Of a DNA stretch of 51,161 nt, positions 1-51,161 are shown piece after piece (within the stretch, counting starts at the first letter, position 1; every line of letters begins with the position of its first letter). Origin of the DNA: Chitinophagales bacterium (GTDB lineage: Bacteria; Bacteroidota; Bacteroidia; Chitinophagales; Saprospiraceae); assembly GCA_026928325.1 (NCBI GenBank), contig JAIXKS010000047.1:63663-114823 (forward strand), in the 5' to 3' direction. A model generated the notes under the pieces. That model was not told the DNA's origin, ran no database searches, and was given only the letters and a program-made list of their open reading frames with translations. The position numbers and the translations under genes were made by a program.

Positions 1-112
1 AATCTCATCGTTAAAAATACTCGTCATAGTTACCACTATGCCTGCGTTTTTCGCCTTGATCTTTTAAAAAATAACTTCCATTTTGATTTAAGCCTTTTTA
101 TAGACAGAGCAC
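1..112 (+). repeat. MITE copy R1, left part cut by window edge
   Basis: This is the right two thirds of a short non-coding repeat that recurs at 12297, 42871 and 51019. It holds the internal hairpin CATAGT-TACC-ACTATG and ends in the terminal inverted repeat TAGACAGAGCAC. The base pair after the end is GA rather than the TA seen at other copies, so the right junction has drifted. No protein is encoded. Confidence 0.85.
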
Positions 113-250
113 GAAGTGTCGCAGCAAGTATGTGGAGGATGGCAAGGGTCGAGATGAAGCTAGGAAGACTTTCCGATAGTGACGATGGTTGTGTCGGCAT
201 CTTTTAGGAGCGGACAGTGATTTTTTATATAAGAATAAAAGGATGGATGT

Positions 251-1183
251 ATGGTGCATAATAGAATAACAGGACAATATCAGGGTAGGGAAGCGGGACC
301 ATTGGTCATCGTCACCTCGGCGATGCATGGCAATGAAGGTGCCGGCGTTCGAGCCATGGAGATGTTTTTTAAAATGTTAGAAATGGAACACCATCAACAT
401 CTGGATTTCAAACTGAAGGGAAGTATTTTTGGCTTAGTCGGCAATATGCAAGCCTATCAACAAGGCAAGCGTTATATCCGCGAGGATATCAATAGAATGT
501 GGAATCAGGATCATATTGCGACCATCCTCAGCAGCGATCCTTCGACCTTGGAGGATGAAGATAAGGAGATTTATGAGATCATTCGGGAGATAAATCACCA
601 TATTGAACAGATTCAACCTTCGAAAATATATTTTTTGGACCTTCATACGACCTCTTCGGATGGGATTTTTACGATCGAAGGCGGCACTGAAGAAAGTCGT
701 GCCATTGGATTGAAGATTCAAGCTCCGATGGTATCGGGGCTCTTAGATGGATTGTCAGGTACGACGTTGCATTATTTTGACAAGGTATATCAAGGCATAC
801 CTTCGGTGACGATGGCCTTTGAAGGCGGACACCATGATGATGCGTTGTCCATCAATCGGTGTATGGCGGCGGTTATGCAGTTTTTGCGTGCTGTGGGGCT
901 GATAGGTGCTCGAGATTTGATTGGAACTTATGACTACATCTTAAATTTTTACAATAAAGAAATGCCCGTTAATGTCCAAGTGGAATATCGCCATCATGTC
1001 GATGATGCCAATCAATGGAAAATGGAGTTGGGATTTAAAAACTTTGATACGATATACCAAGGACAACTCTTGGCTACCTATGAAAATGAAGAAATCTATG
1101 CACCGATGAGTGGTTATATCCTCATGCCTTTATACCAAAATTTGGGTCATGATGGATTTTTTATTTGTACTGAGAAAGCTTAG
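251..1183 (+). CDS. Succinylglutamate desuccinylase / aspartoacylase family zinc hydrolase
   Basis: This 310-residue protein belongs to the M14-like AstE/AspA family of zinc amidases, which remove acyl groups from N-acyl amino acids in the cytoplasm. The family metal motif is visible as HGNE near residue 26, and a second zinc histidine lies in DLHTTSS near residue 130. A FEGGHH segment near 195 provides the likely catalytic glutamate. There is no signal peptide. The C-terminal 80 residues form the beta-rich domain typical of the family. The gene stands alone after a MITE end and is followed by a weak hairpin. The true substrate cannot be read from sequence; simple deacylase is the safe call. 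Confidence 0.8.
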   Translation: MVHNRITGQYQGREAGPLVIVTSAMHGNEGAGVRAMEMFFKMLEMEHHQHLDFKLKGSIFGLVGNMQAYQQGKRYIREDINRMWNQDHIATILSSDPSTLEDEDKEIYEIIREINHHIEQIQPSKIYFLDLHTTSSDGIFTIEGGTEESRAIGLKIQAPMVSGLLDGLSGTTLHYFDKVYQGIPSVTMAFEGGHHDDALSINRCMAAVMQFLRAVGLIGARDLIGTYDYILNFYNKEMPVNVQVEYRHHVDDANQWKMELGFKNFDTIYQGQLLATYENEEIYAPMSGYILMPLYQNLGHDGFFICTEKA

Positions 1184-1206
1184 TTTTTTCCAGAAAAAAA
1201 AGTTGT

Positions 1207-1228
1207 TACCCTTTTAGGGTATTTTTAT
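1207..1228 (+). terminator. Weak intrinsic terminator after the deacylase gene
   Basis: The hairpin TACCC-TTTTA-GGGTA is followed directly by a short T-run, 24 bases after the stop codon. The stem is only five pairs, so termination strength is uncertain. Confidence 0.4.
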
Positions 1229-1468
1229 AAATTTTGACTTGATAGAGATTCTTAATTTATGAAAATAGATAATACGAAAGGCATTGATAACTTGAAGACA
1301 ATATGTAGGATAAATCCTGGACATGATTTTTTACCTTAATTCAGGTGTGATTTTGGGGCTAATTTTCATATTATCAATAAATCATATGGTATCGTTTTTG
1401 GCTTAATCTCTTTAGACGAACAAATTGAGATAATAAAATTTAAGAACCAAAAATCAAACTCATAGATC

Positions 1469-1597
1469 ATGTTTTACAAAAAAGACGAGAGTCTTTTCAC
1501 GGATCAGCGTTTTGTGTATGCGTTTTTGTTGCTGGCGGTGATGCTGGTTATTATGATTGCCAATTACATGCAGGCATACACATCAAACCTGATATGA
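1469..1597 (+). CDS. Small single-pass membrane protein, 42 residues
   Basis: This short frame reads MFYKKDESLFTDQRFVYAFL and continues as a hydrophobic stretch LLLAVMLVIMIANYM, ending NLI. It has a charged N-terminus of about 14 residues, one clear transmembrane helix (about 17-34) and a short polar tail. The gene is followed seven bases after its stop by a strong GC-rich terminator, which supports it as an independent transcription unit. I recognise no family. The layout (charged cytoplasmic head, one helix) is common for small membrane peptides that modulate a partner complex, but no function can be assigned. Confidence 0.6.
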   Translation: MFYKKDESLFTDQRFVYAFLLLAVMLVIMIANYMQAYTSNLI

Positions 1598-1603
1598 AAA
1601 GGT

Positions 1604-1640
1604 AGCCCGGGAGTAAGTTTTCCGGGCTTTTTTATTTTAT
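1604..1640 (+). terminator. Intrinsic terminator after the 42-residue membrane peptide
   Basis: The stem AGCCCGG (1604-1610) pairs with CCGGGCT (1622-1628), the loop is 11 bases, and a T-rich run follows. It lies just after the small gene and also separates it from the convergent envC-like gene. Confidence 0.85.
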
Positions 1641-1684
1641 AGCATTGAGTTTGGATTTACTATCCTTTTAGTGTGGATCGTTCG

Positions 1685-2890
1685 TTATCTGCTAAACCAC
1701 AATTCTGGGTTGAGTTTTGTCTTATCTTGCCAAAGTTCAAAATGGAGTTCTGCTTGCCCACTTTCATCGGGTCTGATGAGGCCAATACTTTGACCACGTT
1801 TGATTTTACTTCCTTTTTCTATACTGACTTCATCCAATTTAGAATAAACAGTATAATAGCTTCCGTGCTTGATAATCACCATATTCTTAAATCCTGGAAT
1901 ATTAGTAACGCCTACGATTTCACCATCATAGACACATTGAACGCTGGTTGCGCTAGCTATGGCCATGTCCACACCATTGTTGGAGACTTCTACATTTTTT
2001 ATGGTCGGGTGGGCGTGAGTTCCAAATCTTCCAGTGATTCTGCCGCCGGATATTGGCCAATTAAGGGCTCCTTTGTTTTTTGCAAAGCCGGAATTATCGA
2101 TTTCTTTCTTCGTGGTTGAGCCGGCAGCAGCCGCGGCTTTTTCCTTTTCTTTAGCCTTGGCTAATTCGGCGATGATGATTTTTTCTATCGCTGTATTCAA
2201 TCGTTCTCGTTCTTTTTCTCTTTTGACCAAATCAGTTTTCAAGGACTGTTCTTCTTTGGATAGTTTTTTGACCAATGCGTCTTTTTCCTGCTGTTCTTTC
2301 TCTAGTAGCGCTACATTATTAGCAGATGCCTCGAGCGTTGCTTCTGTTGCTTCCTTGGTTTTTGCGATTGCTTCATTTCTTTCGCTGATTTCGGCTGAAA
2401 TTCGGCGTATTTGATCAAATTTGGCTTCAGTATAGCGGTCAAACTGTCGGATATACTGCCAACGGATGATTAGATTATTTAGGTTGTCGGCTGACAAAAG
2501 ATACGACCATTTAGAATTGGCCATTTTTTTCAAATAGCTGGCTTGGAGCAATTGCTTGTACTGCGTAATGAGGATGTCGTGCTTTTGCTTTAATTCATCC
2601 AATCGATGTTCGTTGTCAAGAATGAGTTCTTCGTTGAGTTTGACCTCGGCTTCTAGGTTTTCGATCAATTTCTTGCGGCTGTTTACTTGATCTTCTAGGG
2701 CTTTAAGTTGCCCGATACTCTCTTTTTTTGACTTTTCGGTGGACTCTAATTTTTTTGTCGTTTGCTCGATATCCTTGATGATTTGGAGCCGTTGTTTTTC
2801 TAATTGCTGTTTGCTTTGCGCATTCCCGATACAAGGAAGCACAACAATCGTCAAACACATATAAATCCATCGCCTAGTAAAGCCGCTCAT
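1685..2890 (-). CDS. EnvC-like murein hydrolase activator (coiled coil plus degenerate LytM domain)
   Basis: This 401-residue protein has a signal peptide (about 1-24), a long coiled coil rich in K, E and Q (about 25-235), a flexible Ala-rich linker and a C-terminal LytM/M23 domain (about 275-400). The fold is right, but the zinc site is incomplete: the usual H-x-G-x-D is NNGVDMA, and the last H-x-H is HFE. This matches EnvC-type activators that stimulate amidases instead of cutting peptidoglycan themselves. The product is expected in the periplasm at division or remodelling sites. Its start overlaps the end of the DUF4292 gene by 17 bases, and the run TPR - DUF4292 - EnvC is co-directional, consistent with an envelope operon. 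Confidence 0.85.
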   Translation of the reverse strand: MSGFTRRWIYMCLTIVVLPCIGNAQSKQQLEKQRLQIIKDIEQTTKKLESTEKSKKESIGQLKALEDQVNSRKKLIENLEAEVKLNEELILDNEHRLDELKQKHDILITQYKQLLQASYLKKMANSKWSYLLSADNLNNLIIRWQYIRQFDRYTEAKFDQIRRISAEISERNEAIAKTKEATEATLEASANNVALLEKEQQEKDALVKKLSKEEQSLKTDLVKREKERERLNTAIEKIIIAELAKAKEKEKAAAAAGSTTKKEIDNSGFAKNKGALNWPISGGRITGRFGTHAHPTIKNVEVSNNGVDMAIASATSVQCVYDGEIVGVTNIPGFKNMVIIKHGSYYTVYSKLDEVSIEKGSKIKRGQSIGLIRPDESGQAELHFELWQDKTKLNPELWFSR

Positions 2891-3626
2891 AGTTGCCGGG
2901 TATTGAAAATTTAACTGCGAATGGCTTGTTGATTTCTATACTTGAGATTTTAAGTTCAAGCTGCGCCGTTCCGCTATTATTGTAGGGTACTGTAAAGTTT
3001 CGTGTGTAAGCTATCATTCCGACGCCTTGGATATATCGGTAGTCATCAAAGGTGATAAATGCGGTGCGGTTGCTTTTATCCGTAATGGTCATCTTGGTCA
3101 AAAGGAGGCTTCGATTGTCAATAAAATATTGGATTTGTAAACCATCTACTTGACTACGGACCCAATAGTGGTCATCTTCTTTTGAAAACTCAGTTGTGGA
3201 CGTATTGGGCAGGATGATATTGCCGGCTAGCAATTGTTGTAAATCTTCGAGATTGAGGCTAAATGCCAATATTTTCTTGATTTCGTCAAGATGTCCGCTT
3301 TCGTATGCTGCATCAAACCTATATAGAATGGTATAATTGTCCCGATCTGCAAAGACTCTTGCGGCCTCGATACCAAATTTTTTTAATGAGATAAGGACGG
3401 AACTGTCTCGAATCATTTTGGCGTGGATACTACCTGATATTTTTTCATCCGGAGCATCGATATAGGCACTCATTTTAGCGTCAAACCATCTGAAATCGAT
3501 GTTTCTTTCAAGCAAAGCCTGAATGACTTCTTCTTTACTCTTTTCTGGTGCTGGTGCTAGTATTTGCTTTGTTTTGCACGAGCTAAAGAGTAGGAATAAG
3601 GCGGCTATATATAGGATTTGCTTCAT
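2874..3626 (-). CDS. DUF4292 family lipoprotein
   Basis: This 250-residue protein starts with a signal peptide ending in a lipobox (LFSSC, Cys about 17), so it should be a membrane-anchored lipoprotein. The body matches the DUF4292 family, a beta-rich fold resembling LolA/LolB lipoprotein carriers. It begins one base after the end of the TPR gene and overlaps the downstream envC-like gene. In Bacteroidota this family usually sits beside exactly these two neighbours, which suggests a shared envelope role. The biochemical function is not established; binding of a lipid or lipoprotein ligand is an inference from fold. Confidence 0.75.
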   Translation of the reverse strand: MKQILYIAALFLLFSSCKTKQILAPAPEKSKEEVIQALLERNIDFRWFDAKMSAYIDAPDEKISGSIHAKMIRDSSVLISLKKFGIEAARVFADRDNYTILYRFDAAYESGHLDEIKKILAFSLNLEDLQQLLAGNIILPNTSTTEFSKEDDHYWVRSQVDGLQIQYFIDNRSLLLTKMTITDKSNRTAFITFDDYRYIQGVGMIAYTRNFTVPYNNSGTAQLELKISSIEINKPFAVKFSIPGNYERLY

Positions 3627-5141
3627 TTATGGGTTTTTAATGGTTGCTAATTTTTGCTCAATTCTGGATTTATTGCCACCGAATTGCAAGGCTTTTTTCC
3701 ACAAGGAGATGGCTTCTTTAGGTTGGTTTTTGGCAAGGGCGATATCTCCGTTTACTTCCCACGCATCGGCACTTTGGTTTTGGCTCGCTGTCAGAGCTTG
3801 TTGAATGTTTTCGGTGGCTTTAACAAGATTTTTCTGTTGAAGTTCGCTTTCTGCTCGGATGGTCCATATTCGGGTTTCTATGATTGGATTTCCGGCACTG
3901 ATTAGCTGAGCTTCATCGAGGAGTGACGCCATTTTTTTATAATTATTTTTCTTCAATGCCGCTTTTGCTGCAAAACAATAAGATATGGCAGCATTCGGAA
4001 AGTAGTCCATGGCTTCATTGGCCAAGATGTCTAGTTTGTCAAAGTCTTCCGTAGCATTCAGACAATACATCAGTTGTTCCCACACTGAAAATATATTTTT
4101 ATTCAGTTCTAAGGTGCGCTCGTATTGGCGGATGGCTGCGGTGATATTGCCACTATTTTTTAACACATCTGCATAAAACGCATGGGCTTTGGCTTCATTG
4201 GGATGGGCTAGGGTCAACATGTCACCGACATCGATCAATTGATTATTGAGCAAACTATCATCTGTGGCCATCTGTTTTTCTAAAAATGGCATTAATTCCA
4301 CGATTTTAGCATCTATATTGATATTCGGGTTTTTGATGAGTGGATAAAGGGTAATTAGCTTTTCATCTTCCTTGATGTTTTTGTTGGTGAGCAAGAGCAA
4401 GCCAAGTTTAGCATCTGAATCATGAGGATCAATATCGAGGATCTTTTGCAAATAGGGTTGGGTCTCTTTTCCTAAGTTTTCCGCCTGCAAAATAGATACA
4501 ATGCGCTTGAGTATGGATGTTGAATTCGGATTTTTAGCTGCCAGACCGTCTAAAACTTGAACAGCTTCCTTTGCTTTTCCATCGAGCACTAGTATTTCAG
4601 CCTTTTGGCGGCTTGTTTCTTCTGTCGAACCTAGGTTTGCCTCCATCTTTTGGATGGTAGCTAAGGCATCGGCATAATGCTTATCTTGTTTCTGAACGTC
4701 AATGAGGTTTCTATAATAATTGATGTCGGAAGGCTTTAAATCGATTAATCCTTGGAGTGCCATAGTGGCTTCAGACCTTCGGTTTTGAGATAGCAAATAT
4801 TCTACTTCAAATTCGACAAAAGCCGTTTGTGTCGGTTGTGCTTTTTTAGCCTGACTAAGGTTGGCCTCGGTTTGCTCCCAATCTTTTTTAGAATAATACA
4901 ATTTAGCTAATTCAAAATAGATGGTGCCGTTGTTTGGATTAGTGCGTCGGATGGTATCCAATAATTTAATGGCTTGATCTGTTTTACCGGATATTTCTAG
5001 CAGTTTGACCTGTACAAACTGGTCTTCGACCTTAATCTCACGCTCTGTTTTGCGAGAATCGGCATCCTGACCGGAAAGCAAGACAACTCCCGAACAAAAT
5101 ATAAATAAAAAGGACAGTAAACGCCTACCTGTAAATTTCAT
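3627..5141 (-). CDS. Secreted tetratricopeptide-repeat protein
   Basis: This 504-residue protein has an N-terminal signal peptide (about 1-25, ending LLSGQ) and then an almost continuous series of TPR units, for example the stretch around residues 55-85 with NPNNGTIYFELAKLYY. It is likely a periplasmic or outer-membrane-facing scaffold. It is the first gene of a three-gene minus-strand run with the DUF4292 lipoprotein and the EnvC-like activator, so a role in envelope assembly or cell-wall remodelling is likely. No enzyme motif is visible. Confidence 0.75.
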   Translation of the reverse strand: MKFTGRRLLSFLFIFCSGVVLLSGQDADSRKTEREIKVEDQFVQVKLLEISGKTDQAIKLLDTIRRTNPNNGTIYFELAKLYYSKKDWEQTEANLSQAKKAQPTQTAFVEFEVEYLLSQNRRSEATMALQGLIDLKPSDINYYRNLIDVQKQDKHYADALATIQKMEANLGSTEETSRQKAEILVLDGKAKEAVQVLDGLAAKNPNSTSILKRIVSILQAENLGKETQPYLQKILDIDPHDSDAKLGLLLLTNKNIKEDEKLITLYPLIKNPNINIDAKIVELMPFLEKQMATDDSLLNNQLIDVGDMLTLAHPNEAKAHAFYADVLKNSGNITAAIRQYERTLELNKNIFSVWEQLMYCLNATEDFDKLDILANEAMDYFPNAAISYCFAAKAALKKNNYKKMASLLDEAQLISAGNPIIETRIWTIRAESELQQKNLVKATENIQQALTASQNQSADAWEVNGDIALAKNQPKEAISLWKKALQFGGNKSRIEQKLATIKNP

Positions 5142-5316
5142 TATTAAAATTATGTATGGACATTAAACTAATAACGTGCTTTCATAGTTCAAAGGTACAC
5201 GATATATTAATAATTTTACTACTATTTTCCGACGGATAGGGTTAATCGAAACGTTCCGGAAGGCCTTATTGTGCAAAAAGAATAATAAAAAACGAGCCAT
5301 CCACGGCACATGAACC

Positions 5317-5742
5317 TTATTTTATAATGTATCGAAGCCCAAATCCTCCTAAAATATACGGGTCTGAGGAATCGTCAATAAATAGCTTAATTTCTAGGTC
5401 AAAACATAGGTTTCTCAGTTTTTCAAAGGGATGCAATGACAGTCCAAAGGGCACGAGAAGCCCGGTTTCTTTATTGACAATGGCACCAAGCCCTGCATAA
5501 AAATCGTGATTCGGACGTCGAACTAAATTATAGTGTAAAGCTATTTCAGGCGTAAAGGAATCTAAATCATATCCCGATAAAAACCGAGCATCTGCCCAAA
5601 ACTTATCATTGATATTATATCCTAAAGCCCAAGTAAGGTGATGTCCATTGGTATATAAACCTCCCGTGAACTGTGCTTGACTTTTTGTTGCATATCCGAT
5701 GACAACTAAAACAAGGATCGATTTTATAATTTTTGAGAACAT
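5317..5742 (-). CDS. Small outer-membrane beta-barrel-like protein
   Basis: This 141-residue protein has a signal peptide (about 1-23, ending SQAQ) and alternating short beta segments rich in aromatic residues and glycine. It ends in a strand with a terminal hydrophobic pattern (GGFGLRYIIK), as in small outer-membrane barrels. It lies 22 bases downstream of pyruvate kinase on the same strand, so it may be co-transcribed, though a functional link is unlikely. I recognise no named family. Confidence 0.55.
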   Translation of the reverse strand: MFSKIIKSILVLVVIGYATKSQAQFTGGLYTNGHHLTWALGYNINDKFWADARFLSGYDLDSFTPEIALHYNLVRRPNHDFYAGLGAIVNKETGLLVPFGLSLHPFEKLRNLCFDLEIKLFIDDSSDPYILGGFGLRYIIK

Positions 5743-5764
5743 ATCAGTACTGATTTAAAAAAAA

Positions 5765-7210
5765 TTACTCTACAACTGTTATTTTGAGCATATTGGTTCG
5801 GAATTTTTTATACAATGGCATACTACCGGTATTGATTACGATATCACCCGCTTTGACTACACCTTCGTCTTTGAGGATTTGATTGAGGTCTTCAAACGTT
5901 TCGTCGGTCGTTGTAAACTTGGTGTACAAATAACAGCGTACGCCCCATACCAGGCTAAGGGTATTAAGCATATGCGGTTTGTCCGAAAAAATATGGATTT
6001 TAGGCTTAGGTCGATACGAAGACATCCTAAAAGCGGTATAACCGTTGACGGTAAGACCGAGTATCGCTTTTGCATTGACTTCTTCCGCTATCCTTGGCGC
6101 ACCCAGGCACAAAACATCGGAAAGGAACGTTTCAGATTCAGGATCTGGATTAGCTCTTTTACCTTGCATGTGGTAGTGTCTTTCGGCTTCGGTGATAATC
6201 CGACGCATGGCATCTACCACGAGTGGAGGATGCGCACCAACGGAAGTCTCTCCACTCAACATTACGGCATCTGTTCCATCTAATACCGCATTAGCGACAT
6301 CCGTTACTTCTGCTCTGGTCGGTGATGGATTGACCATCATACTTTCCATCATTTGAGTCGCGACGATTACGGGTTTTGATTTTTGGATACAGCGCTGGAT
6401 AATCATTTTTTGGATACCTGGAAGTTTTTCTATAGGAAACTCAACGCCCAAATCACCTCTTGCGATCATGATTCCGTCAGAAGCTTTGATGATTTCTTTG
6501 ATATTGCGAATGGCTTCTGGCTTTTCTATCTTGGCGATGACTTTTGCAAAGTGATTTTTAGCTTGAATGCGCTTGATTAAATCCTTGATATCTTTGGCTT
6601 GACGCACAAAAGACAAGGCAATCCAGTTGACCGGTTGCGTCAGGATGTAATCTAAGTCTTCGATATCTTTAGGCGTCAGTGAAGGTTGGCTCACCTTGGT
6701 ATCGGGAAGATTGACGCCTTTGTTTGAAGAAAGTGTACTTCCAAATACAACTTTGAGCTTAACCTCGTCTTTATTATTGGACGATACCACCTCCAAAACG
6801 ATTTTACCATCATCGACGAGAACTTTTTCGCCGGGTTTTACATCTTGGGCGAAATGATCGTAACTCATGTAAATCTTTTCTTTGGTTCCGATACATGGTT
6901 CATTGACGAAAGTCAGGATATCTCCCGGTTGTATCTCTAAGGCGTCATTTTCTATTTTGCCGACCCTAAGTTTTGGGCCTTGTAAATCCGCTAATATGCC
7001 GACGTGGACATTGAAAGTCTTATTAATGTGTAAGATATGGTCGATCACTTGCTGGTGTTGATCATGTGAGCCGTGCGAAAAATTCAATCTGAATACATTA
7101 ACGCCGGCTTTAACCAAATCAGTCAACACTTCTTTGGAAGAAGATGCAGGGCCTATTGTGGCAATGATTTTGGTTTTCTGGTTATTATTTATCGGGATTA
7201 AAGCTGCCAT
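5765..7210 (-). CDS. pyk: Pyruvate kinase
   Basis: This 481-residue enzyme converts phosphoenolpyruvate and ADP to pyruvate and ATP, the last step of glycolysis. The expected signatures are in order: KIIATIGPAS near the N-terminus, FRLNFSHGSHD, the family signature around IAKIEKPEAI with the catalytic lysine, MIARGDLGVEFP for magnesium binding, ATQMMESM, and VMLSGETSVG. The C-terminal allosteric domain is complete. Length is normal. A TAnnTTTG-type -7 box lies about 31 bases upstream of the start codon. The start chosen gives MAALIPINNNQKTK before the first strand, as in relatives. Confidence 0.97.
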   Translation of the reverse strand: MAALIPINNNQKTKIIATIGPASSSKEVLTDLVKAGVNVFRLNFSHGSHDQHQQVIDHILHINKTFNVHVGILADLQGPKLRVGKIENDALEIQPGDILTFVNEPCIGTKEKIYMSYDHFAQDVKPGEKVLVDDGKIVLEVVSSNNKDEVKLKVVFGSTLSSNKGVNLPDTKVSQPSLTPKDIEDLDYILTQPVNWIALSFVRQAKDIKDLIKRIQAKNHFAKVIAKIEKPEAIRNIKEIIKASDGIMIARGDLGVEFPIEKLPGIQKMIIQRCIQKSKPVIVATQMMESMMVNPSPTRAEVTDVANAVLDGTDAVMLSGETSVGAHPPLVVDAMRRIITEAERHYHMQGKRANPDPESETFLSDVLCLGAPRIAEEVNAKAILGLTVNGYTAFRMSSYRPKPKIHIFSDKPHMLNTLSLVWGVRCYLYTKFTTTDETFEDLNQILKDEGVVKAGDIVINTGSMPLYKKFRTNMLKITVVE

Positions 7211-7240
7211 AATCTATAAATAGATTTTTTGTAAAGGGTG

Positions 7241-7248
7241 CAAAGTTA
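7241..7248 (-). promoter_or_regulatory. Candidate -7 box for pyk
   Basis: Read on the minus strand the sequence is TAACTTTG, an exact match to the Bacteroidota -7 consensus TAnnTTTG. It lies 31 bases before the pyk start codon. No convincing -33 TTTG is seen at the normal spacing. Confidence 0.45.
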
Positions 7249-7445
7249 GTGTTATTTTTACAATAATTAAAATATTTGTAAAAGCTGCTTTTGAAATGCG
7301 TAGCTAAATATGGGTTTTAAGAATTTTTAAATAATTTTATCTTAAAAAGTAGTAGTTTTGTCTGAATTTATACTAACTTTATCCGAAACTTGTAATTTAT
7401 CAAGATTAAAGTTTGTTGTAATATTGAATACTTAAAAAACAGATT

Positions 7446-8012
7446 ATGTTTAGTTTTTTGACTGAGGCAGATGCCTATTTGAGTACATTTTGGTATATAG
7501 CCATCGCAGTGAGTTTGTTGTTTTTCGTACAAATGATTTTAACTTTTGCCGGATTGGGCGGTGATAGTGATATAGATGCAGATGTAGAAATAGGTGATCC
7601 AGAAGGGTTTATGGAGTATTTTACCATAAGGAATGCCATTAATTTTCTTATGGGATTTAGTTGGGCGGGTGTATTGTTGTACGAGTCGATTCCCAATAAA
7701 TTCTTTCTAACCCTTGCAGCTGTAGCAGTTGGGCTTATTTTTGTGTTTTTATATTTTTACTTAGCACAGCAAGTCAAAAATTTTGAAGAAGACAATACAT
7801 TTAATCCAGTAGAAATATTGGGTGCACAGGCCGATGTTTACTTGCGTATTCCGGGTAATCACGAGGGTTATGGAAAAATAACGGTCAGCCATAAAGGTAC
7901 CTCTCGCGTACTTGAGGCGGTGACTTTTTCAGATGCCATACCGACTGGGAGCAAGGTCATTATTGAAGATATACAGGACGATAATATGTTGATCGTCCGT
8001 AGTTACGAATAA
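7446..8012 (+). CDS. NfeD-like membrane protein partner of flotillin
   Basis: This 188-residue protein has an N-terminal hydrophobic helix (about 14-36), an acidic loop, two further helices (about 62-80 and 85-108) and a C-terminal soluble beta domain (about 120-188). That domain resembles the OB-fold of NfeD/YuaF proteins. It lies 39 bases upstream of a flotillin-like gene in the same direction; NfeD-type proteins and flotillins are commonly encoded together and act in membrane microdomains. The combination supports the call better than sequence alone. Confidence 0.75.
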   Translation: MFSFLTEADAYLSTFWYIAIAVSLLFFVQMILTFAGLGGDSDIDADVEIGDPEGFMEYFTIRNAINFLMGFSWAGVLLYESIPNKFFLTLAAVAVGLIFVFLYFYLAQQVKNFEEDNTFNPVEILGAQADVYLRIPGNHEGYGKITVSHKGTSRVLEAVTFSDAIPTGSKVIIEDIQDDNMLIVRSYE

Positions 8013-8051
8013 AAATAACCATTTAATTAACCATTGAAAAATAGATTTATT

Positions 8052-9590
8052 ATGATTCCAACCATTCCACCTGCGTTGATGTTGATTGTGATTTTGGTCA
8101 TTGTCTTGACAGGGCTGATTTTAGCTTTGATATCGCGATATAAAAGGTGTCCTTCTGACAAAATATTAGTAGTTTATGGAAAAACCGGAGGTTCCTCTGC
8201 CAAATGTATCCACGGAGGCGGCGCATTTATCTGGCCGGTAATTCAGGATTATTCTTACCTTGATTTAAAGCCGATATCTATTGAGGCCAATCTGACGAGT
8301 GCTCTAAGTAAGCAAAATATTCGTGTAGATGTACCTTGTAGATTTACCATAGCTATATCAACGGAACCCGATAGTATGAACAATGCGGCAGAGCGTTTGC
8401 TTGGTCTTCGTCCGGATCAAATCCAAGAATTGTCCAAGGATATTTTGTTTGGTCAGCTGAGATTGGTCATAGCCACGATGTCTATTGAAGAGATCAATTC
8501 CGATAGAGACAAGTTTTTAGATAATATCTCAAAAAATATCGATACCGAATTGAAGAAAATCGGTCTAAAATTGATTAACGTTAACGTTACGGATATCAAT
8601 GACGAGTCAGGTTATATCGAAGCTTTGGGTAAGGAAGCGGCGGCTAAAGCGATCAACGAAGCAAAAGTGAGCGTAGCAGAGCAAGAGAAAATGGGAGAAA
8701 CAGGTAAGGCAATTGCAGATAGAGAAAGAGATACACAAATCGCCGAGACGAATCGAGAGCGCGATGTGAAAATTGCAATGACGCAAAAAGATAAGGAAGT
8801 TTCGATTGCCCTAGCCAATAAGGAGGAATCCATTGGTAAGGCCGAAGCAGAACGAGATACGCGGGTCAAGATGGCTGAAGCCAATGCGATTGCTATTCAA
8901 GGAGAAAACGAAGCAAAAATAGCGATAGCCAATTCGGAGGCAGTTCGTCGTGAAAGAGAAGCCGAAGCCAATCGTCAAGCTATAGCTGCGGAAAAAGTAC
9001 AACAAGCCAAGGCCTTAGAAGACGCTTATGCTGCAGAACAAAAGGCAGAAGCCGCAAGAGCTGAGCGAGAAAGATCGAGCCAAACTGCCAATGTCGTCGT
9101 CCCTGCCGAAATCGCTAGACAACGCGCCATCATAGAAGCTGAGGCAGAAGCAGAGCGCATCAGACTCAATGCTAAAGGAGAAGCTGATGCGATATATGCG
9201 AAGATGCAGGCCGAAGCTCAAGGACTTTACGAGATATTGACCAAGCAGGCCGAAGGTTACGAAAAAGTAGTGAAGGCTGCCGGTGGCGATCCTTCTCAAG
9301 CATTCCAATTGCTACTTATCGAAAAATTGCCTGAATTAGTTAAAACCCAAGTTGAAGCCGTTAAAAATATCAAAATTGATAAAATCACGGTTTGGGACAG
9401 TGGTACAAACCATGGCGGCGAAAATGGAACAACGGCTAATTTTGTCTCAGGGATGATGAAGACCGTTCCGCCGCTCAATGATCTCTTTAATATGGCGGGA
9501 TTGAACTTGCCATCCTACCTCAAAGGAAAAGACGAATCCACAAAGGATGACAACGCAACCGTTGAGGATGATGACGCACGAGAAGTATAA
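8052..9590 (+). CDS. Flotillin-like SPFH domain protein (YqiK/FloT type)
   Basis: This 512-residue protein has one N-terminal membrane helix (about 6-28), an SPFH domain (about 30-205) and a long Ala/Glu-rich coiled coil (about 205-400). The coiled coil contains many EAEA, AEAERxR and ERD repeats typical of flotillins. The C-terminus is flexible and acidic. It should oligomerise on the inner face of the membrane and organise lipid microdomains. I start at ATG 8052; an earlier TTG at 8034 would add six residues with no benefit. The NfeD-like gene just upstream is the usual partner. The antisense frames here are artefacts of the repetitive coiled coil. Confidence 0.9.
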   Translation: MIPTIPPALMLIVILVIVLTGLILALISRYKRCPSDKILVVYGKTGGSSAKCIHGGGAFIWPVIQDYSYLDLKPISIEANLTSALSKQNIRVDVPCRFTIAISTEPDSMNNAAERLLGLRPDQIQELSKDILFGQLRLVIATMSIEEINSDRDKFLDNISKNIDTELKKIGLKLINVNVTDINDESGYIEALGKEAAAKAINEAKVSVAEQEKMGETGKAIADRERDTQIAETNRERDVKIAMTQKDKEVSIALANKEESIGKAEAERDTRVKMAEANAIAIQGENEAKIAIANSEAVRREREAEANRQAIAAEKVQQAKALEDAYAAEQKAEAARAERERSSQTANVVVPAEIARQRAIIEAEAEAERIRLNAKGEADAIYAKMQAEAQGLYEILTKQAEGYEKVVKAAGGDPSQAFQLLLIEKLPELVKTQVEAVKNIKIDKITVWDSGTNHGGENGTTANFVSGMMKTVPPLNDLFNMAGLNLPSYLKGKDESTKDDNATVEDDDAREV

Positions 9591-9680
9591 GAGATAATTT
9601 TACTATACTTTAGAATAAACGATGAAGGAAATCCATTTTGCACATTCGGTAATTTGGGTTTCCTTTGTGTTTGAGGTGAC

Positions 9681-10145
9681 TTATACCCGATTTTTGGTGT
9701 TGACCGTGCGCCAAAATGAAATAATCATTCGGATCGGCAAGAGGATGATGGTTATCAAAGAACTCGTACTGAAGAAAAGGAATTGGTATCGGATGTATTT
9801 AGCAAAAGCGTAATTCCCAGGATCCAGAAGGTCTTTGAAAAATCCGGTAGAACCATGTTCGTCGATATAACCAGTAAAATCTAGTAAACTGTCGATTTGA
9901 TAAATGAATAACGGGATAGGAAGAAAAATCAACACAAATCTAAACCAATTGCTGCGAGCAAATGGAGAATATCCGAGCAAAAATATCCATCGGGCAAAGG
10001 TAGTAAAGACAATAATCGCATAGATATTGGGAACGAAATAGGTGTAGTTAACGCCTGTTTTTAAGTAAATGGGTAATACGATGAGCATACTAAGCACCAT
10101 GGCAAAGATGATAGCCAAAATCTCGTATTGAATTTTTTGTTTCAT
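9681..10145 (-). CDS. Uncharacterised four-helix membrane protein
   Basis: This 154-residue protein has hydrophobic helices at about 8-28, 37-58, 68-84 and 122-142, with short polar loops and a basic C-terminus. I recognise no family and no catalytic motif. It is 57 bases downstream of rsmG on the same strand and converges on the flotillin gene. Confidence 0.6.
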   Translation of the reverse strand: MKQKIQYEILAIIFAMVLSMLIVLPIYLKTGVNYTYFVPNIYAIIVFTTFARWIFLLGYSPFARSNWFRFVLIFLPIPLFIYQIDSLLDFTGYIDEHGSTGFFKDLLDPGNYAFAKYIRYQFLFFSTSSLITIILLPIRMIISFWRTVNTKNRV

Positions 10146-10202
10146 GGATATTCAATTATCACCCTAATAGATGGGCTGTAAGTTATTTGAAACCAAGTAG
10201 GC

Positions 10203-10826
10203 CTAACCCTGAACATAGAGGATAAACTTGTCTTCAAAATAAGGTTCATTAAAATATTTGGTTACCTGCACTATCTCCTTATATTCATGTTTTTTTAACA
10301 GTTTTAATTCTTCCTTGAGGTTGCCTTTTAGGGCTATCAATCCATTGGGATACACGTTTTTGTGTTTTTGAGATAAGACTTTTCTAGTCCAAGGTAGCAA
10401 TAGATCTACTTTAGCAACCGCCCGTGTTACAACAAAGTCAAATTTTTCTTTCAGCTCTTCAGCTCTCCCAACAACTACTTTGACATTGATGAGCCCGAGG
10501 TCTTCAGCGATCGCTTGGGCAACCACTGTTTTTTTGCGAATACTGTCAATAAGCGTAAATTGACAATCCGGAAACATAATAGCTAAAGGAATACCAGGAA
10601 ATCCGCCTCCGGTGCCAAGATCTAAAATTGAAGTTCCGGATTTGAAGGTTATAAACTGTTCTATCGCAAGCGAATGCAAGATGTGATGCAAATAGAGATT
10701 GTCTATATCCTTACGGGAAATGACATTGATTTTGGCATTCCAATCCTGATATAATGCATCCAATTTGGCGAATTGTTCCCGCTGTTGGATCGTGAGCTGT
10801 GGAAAATATTTAAGTATGTATTCCAA
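10203..10826 (-). CDS. rsmG: 16S rRNA m7G527 methyltransferase
   Basis: The protein (207 residues) is the S-adenosylmethionine-dependent enzyme that methylates G527 of 16S rRNA. The SAM-binding loop is clear as ILDLGTGGGFPGIPLAI near residue 58, followed by FTLIDSIRKK and the conserved VVTRAVAK. I choose the TTG start at 10826, giving MEYILKYFPQL, because relatives begin at this point. A longer frame from a TTG at 10868 would read through a -7 promoter box at 10858-10865. Loss of this gene gives low-level streptomycin resistance in several bacteria. Confidence 0.93.
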   Translation of the reverse strand: MEYILKYFPQLTIQQREQFAKLDALYQDWNAKINVISRKDIDNLYLHHILHSLAIEQFITFKSGTSILDLGTGGGFPGIPLAIMFPDCQFTLIDSIRKKTVVAQAIAEDLGLINVKVVVGRAEELKEKFDFVVTRAVAKVDLLLPWTRKVLSQKHKNVYPNGLIALKGNLKEELKLLKKHEYKEIVQVTKYFNEPYFEDKFILYVQG

Positions 10827-10857
10827 ATCAAGTAAACGTATTTCAAAAAAGAATAGG

Positions 10858-10865
10858 CAAAAGTA
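10858..10865 (-). promoter_or_regulatory. Candidate -7 box for rsmG
   Basis: On the minus strand this reads TACTTTTG, matching TAnnTTTG. It lies about 31 bases before the TTG start at 10826 and helps rule out the longer reading frame. Confidence 0.45.
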
Positions 10866-11080
10866 CAAAAAGGATAGGTAAGTTGAGGGATATTTTACAT
10901 GAATAGCGATTTTATATTCAAAAGAGGCAAGGTTGTATTAAGGCAATCATTGGATTTCTCTGTAAAATACGGACTTTCAAGTTGCCAACTCCAAGGCCAT
11001 TTATCATCAAGACGATCATTTTATCTTTATAATTTTATAAAATCATACTTAGTTTTGAATTACATATATATCTTTGCTTG

Positions 11081-12277
11081 ATGAATCTTTTTTTTAGAAG
11101 CATGCTGATTGTTCTTTTACTAGGCATCGGCTTATCAAAAGTTGAGAGCCAGTCTCCAAGTGTAATTATATCCATCCTCACTTGTAGCCCTGGCGATGAA
11201 TTGTATTCTATTTATGGTCATAATGCGATACGGGTTCAAAATCTTGAGACCGGATCAGATTTAGTGTATAACTATGGAACGTTTGATTTTGATACGCCGG
11301 GTTTTGCGCTAAAATTTATGCGTGGCCAATTGCCATATTTGTTGAGCGTGGCTAGCTATGATGATTTTTTGTATGAATATCAATATTATAAGAGATCCGT
11401 TACGGAGCAAATCCTGAATTTGGATGAGCCAACAGCAGAGAAAATCATCATTTTTCTACAGATTAATATGCTTCCGGAAAATCGAGCCTATGCCTACGAT
11501 TTTTTTAAGGATAATTGCGCTACGAGAATCCGTGATGTATTAGAGCAGAATATAGCTACTTTGCATTGGGATGAACAAAGGGCAACTGAAAAGACTTTTC
11601 GCAGCATCATTAAGGAATACCAGCGACCGATGGCTTGGGCTGATTTTGGTATTGACTTGATAATAGGTGCACCAGCCGATCAAAAGACCTCCCTGTCAGA
11701 AGAAATGTTTATTCCAGATTATCTGGCTATTGCTATATCTGGAGCAACGCTTGGAGGTGCATCGACGACACAACTCGAGCTACAACATAGAAGTTTGTTA
11801 GAATTCGATAATCGTTCTGAGAACACTCCGTTGGTATGGACACCAAGATTTTTATTTTTTACTTTGTGGCTAATAGAATTAGGAATCTTTTTGATGCAAG
11901 CAAGAGGGAAAAGCTTCAAGTGGACAAAATTATATGATACTTTATGGGTCATTATCTTGACCTTAGGAGGATTGTTGATGCTGTTTATGTGGTTTGGTAC
12001 CAACCATATTCCTACCAAATACAATTGGAATATTCTGTGGGCAAACCTACTCATCCCTATATGGTATTTTTACGCAAGAAGAAAAAAATGGTCAAAGATG
12101 ATGGCGATGGTCATTCTTGGATGCCTTGTGATTTCGATCGTAAACGCCCTGCAAATTGTGCAGATTTTACCACAGTATTTTAATTCAATCGTTGTCCTCA
12201 TAGGCTCGATTTTACTATTGAAAGGTTGGCGGATATGGAAAGATGACGCAGACCATGTCAATAGAAAGATGGCATAA
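11081..12277 (+). CDS. DUF4105 (Lnb N-terminal-like) membrane protein
   Basis: This 398-residue protein has a signal peptide (about 1-24), then a DUF4105 domain (about 28-180) with the family pattern SPGDELYSIYGHNAIRV and the conserved FFKDNCATRIRD. The Cys-His pair resembles papain-like folds, so a peptidase or amidase activity is plausible but unproven. The C-terminal half carries about five transmembrane helices (from about 255 on). The start at ATG 11081 is five bases after a TATCTTTG box (11069-11076), so the transcript would be nearly leaderless; a later ATG at 11102 is the alternative. Confidence 0.75.
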   Translation: MNLFFRSMLIVLLLGIGLSKVESQSPSVIISILTCSPGDELYSIYGHNAIRVQNLETGSDLVYNYGTFDFDTPGFALKFMRGQLPYLLSVASYDDFLYEYQYYKRSVTEQILNLDEPTAEKIIIFLQINMLPENRAYAYDFFKDNCATRIRDVLEQNIATLHWDEQRATEKTFRSIIKEYQRPMAWADFGIDLIIGAPADQKTSLSEEMFIPDYLAIAISGATLGGASTTQLELQHRSLLEFDNRSENTPLVWTPRFLFFTLWLIELGIFLMQARGKSFKWTKLYDTLWVIILTLGGLLMLFMWFGTNHIPTKYNWNILWANLLIPIWYFYARRKKWSKMMAMVILGCLVISIVNALQIVQILPQYFNSIVVLIGSILLLKGWRIWKDDADHVNRKMA

Positions 12278-12296
12278 ATGATGGAAATGAAAATTA

Positions 12297-12456
12297 GTGC
12301 TCTGTCAACAAAAAAATCTTAATGAAATGTCGTTATTTTTTCAAATCTCATCGTTAAAAATACTCGCCATAGTTACGACTATGTCTGCGTTTTTTGCCTT
12401 GATCTTTAAAAAAAATAACTTCCATTATAATTTAAGTCTTTTTATGGACAGAGCAC
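12297..12456 (+). repeat. MITE copy R2, complete
   Basis: This complete 160-bp copy begins GTGCTCTGTCAACAAAAAAA and ends in the inverted form TTTTTATGGACAGAGCAC, with TA on both sides (12295-12296 and 12457-12458). It contains the conserved hairpin CATAGT-TACG-ACTATG. The TA duplication is typical of elements moved by IS630/Tc1-like transposases. It sits 20 bases after the DUF4105 gene. Confidence 0.9.
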
Positions 12457-12513
12457 TAGTTTTTTAAATAATTATTAAATCAAAAAATCAATGATATAAT
12501 ATTTTTATTTTAT

Positions 12514-13374
12514 ATGAATAGTATTGATAATCAAGGCATTTCTCATTTTTTTATTTATGATGAAGGCGGTGTGCTAGCTCCTGAGAAACGTTATTCCTTT
12601 GGGAATATGGCTATAGAAAACAAGAGTCTCCTGAAAAAGAATATTTGGGCTATTCCTGATCCATTATTACAAGCATTAGAAAGAGAAATAGCACAATTAC
12701 AACCTGAAAAATCAGGGATTATCGTTTATATTCATGGATATCAGGCGAATAATATTTTCTTTATGCAGAAAAGTGGCTATACCATCCAAGATAAAGTATT
12801 TGATTGTTCGTCGCATCCTTATGGGTTGGCGCTTTCCTTGCAATGGTCTTCTGTTATTCCGTATCATAAAGCGGTAAATGCCGCCTATGAAAAGGGTAGT
12901 CAATTTGCTTCTTTTATGGTGGAGATATCGGATTTGCTACATGCCTATCATCCTCAAGCACCAATAAGTTTTATTTGTCACAGCATGGGCAATCGGGTAT
13001 TTCAAGGATTGTACGAAACTTGGTTGTCCAAGCAACCCGATATGAAACTCAACCAGATTTTCTTTATGGCCGCTGACTTAGAAAGTGACATTTTTGAACG
13101 TGGTTTACAAGACATAGACGTACATAGTCAGCTGTTGCATGTGTATTTCAATCAACAGGATTTTACGCTGAAAATCGCCAATGCAATGATGAAGCATCCG
13201 AGATTAGGAATCTACGGAGTTTTGGATTTCACTTGCCCGAATAATTGCCTTCAATACGATGTCACTGGATTGGAAGATGATAAAAGCTTTATTGGTAACT
13301 TGATGCATCACCGTTATTTTTACGGAAGTAAGACCGTAAGAGATGGTATGATAGCGCATTTATCCAAACGATAA
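12514..13374 (+). CDS. Alpha/beta hydrolase of the DUF900 type
   Basis: This 286-residue protein shows IVYIHGY near residue 70 (strand plus oxyanion loop), the nucleophile elbow CHSMGN near 155, and HHRYFYGS near 265 providing the likely catalytic histidine. This arrangement matches DUF900 esterases. There is no signal peptide, so a cytoplasmic location is expected. Substrate is unknown. It is preceded by a MITE and an AT-rich leader. Confidence 0.75.
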   Translation: MNSIDNQGISHFFIYDEGGVLAPEKRYSFGNMAIENKSLLKKNIWAIPDPLLQALEREIAQLQPEKSGIIVYIHGYQANNIFFMQKSGYTIQDKVFDCSSHPYGLALSLQWSSVIPYHKAVNAAYEKGSQFASFMVEISDLLHAYHPQAPISFICHSMGNRVFQGLYETWLSKQPDMKLNQIFFMAADLESDIFERGLQDIDVHSQLLHVYFNQQDFTLKIANAMMKHPRLGIYGVLDFTCPNNCLQYDVTGLEDDKSFIGNLMHHRYFYGSKTVRDGMIAHLSKR

Positions 13375-13593
13375 TTAAGGTTAGCCAATGGACTTGGATA
13401 GTTTTTGGCATCATTTGAGTGCTAGGGAGCAAGGATTAATAAGAAAGTTTCCAATAATTTTTTAATTTTGTGCAATGGGTAGCAAAAGTACGCTATCTAT
13501 TCGAGAATGGCCGTTCTTTTTTTGAAATGGCAAAAGTTTTGCCTACATTGCACGAGCTTAAAATTATTTACTTCATTACATTTAATGATAATT

Positions 13594-15606
13594 ATGTACG
13601 AACATCTTCTTAGACCGCTAGATCTTGGCTGGACAACTTTAAAAAACAGAGTTATTATGGGCTCCATGCATACCAATCTGGAAGAAATTCCAGGTGGTTT
13701 TGAACGTGCAGCCGTTTACTTTGCCGAACGGGCTCGTGGTCAAGTAGGGTTAATCGTTACAGGTGGGATTGCTCCCAACGAACAAGGCTGTGTTTCGGCG
13801 ATGTCAGCGATGCTCAGATCAGAAGAGGAATTGCCTCAACATCGATTGATTACAGATGCAGTACATCAGGAAGGCGGTAAAATTTGTATGCAAATCCTGC
13901 ATACCGGAAGATATGGATATCATCCCAAGATTGTTGCACCTTCTCCAATCCAAGCGCCAATCAATTTTTTTAAACCAAAGGAGATGGAGGAAAGTGATAT
14001 TTTGCAAACGATCGATGATTATGTGCGTTGTGCGGAACTAGCCCGAGAAGCAGGATATGATGGCGTAGAAATCATGGGTTCAGAAGGTTATTTGATTAAC
14101 CAATTTATTGTCAAAAGAACCAACCATCGGACCGATGCTTGGGGCGGAAGCTATGAAAATAGAATGCACTTTCCTATCGAAATTGTCAAAAGAACTCGAG
14201 CAGCCTTAGGCCATGATTTTATCATTATTTATCGGCTATCTATGTTGGATCTTGTAGAAGAAGGATCGACATGGGAAGAAGTCGTAACCTTAGCCAAGGC
14301 AATCGAAGCTGCTGGAGCAACGATGATTAATTCCGGGATAGGATGGCATGAGGCAAGAATCCCGACGATAGCGACGATGGTTCCACGAAAAGCTTATGCT
14401 TGGGTGACACAAAAGCTCAAAAAGGAAGTAACAATACCATTAATAGCGGTCAATAGGATCAATACACCGGATGTTGCAGAAGAAATCCTTGCCGAAGGAT
14501 GTGCAGATCTGGTGTCCATGGCACGACCATTTTTGGCAGATCCCGATATTATTTTGAAAACTATGGAAGGCCGTGTTAACGAAATTAATACATGTATTGC
14601 TTGTAATCAAGCTTGTTTAGACCATACCTTTCAAATGAAAATCTCATCTTGCCTAGTAAATCCACGAGCTTGCCATGAAACGGAATTGCAGTATATTCCG
14701 ACCAATCATCCCAAGCGAATTGCGGTTGTAGGAGCCGGGCCGGCAGGACTTGCTTTTGCGCATATTGCAGCGATGCGTGGGCATGAAGTTACGCTCTATG
14801 AAGCAGATGGTCAATTGGGTGGTCAATTCAATTATGCCAAAAACATTCCCGGTAAGGAAGACTATGGCGAAACCATTCGATTTTATACACAAATGATGAA
14901 GAAATATCAGGTTCGAGTCTTGTTGAATCATCCTGCAACAGTGGAGGAGCTTTTGGCAACCGATTATGATGCAATCATTTTGGCAGATGGTATCGAACCT
15001 CGCCAACTCACCATTGAAGGTCACGATCACCCTAAAGTTGTGTCTTATACTGAGGTACTTAGTGGAACCGTCAACATTGGAAAGAAGGCTGCCATCATTG
15101 GTGCTGGTGGAATAGGCTTTGATGTTGCCACTTTTTTGACGTATAAGAAGCCTGATTCAGATGCGGTATCTGCCTTCTTAAAGGAATGGGGCGTTGATAA
15201 AGATTACCTGGAGGCAGGAGGCTTGAAGATGCCGGAACCCGAACTACCGGCTAGAGAGATTTATTTATTGAAACGTTCGACTGGAAAGCATGGCGCAACC
15301 CTTGGCAAGACTACCGGATGGATACATCGATCCCATCTCAAAGCCATGAATGTTCACATGCTTGCTGAAGTTCAATACCTAAAAGTGGATGATCAAGGCT
15401 TACATATTTCAATCAAAGGAGAAGCAAAAATCCTAGAAGTGGATCATGTTATCGTATGCGCCGGACAGCTATCTTCTCGTAATATCTATAATGCGCTCAT
15501 CGCTTTAGGCAAAGAACCTCGATTGATAGGAGGCGCAGATGAAGCTAAAGAATTAGATGCTAAGACGGCTATCAAGCAAGGATGTACCCTTGCTGCAAAT
15601 ATATAG
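13594..15606 (+). CDS. fadH: NADPH-dependent 2,4-dienoyl-CoA reductase (old yellow enzyme type)
   Basis: This 670-residue flavoenzyme matches the length of FadH (about 670). Residues 1-330 form the FMN-binding TIM barrel. The 4Fe-4S motif is visible as CIACNQAC followed by a fourth cysteine in SSCLVNPRAC (about 335-365). The second half carries the FAD site VVGAGPAGLAFAH and an NAD(P) site IIGAGGIGFDVA. It reduces 2,4-dienoyl-CoA intermediates during breakdown of unsaturated fatty acids. I use the ATG at 13594 (MYEHLLRPLDLG), which aligns with the family start; an upstream in-frame ATG at 13507 adds a non-conserved tail. A -7-like box TAATTTTG lies at 13463-13470. Confidence 0.93.
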   Translation: MYEHLLRPLDLGWTTLKNRVIMGSMHTNLEEIPGGFERAAVYFAERARGQVGLIVTGGIAPNEQGCVSAMSAMLRSEEELPQHRLITDAVHQEGGKICMQILHTGRYGYHPKIVAPSPIQAPINFFKPKEMEESDILQTIDDYVRCAELAREAGYDGVEIMGSEGYLINQFIVKRTNHRTDAWGGSYENRMHFPIEIVKRTRAALGHDFIIIYRLSMLDLVEEGSTWEEVVTLAKAIEAAGATMINSGIGWHEARIPTIATMVPRKAYAWVTQKLKKEVTIPLIAVNRINTPDVAEEILAEGCADLVSMARPFLADPDIILKTMEGRVNEINTCIACNQACLDHTFQMKISSCLVNPRACHETELQYIPTNHPKRIAVVGAGPAGLAFAHIAAMRGHEVTLYEADGQLGGQFNYAKNIPGKEDYGETIRFYTQMMKKYQVRVLLNHPATVEELLATDYDAIILADGIEPRQLTIEGHDHPKVVSYTEVLSGTVNIGKKAAIIGAGGIGFDVATFLTYKKPDSDAVSAFLKEWGVDKDYLEAGGLKMPEPELPAREIYLLKRSTGKHGATLGKTTGWIHRSHLKAMNVHMLAEVQYLKVDDQGLHISIKGEAKILEVDHVIVCAGQLSSRNIYNALIALGKEPRLIGGADEAKELDAKTAIKQGCTLAANI

Positions 15607-15635
15607 GAAGTAGTATCAAAGGTGTCGAAGAACGT

Positions 15636-16376
15636 TTATGGTTCCAAAGCAGCAGACATAGCAGCACCGATGATACCTGCATCATTGAGTAAAGAGGCGG
15701 TTTCGACCCTTACGGGAACGTCAATATAGGCTTTGTATTGGTTGAAATGTTTAGAAACACCGCCACCTATTAGAATTAGGTCTGGGTTTAAGAGCAAATA
15801 CAAATGATTGAGATATACATTCAACTCCTTGCCCCATTTACTCCAACTCAATTTTAGTCGTTCTCGAGCACTATTGGAAGCGTATTTTTCAAAAACAGAC
15901 TTTTTGTACTTGAGATGCCCAAGTTCTGTATTGGCCAATAACTTTCCGTTAAAAAACAAAGCGGAGCCTATACCTGTGCCTAATGTGATAAAAATAACCA
16001 ATCCCTTCACACCTTTGCCCTTGCCATAAGACATTTCAGCAATCCCGGCAGCATCTGCATCATTGACAGCGACTATAGGACACTTTAAGGCTTGCTCAAA
16101 ATTGCCCTTTAGATTGTAATTGATAAATTGCTCATCAATATTGGTAGCAGTAGCTGTAAAACCATTTTTGATAACTGCCGGAAATCCGATGCCGATTTTT
16201 TTGCCTTCCCATTTGAAATGCTCAATAATTTGTTGCAAGCCTTGGATGATGGCCTCTGGTGTAGCTGGATTTGGCGTTTTTATCTTAAATTTTTCTGCTT
16301 TAAGTTTACCGGTTCTCGAATTTACTATATTGGCTTTAATCCCGGTACCACCAATGTCTATCCCTAAAATGTCCAT
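15636..16376 (-). CDS. ppgK: Polyphosphate glucokinase (ROK family)
   Basis: This 246-residue ROK kinase opens with LGIDIGGTGIKANIV, the phosphate-binding loop of the family. VNDADAAGIAE near 105 carries the catalytic aspartate, and TLGTGIGSALFFNGKL is the second phosphate loop. The short length and the TELGHL segment followed by EKYAS without the Cys-rich zinc motif fit strictly polyphosphate- or ATP/polyphosphate-dependent glucokinases. It phosphorylates glucose to glucose-6-phosphate. It precedes a cyclophilin operon on the same strand with 10 bases between genes, seemingly by chance. Confidence 0.85.
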   Translation of the reverse strand: MDILGIDIGGTGIKANIVNSRTGKLKAEKFKIKTPNPATPEAIIQGLQQIIEHFKWEGKKIGIGFPAVIKNGFTATATNIDEQFINYNLKGNFEQALKCPIVAVNDADAAGIAEMSYGKGKGVKGLVIFITLGTGIGSALFFNGKLLANTELGHLKYKKSVFEKYASNSARERLKLSWSKWGKELNVYLNHLYLLLNPDLILIGGGVSKHFNQYKAYIDVPVRVETASLLNDAGIIGAAMSAALEP

Positions 16377-16386
16377 AATCGATCAA

Positions 16387-17274
16387 TTATTTGATAACGG
16401 TGATTTTTAAAATTTTGACATCCTCATGAGGTCGATCTCTAGGATCTGTCCTTTGCTCTGCGATCATATCCAGCACGTCAAATCCTTCTATGATTTGGCC
16501 GAAAACGGTATATTCTTGATCGAGGGCAGGTGCGCCTCCCATGGTGACTAATACTTCTTTAGCTTCTTTGCTATATCGAATGCCTTTTTCGTACTCGTTA
16601 TTTTCTATTTCTTCTGAGGAATGTGGGCGCCCATGAACGATATAAAATTGAGATCCTGAAGAAGACTTTTGAGGGTTGACATCATCACTAAGTCGAGCTG
16701 CGGCAAGCGCTCCTTTTACATGAAATAAGGTGTCTTTGATTTCATGTTCAATTGTATAATCGGGTCCACCTTTGCCTAGGGCTGTACCTTTGCCGGCTTC
16801 TCGCGAATCTGGGTCACCTGCCTGAACCATAAATCCTTTAATTACGCGGTGAAATAGTAAATCGTTATAATATCCTTCTTCTGCTAGCTTTATGAAATTA
16901 TCTTGATGCCGTGGCGTATCTCCAAACAATTTGGCGATCATGTCTCCTTCGGAAGTATGTAATATTACGAGACAGGCTTCAGGTGCTTGTACAAATATTT
17001 CGGATTCCGACAATGCACTTTTGTCGTTTTTAGCAGCGGTAAGTTTCACCTTATATCTTCCGGATAGTAGATAGGTATGTTTAGGATTAACTTCCGTTGA
17101 ATACATACCATCGCCAAAATCCCAATGATAATCAAGGGCATTTTCGGAGCGATTATTAAATTCGATCTTGACAGGAGCTTGCTTACTTTGGGCTACCACA
17201 TCAAAGGCCGATTTAGGTACAGAACACGATGCAGTTAATATAGCTATTGCTATCCACGCACAATATTTCAACAT
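16387..17274 (-). CDS. Cyclophilin-type peptidyl-prolyl isomerase lipoprotein with PKD domain
   Basis: This 295-residue protein has a lipoprotein signal (LTASC, Cys about 17), a PKD domain (about 30-95, with YHWDFGDGMYSTEVNPKHTY) and a cyclophilin domain (about 105-295). The cyclophilin part contains FHRVIKGFMVQAGDPD and GSQFYIVHGRPH. It should speed proline isomerisation of exported proteins at the envelope. The PKD-cyclophilin fusion is less common than the plain form. A second cyclophilin lies 14 bases upstream on the same strand, pointing to duplication. Confidence 0.88.
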   Translation of the reverse strand: MLKYCAWIAIAILTASCSVPKSAFDVVAQSKQAPVKIEFNNRSENALDYHWDFGDGMYSTEVNPKHTYLLSGRYKVKLTAAKNDKSALSESEIFVQAPEACLVILHTSEGDMIAKLFGDTPRHQDNFIKLAEEGYYNDLLFHRVIKGFMVQAGDPDSREAGKGTALGKGGPDYTIEHEIKDTLFHVKGALAAARLSDDVNPQKSSSGSQFYIVHGRPHSSEEIENNEYEKGIRYSKEAKEVLVTMGGAPALDQEYTVFGQIIEGFDVLDMIAEQRTDPRDRPHEDVKILKITVIK

Positions 17275-17288
17275 GAATTATAACTGAT

Positions 17289-17930
17289 TTATGGTGTTTT
17301 GTAAATTTTCATTCGGATGTCTCTGTACGGCCGCTCTAAGTCGTCGGTAGGTTCCATGGATATTTTCTCTAAAACGTCTAAACCTTGGATGACTTCGCCA
17401 AAAACAGTATAGTCATTATCCAACATGGGAATACCACCGACTTTTTTGTATTTAGCTAGTTGTGCATCGGAATATTTGAAATTTCGGATGGCTTGAAGAA
17501 GTCCCAGTTCTTCGTCATTGACGGGCACACCTTGTACGATATAAAATTGAGACCCTGATGATAGTTTGTCGGGATTAGCATCTCCACCTTGTCGCGCCGC
17601 TGCCAACATACCTCTAAAATGGGGTGTTCCTATTTCAGCAGGAATCATATATCCAACATCGTGACTTCCTAGCGGTTCTCTAGGTTTTGCAGTCTTAGAA
17701 GTCGGATCTCCACCTTGTATTAATGACCCGTTGACAACTCGATGAAATAACAAACTGTCGTAAAAGCCCTCATTAACTAATTTAATAAAATTCTCTTTAT
17801 GCTTGGGCGTTGTATTTAATAACTGAACGATCATTTTTCCATACTCTGTTTCGATCGTATAAGTTTCCTCTTTTTGCTTGCAAGATATCATTAAGATAAG
17901 GGTCAAACACCCAATCCAGATGTATTTCAT
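17289..17930 (-). CDS. Cyclophilin-type peptidyl-prolyl isomerase lipoprotein
   Basis: This 213-residue protein begins MKYIWIGCLTLILMISC, a lipoprotein signal with Cys about 17. The cyclophilin core follows, with FHRVVNGSLIQGGDP, GSQFYIVQG and the C-terminal YTVFGEVIQGLDV. I place the start at ATG 17930 because it opens directly with the signal peptide. A longer frame from 17969 overlaps the upstream gene. It forms a tandem pair with the PKD-cyclophilin gene. Confidence 0.9.
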   Translation of the reverse strand: MKYIWIGCLTLILMISCKQKEETYTIETEYGKMIVQLLNTTPKHKENFIKLVNEGFYDSLLFHRVVNGSLIQGGDPTSKTAKPREPLGSHDVGYMIPAEIGTPHFRGMLAAARQGGDANPDKLSSGSQFYIVQGVPVNDEELGLLQAIRNFKYSDAQLAKYKKVGGIPMLDNDYTVFGEVIQGLDVLEKISMEPTDDLERPYRDIRMKIYKTP

Positions 17931-17940
17931 GTTTTTATAT

Positions 17941-18312
17941 TTAATTAGATTCAAATGGGGTAATTTCATTGTACTTTTTAAAATACTCTATTATTAGATC
18001 TGTCAAATAAGCTTCTTGTTCTTGTTCGCCTTTGATGTCGAAAGGTTTGATTTCTTTCCAATGTGGCCATCCATCTTGGTCTCTTCCTAAAAATTCATAA
18101 TAACCTTTCATTTCCAGCAAGGTACAAACCGCAATGTGCATGAGGTCGGTTTTTTCCTCTTTTGTGAATTTGTTCTTAGGAATTCGCCCTAATTCCTGCA
18201 CACCAATTAAAAAAAGTATGGCTTGGAAATCAGGTAGGGAAGATCGCTTCAAAGCATCTTTTACGATGGATCGAACCCTTAGCCATTCAAAATCTCTTTC
18301 CCAACTTTCCAT
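17941..18312 (-). CDS. Conserved hypothetical protein, 123 residues
   Basis: This soluble, mostly helical protein starts MESWERDFEWLRVRSIVKDA and ends with an acidic helix. I know no function. It is encoded 10 bases upstream of the cyclophilin tandem on the same strand, so it is probably in the same operon. I use the second ATG (18312) because it opens the conserved-looking segment; the ATG at 18330 adds six residues. Confidence 0.55.
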   Translation of the reverse strand: MESWERDFEWLRVRSIVKDALKRSSLPDFQAILFLIGVQELGRIPKNKFTKEEKTDLMHIAVCTLLEMKGYYEFLGRDQDGWPHWKEIKPFDIKGEQEQEAYLTDLIIEYFKKYNEITPFESN

Positions 18313-18425
18313 GTATCTGTTATAATTCAATCAAACTGCAAATATATACTTTTTTTAAAATCTGTACCGCTTTATTTCGTTTGCGATATTGAAGCAAGGG
18401 AGAGATATGAAATATGAGGTATTCG

Positions 18426-18513
18426 AAAAATCTTTTTGTGGACAGAGCACTGGTGCTCTGTCTATAAAAAAATTTAGATAATAATGGAAGTTATTTTTTT
18501 GTGGACAGAGCAT
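18426..18513 (-). repeat. Rearranged MITE copy R3: solo end plus 61-bp internally deleted copy
   Basis: A single inverted-repeat end (TTTTTGTGGACAGAGCAC, ending 18450) is followed after TG by a complete mini-copy at 18453-18513. The mini-copy starts GTGCTCTGTCTATAAAAA and ends TTTTTTGTGGACAGAGCAT with TA next to it. It is in reverse orientation and lacks the central hairpin. This is a deletion derivative of the 160-bp element. Confidence 0.8.
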
Positions 18514-18526
18514 TAGGCTGTAAGCA

Positions 18527-19000
18527 TTACTCCTCTGCAAGCTTCCCAAAATGTTGAACCCAATAATTTTGAACTCGAGCTATGCCCATTTCATCAACTT
18601 TGGGATTCATTAGCATTCTGCAATGCGATGGGCTTTTTAACCAATCTTTTAATACTTCTTCAAAGGTGTCTTGGCCTCTACCGAGATTTTCACCAGCAAC
18701 TTTCCAATTGTATCCGATTTGATCTAATCGTTGACCGATATCCAAGCCAGAATTAGAAAAGTGCTTAAAAAAATCATGCTGATACATATCGTCTGCTTGC
18801 GCCAAGGCACTTTGGTACAACAATTGGTTCCAAGTCACCTTTTGAACAGGTGCCATGTATTTTCTACCGCATTGGCAACCGCTTTCGCGAATGGAATTGA
18901 CTGCATTGAGCATCTTTTGCTGTTCTGCATTCACCGCATTGATATCCGATCCTGGAAGGACAGTCATAAGAAGAAAATAAAGCATGATGGATTTGATCAC
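18527..19000 (-). CDS. Secreted CAP-domain (SCP/PR-1) protein
   Basis: This 157-residue protein has a hydrophobic leader (about 1-21) and a CAP domain. The CAP domain shows HDFFKHFSNSGLD, the conserved AGENLGRG, WLKSPSHCRMLMNP and MGIARVQNYWVQHFG. CAP proteins are secreted and bind lipids or act as proteases in a few cases, but bacterial roles are largely unknown. The last codons lie 14 bases from a MITE relic. Confidence 0.85.
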   Translation of the reverse strand: MIKSIMLYFLLMTVLPGSDINAVNAEQQKMLNAVNSIRESGCQCGRKYMAPVQKVTWNQLLYQSALAQADDMYQHDFFKHFSNSGLDIGQRLDQIGYNWKVAGENLGRGQDTFEEVLKDWLKSPSHCRMLMNPKVDEMGIARVQNYWVQHFGKLAEE

Positions 19001-19392
19001 AGCAATACCAATGTATAAATGTTAATAATTTCTATTAACGCAAACGCTATTCACAAAGTTGTAATGACGCACAACTTCTATAAAGGAGATATGAAGATAA
19101 GGATACATATTGTAATACAAATGGGCGTATTTTTAATTAAAAAAAATCATTTATTCAAATTATATATTTTTTGAATACAAAATTCGAAATAAAATTCTAA
19201 ATATACCTGAAATTTAGGCTGAATTTTAATTTTTAATAAGGACTCAATTTTAACATTTTTTTTGGTGTTTGGCATATATTTTAAGGCGATCCAAGCAGTT
19301 TCTTAAAGTCCATGTACATCGAATTGGAATCAATGCTCAACCATTGTTTATTTTTGGTGTTAACAATGTGTTCAAAACAGAAAAGATCGAGC
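19001..19392. other. AT-rich intergenic region, no supported gene
   Basis: This divergent interval separates the CAP gene from the methyltransferase pseudogene. A strong Shine-Dalgarno-like AAAGGAG precedes a 27-codon frame at 19091, but the frame has lysine/isoleucine-rich low complexity and no family. No RNA gene is seen. Confidence 0.5.
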
Positions 19393-20271
19393 ATGGATGA
19401 CTTTTTAGCGACACTTCTAGTACATCCCAATACGAAACAACCGCTGTATTACGAACCATCAGCTCATATCTTGAAGGAAAGGAATGGCGATGGAGCATTT
19501 CATATACTCAAGAACGTACCATTACTATTGCCGACGACGACGGATAACGAAGCGCTGTTTAATTATCAGGCGCATTATGAGCAAGATGCAAAATCGTTTG
19601 ATTATTTTGAAGAATTTATGGATGCACATCGAGTTGAAAATGATCGCTTGCATCAACATATTTTATCAGAAATTCCTAAAGATGCAACGTTATTACTAGA
19701 TGTAGGTTGTGGTGGTGCATGGTTATCCAAAAATGTCTTGCCGCTATGAAAAACAATCATTTCTATGGATATATCGACAACAAATCCGGTAAAAGCCCTA
19801 GAAACATATCCGCATAAAAATCACTATGCACTAGTTGCCGATGTTTATTCGCTACCTATTAAGCCCGAAACTATAGATTGTATTGTAGCCTCCGAAATTA
19901 TCGAACATGTGAAAGACCCGGTACTATTTATAGCACAATTGTTAATGGTCTTAAAACCAGGTGGCAAACTCGTGATTACAACGCCACATGATGAAGTAAT
20001 CCTTCAGTCTTTATGTATCCATTGCAATTCACTCACACCACATAATGCCCATTTGCACTCGTTTACGCAAGACAAAATCAGATCCTTGGTGAGAAACGAC
20101 ATTGGAAAGGTTGAAACGCGTATTTTCAATAGCAAGTTATTACTTTTCTTCAAACTTCATGAAAAATTGCGCAAGCTACCTTTTGGATTATGGCGGGTCA
20201 TCGATCGATGGGCTATCAGTATATCCGGCAAAAAGGCAGCACGATTGATGATGACTATCGTTAAGCATTAA
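19393..20271 (+). pseudogene. Class I SAM-dependent methyltransferase split by an in-frame TGA
   Basis: The reading frame from ATG 19393 is open except for one TGA at 19747-19749. The two halves are in the same frame and join as LLLDVGCGGAWLSKNVLPL-stop-KTIISMDISTTN. The SAM motif DVGCGG, motif II-like ISMDIS and the acidic post-motif IDCIVASEIIEHV are all present. Relatives have glycine near the stop position (GGA to TGA is one change). TGA is a normal stop elsewhere in the window, so recoding is unlikely. It is either a nonsense mutation or a sequence error. The family methylates small molecules or sugars. Confidence 0.8.
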
Positions 20272-20356
20272 CTATATGCTTATATAAGAACATACTAACA
20301 AACATTGTATGTATTCTAAAGTTGATCCTGCCTTTTACTAAATTACCTACTTAATA

Positions 20357-21292
20357 TTATACGATTTCCTTAAAATACACGTACGACTTTTTCAAGCCTT
20401 CTGTTCTGCTTACTTTAGGCTCCCAATCTAGGATTTTCTTTGCCAATGTGATATCAGGTTTTCGTTGCTTTGGATCATCAATAGGAAGTGGATTATAGAT
20501 GATTTTGGCTTGGTCATTGCCGACGAGTTCGATGATTTCTTTAGCAAATTCAAGAATCGTGGTCTCAGAAGGATTGCCTATATTGACCGGAAGGTGATAA
20601 TCACTGAGTAAAAGTCGATAGATACCTTCCACTAAGTCATCGATATAACAAAAAGATCGCGTTTGACTTCCATTGCCAAATACGGTTAATCCTTCTCCGC
20701 GAATGGCTTGCGCAAAGAATGCAGGCAACACTCTACCGTCGTCCACGCGCATTCTAGGTCCGTAGGTGTTAAAGATACGAACGATGCGAGTCTCTAAACC
20801 ATGGTAGGTATGGTACGCCATGGTGATGGCTTCTTGAAAACGCTTTGCTTCATCATACACGCCTCGTGGCCCGATAGGATTAACATTTCCCCAGTATTCT
20901 TCATGTTGCGGATGAACTAGTGGGTCTCCGTAAACCTCTGATGTTGAGGCGATTAAGATACGTGCATTTTTTGATTTGGCTAGGCCCAATAGATTGTGTG
21001 TACCTAAGGATCCGACTTTCAATGTCTGAATAGGCATTTTTAGATAGTCGATGGGACTAGCTGGAGAGGCAAAATGTAAGATATAATCCAAGGTATCAGG
21101 CACATGTACAAACTTAGATACATCGTGATGATAAAACTCAAAATTGGATAAAGCAAAGAGATGTTCTATATTAGCAATATTGCCTGTGAGTAGGTTGTCC
21201 ATCCCAATGACATGATATCCTTCGCGAATAAATCGATCACATAAGTGCGATCCTATAAATCCTGCCGCTCCAGTTATGAGCACACGTTTCAT
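20357..21292 (-). CDS. UDP-glucuronate decarboxylase (UDP-xylose synthase)
   Basis: This 311-residue short-chain dehydrogenase begins with the NAD site [16 protein letters not shown]. It carries the catalytic motif YDEAK, the [13 protein letters not shown] strand-helix, STSEVYGDP, and [17 protein letters not shown], which together fit UXS enzymes. It makes UDP-xylose from UDP-glucuronate for cell-surface glycans. A -7 box TATCTTTG lies upstream at 21322-21329 on the minus strand. The gene converges on the broken methyltransferase. Confidence 0.9.
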
Positions 21293-22964
<1,672 letters not shown>

Positions 22965-22991
22965 GATAAAATAAGTTCGTAGTAAAATTTG

Positions 22992-23032
22992 AAGGCAGAC
23001 ATAAAATTATATTATGTGTGCCTTTATTTTTT
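22992..23032 (+). terminator. Strong terminator after spt
   Basis: The stem AAGGCAGACATAA (22992-23004) pairs with TTATGTGTGCCTT (23012-23024) with one mismatch in 13, followed by TATTTTTT. It ends the spt transcript, so the downstream genes have their own promoter. Confidence 0.85.
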
Positions 23033-23124
23033 AAAAAAAGATGAAATATTCCTTATTTTTGTATAATCGTTTGTATAGAGGCCTTAATAGATACATATTT
23101 ACAGCTCAAAAATGCTTCGGATTT

Positions 23125-23132
23125 TATCTTTG
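23125..23132 (+). promoter_or_regulatory. Candidate -7 box for the sphingolipid operon
   Basis: TATCTTTG matches the Bacteroidota -7 consensus and lies 45 bases before the GNAT gene start. A second match, TATTTTTG, occurs at 23054-23061. Which one is used cannot be decided; -33 elements are weak. Confidence 0.4.
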
Positions 23133-23177
23133 AAACCTCAAGAGAATTATTTTTTAACATTCAATAATTGAATTCTA

Positions 23178-24302
23178 ATGGCTATAGAAATACAAGAAGT
23201 TACTTTTGATAAAGGCATCAATGATTTTATCAACTTCCCACACGATTTATACAAAGATGATCCTAATTATGTCCCTGAAATATTTATTGGACAAAAGGAC
23301 ATGATGAATCCTAAAAAATATCCTTTTCATTTATATGGAAAGGTGAAATATTTTTTGGCCAAGAAAAACAATCAAATAGTAGGTCGTATCGCCGCAATCG
23401 ACAATCCTAATTACAATCATCATTTTAATTGTAAAGTCGGATTTTTTGGCTTTATGGATTTCATAGAGGACCAAGAAGTGGTCAATGCCTTACTAGATAA
23501 AGCTAGTGCTTTTGCTAAAGAAAATGGCAATGAGTATCTCATGGGCCCGACTAATTTTACAACCAATGAAACAGCAGGTACCTTAGTAGAAGGCTTTAAC
23601 GAGCCAGCTAAAATCATGATGACCTACAATAAACCCTACTACGGTAGGTTGTTTGAAAAATATGGCCTTGCCAAGGAAATGGATTTGTATGCCTATATGA
23701 TTTATACGAATAAAGCCTCCGAAAAGGCGCTTCGTATTGCGGAAGCCCTAGAAGAAAGGCTCAAAAAAATGGGTATTACCATTCGGAATTTTAATCTGAA
23801 AGATATTGATAATGAAGCTAAGCGAATCCAAAAGATTTACAATCAAGCTTGGGACGAAAACTGGGGCTTTGTACCATTTACAGATGCAGAATTTGAGTAT
23901 TTGAAGAATGACTTAAAGATGATTGTAGATCCAAAGTTTGCTTTTATAGCTGAAAAGCATGGCGAACCGATTGGTTTTGGATTGACAGTACCTAATATTA
24001 ATGAAGTCCTGATTAAAAACAAGCGAGGTAAACTCTTTCCTTTTGGAATATTTAGGTTGCTACTTGGCAAAGGTAAGACCAAAACGGTGCGTGTTTTAGC
24101 CCTAGGTATCCTCAAAGAATACAGAAAATCAGGCATTGAAGCGATATTTTTTGCCAAAAATATCGCTGAAGCAAAGAGCAGGAACCTGATAGGCGGTGAA
24201 GCGTCTTGGGTCTTAGAAAATAACGAACCTATGCGTGCAGCTGCCGAACACCTAAATGGTGAACGATACAAAACCTATCGGCTATATAAAACGAAAATTT
24301 AG
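23178..24302 (+). CDS. GNAT-fold acyltransferase, candidate bacterial ceramide synthase
   Basis: This 374-residue protein is a YghO/COG3146-like member of the GNAT superfamily. It carries two GNAT-like halves: an N-terminal half around FLAKKNNQIVGRIAAIDN and a C-terminal half with FIAEKHGEPIGFGLTVPN and ALGILKEYRKSGIEA. It lies between spt and an epimerase-like gene. Characterised bacterial ceramide synthases, which acylate 3-ketosphinganine, belong to this superfamily. The assignment as ceramide synthase is therefore an inference from fold and context. It opens a five-gene operon with gaps of 1-10 bases. Confidence 0.7.
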   Translation: MAIEIQEVTFDKGINDFINFPHDLYKDDPNYVPEIFIGQKDMMNPKKYPFHLYGKVKYFLAKKNNQIVGRIAAIDNPNYNHHFNCKVGFFGFMDFIEDQEVVNALLDKASAFAKENGNEYLMGPTNFTTNETAGTLVEGFNEPAKIMMTYNKPYYGRLFEKYGLAKEMDLYAYMIYTNKASEKALRIAEALEERLKKMGITIRNFNLKDIDNEAKRIQKIYNQAWDENWGFVPFTDAEFEYLKNDLKMIVDPKFAFIAEKHGEPIGFGLTVPNINEVLIKNKRGKLFPFGIFRLLLGKGKTKTVRVLALGILKEYRKSGIEAIFFAKNIAEAKSRNLIGGEASWVLENNEPMRAAAEHLNGERYKTYRLYKTKI

Positions 24303-24303
24303 C

Positions 24304-25296
24304 ATGGAGTTAAAGATTTTGATTACCGGTGCTAATGGATTTATAGGAAGACATCTCGTAGAAGCAGCCGGGCAACAAGGATTAAAAGTATATGCCGGCG
24401 TACGCAAGGGAAGCAATATCGAAATGCTAGAAAAGTTGGATTGTACGTGCACTTTTCTCGATTATAACGATATCGATAGCCTAGCATCGGTGTTGGAGAC
24501 GATTCGACCCGATTATATCATTCATAATGCAGGTTTAACACGTTCACCGGAATATTCGGAGTACATCCAAGTGAATAAAATGTATTTGGTGCATATTGTC
24601 GAAGCCATTCGCAAATCTACCATTCCGCTAAAAAAGTTGCTTTTTGTTAGCAGCCTTGCCGCTTATGGACCAGCAGATTTTCAACCGAATGGTATCGTGA
24701 AGCATGACGCCGATCCGCATCCTGTGACTCAATACGGTCGAAGCAAGCAGGAAGCTGAAGTATGGCTCAAACAGCAGACAGATATTCCTTATAATATCGT
24801 CCGACCTTCAGCGGTCTATGGTCCTGGGGAAAAAGACCTGTTGAATGTATTTCAAATGGTTAAAAAAGGCATTAATGCGACAGCAGGATTTGGTGAGCAA
24901 AAGCTCACGTTTATCTACGTCAAAGACTTGGTTCAACTGATGTTGCTAGCCACTTTGACACCGTTGACACATCGCGCTTATTTTGGTACAGATGGACAAA
25001 TCTACGGAGCTAAGGACTTTCCGGGAGCTATTGCCAAGAGTCTGGGTAAAAAGGTTGTCACCGTTCATTTGCCGGTTTTTATTGTAAAAATAGGCGCTTG
25101 GATTAGTGAAGGAATTGGAAAAATAACAGGGAAATACCCGACGCTATATGTAGAGCGCGTCAATGAAATTAAAGCTAAAAATTGGAGTTGTGATGTTGCG
25201 AACTTAGAGCAGGATTTGAATTTTAAGCCGAGATATACTTTACAAGAAGCTATTGATGAAACAACGGCTTGGTATCAACATCATCATTGGATATAG
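24304..25296 (+). CDS. NAD-dependent epimerase-like reductase, candidate ceramide reductase
   Basis: This 330-residue extended short-chain dehydrogenase begins MELKILITGANGFIGRHLVE (NAD-binding GxxGxxG). It carries VSSLAAYGPA and the catalytic YGRSK near residue 146. It starts one base after the GNAT gene, and I prefer ATG 24304 to an upstream start that would overlap. Bacterial ceramide reductases (CerR type) are epimerase-like enzymes of this family encoded beside spt. The role, reducing the 3-keto group of the acylated intermediate, is inferred from position. Confidence 0.75.
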   Translation: MELKILITGANGFIGRHLVEAAGQQGLKVYAGVRKGSNIEMLEKLDCTCTFLDYNDIDSLASVLETIRPDYIIHNAGLTRSPEYSEYIQVNKMYLVHIVEAIRKSTIPLKKLLFVSSLAAYGPADFQPNGIVKHDADPHPVTQYGRSKQEAEVWLKQQTDIPYNIVRPSAVYGPGEKDLLNVFQMVKKGINATAGFGEQKLTFIYVKDLVQLMLLATLTPLTHRAYFGTDGQIYGAKDFPGAIAKSLGKKVVTVHLPVFIVKIGAWISEGIGKITGKYPTLYVERVNEIKAKNWSCDVANLEQDLNFKPRYTLQEAIDETTAWYQHHHWI

Positions 25297-25306
25297 TTTT
25301 TTTATT

Positions 25307-26200
25307 TTGGAAGGAAGGAAGAAAATATTATTTATAGTCAATCCCTTTTCCGGTGCAAAGCTTGGAAAGGATATAGCCCAAGTTCTAGATAAAAACCTAG
25401 ACAAGGACAAGTATGATTATGATTTGGAGTTTACGGCTTATTCCGGCCATGCGATAGAATTGGCTAAGGCAGCCGTAGCATCGCAGTATTTCGCTGTAAT
25501 CGGGGCTGGTGGCGATGGCACGATTAATGAGGTAGCCCATGCGCTTCAAGGAACAAATACGGCATTGGGAATAATCCCGTTAGGCTCTGGAAATGGATTT
25601 GCCTATCACCTTAAAATAGATCGGGACATTACTAAAGCCATTCAAATCATCAACAAAGGACATCTTGATACCATTGATACTGGCAGCGTCAATGATCGTT
25701 TTTTTGTGAATGTGGCCGGCATTGGTTTAGATGCAGCAGTAGCTTTCAAGACTAAAAAAAATAAAAAAAGAGGGTTTTTACCTTACTTCAAGCAATCCCT
25801 AATAGAAGGAATGAAATTTAAAAAGCGGAGGATGCATATTGTTACCTCTGAACGTACATGGTCAGGAGATTATACGATGATTGTCATTGCTAATGGATCG
25901 GTTTATGGTTATGATTTTTCGATTGCACCACAGGCTATTTTGGATGATGGCTTATTTGATGTCTTATTGATTCGACATGTATCACTTTGGAAATACCTAT
26001 TGTTATTGCCTCGATTCTTTAATAAAAGTATTCACAAAAGCCACCTTGTTGAGTATTTTAAAACTCGTGAAATAGCTATTCAATTGGATGGAGACGATTA
26101 TTATCATGTAGATGGTGAGGGCTTTGAAGCTCGTGAAAAGCTAAACTTTAAAATAATTCCACAAAATCTTAAAATTATCACTCAACCCGAAAACCAATAA
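25307..26200 (+). CDS. DAGK-family lipid kinase (YegS/LCB5-like), candidate ceramide kinase
   Basis: This 297-residue protein has the DAGK catalytic motifs: VNPFSGAKLGKD at the start, GAGGDGTINEVAHAL for nucleotide binding, LGSGNGFAYHL, and DDGLFDVLLI near the end. The family phosphorylates diacylglycerol or sphingoid lipids at the inner membrane. Placement after spt, GNAT and reductase genes suggests a sphingolipid substrate. The start is uncertain: TTG 25307 gives MEGRKKILFIVNPF, whereas ATG 25256 would overlap the upstream gene by about 40 bases. Confidence 0.8.
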   Translation: MEGRKKILFIVNPFSGAKLGKDIAQVLDKNLDKDKYDYDLEFTAYSGHAIELAKAAVASQYFAVIGAGGDGTINEVAHALQGTNTALGIIPLGSGNGFAYHLKIDRDITKAIQIINKGHLDTIDTGSVNDRFFVNVAGIGLDAAVAFKTKKNKKRGFLPYFKQSLIEGMKFKKRRMHIVTSERTWSGDYTMIVIANGSVYGYDFSIAPQAILDDGLFDVLLIRHVSLWKYLLLLPRFFNKSIHKSHLVEYFKTREIAIQLDGDDYYHVDGEGFEAREKLNFKIIPQNLKIITQPENQ

Positions 26201-26203
26201 AAT

Positions 26204-27082
26204 ATGTGGATTTTAGTCTTATGTATTGTATTTAATGCAATTATAGGGGTCATTTTTAAGTTGTTTAATAAATATAATATCGATAACTTACAGGCGATTG
26301 TCGTCAATTACATCACTTGTATTTGTGTAGCGGCCGTTGTCCAAAAAGGGATACCCTTTCCGGATAATTTGGCGGGACAGCCTTGGTTTTATCATGCTTT
26401 CGGCCTTGGATTGGTATTTATCATTGTATTTAATACGCTAGCCTTGACGATGCAACATTTTGGTATGGTCATCGGCTCGATTTTTCAAAAGATGTCCTTA
26501 ATTGCGCCTACGCTTCTAGCTATTTTGGTGTATCATGAGCCTAGTAGTGCTTATAAATGGTTTGGAATAGGTGCTGCTTTGTTTTCGATTGTGCTCCTCA
26601 GTTATGAAAAGTCAGATGCTAATGATGGAAGTAATTCGACCAAAAGGGTAGGCTATCTATGGCTTTTTCCTATTGTTACCTTCTTGGGATCTTGCGTCAT
26701 CGACAGTGGGTTTTATTATATAGAAAAACAACAATTGGCAGATAATAATGATGTTAGCTTTGTAGCATCTTTGTTTTTATTTACGGCTTCATATGGATTG
26801 ATTATCTTAATCGTTCAGTTGATGCGAGGTAAAACTCAATTAGCATGGAAAAACATAGCTGCGGGCATTATCTTGGGTGTACCCAATTTTTTCTCCATAT
26901 ATTTACTTTTATTGGCCTTGCAACAAGGTTTTGGAGGAGCCATCGTTTTTCCAATCAATAATGTAGGTATTCTGGTTATGTCCGCTATATTGGGTATATT
27001 GTTATTCAGAGAAAAGGTAACCAAATATAAAATCGCAGGTTTTTTCCTAGCTGTTATCTCTATTCTTTTTATTACTTCATAA
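26204..27082 (+). CDS. EamA/DMT family membrane transporter
   Basis: This 292-residue protein has about ten transmembrane helices in two EamA repeats. The first helix starts at the N-terminus and the last ends at the C-terminus. A short loop around residues 140-150 separates the halves. It starts four bases after the lipid kinase gene and ends ten bases before yigZ, so it is in the same operon. Substrate is unknown; movement of a lipid precursor would be speculation. Confidence 0.8.
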   Translation: MWILVLCIVFNAIIGVIFKLFNKYNIDNLQAIVVNYITCICVAAVVQKGIPFPDNLAGQPWFYHAFGLGLVFIIVFNTLALTMQHFGMVIGSIFQKMSLIAPTLLAILVYHEPSSAYKWFGIGAALFSIVLLSYEKSDANDGSNSTKRVGYLWLFPIVTFLGSCVIDSGFYYIEKQQLADNNDVSFVASLFLFTASYGLIILIVQLMRGKTQLAWKNIAAGIILGVPNFFSIYLLLLALQQGFGGAIVFPINNVGILVMSAILGILLFREKVTKYKIAGFFLAVISILFITS

Positions 27083-27091
27083 TCTTGTTTA

Positions 27092-27739
27092 ATGTCGGAT
27101 GCTTATATAACATTAGAGAGTCCCGCCTTCGGGGAATACAAGGAAAAAGGAAGTAAATTCTTGGCTTTTGCCTACCCATTTGATGATGAAGAGATGCTTA
27201 ATGCGTATTTGGATGCCATCAGAAGTGAACATCATAAAGCCAGACATTTTTGTTATGCTTACCAAATAGGAGATGGTCAAGATCGCTATCGGATGAATGA
27301 TGACGGCGAACCATCAGGAACAGCCGGGAAGCCGATTTACGGGCAAATCTTAAGTTTTGGCCTTACCAATGTACTGATCATTGTCGTGCGATATTTTGGC
27401 GGTACCAAATTGGGTGTTTCCGGATTAATTCAAGCCTATAAAGAAGCCGCAAAAGCAGCTTTAGACGATGCTAATCTTGTTGAAAAATATATAACTTCCT
27501 CGTATCGGTTGGGTTTTGATTATGCCGAAATGGGGCATATTATGAATGTTCTAAAAGAATTAGACATTGAAATTATAGATAAATCATTTGAAAGTACTTG
27601 TGCAGTCACTATCCAATTACGACATTCAATCGAAGGAGAAATGCTTCACAAACTGATTGCCCGCATACTCAACAAATCTATGGAAGAAGTCCATGTTGAA
27701 ACGCCCATAGATTTTTGTACTATCACTAAAGTATCGTGA
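27092..27739 (+). CDS. YigZ/IMPACT family protein
   Basis: This 215-residue protein has the UPF0029 signature DDGEPSGTAGKPIYGQIL near residue 70 and a C-terminal DUF1949 domain (about 140-205). The family is linked to translation control in eukaryotes (IMPACT) and is nearly universal in bacteria, but its bacterial function is unclear. It is the last gene of the five-gene operon and converges with the OmpH-like gene with one base between them. Confidence 0.88.
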   Translation: MSDAYITLESPAFGEYKEKGSKFLAFAYPFDDEEMLNAYLDAIRSEHHKARHFCYAYQIGDGQDRYRMNDDGEPSGTAGKPIYGQILSFGLTNVLIIVVRYFGGTKLGVSGLIQAYKEAAKAALDDANLVEKYITSSYRLGFDYAEMGHIMNVLKELDIEIIDKSFESTCAVTIQLRHSIEGEMLHKLIARILNKSMEEVHVETPIDFCTITKVS

Positions 27740-27740
27740 A

Positions 27741-28364
27741 TTAACCTTTAGAATTTTTATACTCTTCGTTGAGGGCATTTAAGGTTTGCATGGTGATGTC
27801 CAATGTTTTTCGGCCATACATGACACTACCGCCAACGCCTTTCATGAGAACAAAATCATATCCCTTCTCATCCGCTACTTTTTCAAGATATTGATCGATT
27901 TTGTCTTGAAGATCTTGCTGTAAATCACGCAATTTTTTTTCAAGCTCCATGGCAGCATTATCTCTTTGCTTCATCAAAGATTCTTCTTCTTTAGCAAGAT
28001 TTTGTTGCTGTTTCATGAATTTGTCTTCCAACTTTTTTAATTCAATAGGCGCAATATTGGCAGCATTTTGCTGAGCTTGCGCAAATTCTTGCTGTAAATT
28101 TCCTACGCGCTTTTGGAAAGCTTCGATTTTTACACCTAAAGACATTTCCGCTGCATGCGATTCTTCCTCAAGCGCAGCTTTTCTATCTTTATATAAATCA
28201 TATTGGGTTAGAAGCGTATCAATGTCGATATAAACGATATTTTCAGACGGATTCGATTTGTTTGTGGCATCGGTTTGAGGTGCTTGCTGAACAGGTTGAT
28301 TGCAAGAAACCATTAATAAAACAGAAACAATAAAAGAAGCAAAAATATACTTAATCGTATGCAT
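27741..28364 (-). CDS. OmpH/Skp-like periplasmic chaperone lipoprotein
   Basis: This 207-residue protein has a lipoprotein signal (LLMVSC, Cys about 21), the OmpH start motif ENIVYIDIDTLLTQYDLY, a long coiled coil (about 65-155) and the closing strand YDFVLMKG. It is expected to hold unfolded outer-membrane proteins in the periplasm. A well-spaced promoter lies upstream. Confidence 0.87.
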   Translation of the reverse strand: MHTIKYIFASFIVSVLLMVSCNQPVQQAPQTDATNKSNPSENIVYIDIDTLLTQYDLYKDRKAALEEESHAAEMSLGVKIEAFQKRVGNLQQEFAQAQQNAANIAPIELKKLEDKFMKQQQNLAKEEESLMKQRDNAAMELEKKLRDLQQDLQDKIDQYLEKVADEKGYDFVLMKGVGGSVMYGRKTLDITMQTLNALNEEYKNSKG

Positions 28365-28392
28365 AGGTCATGATAATTTTAAAATTCAGCTA

Positions 28393-28422
28393 CAAAAGTA
28401 ATCATTTTTTATACTTTTCAAA
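28393..28422 (-). promoter_or_regulatory. Promoter of the OmpH-like gene
   Basis: Read on the minus strand, TTTG (28422-28419) is followed after 18 bases by TACTTTTG (28400-28393). This fits the Bacteroidota -33/-7 consensus. The start codon is about 29 bases downstream of the -7 box. Confidence 0.65.
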
Positions 28423-28573
28423 TAAGAATATGCTGGACATATTATATTTCTAAAATTATGGTTATGAAATAGTTTTTGAGATAGGAGGTCAAAATATAGG
28501 CTTTAAATTCAATTATTTTGAAAAATCTTTAAGAATCCTTAAGATTTTTATACACTCGAATCATAAAATTATG

Positions 28574-28581
28574 TATGTTTG
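28574..28581 (+). promoter_or_regulatory. -7 box of acs
   Basis: TATGTTTG matches TAnnTTTG. It overlaps an in-frame ATG at 28575, which shows that this upstream ATG cannot be the real start of acs. No clear -33 TTTG is visible. Confidence 0.5.
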
Positions 28582-28604
28582 TAAATCAAAATCACCTTTT
28601 CGTC

Positions 28605-30509
28605 ATGTCAATACAGATTAAGTCTTTGGCCGAATATCAGGCTAGCTATAAAAAGAGTGTCGAAGATCCGGAAGGATTTTGGGCGGAGATTGCGGATCAC
28701 TTCACATGGATAAAGAAGTGGGATCATGTCCTCCATAATGATATGGTAACCCCGGATATTCGCTGGTTCGAAGGTGCGCAATTGAATATCACGGAGAATT
28801 GCCTTGATAGACATATAGCCGATAAAGGAGATCAGATAGCCCTACTTTGGGAACCCAATGAAGTAACGGATCAACCAAGGAGTTTTACTTATCGCCAGTT
28901 ATTAGAGGAAGTATGTAAATGTGCCAATGCGTTGAAAGCCTTAGGCGTACAAAAGGGCGATCGAGTGTGTTTTTATATGCCGATGATACCTGAAGTGGCT
29001 ATCGGGATTTTGGCTTGTGCTAGGATAGGCGCAACGCATTCTGTTGTGTTCGCAGGTTTCTCATCCAATGCATTGGCAGATAGGATCAAAGATGCTCAGG
29101 CTAAGATTGTGATGTGTTCGGATTATAATCGCCGAGGTCCCAAGACGATACCGGTTAAAGCAGTTGTGGATGAGGCGCTTAGTTTGGGTTGTGATAGCGT
29201 CAGCCATGTATTGGTCAACCAAACCACAGGTGGCGATATCGCATGGGATGCCGATAGAGATGTTTGGTGGCATGACCTTGTTGATAAACAAGATACAACT
29301 TGCAAGCCCGAAGCGATGGACGCTGAAGATCCATTATTTGTGCTTTATACCTCAGGTTCTACCGGTAAGCCTAAAGGGGTTGTGCATACGACCGCAGGAT
29401 ATATGGTTTATACTTGCTATACTTTTTTGAATGTTTTTCAATATCAACAAGGAGATGTGTATTGGTGCACAGCTGATGTAGGTTGGGTGACGGGACATTC
29501 CTATATAATTTACGGACCATTATTAGCAGGAGCAACAACATTGATGTTCGAAGGTGTGCCAGGATATCCGGATATAGGTAGATTTTGGCAAGTTATCGAT
29601 AAATACAAGGTCAATCAATTTTATACGGCACCAACTGCGTTGAGAGCTTTAATGGCAGCCGGATGGGACGAACCCGATAAGTATGATTTTGGAAGTATCA
29701 AGGTCTTGGGTTCAGTTGGAGAACCTATCAACGAAGAGGCTTGGAGATGGTACGATGCTAAAATAGGTCGTGGAAAAGCACCGATTGTAGATACATGGTG
29801 GCAAACAGAAAATGGAGGTATCATGATATCGTCCCTTCCGGGAATCACGGATACCAAACCTTGCTTTGCCGCTTATCCACAACCGGGTGTACAGCCTGTC
29901 ATTCTCGACCAAAATGGAGCGGTCGTCCATGACAATAACGTCGAAGGATTGTTGTGCATCAAATATCCTTGGCCAGGAATGATTCGAACGACCTATGGTG
30001 ATCATGAGCGATGTAGGACGACCTACTTCGCACCTTATAAAGGGTATTATTTTACAGGTGATGCGGCAAAAAGAGACGAAGATGGAAGATATCGAATCAT
30101 CGGTAGAGTCGATGATGTCATCAATGTATCTGGGCACCGCATTGGAACAGCTGAAGTAGAAGATGCCATTAATCAACATCCGGAAATCGTAGAATCAGCG
30201 GTGATTGGTTTTCCGCACGATATCAAAGGGCAAGGTATTTATGCGTTTGTGAAATCAACCAAAGAAGTCACAGATCCTGAAGGGATGAAAAAGGAAATCT
30301 TTGAAATGGTAACGAAGCATATCGGTCCTATCGCCAAACCTGATGTTATCCAGTTTGTAGCGCAGCTCCCAAAGACCAGATCGGGTAAAATCATGCGAAG
30401 GATACTCCGAAAAATTGCCGAAAATCAATATGATCAAATTGGTGATATTTCGACGTTGATTAATCCGGAAAGTGTAGAAGAAATAAAATTGGGAGCAATA
30501 CATTTATAA
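28605..30509 (+). CDS. acs: Acetyl-CoA synthetase
   Basis: This 634-residue AMP-forming enzyme activates acetate with ATP and CoA. It has the P-loop YTSGSTGKPKGVVHTTAGYM near residue 250, the acyl-binding WWQTENGG near 410, YFTGDAAKRDEDGRY and the C-terminal TRSGKIMRRILRK with the catalytic, acetylatable lysine. The start at ATG 28605 (MSIQIKSLAEYQ) is preferred over 28575, which overlaps the promoter. Length matches the family. Confidence 0.97.
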   Translation: MSIQIKSLAEYQASYKKSVEDPEGFWAEIADHFTWIKKWDHVLHNDMVTPDIRWFEGAQLNITENCLDRHIADKGDQIALLWEPNEVTDQPRSFTYRQLLEEVCKCANALKALGVQKGDRVCFYMPMIPEVAIGILACARIGATHSVVFAGFSSNALADRIKDAQAKIVMCSDYNRRGPKTIPVKAVVDEALSLGCDSVSHVLVNQTTGGDIAWDADRDVWWHDLVDKQDTTCKPEAMDAEDPLFVLYTSGSTGKPKGVVHTTAGYMVYTCYTFLNVFQYQQGDVYWCTADVGWVTGHSYIIYGPLLAGATTLMFEGVPGYPDIGRFWQVIDKYKVNQFYTAPTALRALMAAGWDEPDKYDFGSIKVLGSVGEPINEEAWRWYDAKIGRGKAPIVDTWWQTENGGIMISSLPGITDTKPCFAAYPQPGVQPVILDQNGAVVHDNNVEGLLCIKYPWPGMIRTTYGDHERCRTTYFAPYKGYYFTGDAAKRDEDGRYRIIGRVDDVINVSGHRIGTAEVEDAINQHPEIVESAVIGFPHDIKGQGIYAFVKSTKEVTDPEGMKKEIFEMVTKHIGPIAKPDVIQFVAQLPKTRSGKIMRRILRKIAENQYDQIGDISTLINPESVEEIKLGAIHL

Positions 30510-30614
30510 GTATTCGCTGGTAATATAGCGCAGTATTAGATATACGCAATAGTTCAATAATAAGATTCCAATCGTTTTTATTTGTTTCAAGATTTTATTT
30601 TAAACATAAGATTA

Positions 30615-30651
30615 TTAATATATATAAATTAAAATAATTTATATATATTAA
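30615..30651. repeat. 17-bp perfect AT-rich palindrome
   Basis: TTAATATATATAAATTA (30615-30631) is followed by AAA and its exact reverse complement (30635-30651). It lies between acs and the secreted-protein pair. It may end acs transcription or extrude as a cruciform; no T-run follows, so it is not a classic terminator. Confidence 0.75.
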
Positions 30652-30730
30652 AATGTCATATTTATTTTGTAGCATTCGAAAATATATATAATTTTACACT
30701 TACTTTATAAACACCTAATCCAAAGCCAAT

Positions 30731-32344
30731 ATGAGATACCTAAATGCGATATTGTTTTTGATAATGACATCCATTGCGATGCAGGCGCAACTTATTAATA
30801 ATGGCGGCACAATCACGGTTCAGGATGGAGCTACGCTCCGAGTAGAATCTAATCTAACGAATCAGGCTGGAAGTACCATCATCAATAATGGGATAATTCA
30901 AGTTAGTAAGGATTTGACCAATGCCGGTACTTTTACCTCTGGTGCTACTTCTAAGGTGGCATTTATCGGTGATGACAATTCTGATGTTACATCGGGAGGT
31001 GCAACTTTTAGATATGTCGAAATCCAAAAAGATGATGAAAATGTCACCTTACTGGATGAGATGAAAATTAGCACTACCCTTGATTTTCTCAATGATAATA
31101 ATCGAGTGAATATTGCGGACCATAATTTGGTCATCTTAGTGGGTGGTGATATCAACAATGCAAGCAGCAGTCGATATGTAGTAACCGATGGAACTGGATT
31201 TTTGGTAAAAGAAATCGATGCTGACGAAGTTCTAAACTTTGAAATAGGTTCAGCAACGGATTATACGCCGGTTAGTTGCAATATTAGTGGTTCAGACTAT
31301 ACAAGTGCAACGACAAGAGCAAGAGTGTATGAAACAGGACTCACCTTAAAATATGGCGATGCTAGTGACTTCATCTCCCGTGAATGGCAGGTTACTGCTT
31401 CAGGTATTACCGGATATGAGAATACCATGACCGGCACCTATGAAGATGGTGACATTACCGGAACAGAAGCGGATATTAAAGGTGCTTACTACACCACGGA
31501 TTGGAAATTTGACAATAGTTCAGCAAATCCTACCGATAATGAAGTGTCCGCCACCACAACGGTTGCAGACGTAAGATTATCGGGAATGAATTTCTTTGGC
31601 AAAGCCAATCTCAAGGCCTTTCTTTCGGGAGCTATGACTGCTGGATCATCCATGACGAAATTGTTGAATACCAATGGGCTCATTCCATTGACAACACCTT
31701 ATACGGTTGCGCCATTTAACGCACCGACTGTTACTACACCAGCAATTCCTACAGAAGCTACGGATTGGATACTCGTCGAAGTTCGAGATGCTGCAAATCC
31801 TACCTCGATTATATCTCAAACGAGTGGATTTATTCTTACGGACGGATCGATCGTGAGTTATGACGGTTCAGCGCTACGATTAAAAAATGCAGTGGCTAAC
31901 GGCATCATAGCGCTTAGACATAGAAACCACCTACCTATACGAACAGCCTCAGGTCTCAATCTGGTAAATCCAACACTTAAAAACTTCAGTACGGGTACAA
32001 CTGAAGCTTATAATAATCCATCGGTGACATCCAATGCCAATATGAATTTGATTAATGGCATTTATGCGATGTGGGCTGGAGACGTGAATCAAGACGGATA
32101 TGTAAGATTTATTCCGCAACCATTTCCGCCGGTCGCTGGTGATTGTGAACTCATATTATCAGAAGCCTTAAGCGGAGATCCTGAGGCTTCTTTAAATAAT
32201 GTATATACTCCATACGATGTAAATATGGATAGATATGTCAAATATATTTTCCAAGGATTTCCACCTATAGCAGCAGACAATGATATCATCTTATCAGAAT
32301 CGTTAGCAGGTATCCCAAATCGTTTTGTTCAACTTCACTTTTAA
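30731..32344 (+). CDS. Secreted surface protein with dockerin-like calcium loops
   Basis: This 537-residue protein has a signal peptide (about 1-20, ending AMQAQ) and a repetitive beta-rich body with filamentous-type strands (LINNGGTITVQDGATLRVES). The C-terminus carries two dockerin-like loops, GDVNQDGYVRF and YDVNMDRYVKY, each followed by a similar P-rich turn and a helix (ILSEALSG, ILSESLAG). The loops suggest calcium binding. It lacks an obvious T9SS tail of the usual type. The gene is followed 11 bases later by another secreted protein. No enzyme motif is seen; an adhesin or surface-layer role is likely. Confidence 0.7.
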   Translation: MRYLNAILFLIMTSIAMQAQLINNGGTITVQDGATLRVESNLTNQAGSTIINNGIIQVSKDLTNAGTFTSGATSKVAFIGDDNSDVTSGGATFRYVEIQKDDENVTLLDEMKISTTLDFLNDNNRVNIADHNLVILVGGDINNASSSRYVVTDGTGFLVKEIDADEVLNFEIGSATDYTPVSCNISGSDYTSATTRARVYETGLTLKYGDASDFISREWQVTASGITGYENTMTGTYEDGDITGTEADIKGAYYTTDWKFDNSSANPTDNEVSATTTVADVRLSGMNFFGKANLKAFLSGAMTAGSSMTKLLNTNGLIPLTTPYTVAPFNAPTVTTPAIPTEATDWILVEVRDAANPTSIISQTSGFILTDGSIVSYDGSALRLKNAVANGIIALRHRNHLPIRTASGLNLVNPTLKNFSTGTTEAYNNPSVTSNANMNLINGIYAMWAGDVNQDGYVRFIPQPFPPVAGDCELILSEALSGDPEASLNNVYTPYDVNMDRYVKYIFQGFPPIAADNDIILSESLAGIPNRFVQLHF

Positions 32345-32355
32345 AATATTCTCTT

Positions 32356-33486
32356 ATGAAAGCCAAAATAATTATTTGCAGTTTTTGCTTGTTGGTTCTA
32401 AATACAAGTTTTGGTCAGACTTGCGACCCGAATGATCCACCAGCATCATTAGATTATATTAGATTAGAATTTAAGGGCCCACAAAACGAAGCTGTTGCAA
32501 CAGCTAAAGCTATTCAAACATTTACTGAGCCCTGGGCAAAATTTGCCAATTTTTGGGTTAAAACTGATGCGGCTTCTAGTATTGTCCTTACGGAGCAAAG
32601 TTCAACCCTTCCATTATATAAAGTAGATTCTATATACTCAGATGACCCTTTTATCGGAGAGCCAGCAGGACATAAATATACTTTTTTTGGAGGTAGTGCC
32701 GCACCTTTCGATCCTTCGGTGGTCTTTCCATTAAATACAGAAGTTTTCCTTGGTAAGTTCAAAATATTTCCACCTTCTAATACAGTGGAGCTTGTTATGA
32801 CAGATATAGTACCTCCGGTCAATCTAGGAACTTGGTTTTATTATCGATGTGCGATTACATTTTGTCTTCCTAGATACAAAGACAATTTGATAGCTCCAAC
32901 CCAGAATCTTCCGCTTCCGATTATCTTAACGGCTTTTAAAGCCAATAAAGTCAACGAATCTCAAGTGAAGTTAGATTGGGTTACTTCCTCAGAGATTAAC
33001 AGTGACTACTTCGCAATCGAACGTAGCCAAAATGGTAAGGAATGGACTGAAGTAGGTACGGTAGCAGCGGCAGGTAATAGTTTGGGTTTAAAGTCTTATG
33101 AGTTTTATGATTACCTGCCCGAGGTCATCAAGCGAAACAGCGATCCGTATTTATACTACAAGTTGCGCATGGTGGATTTAGACGGAAAAGAGGTTGATTC
33201 AGATATTCGGGTTGTTCATTTCAATCAGTCGTTTAGCGATGGTAGTTTTGCGATATATCCTAATCCAAGCCTTCAGTATTTTAATATTGACCTTTCTGAA
33301 ACCGATGCGACTTATGGCGATTTGACGTTGAAAGTATTCGATATGTTGGGAAAACAAGTTGTAGAAAGGAAGGTCTTAGGCGGTGGAATCGAATTGCTAG
33401 ATATGGAAAATCATCCTGCGGGATTATATGAAGTTAGAATCACGCAAGGTTATAAATATTTCCATAGTAGAATTAGCAAATTGTAA
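32356..33486 (+). CDS. T9SS-secreted protein with type A sorting domain
   Basis: This 376-residue protein has a signal peptide (about 1-20) and a C-terminal T9SS type A sorting domain (about 300-376). The sorting domain shows YPNPS, LKVFDMLGKQV and PAGLYEVRI. It should be exported by the type IX system and attached to the cell surface. The middle (about 190-290) contains the conserved block LPIILTAFKA, then VKLDWVTSSEINSDYFAIER, typical of the region before the sorting domain. The N-terminal part has no recognisable family. It is probably co-transcribed with the dockerin-like gene. Confidence 0.85.
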   Translation: MKAKIIICSFCLLVLNTSFGQTCDPNDPPASLDYIRLEFKGPQNEAVATAKAIQTFTEPWAKFANFWVKTDAASSIVLTEQSSTLPLYKVDSIYSDDPFIGEPAGHKYTFFGGSAAPFDPSVVFPLNTEVFLGKFKIFPPSNTVELVMTDIVPPVNLGTWFYYRCAITFCLPRYKDNLIAPTQNLPLPIILTAFKANKVNESQVKLDWVTSSEINSDYFAIERSQNGKEWTEVGTVAAAGNSLGLKSYEFYDYLPEVIKRNSDPYLYYKLRMVDLDGKEVDSDIRVVHFNQSFSDGSFAIYPNPSLQYFNIDLSETDATYGDLTLKVFDMLGKQVVERKVLGGGIELLDMENHPAGLYEVRITQGYKYFHSRISKL

Positions 33487-33662
33487 GGTATTGGATTGCA
33501 TTTAATAAAAAGTCAGAGAGGAAATATGGATTGGATTTTATCTGATTGTACTTAGGAATGTGGGTTGATAAGACGTATTAAAAGTAGGGTAGTGCTCAGA
33601 GATAAGCGCAGATCTAAACCTACAAGTTTTTCCAATCATCCGTTGAATGTCGTTTTTTTAAC

Positions 33663-34478
33663 TTATATATTGTTCAATGTCCAGGTTATCGCCTTTTCTT
33701 TGGCCGCTCTGAAAATGGTATTGTGTTTTTCCTTAGGTTCGTCAGAATACATCCAATTCAGCTGGGTTTTATTTTCAGTTTTGAGGATGTTAGCGAGTTC
33801 CTTGGTGTAGGGGGAAATATCTTCTGCATTAGAGCCCGCAAACCAAAATACTTTGGGACTATCTGGAAACTGGTCGAAATGTTCATGGGCTGTTTTGACA
33901 AGGTAATGGTCATTCCACCAAAGCGATGGGTCAAACGCAATGTAGAAGTCGAATGTTTCAGGCTTTAACAATAAGGTTTCTGTAACGAAAAGACCTGCTA
34001 GGGATTCTCCGATGATACCTTTTTTGTTGGTAGTTCTAAATCTCTGGTTGATTTCAGGAATGAGTTCGTCTATAATAAAATCTCTAAATTGTGCTGAACC
34101 GCCCACTACGGGTGCGATTTCTTTGTCTTTTTCTATCTGAGTTGGTCCTGATAAGTCTTTCCTTCTTTGCGTATTCTCAATTCCAACCAAAATAACGGGC
34201 GGAATTTGATTGCTTTGGATCAAGTCATTGAGCGTATTGGCAATATGTGGAAAATCTTCTTGAATTCCCCCGTCTGGCATATATAAAACTATCAATGAGT
34301 CAGGCGATGTTTTGTAGCTTTCAGGTGTCCAAACGTTGATCGTCCTTTCCTCATTCAGATGTATGGAATGTATAGTCAAAGTTTCGTGTTCCGGGATTGG
34401 GTCATTTGGCTGCGAAGCATTCGAACAGCTTGTTAAAAATAATATTGCGGTCAATAAAACGGTATAAAAGTGGTTCAT
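33663..34478 (-). CDS. Esterase-D-like alpha/beta hydrolase lipoprotein
   Basis: This 271-residue protein has a lipoprotein signal (LFLTSC, Cys about 18). It matches the enterochelin esterase/esterase D type. The nucleophile elbow is GESLAG near residue 158, the acid is probably in AFDPSLWW near 182, and the histidine is in KEKHNTIF near 252. The oxyanion loop VLYMPDGG is also visible. It should hydrolyse esters in the periplasm. Its start lies about 150 bases from an attC-like site, so it may be a cassette gene. Confidence 0.8.
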   Translation of the reverse strand: MNHFYTVLLTAILFLTSCSNASQPNDPIPEHETLTIHSIHLNEERTINVWTPESYKTSPDSLIVLYMPDGGIQEDFPHIANTLNDLIQSNQIPPVILVGIENTQRRKDLSGPTQIEKDKEIAPVVGGSAQFRDFIIDELIPEINQRFRTTNKKGIIGESLAGLFVTETLLLKPETFDFYIAFDPSLWWNDHYLVKTAHEHFDQFPDSPKVFWFAGSNAEDISPYTKELANILKTENKTQLNWMYSDEPKEKHNTIFRAAKEKAITWTLNNI

Positions 34479-34628
34479 GGTTTTAGTTTATATGTTGTTA
34501 TTTGGTGAAAATATATCCAAATGGCAAGGAATGAATATCACTTGGCAGATTTTACCGATAAATATGGATGCGAAGATAATATTTTTTTATAAACTCAATT
34601 TAATCGAAGTAATTTGTCTGCTTTGTGT

Positions 34629-34755
34629 TTAACGTTTGTCCAGCTTTGTGGCGGGCGGAATTTTTAGCACTAAGGTTTAATCGAAGCACAAAAGTTGAAT
34701 TTTGCACTTCCGTTGATACGAAGCTGTTCAGCCCGCCTATTGCCAATACGATGTT
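34629..34755 (+). repeat. attC-like palindromic site 1, interrupted by IS copy 1
   Basis: The left arm TAACGTTTGTCCAGC (from 34629) and GGCGGGCGG are followed, about 70 bases later, by GCCCGCCTATTGCCAATACG and GATGTT. After the IS the site resumes with AGCGG at 37229. The arms are imperfectly complementary with TAAC/GTTA ends, as in integron attC sites. Left and central parts align with site 2 (both contain AATTTTTA and AATCGAAG). Confidence 0.65.
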
Positions 34756-34857
34756 CAAGCGACACCTACGGTGAGCGATAGTAGTACCAAAAGGCACTAA
34801 CAATTCACAAAAGATCCCACTTTTACCTTTCATTTATTAACGTTAAAAATAATTATC

Positions 34858-35760
34858 ATGCAAGGTAACACAATTTCATCAAATGTGCTCAATGAAAGCG
34901 GAAAAAATTGGATTGAGCGGAGTTTTCGGGTATTAAAAGTGCAGGAATATGGCAAGGGAAGCGTCCGTAATTACATACAGGAACTGACATTGCTGTTTAA
35001 ATTTTACAACGATATGCAGGTTGAGGAACTACGCCAGGAGCATATCGAACAGTATCTGTTGTTTATCAAAGAGCACCATAAGGTAGGTCGTGCCAAATGC
35101 CGCAGTGTGGCACAGGCATGCAGTTTTTTCTTCAAAAAGGTAATGCCTGTGACTTATGTAGTACCCAGCAATCTGTATCCCAAAAAGCAGTTTCAGTTGC
35201 CCGATATTATGACAGAGGATCAGGTGTTGCAACTGTTTAAAGCGGAGTTGACGCTGAAGGAGCGATGTGTGGTAGGCTTGCTGTATGGTACGGGTATGCG
35301 CATCAGTGAAGTGTGCAACATGAGAATCAGGGATATCGACAGTGCCAATAAGCGAATCAAAGTAGTACAAGGCAAAGGCGGCAAAGACAGGTTTACCTTA
35401 CTTCCGCAGACGTTGCTGACAGATCTTCGGGCGTATTATGTGGCAGCAGGTCGTCCAGAAGAGTATTTGTTTACGAGTACGCAAACCCGTCGTGCGGTTC
35501 ATGTACGGAGCATGCAGGTAGTAGTGAACGGAGCGATGCAGAAAGCAGGCTTTGAAAGCGGACGGTTTACGGCACATACGCTACGCCACAGCTTTGCTAC
35601 CCACATGCTCAATCAGGGTAACAATATCCACGTGATCAAAACCTTACTTGGTCATAGTAAGTTGGAAACGACGATGATATATCTCCACTTACAGCATCAT
35701 ACACAGTTGGGCATAGTATCGCCAATGGAAAAACTGAGCAGTGGAACAAGCACAGATTAA
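34858..35760 (+). CDS. Tyrosine recombinase of the IS element, copy 1
   Basis: This 300-residue protein has an N-terminal SAM-like core-binding domain (about 10-95) and a complete catalytic domain. The catalytic residues are visible: R148 in GTGMRISE, K173 or K176 in GKGGKDR, H240-x-x-R243 in HTLRHSF, H266 in LLGHSKLE and the nucleophile Y275 in MIYLH. It is intact and likely active. It overlaps the transposase start by 20 bases, so the genes are translationally coupled. An accessory XerC/D-like recombinase is found in some IS91-family elements. Confidence 0.93.
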   Translation: MQGNTISSNVLNESGKNWIERSFRVLKVQEYGKGSVRNYIQELTLLFKFYNDMQVEELRQEHIEQYLLFIKEHHKVGRAKCRSVAQACSFFFKKVMPVTYVVPSNLYPKKQFQLPDIMTEDQVLQLFKAELTLKERCVVGLLYGTGMRISEVCNMRIRDIDSANKRIKVVQGKGGKDRFTLLPQTLLTDLRAYYVAAGRPEEYLFTSTQTRRAVHVRSMQVVVNGAMQKAGFESGRFTAHTLRHSFATHMLNQGNNIHVIKTLLGHSKLETTMIYLHLQHHTQLGIVSPMEKLSSGTSTD

Positions 35761-36952
35761 GCAGTTATTACAGCGAAAAATCTTTGATCATCCATCCACT
35801 AAACAATTCAATCCATACAGCCAAAAAGTACTGAGGCGACTGTCAGATTGCCACACGGCGCGCATAGGCAAACACGTCTATGGATGTAGTCATTGCGATC
35901 ACGTACATCATCAGTATCATAGCTGTGGCAATCGGCATTGTCCGAATTGCGGCGGACTCAGGCGGGAACAATGGTTGCAGGATAGACACAGTGAACTGCT
36001 GCCGACGACGTACTTCCATTTGGTATTTACGCTTCCGGCGGAACTGCGAAGTTTGGTCATGGGCAATCGAAAAGTATTGTTTGGCTTGCTATTTGAAGCC
36101 GGTACTTATACGCTGAGAAAGCTGGGTAATGACGGAAAATATTTAGGAGGTACACCAGGCATCATCAGTATATTGCATACGAATGGACAGGATCTGACCT
36201 TTCATCCGCATGTGCATAGTATCGTGACAGGCGGCGGATTGGACAAGGAGGGCTTATGGAAGAAAGAAAAGCGAAAATGCGGCAATTTTCTGTTTCCGAG
36301 GCGAGCGATGGAAAAGATATTCAAGGGATATTTTCTGGACAGAGTACAACAATTAAAAAAGTCAGGCGCTCTAAAAGTCAAAGACGAGGACCAGCACAAG
36401 ATCATGTTAGAAACGGTCCGTTACAAGAAGTGGAATGTGTATGCCAAAGCGCCATTTGGCGGACCAGAGCAGGTGTTGGAATATTTAGGTAGATATACGC
36501 ACAAAGTAGCGATCAGCACGCATCGAATCAAAGAGATAACAGCAGAAACAATCACATTTCGGTACAAGGATTATCAGGACGGGCATAAGCAAAAAGAGAT
36601 GACGCTGAGCCATGAGGAATTTTTGCGAAGGTTTGAGCAACACATCTTACCGAGAGGATTTGTAAAGATACGGCACAGTGGATTTTTGAGTCATCAGCAC
36701 AAGGGCGCACGCATCAAAAGTATCTGCGAACAGTTGGCAATAGCACCACCACCTCGCAAGGTAAAGCTACCTGTACAGATATTGGCAGCGATGACGTATG
36801 GTGTGGATATCACGCTGTGCAGCGTATGTAATATCGGCAAATTGGAGCGCATAGCCACGTATGTGAATGTGTCGAAAACAGGCGTTGAATTGGTAAATAT
36901 CGAAAATATGAGAAACCGAGGATCTCCTCAAAAAATACCAATACTAAAATGA
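35741..36952 (+). CDS. IS91-like HUH transposase, copy 1
   Basis: This 403-residue transposase begins at GTG 35741 inside the end of the recombinase gene. It has the IS91 N-terminal zinc-binding domain (C49, C52, C62, C67, C70; GNRHCPNCG), the HUH motif HPHVH at 155-159 and the catalytic tyrosine region YLGRY (Y248, Y252). These features indicate single-strand, rolling-circle-type transposition. The C-terminus is intact. It overlaps a 47-residue basic frame by ATGA. Confidence 0.95.
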   Translation: MEQAQIKQLLQRKIFDHPSTKQFNPYSQKVLRRLSDCHTARIGKHVYGCSHCDHVHHQYHSCGNRHCPNCGGLRREQWLQDRHSELLPTTYFHLVFTLPAELRSLVMGNRKVLFGLLFEAGTYTLRKLGNDGKYLGGTPGIISILHTNGQDLTFHPHVHSIVTGGGLDKEGLWKKEKRKCGNFLFPRRAMEKIFKGYFLDRVQQLKKSGALKVKDEDQHKIMLETVRYKKWNVYAKAPFGGPEQVLEYLGRYTHKVAISTHRIKEITAETITFRYKDYQDGHKQKEMTLSHEEFLRRFEQHILPRGFVKIRHSGFLSHQHKGARIKSICEQLAIAPPPRKVKLPVQILAAMTYGVDITLCSVCNIGKLERIATYVNVSKTGVELVNIENMRNRGSPQKIPILK

Positions 36953-37092
36953 CAAAGAAAGAAACAAAACAGATCGGCAAAAGAAAGCAAAACACCTGCA
37001 TTGTGGGTAAGGGCATCTATATGCCTGAAGGAAATCTAAACATTAAAATCGCTACAAAGAAAAGAAAGTTGACCTACAAAAAACCACGGTAA
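36949..37092 (+). CDS. Small basic protein of the IS element, 47 residues, copy 1
   Basis: The frame starts MTKKETKQIGKRKQN and ends KRKLTYKKPR. It overlaps the transposase stop as ATGA, a typical coupled start, and is preserved in both IS copies. The high Lys/Arg content (over a third of residues) suggests nucleic acid binding, perhaps accessory to transposition or regulation. I know no family. Confidence 0.55.
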   Translation: MTKKETKQIGKRKQNTCIVGKGIYMPEGNLNIKIATKKRKLTYKKPR

Positions 37093-37156
37093 GGAGACTA
37101 CAAAAGCTACAAAACCACCTACGTTCTAAAGCTGGTGTCGCTGAACAACGTATAGC

Positions 37157-37195
37157 AAAAAGCCCAGAGACTTCAAAGTTCTGGGCTTTTCTTTT
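37157..37195 (+). terminator. Intrinsic terminator at the IS 3' end, copy 1
   Basis: AAAAGCCCAGA (37157-37167) pairs with TCTGGGCTTTT (37180-37190), followed by C and a T-run. The stem has 11 pairs. It may also act as a subterminal hairpin of the element end. Confidence 0.85.
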
Positions 37196-37282
37196 TTATT
37201 TGGGCTTTCTTCTATACGTCATGATGTTAGCGGTTTGTTGCTTTTTCAGCGTATTAAGCTTATGGAAGATTTCAAATAATGT

Positions 37283-37735
37283 TTATATAATATTTAAAGT
37301 CATCATATATACTAAAAGTGCTGTAATTGCTGTATAAATTAAGCCGCCAAAAATAATATAACCTGTTGTTTTATGGAATTTTGACAGTTTACCAGGAAGA
37401 CTTTTTTGGAATTTAATATTGGAAATTATAATCAGAATTGCCCATAGTAAGTAACTTAGAATTGCTACAATAATATGAGAGTATAAAGTAATTTTAAAGA
37501 ATTTAGTATCATAAAAATTACTTGAAGAAGCTAAGCTGCCAGATCCGCCTTCTGAACGAATTAATCCTTCTAAAGCTAATACTCCGACAACACAAACAAT
37601 AAAAATAATATTTTGGATTTTTCGATGGGCTTTATAATCCTTTTTCTTTGCTATTTTTACTCCATAATAAACCCCAAAAGGAGAAAATAAAGTGAGCAGT
37701 AATACTGCTGTCATAATGGTAATAGTTACATTCAT
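37283..37735 (-). CDS. DUF420-like membrane protein in a cassette position
   Basis: This 150-residue protein has four hydrophobic helices (about 4-24, 43-59, 82-105, 124-147). Histidines at 37, 87 and 121 sit at or near helix ends, a pattern seen in DUF420/YozB and some heme-binding membrane proteins. It could be electron-transfer related, but the function is unproven. The gene lies between attC-like sites 1 and 2, on the minus strand, like the DUF262 gene. Confidence 0.6.
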   Translation of the reverse strand: MNVTITIMTAVLLLTLFSPFGVYYGVKIAKKKDYKAHRKIQNIIFIVCVVGVLALEGLIRSEGGSGSLASSSNFYDTKFFKITLYSHIIVAILSYLLWAILIIISNIKFQKSLPGKLSKFHKTTGYIIFGGLIYTAITALLVYMMTLNII

Positions 37736-37819
37736 TTTTCGTTCTTTAATTTAATTTTTGTTTACTGTTTAAAATATTTGGATTATTGGAAATAATTGTT
37801 TTGGGTTTTGTTTTGCAAT

Positions 37820-37962
37820 AACCGCTAACGTCTGACCAGCTTGCCGAAGTGGCGAATTTTTACCGATAAACTTCAATCGAAGAACGAACTTTCAATTTAT
37901 CTAAAACGTTCAATCGAAGCACTTTACCCGCCATTTTGGCAAACTGGCTGTTATGTGGTCGT
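37820..37962 (+). repeat. attC-like palindromic site 2
   Basis: The left end is ACCGCTAACGTCTGACCAGC, then TTGCCGAAGTGGCG; the right end is CGCCATTTTGGCAAACTGGC, then TGTTATG. The reverse complement of the right arm aligns with the left arm (TAAC, CCAGnTTGCC, GTGGCG versus ATGGCG). This gives an imperfect hairpin with GCTAAC and GTTATG ends. The stop codon of the minus-strand DUF262 gene (TAA, 37951-37953) lies inside the right end, as stop codons often do in integron cassettes. Confidence 0.7.
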
Positions 37963-40026
37963 TGCTCTTTCATCTTCATATTTTATCATCAATTCATCTT
38001 CAAGGTCAAATACCTGTAAAGCCAATTTTATCCTGTCAAATTTTCCAATGTTATCTAAATTCCCTTCAATGTAATAACTGTCATTTATTGGCATAGGCGT
38101 TCTTGGATTTCCTTCTGTTGGATTTTTAGTTAGTGTGAGTTTCTCTGCCAATTCAGAAGTGAAGAATTTTTGCGGTTCTAAATCAAAAAGTTGTCTAATC
38201 ACTTCTTGATACAGTTTAGCAACTTGACGCATTTCTAATTTTTGGTCGAAGAAGATAGCATAATCCAATTTCTTGCCTTTTGGGTCATCTGCTTCAAAGA
38301 TATTTACTTCTTCTCTTGATGCAATGTCTTCAAGGTCAATTTTAGGAATAGCCCAAATTTTTAAAAACCTTTCAGCGATTATATCAAATCTCCTTTTTAC
38401 TTCGGAAGTGTCCCATTTGTCAAGGATTCCAATATATTTATTCAGCCATAAACGACTGTCTTTAAATCCTGAATTTTCCAAATCTCTTTTGTCAGTAAAA
38501 TACTTATTGCTTAGTTTTGAATTATAGCCCGTCAAGGTTAAATTTCCTATTGTGTTTAGATAGTTAGATTTCATTTCGTTGTACTCATCTTGACCTAACT
38601 CTAATTTCCATTTTCCGTCTGGGTTTTGTGGGAAAATATGTTCTATGGTTATATCTGGATTTCCTTCAATTTTTACAGGTTCGTGATTTTGATAGTTTTC
38701 TAAACGCTCTAATAAGTATGTTCTGTTTTTTGAATTGATGTTATAAACGTCTTTAACTTCTAAAGAGTCAATTACTTCTTCATTTCGTGGGAAACGCTGA
38801 ACTCCTGACCTTTGCAACAAGGATTTTTGAATAGAGAATAGATAATTTTCATTATCAACCTTATCATAAAGATTCATAAATATTTTGTTGAGTGCATTGG
38901 TAGGCAATCCTACTATAAATCGTCTCCACGTATAAGTTTGAATAAGTTCTAAAATATTTACAAATGTATCTTTATCAATGGCTTGATTTATGTAATCGTC
39001 ATAGATCCTTATTAAAAATGGATAGGCTACATTTATTTCCAAACGATTGATATATTCCAATTGCTTTCTAATATCCGAATCAGTTTCATTTTTCGGGTTT
39101 ATCAGTTTGTTATAGTGTTTTGCTAAGTTCTTAATTTTATTAAGCGTGGCTTCAAGTTCATCAACTGTTGTGGTTGGGTACTTTTCCTTAAACTCCATAT
39201 AAACTTTGCTCTTATTTGGAATTTTGTTGTTTTCAACGGTTAAGTAATCCCTTATAAATTCTGAAACTCGGCTTTTATTGGAAGATTCGTCTTTCGCATA
39301 TTTTTCTATAACTTCCCAATAATCTTGGTAAATTTTGTTTTGGTCTCTGCGTTTTAAACCCATTAAAATATAATTTCGGATTAAGTCCGCTTGAGTTAGT
39401 TCTAAACCTGTTGAGTTTAAACTTTCAAAAATTCTTTGTGGGTCGTCTTTTTCACGGTCTAATGATACTTCAACAAACATTAACTTTGAAAGCCCTGAAA
39501 GAACTGCTTCAAAATTTTCTTTGATAATTCTTTCTTTAAAATAATTGTAATTATCAATTAATCTCGAAAATCCATTGAATTCTTCCTCTTGATGATTTCG
39601 CAACAAAAATTTTAAGGCTTCATCATTATTTTCAGTAGGGCGTAACTTTAACTTTTCTTCTTCGGGTGCAAATTTATTGATTAAATAAGTTTCGTTTATT
39701 TCGTTTTCAAGAGAAGTATCGCCCATTTTTTTGGCAAGTTGATAAAGCGTTAAATAAATGAGAGTTATAGTTGTAATTCTCTGCTGGCCGTCTATTATAG
39801 TAAGTTCTTTTATGCGTGAAGATGTATAAACGTCATCGTGAACATATACAATACTCCCGATAAAATGGGCATTCATTTTCTTGTTGCTTCCAACTTCAAG
39901 AATGTCGTCTAAAAGTTGTTTACATTGTGCCGTTGTCCAATCGTAATTTCTTTGATAAACAGGGATTACAAATTGGGTTTTATTTGATGATAAAAATTCT
40001 TCTACTTTAGTTTCCGTTGCTTTCAT
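37951..40026 (-). CDS. DUF262-DUF1524 protein, GmrSD-like candidate type IV restriction enzyme
   Basis: This 691-residue protein begins with a DUF262 domain (IPVYQRNYDW at 21-30, IDGQQR at 78-83, the F-x2-LNSTG-x5-DLIRNY block at 200-219). It ends with a DUF1524 HNH-type domain (EHIFPQ at 462-467, GNLTL at 494-498, N502). DUF262 is an NTP-using ParB-like module. The pair forms GmrSD-like nucleases that cut modified phage DNA. The C-terminal 120 residues are an additional domain I do not recognise. It sits between two IS copies and attC-like sites, with a promoter repeat upstream. Defence is the likely role. Confidence 0.85.
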   Translation of the reverse strand: MKATETKVEEFLSSNKTQFVIPVYQRNYDWTTAQCKQLLDDILEVGSNKKMNAHFIGSIVYVHDDVYTSSRIKELTIIDGQQRITTITLIYLTLYQLAKKMGDTSLENEINETYLINKFAPEEEKLKLRPTENNDEALKFLLRNHQEEEFNGFSRLIDNYNYFKERIIKENFEAVLSGLSKLMFVEVSLDREKDDPQRIFESLNSTGLELTQADLIRNYILMGLKRRDQNKIYQDYWEVIEKYAKDESSNKSRVSEFIRDYLTVENNKIPNKSKVYMEFKEKYPTTTVDELEATLNKIKNLAKHYNKLINPKNETDSDIRKQLEYINRLEINVAYPFLIRIYDDYINQAIDKDTFVNILELIQTYTWRRFIVGLPTNALNKIFMNLYDKVDNENYLFSIQKSLLQRSGVQRFPRNEEVIDSLEVKDVYNINSKNRTYLLERLENYQNHEPVKIEGNPDITIEHIFPQNPDGKWKLELGQDEYNEMKSNYLNTIGNLTLTGYNSKLSNKYFTDKRDLENSGFKDSRLWLNKYIGILDKWDTSEVKRRFDIIAERFLKIWAIPKIDLEDIASREEVNIFEADDPKGKKLDYAIFFDQKLEMRQVAKLYQEVIRQLFDLEPQKFFTSELAEKLTLTKNPTEGNPRTPMPINDSYYIEGNLDNIGKFDRIKLALQVFDLEDELMIKYEDERATTT

Positions 40027-40072
40027 TTAATCGTTTTATTTTATTTGTAGCGGTTTTCTTGCAATGCCACAT

Positions 40073-40210
40073 AACTCACAAATATACGAAGGTTTCACAA
40101 ATGCCAAAATTTTTTATTCCATTGTTTTTCAATATAATAACTTTTTTTATTAACTTGAGATATTTATAATACGAAGCTATGAAGATATTCAAAATGCGAA
40201 GTTAGGTTTA
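40073..40210 (-). repeat. 138-bp promoter-bearing repeat, copy A
   Basis: This segment reappears at 45205-45342 with about eight differences and no gaps. Read on the minus strand it contains TTTTG, 18 bases, then TATATTTG, a Bacteroidota-type promoter directed at the DUF262 gene 46 bases away. The two copies lie upstream of different minus-strand defence candidates. Confidence 0.85.
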
Positions 40211-40213
40211 TTT

Positions 40214-40239
40214 CCTGCCGTTTTTGCCAAACTGATGTT
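40214..40239 (+). repeat. attC-like arm 3, target of IS copy 2
   Basis: CCTGCCGTTTTTGCCAAACT, then GATGTT, closely resembles the right arm of site 1 (CCGCCTATTGCCAATACG, then GATGTT) and site 2. The IS begins within this hexamer. The left arm of the site is not obvious; a GTAGCGG...CCACATAAC segment at 40048-40075 may belong to it. Confidence 0.55.
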
Positions 40240-40341
40240 CAAGCGACACCTACGGTGAGCGATAGTAGTACCAAAAGGCACTAACAATTCACAAAAGATC
40301 CCACTTTTACCTTTCATTTATTAACGTTAAAAATAATTATC

Positions 40342-41244
40342 ATGCAAGGTAACACAATTTCATCAAATGTGCTCAATGAAAGCGGAAAAAATTGGATTGA
40401 GCGGAGTTTTCGGGTATTAAAAGTGCAGGAATATGGCAAGGGAAGCGTCCGTAATTACATACAGGAACTGACATTGCTGTTTAAATTTTACAACGATATG
40501 CAGGTTGAGGAACTACGCCAGGAGCATATCGAACAGTATCTGTTGTTTATCAAAGAGCACCATAAGGTAGGTCGTGCCAAATGCCGCAGTGTGGCACAGG
40601 CATGCAGTTTTTTCTTCAAAAAGGTAATGCCTGTGACTTATGTAGTACCCAGCAATCTGTATCCCAAAAAGCAGTTTCAGTTGCCCGATATTATGACAGA
40701 GGATCAGGTGTTGCAACTGTTTAAAGCGGAGTTGACGCTGAAGGAGCGATGTGTGGTAGGCTTGCTGTATGGTACGGGTATGCGCATCAGTGAAGTGTGC
40801 AACATGAGAATCAGGGATATCGACAGTGCCAATAAGCGAATCAAAGTAGTACAAGGCAAAGGCGGCAAAGACAGGTTTACCTTACTTCCGCAGACGTTGC
40901 TGACAGATCTTCGGGCGTATTATGTGGCAGCAGGTCGTCCAGAAGAGTATTTGTTTACGAGTACGCAAACCCGTCGTGCGGTTCATGTACGGAGCATGCA
41001 GGTAGTAGTGAACGGAGCGATGCAGAAAGCAGGCTTTGAAAGCGGACGGTTTACGGCACATACGCTACGCCACAGCTTTGCTACCCACATGCTCAATCAG
41101 GGTAACAATATCCACGTGATCAAAACCTTACTTGGTCATAGTAAGTTGGAAACGACGATGATATATCTCCACTTACAGCATCATACACAGTTGGGCATAG
41201 TATCGCCAATGGAAAAACTGAGCAGTGGAACAAGCACAGATTAA
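40342..41244 (+). CDS. Tyrosine recombinase of the IS element, copy 2
   Basis: The 300-residue product is identical to that of copy 1, with all catalytic residues (R148, H240, R243, H266, Y275). The lack of divergence points to a recent duplication or gene conversion between the two elements. Confidence 0.93.
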   Translation: MQGNTISSNVLNESGKNWIERSFRVLKVQEYGKGSVRNYIQELTLLFKFYNDMQVEELRQEHIEQYLLFIKEHHKVGRAKCRSVAQACSFFFKKVMPVTYVVPSNLYPKKQFQLPDIMTEDQVLQLFKAELTLKERCVVGLLYGTGMRISEVCNMRIRDIDSANKRIKVVQGKGGKDRFTLLPQTLLTDLRAYYVAAGRPEEYLFTSTQTRRAVHVRSMQVVVNGAMQKAGFESGRFTAHTLRHSFATHMLNQGNNIHVIKTLLGHSKLETTMIYLHLQHHTQLGIVSPMEKLSSGTSTD

Positions 41245-42436
41245 GCAGTTATTACAGCGAAAAATCTTTGATCATCCATCCACTAAACAATTCAATCCAT
41301 ACAGCCAAAAAGTACTGAGGCGACTGTCAGATTGCCACACGGCGCGCATAGGCAAACACGTCTATGGATGTAGTCATTGCGATCACGTACATCATCAGTA
41401 TCATAGCTGTGGCAATCGGCATTGTCCGAATTGCGGCGGACTCAGGCGGGAACAATGGTTGCAGGATAGACACAGTGAACTGCTGCCGACGACGTACTTC
41501 CATTTGGTATTTACGCTTCCGGCGGAACTGCGAAGTTTGGTCATGGGCAATCGAAAAGTATTGTTTGGCTTGCTATTTGAAGCCGGTACTTATACGCTGA
41601 GAAAGCTGGGTAATGACGGAAAATATTTAGGAGGTACACCAGGCATCATCAGTATATTGCATACGAATGGACAGGATCTGACCTTTCATCCGCATGTGCA
41701 TAGTATCGTGACAGGCGGCGGATTGGACAAGGAGGGCTTATGGAAGAAAGAAAAGCGAAAATGCGGCAATTTTCTGTTTCCGAGGCGAGCGATGGAAAAG
41801 ATATTCAAGGGATATTTTCTGGACAGAGTACAACAATTAAAAAAGTCAGGCGCTCTAAAAGTCAAAGACGAGGACCAGCACAAGATCATGTTAGAAACGG
41901 TCCGTTACAAGAAGTGGAATGTGTATGCCAAAGCGCCATTTGGCGGACCAGAGCAGGTGTTGGAATATTTAGGTAGATATACGCACAAAGTAGCGATCAG
42001 CACGCATCGAATCAAAGAGATAACAGCAGAAACAATCACATTTCGGTACAAGGATTATCAGGACGGGCATAAGCAAAAAGAGATGACGCTGAGCCATGAG
42101 GAATTTTTGCGAAGGTTTGAGCAACACATCTTACCGAGAGGATTTGTAAAGATACGGCACAGTGGATTTTTGAGTCATCAGCACAAGGGCGCACGCATCA
42201 AAAGTATCTGCGAACAGTTGGCAATAGCACCACCACCTCGCAAGGTAAAGCTACCTGTACAGATATTGGCAGCGATGACGTATGGTGTGGATATCACGCT
42301 GTGCAGCGTATGTAATATCGGCAAATTGGAGCGCATAGCCACGTATGTGAATGTGTCGAAAACAGGCGTTGAATTGGTAAATATCGAAAATATGAGAAAC
42401 CGAGGATCTCCTCAAAAAATACCAATACTAAAATGA
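41225..42436 (+). CDS. IS91-like HUH transposase, copy 2
   Basis: The 403-residue product is identical to that of copy 1, including the zinc cysteines, HPHVH (155-159) and YLGRY (248-252). It starts at GTG inside the recombinase gene. Confidence 0.95.
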   Translation: MEQAQIKQLLQRKIFDHPSTKQFNPYSQKVLRRLSDCHTARIGKHVYGCSHCDHVHHQYHSCGNRHCPNCGGLRREQWLQDRHSELLPTTYFHLVFTLPAELRSLVMGNRKVLFGLLFEAGTYTLRKLGNDGKYLGGTPGIISILHTNGQDLTFHPHVHSIVTGGGLDKEGLWKKEKRKCGNFLFPRRAMEKIFKGYFLDRVQQLKKSGALKVKDEDQHKIMLETVRYKKWNVYAKAPFGGPEQVLEYLGRYTHKVAISTHRIKEITAETITFRYKDYQDGHKQKEMTLSHEEFLRRFEQHILPRGFVKIRHSGFLSHQHKGARIKSICEQLAIAPPPRKVKLPVQILAAMTYGVDITLCSVCNIGKLERIATYVNVSKTGVELVNIENMRNRGSPQKIPILK

Positions 42437-42576
42437 CAAAGAAAGAAACAAAACAGATCGGCAAAAGAAAGCAAAACACCTGCATTGTGGGTAAGGGCAT
42501 CTATATGCCTGAAGGAAATCTAAACATTAAAATCGCTACAAAGAAAAGAAAGTTGACCTACAAAAAACCACGGTAA
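42433..42576 (+). CDS. Small basic protein of the IS element, 47 residues, copy 2
   Basis: It has the same ATGA-coupled frame as in copy 1 and the same Lys/Arg-rich product. Preservation in two copies does not prove selection because the copies are recent. Confidence 0.5.
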   Translation: MTKKETKQIGKRKQNTCIVGKGIYMPEGNLNIKIATKKRKLTYKKPR

Positions 42577-42640
42577 GGAGACTACAAAAGCTACAAAACC
42601 ACCTACGTTCTAAAGCTGGTGTCGCTGAACAACGTATAGC

Positions 42641-42679
42641 AAAAAGCCCAGAGACTTCAAAGTTCTGGGCTTTTCTTTT
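42641..42679 (+). terminator. Intrinsic terminator at the IS 3' end, copy 2
   Basis: The hairpin is the same as at 37157 (AAAAGCCCAGA with TCTGGGCTTTT and a T-run), shifted by 5,484 bases. Confidence 0.85.
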
Positions 42680-42780
42680 TTATTTGGGCTTTCTTCTATA
42701 CGTCATGATGTTGAACAAAACCTCCGGTAGCCTTCCGCACTAATCCGTAAATTTGCCATTCAATTTTAAAAATATTAGTT

Positions 42781-43141
42781 ATGGCAACAAAAAAATCGTC
42801 GGAAGCATTAAGAACCAGCAAGTACCTTAATCGTGCCTGCGACAAAGTTACAGGATTTTCAGAATTATTAGTGCTCTGTCCACAAAAAAATCTTAATGAA
42901 ATGTCGTTCTTTTTTCAAATCTCATCGTTAAAAATACTCGCCATAGTTACCACTATGCCTGTGTTTTCGCCTTGATCTTTAAAAAAACAACTTCCATTAT
43001 TATTTAAGTCTTTTTATAGACAGAGCACTAGCAAGGTTCAGACGAAATATTTCAATTCTTGGGTGCAGCAAGCGGAAATTTGATAATTACAGTCGTCATG
43101 TTGCAGTTGTGGATCGTTTGCAATCAAACCAAGGAAAATAG
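42781..43141 (+). pseudogene. Tyrosine recombinase N-terminal remnant interrupted by a MITE
   Basis: Removing the MITE and one TA restores an open frame: MATKKSSEALRTSKYLNRAC, DKVTGFSELL, then ARFRRNISILGCSKRKFDNY, SRHVAVV. The last part resembles the SAM-like DNA-binding domain of IS-associated tyrosine recombinases. After about residue 55 similarity ends and a TAG follows (43139-43141). The catalytic domain is absent. A -7-like box TAAATTTG (42748-42755) precedes it. This is a relic of another mobile element, different from the recombinase of the flanking IS. Confidence 0.7.
42871..43028 (+). repeat. MITE copy R4, complete, with TA target duplication
   Basis: The 158-bp element GTGCTCTGTCCAC...GACAGAGCAC is flanked by TA at 42869-42870 and 43029-43030. 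It has the CATAGT-TACC-ACTATG hairpin. Because the host frame is known on both sides, this copy proves TA duplication: deleting element plus one TA restores codons for E-L-L-A-R-F. Confidence 0.93.
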
Positions 43142-43263
43142 GAAGAATACGGTAATACAGCCTATTTGCTTCTACATCTAAGAAAGAAGCTCGGGATTTC
43201 GCCTATTACTTATCCATAAAAACAAATCGATAAACCCATAAGGGAGACTATGTAGCCGGTTTC

Positions 43264-43320
43264 GTTCAACAGCGGTTTCATGGCTTGCACTTCGTGCGCC
43301 ACGAAACCTTAGTTATTGGC
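43264..43320 (-). repeat. attC-like hairpin site 4
   Basis: GGTTTCATGGC (43274-43284) pairs imperfectly with GCCACGAAACC (43298-43308); GCAC-TTC-GTGC forms the inner loop. Outside lie GTTCAAC and GTTATTGGC ends. On the minus strand the site begins about 25 bases after the nuclease gene stop and its far end reads GTTGAAC, matching GTTRRRY. It resembles a short attC. Confidence 0.6.
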
Positions 43321-43343
43321 AACTGGTGTTTGTTTTATCTCGT

Positions 43344-43847
43344 TTATTTGATTTTAATTTCTGCTTGCACGTCAAGTCTGAAACCATTTGTCCTTTCAAA
43401 AAAGGCTTTTCTTTCTGCTGTGTCAATTACTGTAAAATTTGGGTGCTTTCTGTTACACGCAAAAGCTTTTTTATAGCGAAAATTATAAAGGTCGTGATTT
43501 TCTGAAATTAACTTTATCGTGTTTTCTAATTGTCCCTTTGCATAGGAAATCCAACCGCCTGTGCTTTGTTTTTTCAACTCCACTAAATACAAACTTTCAG
43601 TAAAAGTTAACATGCCGTCACAAGAACTTTCTTTTTCCTTTGTTCCTGCTTTATAAACGATTGTGCAATTGTCTATGGCTGTAAATGAGATGTCAATTTT
43701 ATCGTCATTTGTAACTTTTGCAATCCATTTTGTATCATCTGCTGTGTCTGTGTATGCTTTTGTTCCGTTTTGGTCATCACATACTCCAAACTGCCTTTCG
43801 TTTCTTGAAGATTCTTTACAGTTTGTTTCAAAAAAGTTCACACTCAT
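43344..43847 (-). CDS. PD-(D/E)XK nuclease-like protein, partner of an ABC-type ATPase
   Basis: This 167-residue protein shows a likely PD-(D/E)XK core: D77 in SSCDGMLTF, then E90-L-K92 in LYLVELKKQ, then a helix with GQLENTI (about 105-111). There is no signal peptide. It starts inside the stop of the ATPase gene (ATGA overlap), so the two are made together. By analogy with other ATPase-nuclease pairs, the ATPase would sense phage and the nuclease cut DNA or RNA. The nuclease call is based on motif spacing and is inference. An attC-like site follows the stop. Confidence 0.6.
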   Translation of the reverse strand: MSVNFFETNCKESSRNERQFGVCDDQNGTKAYTDTADDTKWIAKVTNDDKIDISFTAIDNCTIVYKAGTKEKESSCDGMLTFTESLYLVELKKQSTGGWISYAKGQLENTIKLISENHDLYNFRYKKAFACNRKHPNFTVIDTAERKAFFERTNGFRLDVQAEIKIK

Positions 43848-45091
43848 AATTCTTGCTCAATTTCAAGTAAAGAATCAAAAAGCAAGTTGCTTTCCGCTAA
43901 TGTTTTGTTTAGGAAATTTTTGTCGGAAGGTATTCCGTCAATAGTTTCTAATTTTTTAATGCTCCCATCTTTTTCGTCTAACTGATATACAACTACATTG
44001 TTAGCAGAAACCAATGAATCTTTTGGAACGAATTGATACAATTTGGTCAATAAAATATCTCTATTTGATGATTTTCTGATTTTATTATCCAAATATTCGG
44101 CTTGAATGGCAATGCTTAAATAATTGATAATATACGGACTGTGTGTCGTCAAAATTAGTTTGTTGCCTTTGTTCATTGCATTACATTTCAATAAACTTTG
44201 TAACATTTGCCATTGCGAAGTTGGGAAAAGATTTTGTTCGGGTTCTTCTACAATATTTATGAAAGCTGTCTTATTGAATTTTGCTGAAAGAACGGACAAG
44301 GCAACTCTTTTTTGTTCGTCAGTTAAGTTGTTGTTGTTCCAAATTTCTTCAACACCTTTTTTGAAACGTTGCATTTCATCACTGCTCATCGTTTCTTTGT
44401 TTGTTTCACTTTGTTTTTTTACAGATTTAGACAAATAACTAGAAACTAAATATAACGGAACAAGAGATTGAAAACCGCTTGATGCTTCGGTTAATTTCAC
44501 TTTGTAGCCTTCTCCTTTTAGGTTCAAAGTGTCATTCAGTTTGTCGTATTCTACACCAACATTATTTATAGGTAGATTTTCCAAACCTTTCATTTCATTT
44601 TTTGCGTTATCAAACTCTGTCAGAAATTCCTTTAACGAATCAGATGAAAGTTTTAATTCCTTTGGCGTTTTAACGTAAGCAATAAAATTTCTTTCGGCAG
44701 GCACATACATAATTTGTGGAAGTGGGTACTCCTTGTTATGCACTTCGCTGATTGTCAAAGAGCCATTTTCATAAACAATAGAAAACGCATCTCCTTCATA
44801 TTCAAGCACAGTTTTATCAACTCCATTTATTCTGAAGTAATTTTCAAGGCGATGATAGTTTAGATATTGGTTTTTAAGTTTGTTTTTTCGCTCAAACCAT
44901 TTTTTATTGTAATCGCCTCTGACAAGAGCTTTTTCAATCCATGTAAAAGTAGAAATTAATTTTGCGACTGTGCTTTTACCCGCACCTTGATTGCCGATAA
45001 AAACAGTAACCTTTTTTATGTCAATCCAACCGTCATTGCTTGAAAAGCCTTCTTTGATTGGTCCAAAATTCTTTATTCTGATTCTGCTCAT
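43844..45091 (-). CDS. ABC-type AAA ATPase (AAA_15/OLD-like), candidate defence sensor
   Basis: This 415-residue protein has Walker A GNQGAGKST (33-41), an ABC signature-like TEASSGFQSL (201-210), Walker B INIVEEPEQNLFP (278-290) and H-loop LTTHSPYIIN (314-323). The insert between A and signature (about 60-200) lacks long coiled coils, so it is not a full SMC. Such ATPases pair with nuclease or toprim partners in systems such as PARIS, Septu and Gabija, but the partner here is a small PD-(D/E)XK protein. A CGAATTTA box at 45112-45119 and a 138-bp promoter repeat lie upstream. Confidence 0.85.
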   Translation of the reverse strand: MSRIRIKNFGPIKEGFSSNDGWIDIKKVTVFIGNQGAGKSTVAKLISTFTWIEKALVRGDYNKKWFERKNKLKNQYLNYHRLENYFRINGVDKTVLEYEGDAFSIVYENGSLTISEVHNKEYPLPQIMYVPAERNFIAYVKTPKELKLSSDSLKEFLTEFDNAKNEMKGLENLPINNVGVEYDKLNDTLNLKGEGYKVKLTEASSGFQSLVPLYLVSSYLSKSVKKQSETNKETMSSDEMQRFKKGVEEIWNNNNLTDEQKRVALSVLSAKFNKTAFINIVEEPEQNLFPTSQWQMLQSLLKCNAMNKGNKLILTTHSPYIINYLSIAIQAEYLDNKIRKSSNRDILLTKLYQFVPKDSLVSANNVVVYQLDEKDGSIKKLETIDGIPSDKNFLNKTLAESNLLFDSLLEIEQEL

Positions 45092-45204
45092 TTTTTTAAA
45101 CGTGTATGGTGCGAATTTACAATTTTATATCCAATTATTTTGCTATAAGAGAGTAAATTATTGTAAGTCGATTCTGTCGTGGCGTATCGTGTACACTTGC
45201 TTCC

Positions 45205-45342
45205 AACTCACAAATATACGAAGGTTTCACAAATGCCAAAATTTTTTATTCCACTGTTTTTCAATATAATAATTTTTTTTATTAACTTGAGATATTTATA
45301 ATACGAAGCTAGGAAGATATTTAAAATATTATGTTAGGTTTA
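45205..45342 (-). repeat. 138-bp promoter-bearing repeat, copy B
   Basis: It is about 94 percent identical by eye to 40073-40210, ungapped. The TTTTG-18-TATATTTG promoter is unchanged and points towards the ATPase-nuclease operon, 113 bases away. The differences cluster at the far end (45325-45335). Confidence 0.85.
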
Positions 45343-45607
45343 ATTCCAAATTTTATAGATTCTTACTTGTACGTCACTATAAAAAGGTGATTTGAATCCA
45401 TGTTCATCCTGCTTAACGAATGAGGCATTTTTGCCAATCCATATCGATACCGCGATAATACTTTTTTATCGAAAAAGTAGATGTAAAAGAATTAGCGAGT
45501 ATAGTGGAAGGATGGTTCTTGATAGTTTTATACCCACCTCGAGGCAAAACCATCTTCATGATTAAACAACTATTTTTTATATGACTTATTGGACGTATTG
45601 AATTTTT

Positions 45608-45955
45608 TTAGAAGCCTAATTGCTGTTTTTGAGTCCATAAAATTATAAATACAAGAAGTGAGCACAAAGTTCCGAACGGAAGATACCACAAGGTGAGCAA
45701 GGCATTGATAAGCCCAAAATTATAAGTCCAACTTGAGTTCGTCCACAGTCCATAAAGCCAAACGAGCCAAAGCAGCCCGAAAATGATAAAAAGTGGACCG
45801 AGTTTAAAAACATCGATACTTAACTTCTCCAATAAGATCGCCCAAGGTCCTGGTTTTTCGGGACCGATATACTTTCCTTGAAGCATCACATAAATCCCGT
45901 CTATAAGCATATATCCACCGTTTAAAAGCCCGAGTATGGTCAAAAGTATTTTCAT
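45608..45955 (-). CDS. Uncharacterised membrane protein, 115 residues
   Basis: Four hydrophobic helices are visible (about 3-22, 50-70, 78-92, 95-110). Tryptophan is frequent. No family is recognised. It is 39 bases downstream of the EreA/ChaN-like gene on the same strand and may be co-transcribed. Confidence 0.5.
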   Translation of the reverse strand: MKILLTILGLLNGGYMLIDGIYVMLQGKYIGPEKPGPWAILLEKLSIDVFKLGPLFIIFGLLWLVWLYGLWTNSSWTYNFGLINALLTLWYLPFGTLCSLLVFIILWTQKQQLGF

Positions 45956-45994
45956 TTTGTATGGATTTTTTGTTGAATCGAACTACTTTTTCTG

Positions 45995-47161
45995 TTATTT
46001 AACCTCAATCTCGTATTTATCAATAATGTTGTATTTTTTATTTTTTATGACAATCGTATAGCTTCCTTTTGTCAAGTAAAGTTCATTCGGTATATGGTTA
46101 TCGGTAATCTCTATAATATCCGCTGGTATTCCATCATTATCAAATTCATTCATTCTGTACGCCAAAATGATCAAAGATTCGTTGTTTTTAATTTTAGATG
46201 GAGGTATGGTATATCCCTTCTTCCCATCTATAAGCCAATTAGGGCGATTATTAACGTATGTTGTAGGCGGATGTATAACGACTATATCTGTTTGATTTAT
46301 ATTCCCATTAAATACTTGTTCATTTTCATTGATCAATACAATCGGTTCATTTGTATTGTTGAGTTCGATAAATAGGTGGTTATTTTCGCTATTCGATCTT
46401 TCTAAAAACATAGTTTGGTCGATGGTTAAAGGATCTATTTTCATATACTCTTTTAACCTGCCTGCCATTGCTTTTTCCCACGCAGGATAGTCGTTTTCGT
46501 AGGCATGTGCAAAGCCACAGTGAATAAGAACTTTTCCGGCAGGGACACTTTCGATGAATTTTTGAATATTTTGGGCTTGTTCGATTTCCCGCTCTTTACC
46601 GTTTTTATTACTAGAAACTTCATAGCCAAAAAGGGTAAAACCAATGTCTAAAGCCTCCGAAAGTAAATTGCCGAATTCGGGTTCTTTGGTATAATAGCCG
46701 CTTTCTATTATGGGATATTTTCTTACATTGATGGTGCTGTCAAATAATGCTTCAAGTCCAAGATATCGGTAGCCATTGGCATATAATTCTTTCAAAAGGG
46801 ATTTTGTGAATATGCGATGTTTGGGCATGTGATGCGCTTCGTTAATGATTACGATTTGCGCGTTTTTCGATTGCTTTATGATATAATCCTTGGCATTGAC
46901 TTTTTTACTATTCATAAAAAATAAGCTGTCTTGCTCCGTAGTTTTGGGTTTTCTAACACCGTTTTTGTCCCAAATTTGAAGGACTTCTCGATAATAACCT
47001 GAAAAAGACAACGCCGTAGCACCTATCTGATATTTCCAAGGTACAGTATCTTTATCAATTTGAGATAAAATATCTTCAGAAAATCTATACAATTCGGAAT
47101 CGGATTGCCCAATTGCGATAAAAGTGTATAAACAAAAAACTATGGTGATTGCTCTATTCAT
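45995..47161 (-). CDS. Secreted EreA/ChaN-like (TraB-type fold) protein
   Basis: This 388-residue protein has a signal peptide (about 1-18). The segment VIINEAHHMPKHRIF near residue 105 and LIHCGFAHAYEND near 215 resemble the histidine/glutamate motifs of the erythromycin esterase/ChaN/TraB superfamily (E and H ligands on both). A C-terminal beta domain (about 290-388) is not recognised. A periplasmic hydrolase or heme-binding role is possible; substrate unknown. An attC-like arm lies upstream. Confidence 0.55.
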   Translation of the reverse strand: MNRAITIVFCLYTFIAIGQSDSELYRFSEDILSQIDKDTVPWKYQIGATALSFSGYYREVLQIWDKNGVRKPKTTEQDSLFFMNSKKVNAKDYIIKQSKNAQIVIINEAHHMPKHRIFTKSLLKELYANGYRYLGLEALFDSTINVRKYPIIESGYYTKEPEFGNLLSEALDIGFTLFGYEVSSNKNGKEREIEQAQNIQKFIESVPAGKVLIHCGFAHAYENDYPAWEKAMAGRLKEYMKIDPLTIDQTMFLERSNSENNHLFIELNNTNEPIVLINENEQVFNGNINQTDIVVIHPPTTYVNNRPNWLIDGKKGYTIPPSKIKNNESLIILAYRMNEFDNDGIPADIIEITDNHIPNELYLTKGSYTIVIKNKKYNIIDKYEIEVK

Positions 47162-47244
47162 GGGTTTACTAGGTTTTTACCACTAAACTTCTTGTATGGT
47201 GGACACGACAAATTTACGAAGATTTTTGAAATCAAAGTCGTTTC

Positions 47245-47272
47245 GTGCCACTTTGCCAATGAGCTATTATAA
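47245..47272 (+). repeat. attC-like arm 5 upstream of the EreA/ChaN-like gene
   Basis: GTGCCACTTTGCCAATGAGC, then TATTATA, resembles the right arm of sites 1-3 (GCC, TTTGCCAA, GnnGTTAT). Only one arm is visible, so this may be a degenerate remnant. A TAAATTTG box on the minus strand lies 84 bases closer to the gene end of the interval. Confidence 0.4.
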
Positions 47273-47438
47273 GTTCTTTGCCATTTGCTGTCTGTGTCGG
47301 GTTGTGTATTGGTCAAAAAAATGAAAAGGAAGAAATATCAAAATTTGGAGTGGTATAGACGAGCTATTTACGTATTTTTTGTAAGTTTTTTGCGTTTGCC
47401 AATATTTGTAATGTACTTAACGGTGAGTGGGATTGTTA

Positions 47439-48484
47439 TTAGAACTTGTCCGATATTTTCATTGCCGAAATAACCGCACCCTCCATATATCCTGCAAATG
47501 CTGTGGCGGTTTCTGTTCCCGAAAAATACAGCTTCCCGTTTAGATAGCTTTGCTGTAACAGCGGGTGTCCGTTGTTCTGGTGTGGTCTTTGGATAATTTG
47601 ATTCCCTGCCAAAACAAATTCATCTGTCCAAACTTTATCGGAATAGGAAACCGGGTTCAAAATCTCTTTTCCCAAAAGTTCCGCTAATTGTCGCAGCACA
47701 AATTCTTTTCTTACTTCCTGAGAATAAGCCGACGCACCGCCACTAAGGAAACCGGTAAAACCAAATTTGTTTTCTTCAAAATTGGTGTGGTCGTACATTT
47801 CCATAATAATTCCTGCGTGACTGTACAGCATTCCCGAATAGCCGTTGTTCCGCCAAAAAGGTGCTGCATATTCCAATACAAATTTCAATGCACCCGACAT
47901 CCACGTTTGAACGGTTGGCAGAATTTGGGTCAGATTATCAGGCAAATCGGGTGAGAATTTTATCTGTAAACCTGCCAATTGTGGTGGTATGCAAATGATT
48001 GCTTTATCTGCTTTGAAGTTGCTGCCGTTTGAAGTTTCTACTGATAATTCGTTTTCAACTTCTTTTAGGGCGGTAATTTTTGTGTTCAGCTTTATGTTTT
48101 CAGGAGACAATTTTTTAGCCAAAGTATCAATCAACATTTGTGTTCCTCCCGCCAATCGGTACGATGGGTTTTCGGCTTCCGGAACAAAGAATTTTTGAGG
48201 GGTTCAAATGATTTGGTTTGAAATAAGGATATGCCTTTTGAAAACTGCGGATATTTCTGCAAGCCCAATTCGTCAATCAAAGCCAGCAAATTCGGATGCA
48301 TATCCGAAAACCAGGTGGCACCCAATTCCATAGGTGTTTCCAAATTCCCTTTTATGGTTTGTATTCTTCCGCCCAATCTGTCAGAAGCTTCCAAGATGGT
48401 CGCTTTTATATTTCTTTTCGACAACAGATAAGCTAACGTAAGCCCACTTAAACCGCCGCCAATAATGATAATTCTTTCGTTCAT
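47439..48484 (-). pseudogene. Flavin monoamine oxidase, frameshifted
   Basis: The N-terminal part (MNERIIIIGGGLSGLTLAYL, FAD-binding) and the C-terminal part (AGGTQMLIDTLAKKL to FSGTETATAFAGYMEGAV) lie in different frames. They join near 48190-48205, where a one-base change in a C4 or A5 run would restore ...KFFVPEAENPSYRLAGGTQM. The restored protein is about 350 residues with all FAD motifs. The family oxidises amines or related substrates. A sequencing error in the homopolymer is possible; otherwise the gene is dead. Confidence 0.8.
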
Positions 48485-48556
48485 TTAATTGATTTTTTGT
48501 AAACACAAAAAGCCGTCGTGATTTTTGACAGCTTGTTATTCTTCTTAAAATATTGA

Positions 48557-48844
48557 TTAAGCCACCGAATAAATCCGTACATCGGGGTTATCCTGCAAAT
48601 AAGGTTTTAAAGCTACCACAACATCATTGTTGAACAACTCACTCGAAAGATAATTTTTGGCATCTTCTACACTTTCAAAACCGTGTAAAACCTGCACATC
48701 TTCGTCTCTGATTAAAAGTTCTTTGGATGTTGCTCCTTTGATTGTTTCTAAAAACGGTGTTTTGTATTTTGCATAAACACCACCTGCATTTGCCCTGTCT
48801 GCATCATTGATTTTCAGACTGATTTCTAAATATGCTTTTGCCAT
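48557..48844 (-). CDS. Small dimeric alpha/beta-barrel-like protein
   Basis: This 95-residue protein has the pattern beta-helix-beta-beta-helix-beta of dimeric alpha-beta barrels such as DUF1330 or ABM proteins (LEISLKIND, then LLIRDEDVQVLHGFESVEDAKNYL). Relatives act as heme, quinone or polyketide-modifying enzymes, but the active site is not clear here. It is 72 bases upstream of the amine oxidase gene on the same strand, so they probably formed one operon. Confidence 0.6.
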   Translation of the reverse strand: MAKAYLEISLKINDADRANAGGVYAKYKTPFLETIKGATSKELLIRDEDVQVLHGFESVEDAKNYLSSELFNNDVVVALKPYLQDNPDVRIYSVA

Positions 48845-49064
48845 TTTATTAGATTTTTAATTGTTTAAAATTGATACTGCAAAGATCTGTATTACAGCAA
48901 TTATAGGAAATGGACAAAAACGAAAATGAATGGTAATTTTAGGAAACGGACTTTGATTATTCCGAATTCGATACAATTAAAATTGACAGAAGCCAATAAA
49001 TGCAATTTGGAAATCAAAGTTTTTATATCTTTTTTGTAAATTCGCCCTTACAGATTGATGTAAA

Positions 49065-49968
49065 ATGGCAAAAAACAAAACAATACAAGTTGAGGGCAGA
49101 GAGATTGTAATTATTACTCAACAACAAGACGACTATATTTCGCTTACCGATATTGCGAAACATAAAAATGAAGAAGCCACAGGCTTGGTTATTTCGCATT
49201 GGTTGAGTACCCGATATACCGTTGAATTTATGGGCTTATGGGAGCAAATTCACAACCCGAATTTTAATGTTACTGAATTCCGTAACATTAAAAATGAAGC
49301 TGGGAGCAATGGTTATGTTCTATCATCAAAACAGTGGATTGGCAAAACCAATGCTATTGGAATTATATCAAAAACAGGCAGATATGGCGGTGGAACTTTT
49401 GCTCATAGAGATATAGCTTTTGAATTTGCCTCTTGGATTTCAGCAAGTTTCAAATTGTATCTAATCAAAGAATTTCAACGTTTAAAAGAAGAAGAAACGG
49501 ACCGCTTGAAATTAGAGTGGAATTTACAACGGACATTAGCCAAAGTAAATTATCACATTCACACTGATGCAATCAAAGAAAATCTGATACCCAAAGAAAT
49601 TACCAAACAACAGGCAAGTTTTGTTTATGCCAACGAAGCAGATTTGTTAAATGTGGCACTTTTCGGTATTACAGTCAAGGAATGGCGAGATAAAAATCAA
49701 GACAAAACGGGAAACATCAGAGATTATGCAACTTTGGAACAATTAGTTGTTTTGAGCAATATGGAACATTTTCGATAAGCGAGTGCAGAGTCAAAATAGT
49801 TTTTGAACTATGCCGAGCGAAGAAAATGAAGGCCATCGCCAAAGTATCAATGCTTTACTTATCCGACAAGGTTTAACACAAACCGAACGGCTGACACAAC
49901 TCAATAAAGTTGCTATAACACAAATGAAATCTTTGCTTGAAAGCAATGCCATCAAGAAGTTGAAATAA
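49065..49968 (+). pseudogene. KilA-N domain protein split by a 76-bp insertion
   Basis: Residues 1-234 carry a KilA-N DNA-binding domain (ISLTDIAKHKNEEATGLVIS, WIGKTNAIGIISKTG, GGTFAHRDIAFEFASWISASF). The frame then ends early (stop at 49776-49778). The missing tail SINALLIRQGLTQTERLTQL, NKVAITQMKSLLESNAIKKL is present at 49843-49968 in another frame. Removing 49767-49842 joins NME directly to SINALL. KilA-N proteins are phage- or island-associated regulators. The C-terminal tail overlaps the end of the convergent AraC gene by 17 bases. Confidence 0.75.
49767..49842. repeat. 76-bp palindromic insertion in the KilA-N gene
   Basis: The segment has CATTTTC near its start and GAAAATG near its end, and a perfect inner hairpin ATAGTT-TTTG-AACTAT (49796-49811). 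It is 76 bases, so it shifts the frame, and it brings an ATG (49810) that could restart translation of a 52-residue tail. No target duplication is obvious. Origin unknown; a small REP- or MITE-like unit is likely. Confidence 0.65.
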
Positions 49969-50863
49969 TAACCTTCCTAAACTCCGAAGGAGAAATTTCA
50001 GTATGCTTTTTGAAATACTTTACAAAGTAAGAAGGGTCGTCAAAACCCAAACGATAACCAATTTGATTTACATTCAAATCGGAATGAAGCAATAAACGCT
50101 GGGCTTCCAAAATAATACGCTCCTGTATCATAAGCGAAGGTGTTTTGTTCAACAGCTGATTCGTAAGGTCTGATAAGGTTCTTGTCGAAACTAACAATAA
50201 ACGGGCATATTCAGAAACAGAAAATCCTTTGCTGTAATTTTCATCAATCAGATTGATAAATTTAATGAGTTGTATTCTCTTTTCGTCCAACACAAACGGA
50301 AGGTTGTTTTGTGTCTTTTCGCAGGATTGCTTTATGCGTTGTATTTGGATTAAAAAAGATTTTAGATAAGCCCGCAATAACTCTTCTTTTCCAAATTCAT
50401 CCGCATTTTCAAACTCTCTCTCTATTTGTAAAATATATTCGTTCAAAATGGCTTCGGTTTCTTTTCCGACAGTGCAATGTGGCTGCTGATAAGGGTTATT
50501 GAACAAATTACATTTCAGGAAAAAGTCTGTTTCGCTTTCTTTTTGTACTAAAAACGCTTCATTAAAATGCAATAAAACACCCTCGTAATCGGTATTGTTA
50601 TCGAAATAATGTACTTGGTTTTTTGCAATGAAAAACACAGTATTATCAGAAATGTTATATTCCTTGAAATCCACAAAGTGCTTTCCATTTCCCTTTCTGA
50701 ACCAAACAATCTGATAATAGCTGTGAATATGCGGTTTGGTAGTTTCACCCTGATTTTTCGCTACATAACCATTCAGGTCGTGAATGGCAAACTGGGGCTT
50801 ATCCGGCTGATGTCTGTTTAAGTGATATTCATTGATGATATTTTCCGTTGCCTTATTGTTCAT
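49952..50863 (-). CDS. AraC family transcriptional regulator
   Basis: This 303-residue protein has an N-terminal cupin-like ligand domain (about 20-120, with KPHIHSYYQIVWFRKGNGKH) and a C-terminal double helix-turn-helix (about 205-300). The second helix-turn-helix has the signature GYRLGFDDPSYFVKYFKKHTEISPSEFRK. Such proteins activate nearby catabolic genes on small-molecule binding. The amine oxidase and dimeric-barrel genes lie on the same strand beyond the KilA-N gene and are plausible targets. Confidence 0.9.
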   Translation of the reverse strand: MNNKATENIINEYHLNRHQPDKPQFAIHDLNGYVAKNQGETTKPHIHSYYQIVWFRKGNGKHFVDFKEYNISDNTVFFIAKNQVHYFDNNTDYEGVLLHFNEAFLVQKESETDFFLKCNLFNNPYQQPHCTVGKETEAILNEYILQIEREFENADEFGKEELLRAYLKSFLIQIQRIKQSCEKTQNNLPFVLDEKRIQLIKFINLIDENYSKGFSVSEYARLLLVSTRTLSDLTNQLLNKTPSLMIQERIILEAQRLLLHSDLNVNQIGYRLGFDDPSYFVKYFKKHTEISPSEFRKVIISTS

Positions 50864-51018
50864 TCAGGCAAAGTTACTAAAATGTTTTGGGCTTATCATT
50901 TTTTCTGTTAAGGGTAGCGTTTATTACTTTTTTAATTAGGCTACTGTCTGATTCGGTATTGATCTGTCGGTGTGAGCGGTCGTTTTGTCTTTCAGCTTTA
51001 CTATGATATTCGAATCTA

Positions 51019-51161
51019 GTGCTCTTTCAACAAAAAAATCTTAATAAAGCGTCGTTCTTTTTTCAAATCTCATCGTTAAAAATACGCATCATAGTTACCA
51101 CTATCTCTGCGTTTTTCGCCTTGATCTTTAAAAAAATAGCTTCCATTATAATTTAAGTCTT
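51019..51161 (+). repeat. MITE copy R5, right end cut by window edge
   Basis: It begins after TA (51017-51018) as GTGCTCTTTCAACAAAAAAA, so the TIR has a change (CTTTC for CTGTC). The internal hairpin region is present with one mismatch. The copy runs off the window. Confidence 0.88.

What the first reader, a model, noticed from the sequence alone, without database searches (positions are those of the whole stretch)
43344..45091. Two-gene ABC-type ATPase plus small PD-(D/E)XK nuclease operon: candidate undescribed defence system
The genes overlap by ATGA and are co-directional. The ATPase has intact Walker A, signature-like, Walker B and H-loop motifs. The partner has D77...E90-x-K92, a PD-(D/E)XK-like pattern, in only 167 residues. 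I do not recognise this pairing as PARIS (toprim partner), Septu (HNH partner) or Gabija (helicase partner). The location in a cassette-like region beside a GmrSD-like gene supports defence.
Basis: partly seen in the sequence, partly recalled or inferred. Interest (0 to 1): 0.75.

Follow-up and report, generated by a model that had tools for sequence, protein, structure and literature searches.

The report
Two-gene ATPase–nuclease phage-defence candidate
Two joined bacterial genes encode an energy-using switch protein and a small, probably nucleic-acid-cutting enzyme that likely stop virus infection by harming the infected cell; the pair is already catalogued as an untested candidate, and a similar pair has been tested by others, so it is a good but not unprecedented find.

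Summary
On the minus strand a 415-aa OLD/PtuA-like ABC ATPase (43844-45091) overlaps by ATGA a 167-aa protein (43344-43847). 'Undescribed' is not: both match full length PADLOC's candidate PDC-M29 (A, E 4.9e-195; B, E 2.9e-62). The PD-(D/E)XK reading, weak from one sequence (16,443 of 20,000 shuffles hold the pattern), holds across the family: E90, K92, Q106 in 33 of 33 rows (window plus 32 homologues), D77 in 32, with three invariant cysteines. AlphaFold2 (pLDDT 90.7) places them as that fold needs, but no fold match is significant. All 33 loci found through the nuclease have ATPase sequence directly upstream, 29 with a 4-nt overlap. Closest tested analogue: WonAB, an OLD-ABC ATPase plus PD-(D/E)xK nuclease causing abortive infection by translation arrest. 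Most likely mechanism: the ATPase senses infection and licenses the nuclease to cut a host RNA. Extras: an attI-like integron site precedes both this operon and the neighbouring GmrSD cassette; HsdR lies downstream in 5 of 33 loci; Microcystis phage Mic1 carries the ATPase alone, beside a gene annotated RNA ligase.

The parts
43844..45091 (-). ATPase gene, 415 aa, PDC-M29A; OLD/PtuA-like ABC ATPase
   Evidence: ORF; PADLOC PDLC04562 E 4.9e-195 over 1-414 of 415 (this model is unspecific, ringing in 8 of 14 control genomes at E up to 0.001); Pfam AAA_15 2.1e-16; AF2 pLDDT 89.2; Foldseek best PDB match Septu PtuA E 1.2e-9; profile search of PDB sequences, best match a retron Ec78 PtuA chain E 6.7e-5
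43344..43847 (-). small nuclease gene, 167 aa, PDC-M29B; D77, E90-x-K92, Q106 plus C10, C61, C76
   Evidence: ORF; PADLOC PDLC04563 E 2.9e-62 full length (0 of 14 controls at E up to 1e-5); conservation in 33 rows; AF2 pLDDT 90.7
43844..43847 (-). ATGA stop/start overlap of the two genes
   Evidence: the same 4-nt overlap in 29 of 33 homologous loci
45205..45347 (-). upstream repeat (attI-like site; promoter-like end by a recalled Bacteroidota consensus; sharp boundary at GAGTT), also in front of GmrSD; similarity to the contig-C39 copy runs to 45394
43116..43321 (-). segment just behind the nuclease gene, 89% identical to the segment behind a gene pair on contig C39
40073..40215 (-). second copy of the attI-like repeat, in front of the GmrSD gene
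   Evidence: 94% identical to 45205-45347
37951..40026 (-). GmrSD-type type IV restriction gene in an integron-like cassette (neighbouring defence gene)
   Evidence: Pfam GmrSD_N 4e-39, GmrSD_C 1.3e-25; cassette ends match
37823..37958 (-). attC-like hairpin at the 3' end of the GmrSD cassette
   Evidence: 9-nt R'' complementary to the cassette 5' boundary, overlapping the stop codon (in 5 of 500 shuffles); a 180-nt stretch folds at -23.1 kcal/mol with DNA parameters, no shuffle control

Best explanation
PDC-M29 is a two-component abortive-infection system. The ATPase (A) is an OLD/PtuA-like ABC ATPase that dimerises through ATP and acts as infection sensor and as licensor of the small protein (B). 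B is a divergent PD-(D/E)XK nuclease with active site D77, E90, K92 and Q106, its amount tied to A by translational coupling. On infection A changes state and B cuts an essential host nucleic acid, most likely tRNA or rRNA, stopping translation before phages mature. Shown here: the two genes, their motifs, their linkage, their conservation as a unit. Inferred: nuclease fold, complex, dimerisation, trigger, RNA target, defence.
For: Full-length matches to both PDC-M29 models. Active-site residues are among the few positions kept down to about 20% identity. In the model D77 directly precedes strand 78-82, E90 and K92 end strand 85-92 and Q106 lies in helix 99-117. The ATPase's nearest solved structures are Septu and retron PtuA, which work with a nuclease partner. 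Pairing 33 of 33 loci (in L063 only a C-terminal ATPase piece), 4-nt overlap 29 of 33; distance matrices of A and B correlate, 32 rows, r 0.79, 0 of 5000 permutations as high (shared ancestry contributes). WonAB, with the same parts, needs both active sites, is toxic through WonB in a WonA-dependent way, spares genomic DNA and stops translation (PMC12137116, passages). PtuAB of retron-Eco7 depletes tRNA-Tyr (PMC11555353, passages). HsdR downstream in 5 of 33 loci.
Against: No Foldseek match for B with E below 0.058 in the PDB or 1.4e-3 in BFVD; among the listed rows the query-normalised TM-score is at most 0.36. No Pfam model above cut-off and no NCBIfam hit for B; a profile search of PDB sequences gave nothing below E 0.53. 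The PDC-M29A model is unspecific (8 of 14 control genomes), so the ATPase alone does not identify the system. I found no experiment on this family. The RNA target is by analogy only: Septu PtuAB of another E. coli strain is reported to attack DNA (cited in PMC11555353). Homology to WonA/WonB was not tested at sequence level.
Confidence: 0.68

Rival explanations
1. B is a DNA nuclease that A loads onto phage DNA, so the pair restricts phage genomes directly instead of shutting off translation.
For: PD-(D/E)XK enzymes cut DNA in most known cases (recalled); Septu PtuAB of E. coli ATCC 25922 is described as attacking nicked DNA (cited in PMC11555353); Rad50 is among the ATPase's structural matches.
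Against: The tested two-gene analogue WonAB leaves genomic DNA intact and stops translation. Foldseek rows for B include RNA-cutting relatives (arenavirus endonucleases) as well as DNA enzymes, none significant.
Confidence: 0.25
2. The pair is a guard of type I restriction: it stays silent until a phage anti-restriction protein blocks the R-M enzyme, as PARIS does with Ocr (passage) and PrrC does (recalled).
For: A type I HsdR gene lies downstream on the same strand in 5 of 33 loci (L049, L050, L052, L053, L058), with a full HsdS upstream in L049, L053 and L058 and an HsdS fragment at the edge of L050. The hsdS-hsdR gap is a proposed hotspot for defence genes, e.g. DarTG2 (PMC12255303, passages). 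AriA, the PARIS ATPase, is the next PADLOC family of the ATPase.
Against: 28 of 33 loci gave no HsdR hit to the three query proteins at E up to 1e-10 (a divergent HsdR or one beyond the fetched flank would be missed), and none is seen near the window copy. Four of the five are Chlorobiaceae, so they may be one event. The site may only reflect defence clustering.
Confidence: 0.2
3. The pair is a plain toxin-antitoxin module (Pfam calls AAA_21 'putative AbiEii toxin'), B or A being the toxin, with no infection sensing.
For: Small translationally coupled pair; patchy distribution (4 of 60 relatives and 27 of 395 genomes of the phylum, own genome included in both).
Against: No AbiEi-like partner; the AAA_21 name is generic. 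In WonAB the ATPase is needed for toxicity and so is not a simple antitoxin.
Confidence: 0.08
4. A repair or recombination pair of the Rad50-Mre11 type, unrelated to phages.
For: Rad50 among structural matches of the ATPase.
Against: Accessory distribution, no match in 9 other genomes of the genus, some of them incomplete; BLASTN finds no similar flank beside the 97% identical copy; neighbours are R-M or other defence candidates in part of the loci.
Confidence: 0.04

Closest known systems
PDC-M29 (PADLOC-DB 2.0.0 phage defence candidate)
   Same: Both proteins match the two models full length and are adjacent.
   Different: Nothing found; this is a member. The entry carries no mechanism, and its name gave 0 papers.
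WonAB (WASA-1 prophage, Nat Microbiol 2025, PMC12137116)
   Same: ABC/OLD ATPase and a small PD-(D/E)xK nuclease; the paper places it in a larger uncharacterised family of ABC-ATPase sensors with nuclease effectors (passages). WonB is modelled on the C-terminal extensions of WonA; about 95 residues follow the H-loop here, equivalence untested.
   Different: Catalytic lysine at 71 in WonB, 92 here; sequence homology not tested; three conserved cysteines here, not mentioned in the passages I saw.
OLD-ABC ATPase + Novel REase (Krishnan et al. 2020; also BREX survey PMC12839542)
   Same: In silico class of the same composition (passages of citing papers).
   Different: Krishnan et al. not held, so whether PDC-M29 is among its examples is unknown.
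Septu (PtuA/PtuB) and retron I-A effectors
   Same: Closest solved ATPase fold; ATPase plus nuclease genes.
   Different: Partner is PD-(D/E)XK-like, not HNH.
PARIS (AriA/AriB)
   Same: AriA is the second-best PADLOC family of the ATPase (2.1e-19).
   Different: Partner shows no match to a Toprim nuclease.
PD-T4-4, HEC-02, PDC-M02
   Same: Candidate systems whose models weakly touch these proteins or distant relatives.
   Different: Window nuclease hits only PDC-M29B models at E up to 1.

Membership tests
PDC-M29 | PDC-M29A protein | tested here: met
   E 4.9e-195, 1-414 of 415 aa
PDC-M29 | PDC-M29B protein next to it | tested here: met
   E 2.9e-62, full length, 4-nt overlap
WonAB / OLD-ABC ATPase + PD-(D/E)XK | ABC ATPase motifs (Walker A, signature, Walker B, H-loop) | tested here: met
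   invariant columns in 33 rows
WonAB / OLD-ABC ATPase + PD-(D/E)XK | small PD-(D/E)XK nuclease encoded beside the ATPase | tested here: inconclusive
   conserved D/E-x-K/Q and topology fit; no significant fold or family match
WonAB / OLD-ABC ATPase + PD-(D/E)XK | sequence homology to WonA and WonB | not tested
   their sequences were not fetched; no PADLOC 2.0.0 hit bore that name
WonAB / OLD-ABC ATPase + PD-(D/E)XK | abortive infection, nuclease-dependent toxicity | not testable with these tools
   needs bench work
Septu | PtuA-like ATPase | tested here: met
   best PDB matches by fold and by profile
Septu | HNH nuclease PtuB | tested here: not met
   no HNH or PtuB model at E up to 1; conserved residues are D, E, K, Q
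PARIS | Toprim nuclease AriB partner | tested here: not met
   partner matches only PDC-M29B
Gabija | Toprim fused to the ATPase and GajB helicase gene | tested here: not met
   415-aa ATPase without Toprim family hit; partner is not a helicase
Integron gene cassette (GmrSD neighbour) | attI-like site, sharp 5' boundary and attC whose R'' complements it | tested here: met
   9-nt complement at the stop codon and hairpin
Integron gene cassette (PDC-M29 itself) | 5' attI-like boundary | tested here: met
Integron gene cassette (PDC-M29 itself) | attC with R'' complementary to the 5' boundary | tested here: not met
   longest complement 7 nt, at chance (126 of 500 shuffles)

The most novel reading that the evidence does not exclude
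Phages have captured the sensor half of this system as a shield. Microcystis phage Mic1 encodes a full-length PDC-M29A-like ATPase (412 aa, 47% identical; Walker A, signature and H-loop kept, Walker B EEIEQN as in L055) while the PDC-M29B model finds nothing in its 92.6-kb record, and the gene lies directly behind one annotated RNA ligase. The orphan ATPase would titrate or mis-assemble the host nuclease, and the ligase would repair the cut RNA, which would also show that the target is RNA.
Probability: 0.2. Interest if true: 0.7.

Novelty: new member of a known kind. Interest (0 to 1): 0.42.

Why it matters
It moves an anonymous catalogue entry to a concrete, testable prediction: catalytic residues, pairing, family breadth (loci from Bacteroidota and Chlorobi, plus four gammaproteobacterial or spirochaete contigs) and a tested analogue. 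It adds support to the view that PtuA/OLD-type ATPases are a common sensor chassis onto which different nucleases (HNH, Toprim, PD-(D/E)XK) are mounted. The phage-borne orphan ATPase and the integron setting offer direct handles on counter-defence and on how such pairs move.

Tried and rejected
Relatives of the nuclease in IMG/VR (2 pattern matches, none confirmed) and INPHARED phages: none; in plasmids one, Persicobacter CP012867.1. Rfam on 34000-50000 at gathering scores: none. Promoter and terminator scans near chance (13 against 11.2 expected, 1 against 1.8; sigma-70 type only). Idea that the 162-nt inverted repeat at 42868-43031 is the cassette's attC: rejected, its core motif occurs 449 times in the genome (up to 3 mismatches, both orientations, many contigs among the places listed) against 0-1 for the reversed control, so it is a dispersed repeat. 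Idea that PDC-M29 here is an intact integron cassette: not shown, its attC was not found. Type IV toxin-antitoxin reading from the AAA_21 name: rejected. Literature: 'PDC-M29' gives 0 papers; other term searches (listings only unless a paper is named). Rows dropped: L059 (partial nuclease ORF) left out of alignment A4, L063 (only a C-terminal ATPase piece) left out of A5, C68 left out of the boundary test because runs of N follow its copies; of 15 distinct distant nuclease matches were opened for an ATPase (L005/L009, L033/L039 and L034 were not); the phage row H3 (4.7-kb record, 27% identity) was opened but its partner gene was not examined. Limits: only up to 14 first-look candidates per genome were scored, so absence of the repeat from relatives is provisional; one search shows 25 of 243 families.

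Full report
Observation. The two genes are as described: minus strand, ATPase 43844-45091 (415 aa) and a small protein 43344-43847 (167 aa), overlapping by ATGA. ARAGORN finds no tRNA in the window. On one sequence the nuclease pattern means little: 16,443 of 20,000 shuffles contain D-x(8-20)-[DE]-x-K. The test that counts is conservation.

What the databases say. PADLOC-DB 2.0.0 matches both proteins full length to PDC-M29A (E 4.9e-195) and PDC-M29B (E 2.9e-62). Pfam sees AAA_15/AAA_21 in the ATPase and nothing above cut-off in the small protein. NCBIfam has no model above its cut-off for either, and PHROGs only families of unknown function for the ATPase, apart from a weak ABC-transporter row. 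'PDC-M29' occurs in no paper of the held library.

Family and conservation. The PDC-M29B model finds 4 of 60 relatives (own genome included, none of the other 9 of the genus) at E up to 0.001 and 27 of 395 genomes of the phylum (own included) at E up to 1e-5, with 0 of 14 controls in both; at E up to 10 it rings in 2 of 14 controls. The PDC-M29A model is far less specific: 8 of 14 controls at E up to 0.001. A scan of genome contigs with an alignment of the small protein gave 33 loci (44 stretches matched, 33 confirmed), from Bacteroidota and Chlorobi plus one Pseudomonas, one Marinospirillum, one other gammaproteobacterial and one Spirochaetales contig. In 33 of 33 an ATPase homologue lies directly upstream on the same strand (in L063 only a C-terminal piece, in L059 the nuclease ORF is partial); the overlap is exactly 4 nt in 29 of 33. 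Because only the small protein was used to find them, the pairing is not built in. Over 33 aligned rows (window plus 32 homologues) C10, D59, C61, C76, E90, K92 and Q106 are invariant and D77 is 32 of 33. Of 15 distinct distant matches I opened 12 (L006, L007, L010, L011, L028-L032, L035-L037); each has an ATPase gene directly upstream (the ATPase in L030 and the small ORF in L006 are split), and the same residues persist: of 25 rows in a wider alignment, E90, K92, C10 and C76 25, Q106, D59 and C61 24, D77 23. Some distant members touch nuclease models weakly (HSDR_N_2 0.011, NERD 0.021, HEC-02B 0.0013; earlier alignment scan).

Structure. The small protein folds with pLDDT 90.7, pTM 0.88 from 33 sequences: strands 78-82 and 85-92, helix 99-117, strand 125-132. 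D77, E90/K92 and Q106 thus fall at the places of the PD-(D/E)XK motifs (the topology rule is recalled). Against this, Foldseek gives no match under E 0.058 in the PDB; 25 of the 50 rows listed are, by my own recalled classification, chains of a handful of PD-(D/E)XK-fold nucleases or kin (Can2/Cdn1, arenavirus endonucleases, BspD6I, EcoT38I, SfsA), among unrelated folds. BFVD's best is 1.4e-3, an uncharacterised protein. I therefore call the fold probable. The ATPase (pLDDT 89.2) matches Septu PtuA best (E 1.2e-9, TM about 0.42), then retron PtuA chains and Rad50; a profile search of PDB sequences agrees (retron Ec78 PtuA 6.7e-5). By PADLOC models AriA comes second (2.1e-19), NsnB and PDC-M56A near 3e-14, GajA and PtuA near 3e-11.

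Unit of inheritance. Against the nearest relative (L041, a Bacteroidetes MAG) the BLASTN alignment is 96.9% over 1752 nt, from 2 nt before the ATPase start to 2 nt after the nuclease stop, with no further hit in the flanks. A and B distances correlate (32 rows, r 0.79, 0 of 5000 permutations). The operon moves as a unit. The host family is probably that of G024, whose contig C175 has the length and match position of a Saprospiraceae MAG contig (L064; inference).

Neighbourhood elsewhere. Of 120 flanking proteins of the 33 loci, 5 match mad3, 4 each type I R and S subunit models and 4 the candidate PDC-S05 (25 of 243 families shown; Pfam, where many neighbours are ordinary metabolic genes). HsdR lies downstream on the same strand in 5 of 33 loci, with full HsdS upstream in three of them. 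The hsdS-hsdR gap is a proposed hotspot: DarTG2 in EPEC, and an ATPase gene with a putative RNA-binding gene in four genomes (PMC12255303, passages).

How it most likely works. The nearest tested system is WonAB (PMC12137116; passages read): an ABC/OLD ATPase and a PD-(D/E)xK nuclease; variants of either site lose protection; excess WonB is toxic only with an active WonA; genomic DNA stays intact and translation stops, so the authors suggest rRNA or tRNA as target, and they regard it as part of a larger uncharacterised family. PMC12409358 (passages) links it to 'OLD-ABC ATPase + Novel REase' of Krishnan et al. 2020, which is not held. The BREX survey PMC12839542 (passages) reports OLD-ABC ATPases with HNH, PD-(D/E)XK and PIN partners. 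The OLD review PMC10568477 (passages) covers single OLD proteins, Gabija and retrons. PtuAB of retron-Eco7 depletes tRNA-Tyr (PMC11555353, passages), and a Septu system cleaves tRNA-Tyr (PMC13096335, abstract and outline). From this I infer an ATPase-licensed nuclease that cuts host RNA after infection. Shown: genes, motifs, linkage, conservation. Inferred: fold, complex, trigger, target.

Window context. The GmrSD gene (37951-40026) and the PDC-M29 operon are each preceded, in the same orientation, by the same 143-nt sequence (94% identical). It has seven further matches in this genome, five of them near full length; in 59 relatives only a 23-nt hit appeared, with at most 14 candidates scored per genome. 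All aligned copies end sharply at TTTGYGAGTT (C70 reads GTGTT) and are followed by different sequences (runs of N at C68) and different genes. On contig C39 the copy lies between a divergent 361-aa tyrosine recombinase and a gene, the layout of an integron platform. In 5 of 7 testable copies (GmrSD, C60, C49, C39, C70) the 5' boundary reappears as a 9-10 nt reverse complement at or within about 40 nt behind a stop codon further along the cassette (in 1 to 11 of 500 shuffles each), as R''/R' of an attC would; not for C36 and not for PDC-M29. PDC-M29's 3' flank instead shares 206 nt (89%) with the flank behind a gene pair on C39 that looks by eye like a methyltransferase and a restriction enzyme. 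So GmrSD looks like a real integron-type cassette; PDC-M29 has the 5' half of that evidence only. The recombinase has Phage_integrase and SAM-like domains; whether it has the extra IntI domain was not tested.

Phage copy. tblastn of the ATPase against phages finds two records; the better is Microcystis phage Mic1 (47% identity over 98%). Its gene follows one annotated RNA ligase and is followed by a DNA adenine methylase on the other strand; no further ORF of 60 aa or more lies between, and the PDC-M29B model finds nothing in the whole record at E up to 10. A more divergent partner elsewhere in the phage is not excluded. An orphan sensor in a phage could be a decoy; that is the boldest reading and is untested.

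Verdict. Real, well conserved, very probably a defence-type ATPase-nuclease pair; a member of a catalogued candidate and of a kind with a tested example. Not undescribed in kind.

Noticed in passing
L129 (Microcystis phage Mic1 MN013189.1) 1501-2739: Phage carries a full-length PDC-M29A-like ATPase without a recognisable nuclease partner, behind a gene annotated RNA ligase.
   Followed up: partly
window 40073-40215 and 45205-45347; L076-L082, L123: attI-like repeat with a promoter-like end in front of seven different accessory genes or operons of this genome (an eighth, weak copy on C36); recombinase platform on contig C39 and attC-like ends there and elsewhere.
   Followed up: partly
window 42868-43031 and 449 motif hits genome-wide: Abundant dispersed palindromic repeat (TTGTGGACAGAGCACTAG core) in both orientations; among the places listed at least seven same-strand pairs lie 160-162 nt apart; a MITE-like family.
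   Followed up: partly
window 34858-36952 and 40342-42436: Two direct copies of an IS91-like element (tyrosine recombinase plus Y2 transposase) flank the GmrSD cassette; domains were scanned for the second copy only.
   Followed up: partly
window 49065-49778: KilA-N protein matching PADLOC candidate PDC-S22 (E 2.5e-119), a second defence candidate about 4 kb away.
   Followed up: no
PDC-M29B residues C10, C61, C76: Three cysteines as conserved as the catalytic residues, possibly a metal site or redox switch; unexplained.
   Followed up: partly
window 47439-48484: Two overlapping ORFs in different frames look like one split flavin oxidase gene (name by eye).
   Followed up: no
L123 5296-7468: A gene that looks like a cytosine methyltransferase and a 359-aa likely restriction gene lie behind the C39 recombinase platform (names by eye).
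   Followed up: no
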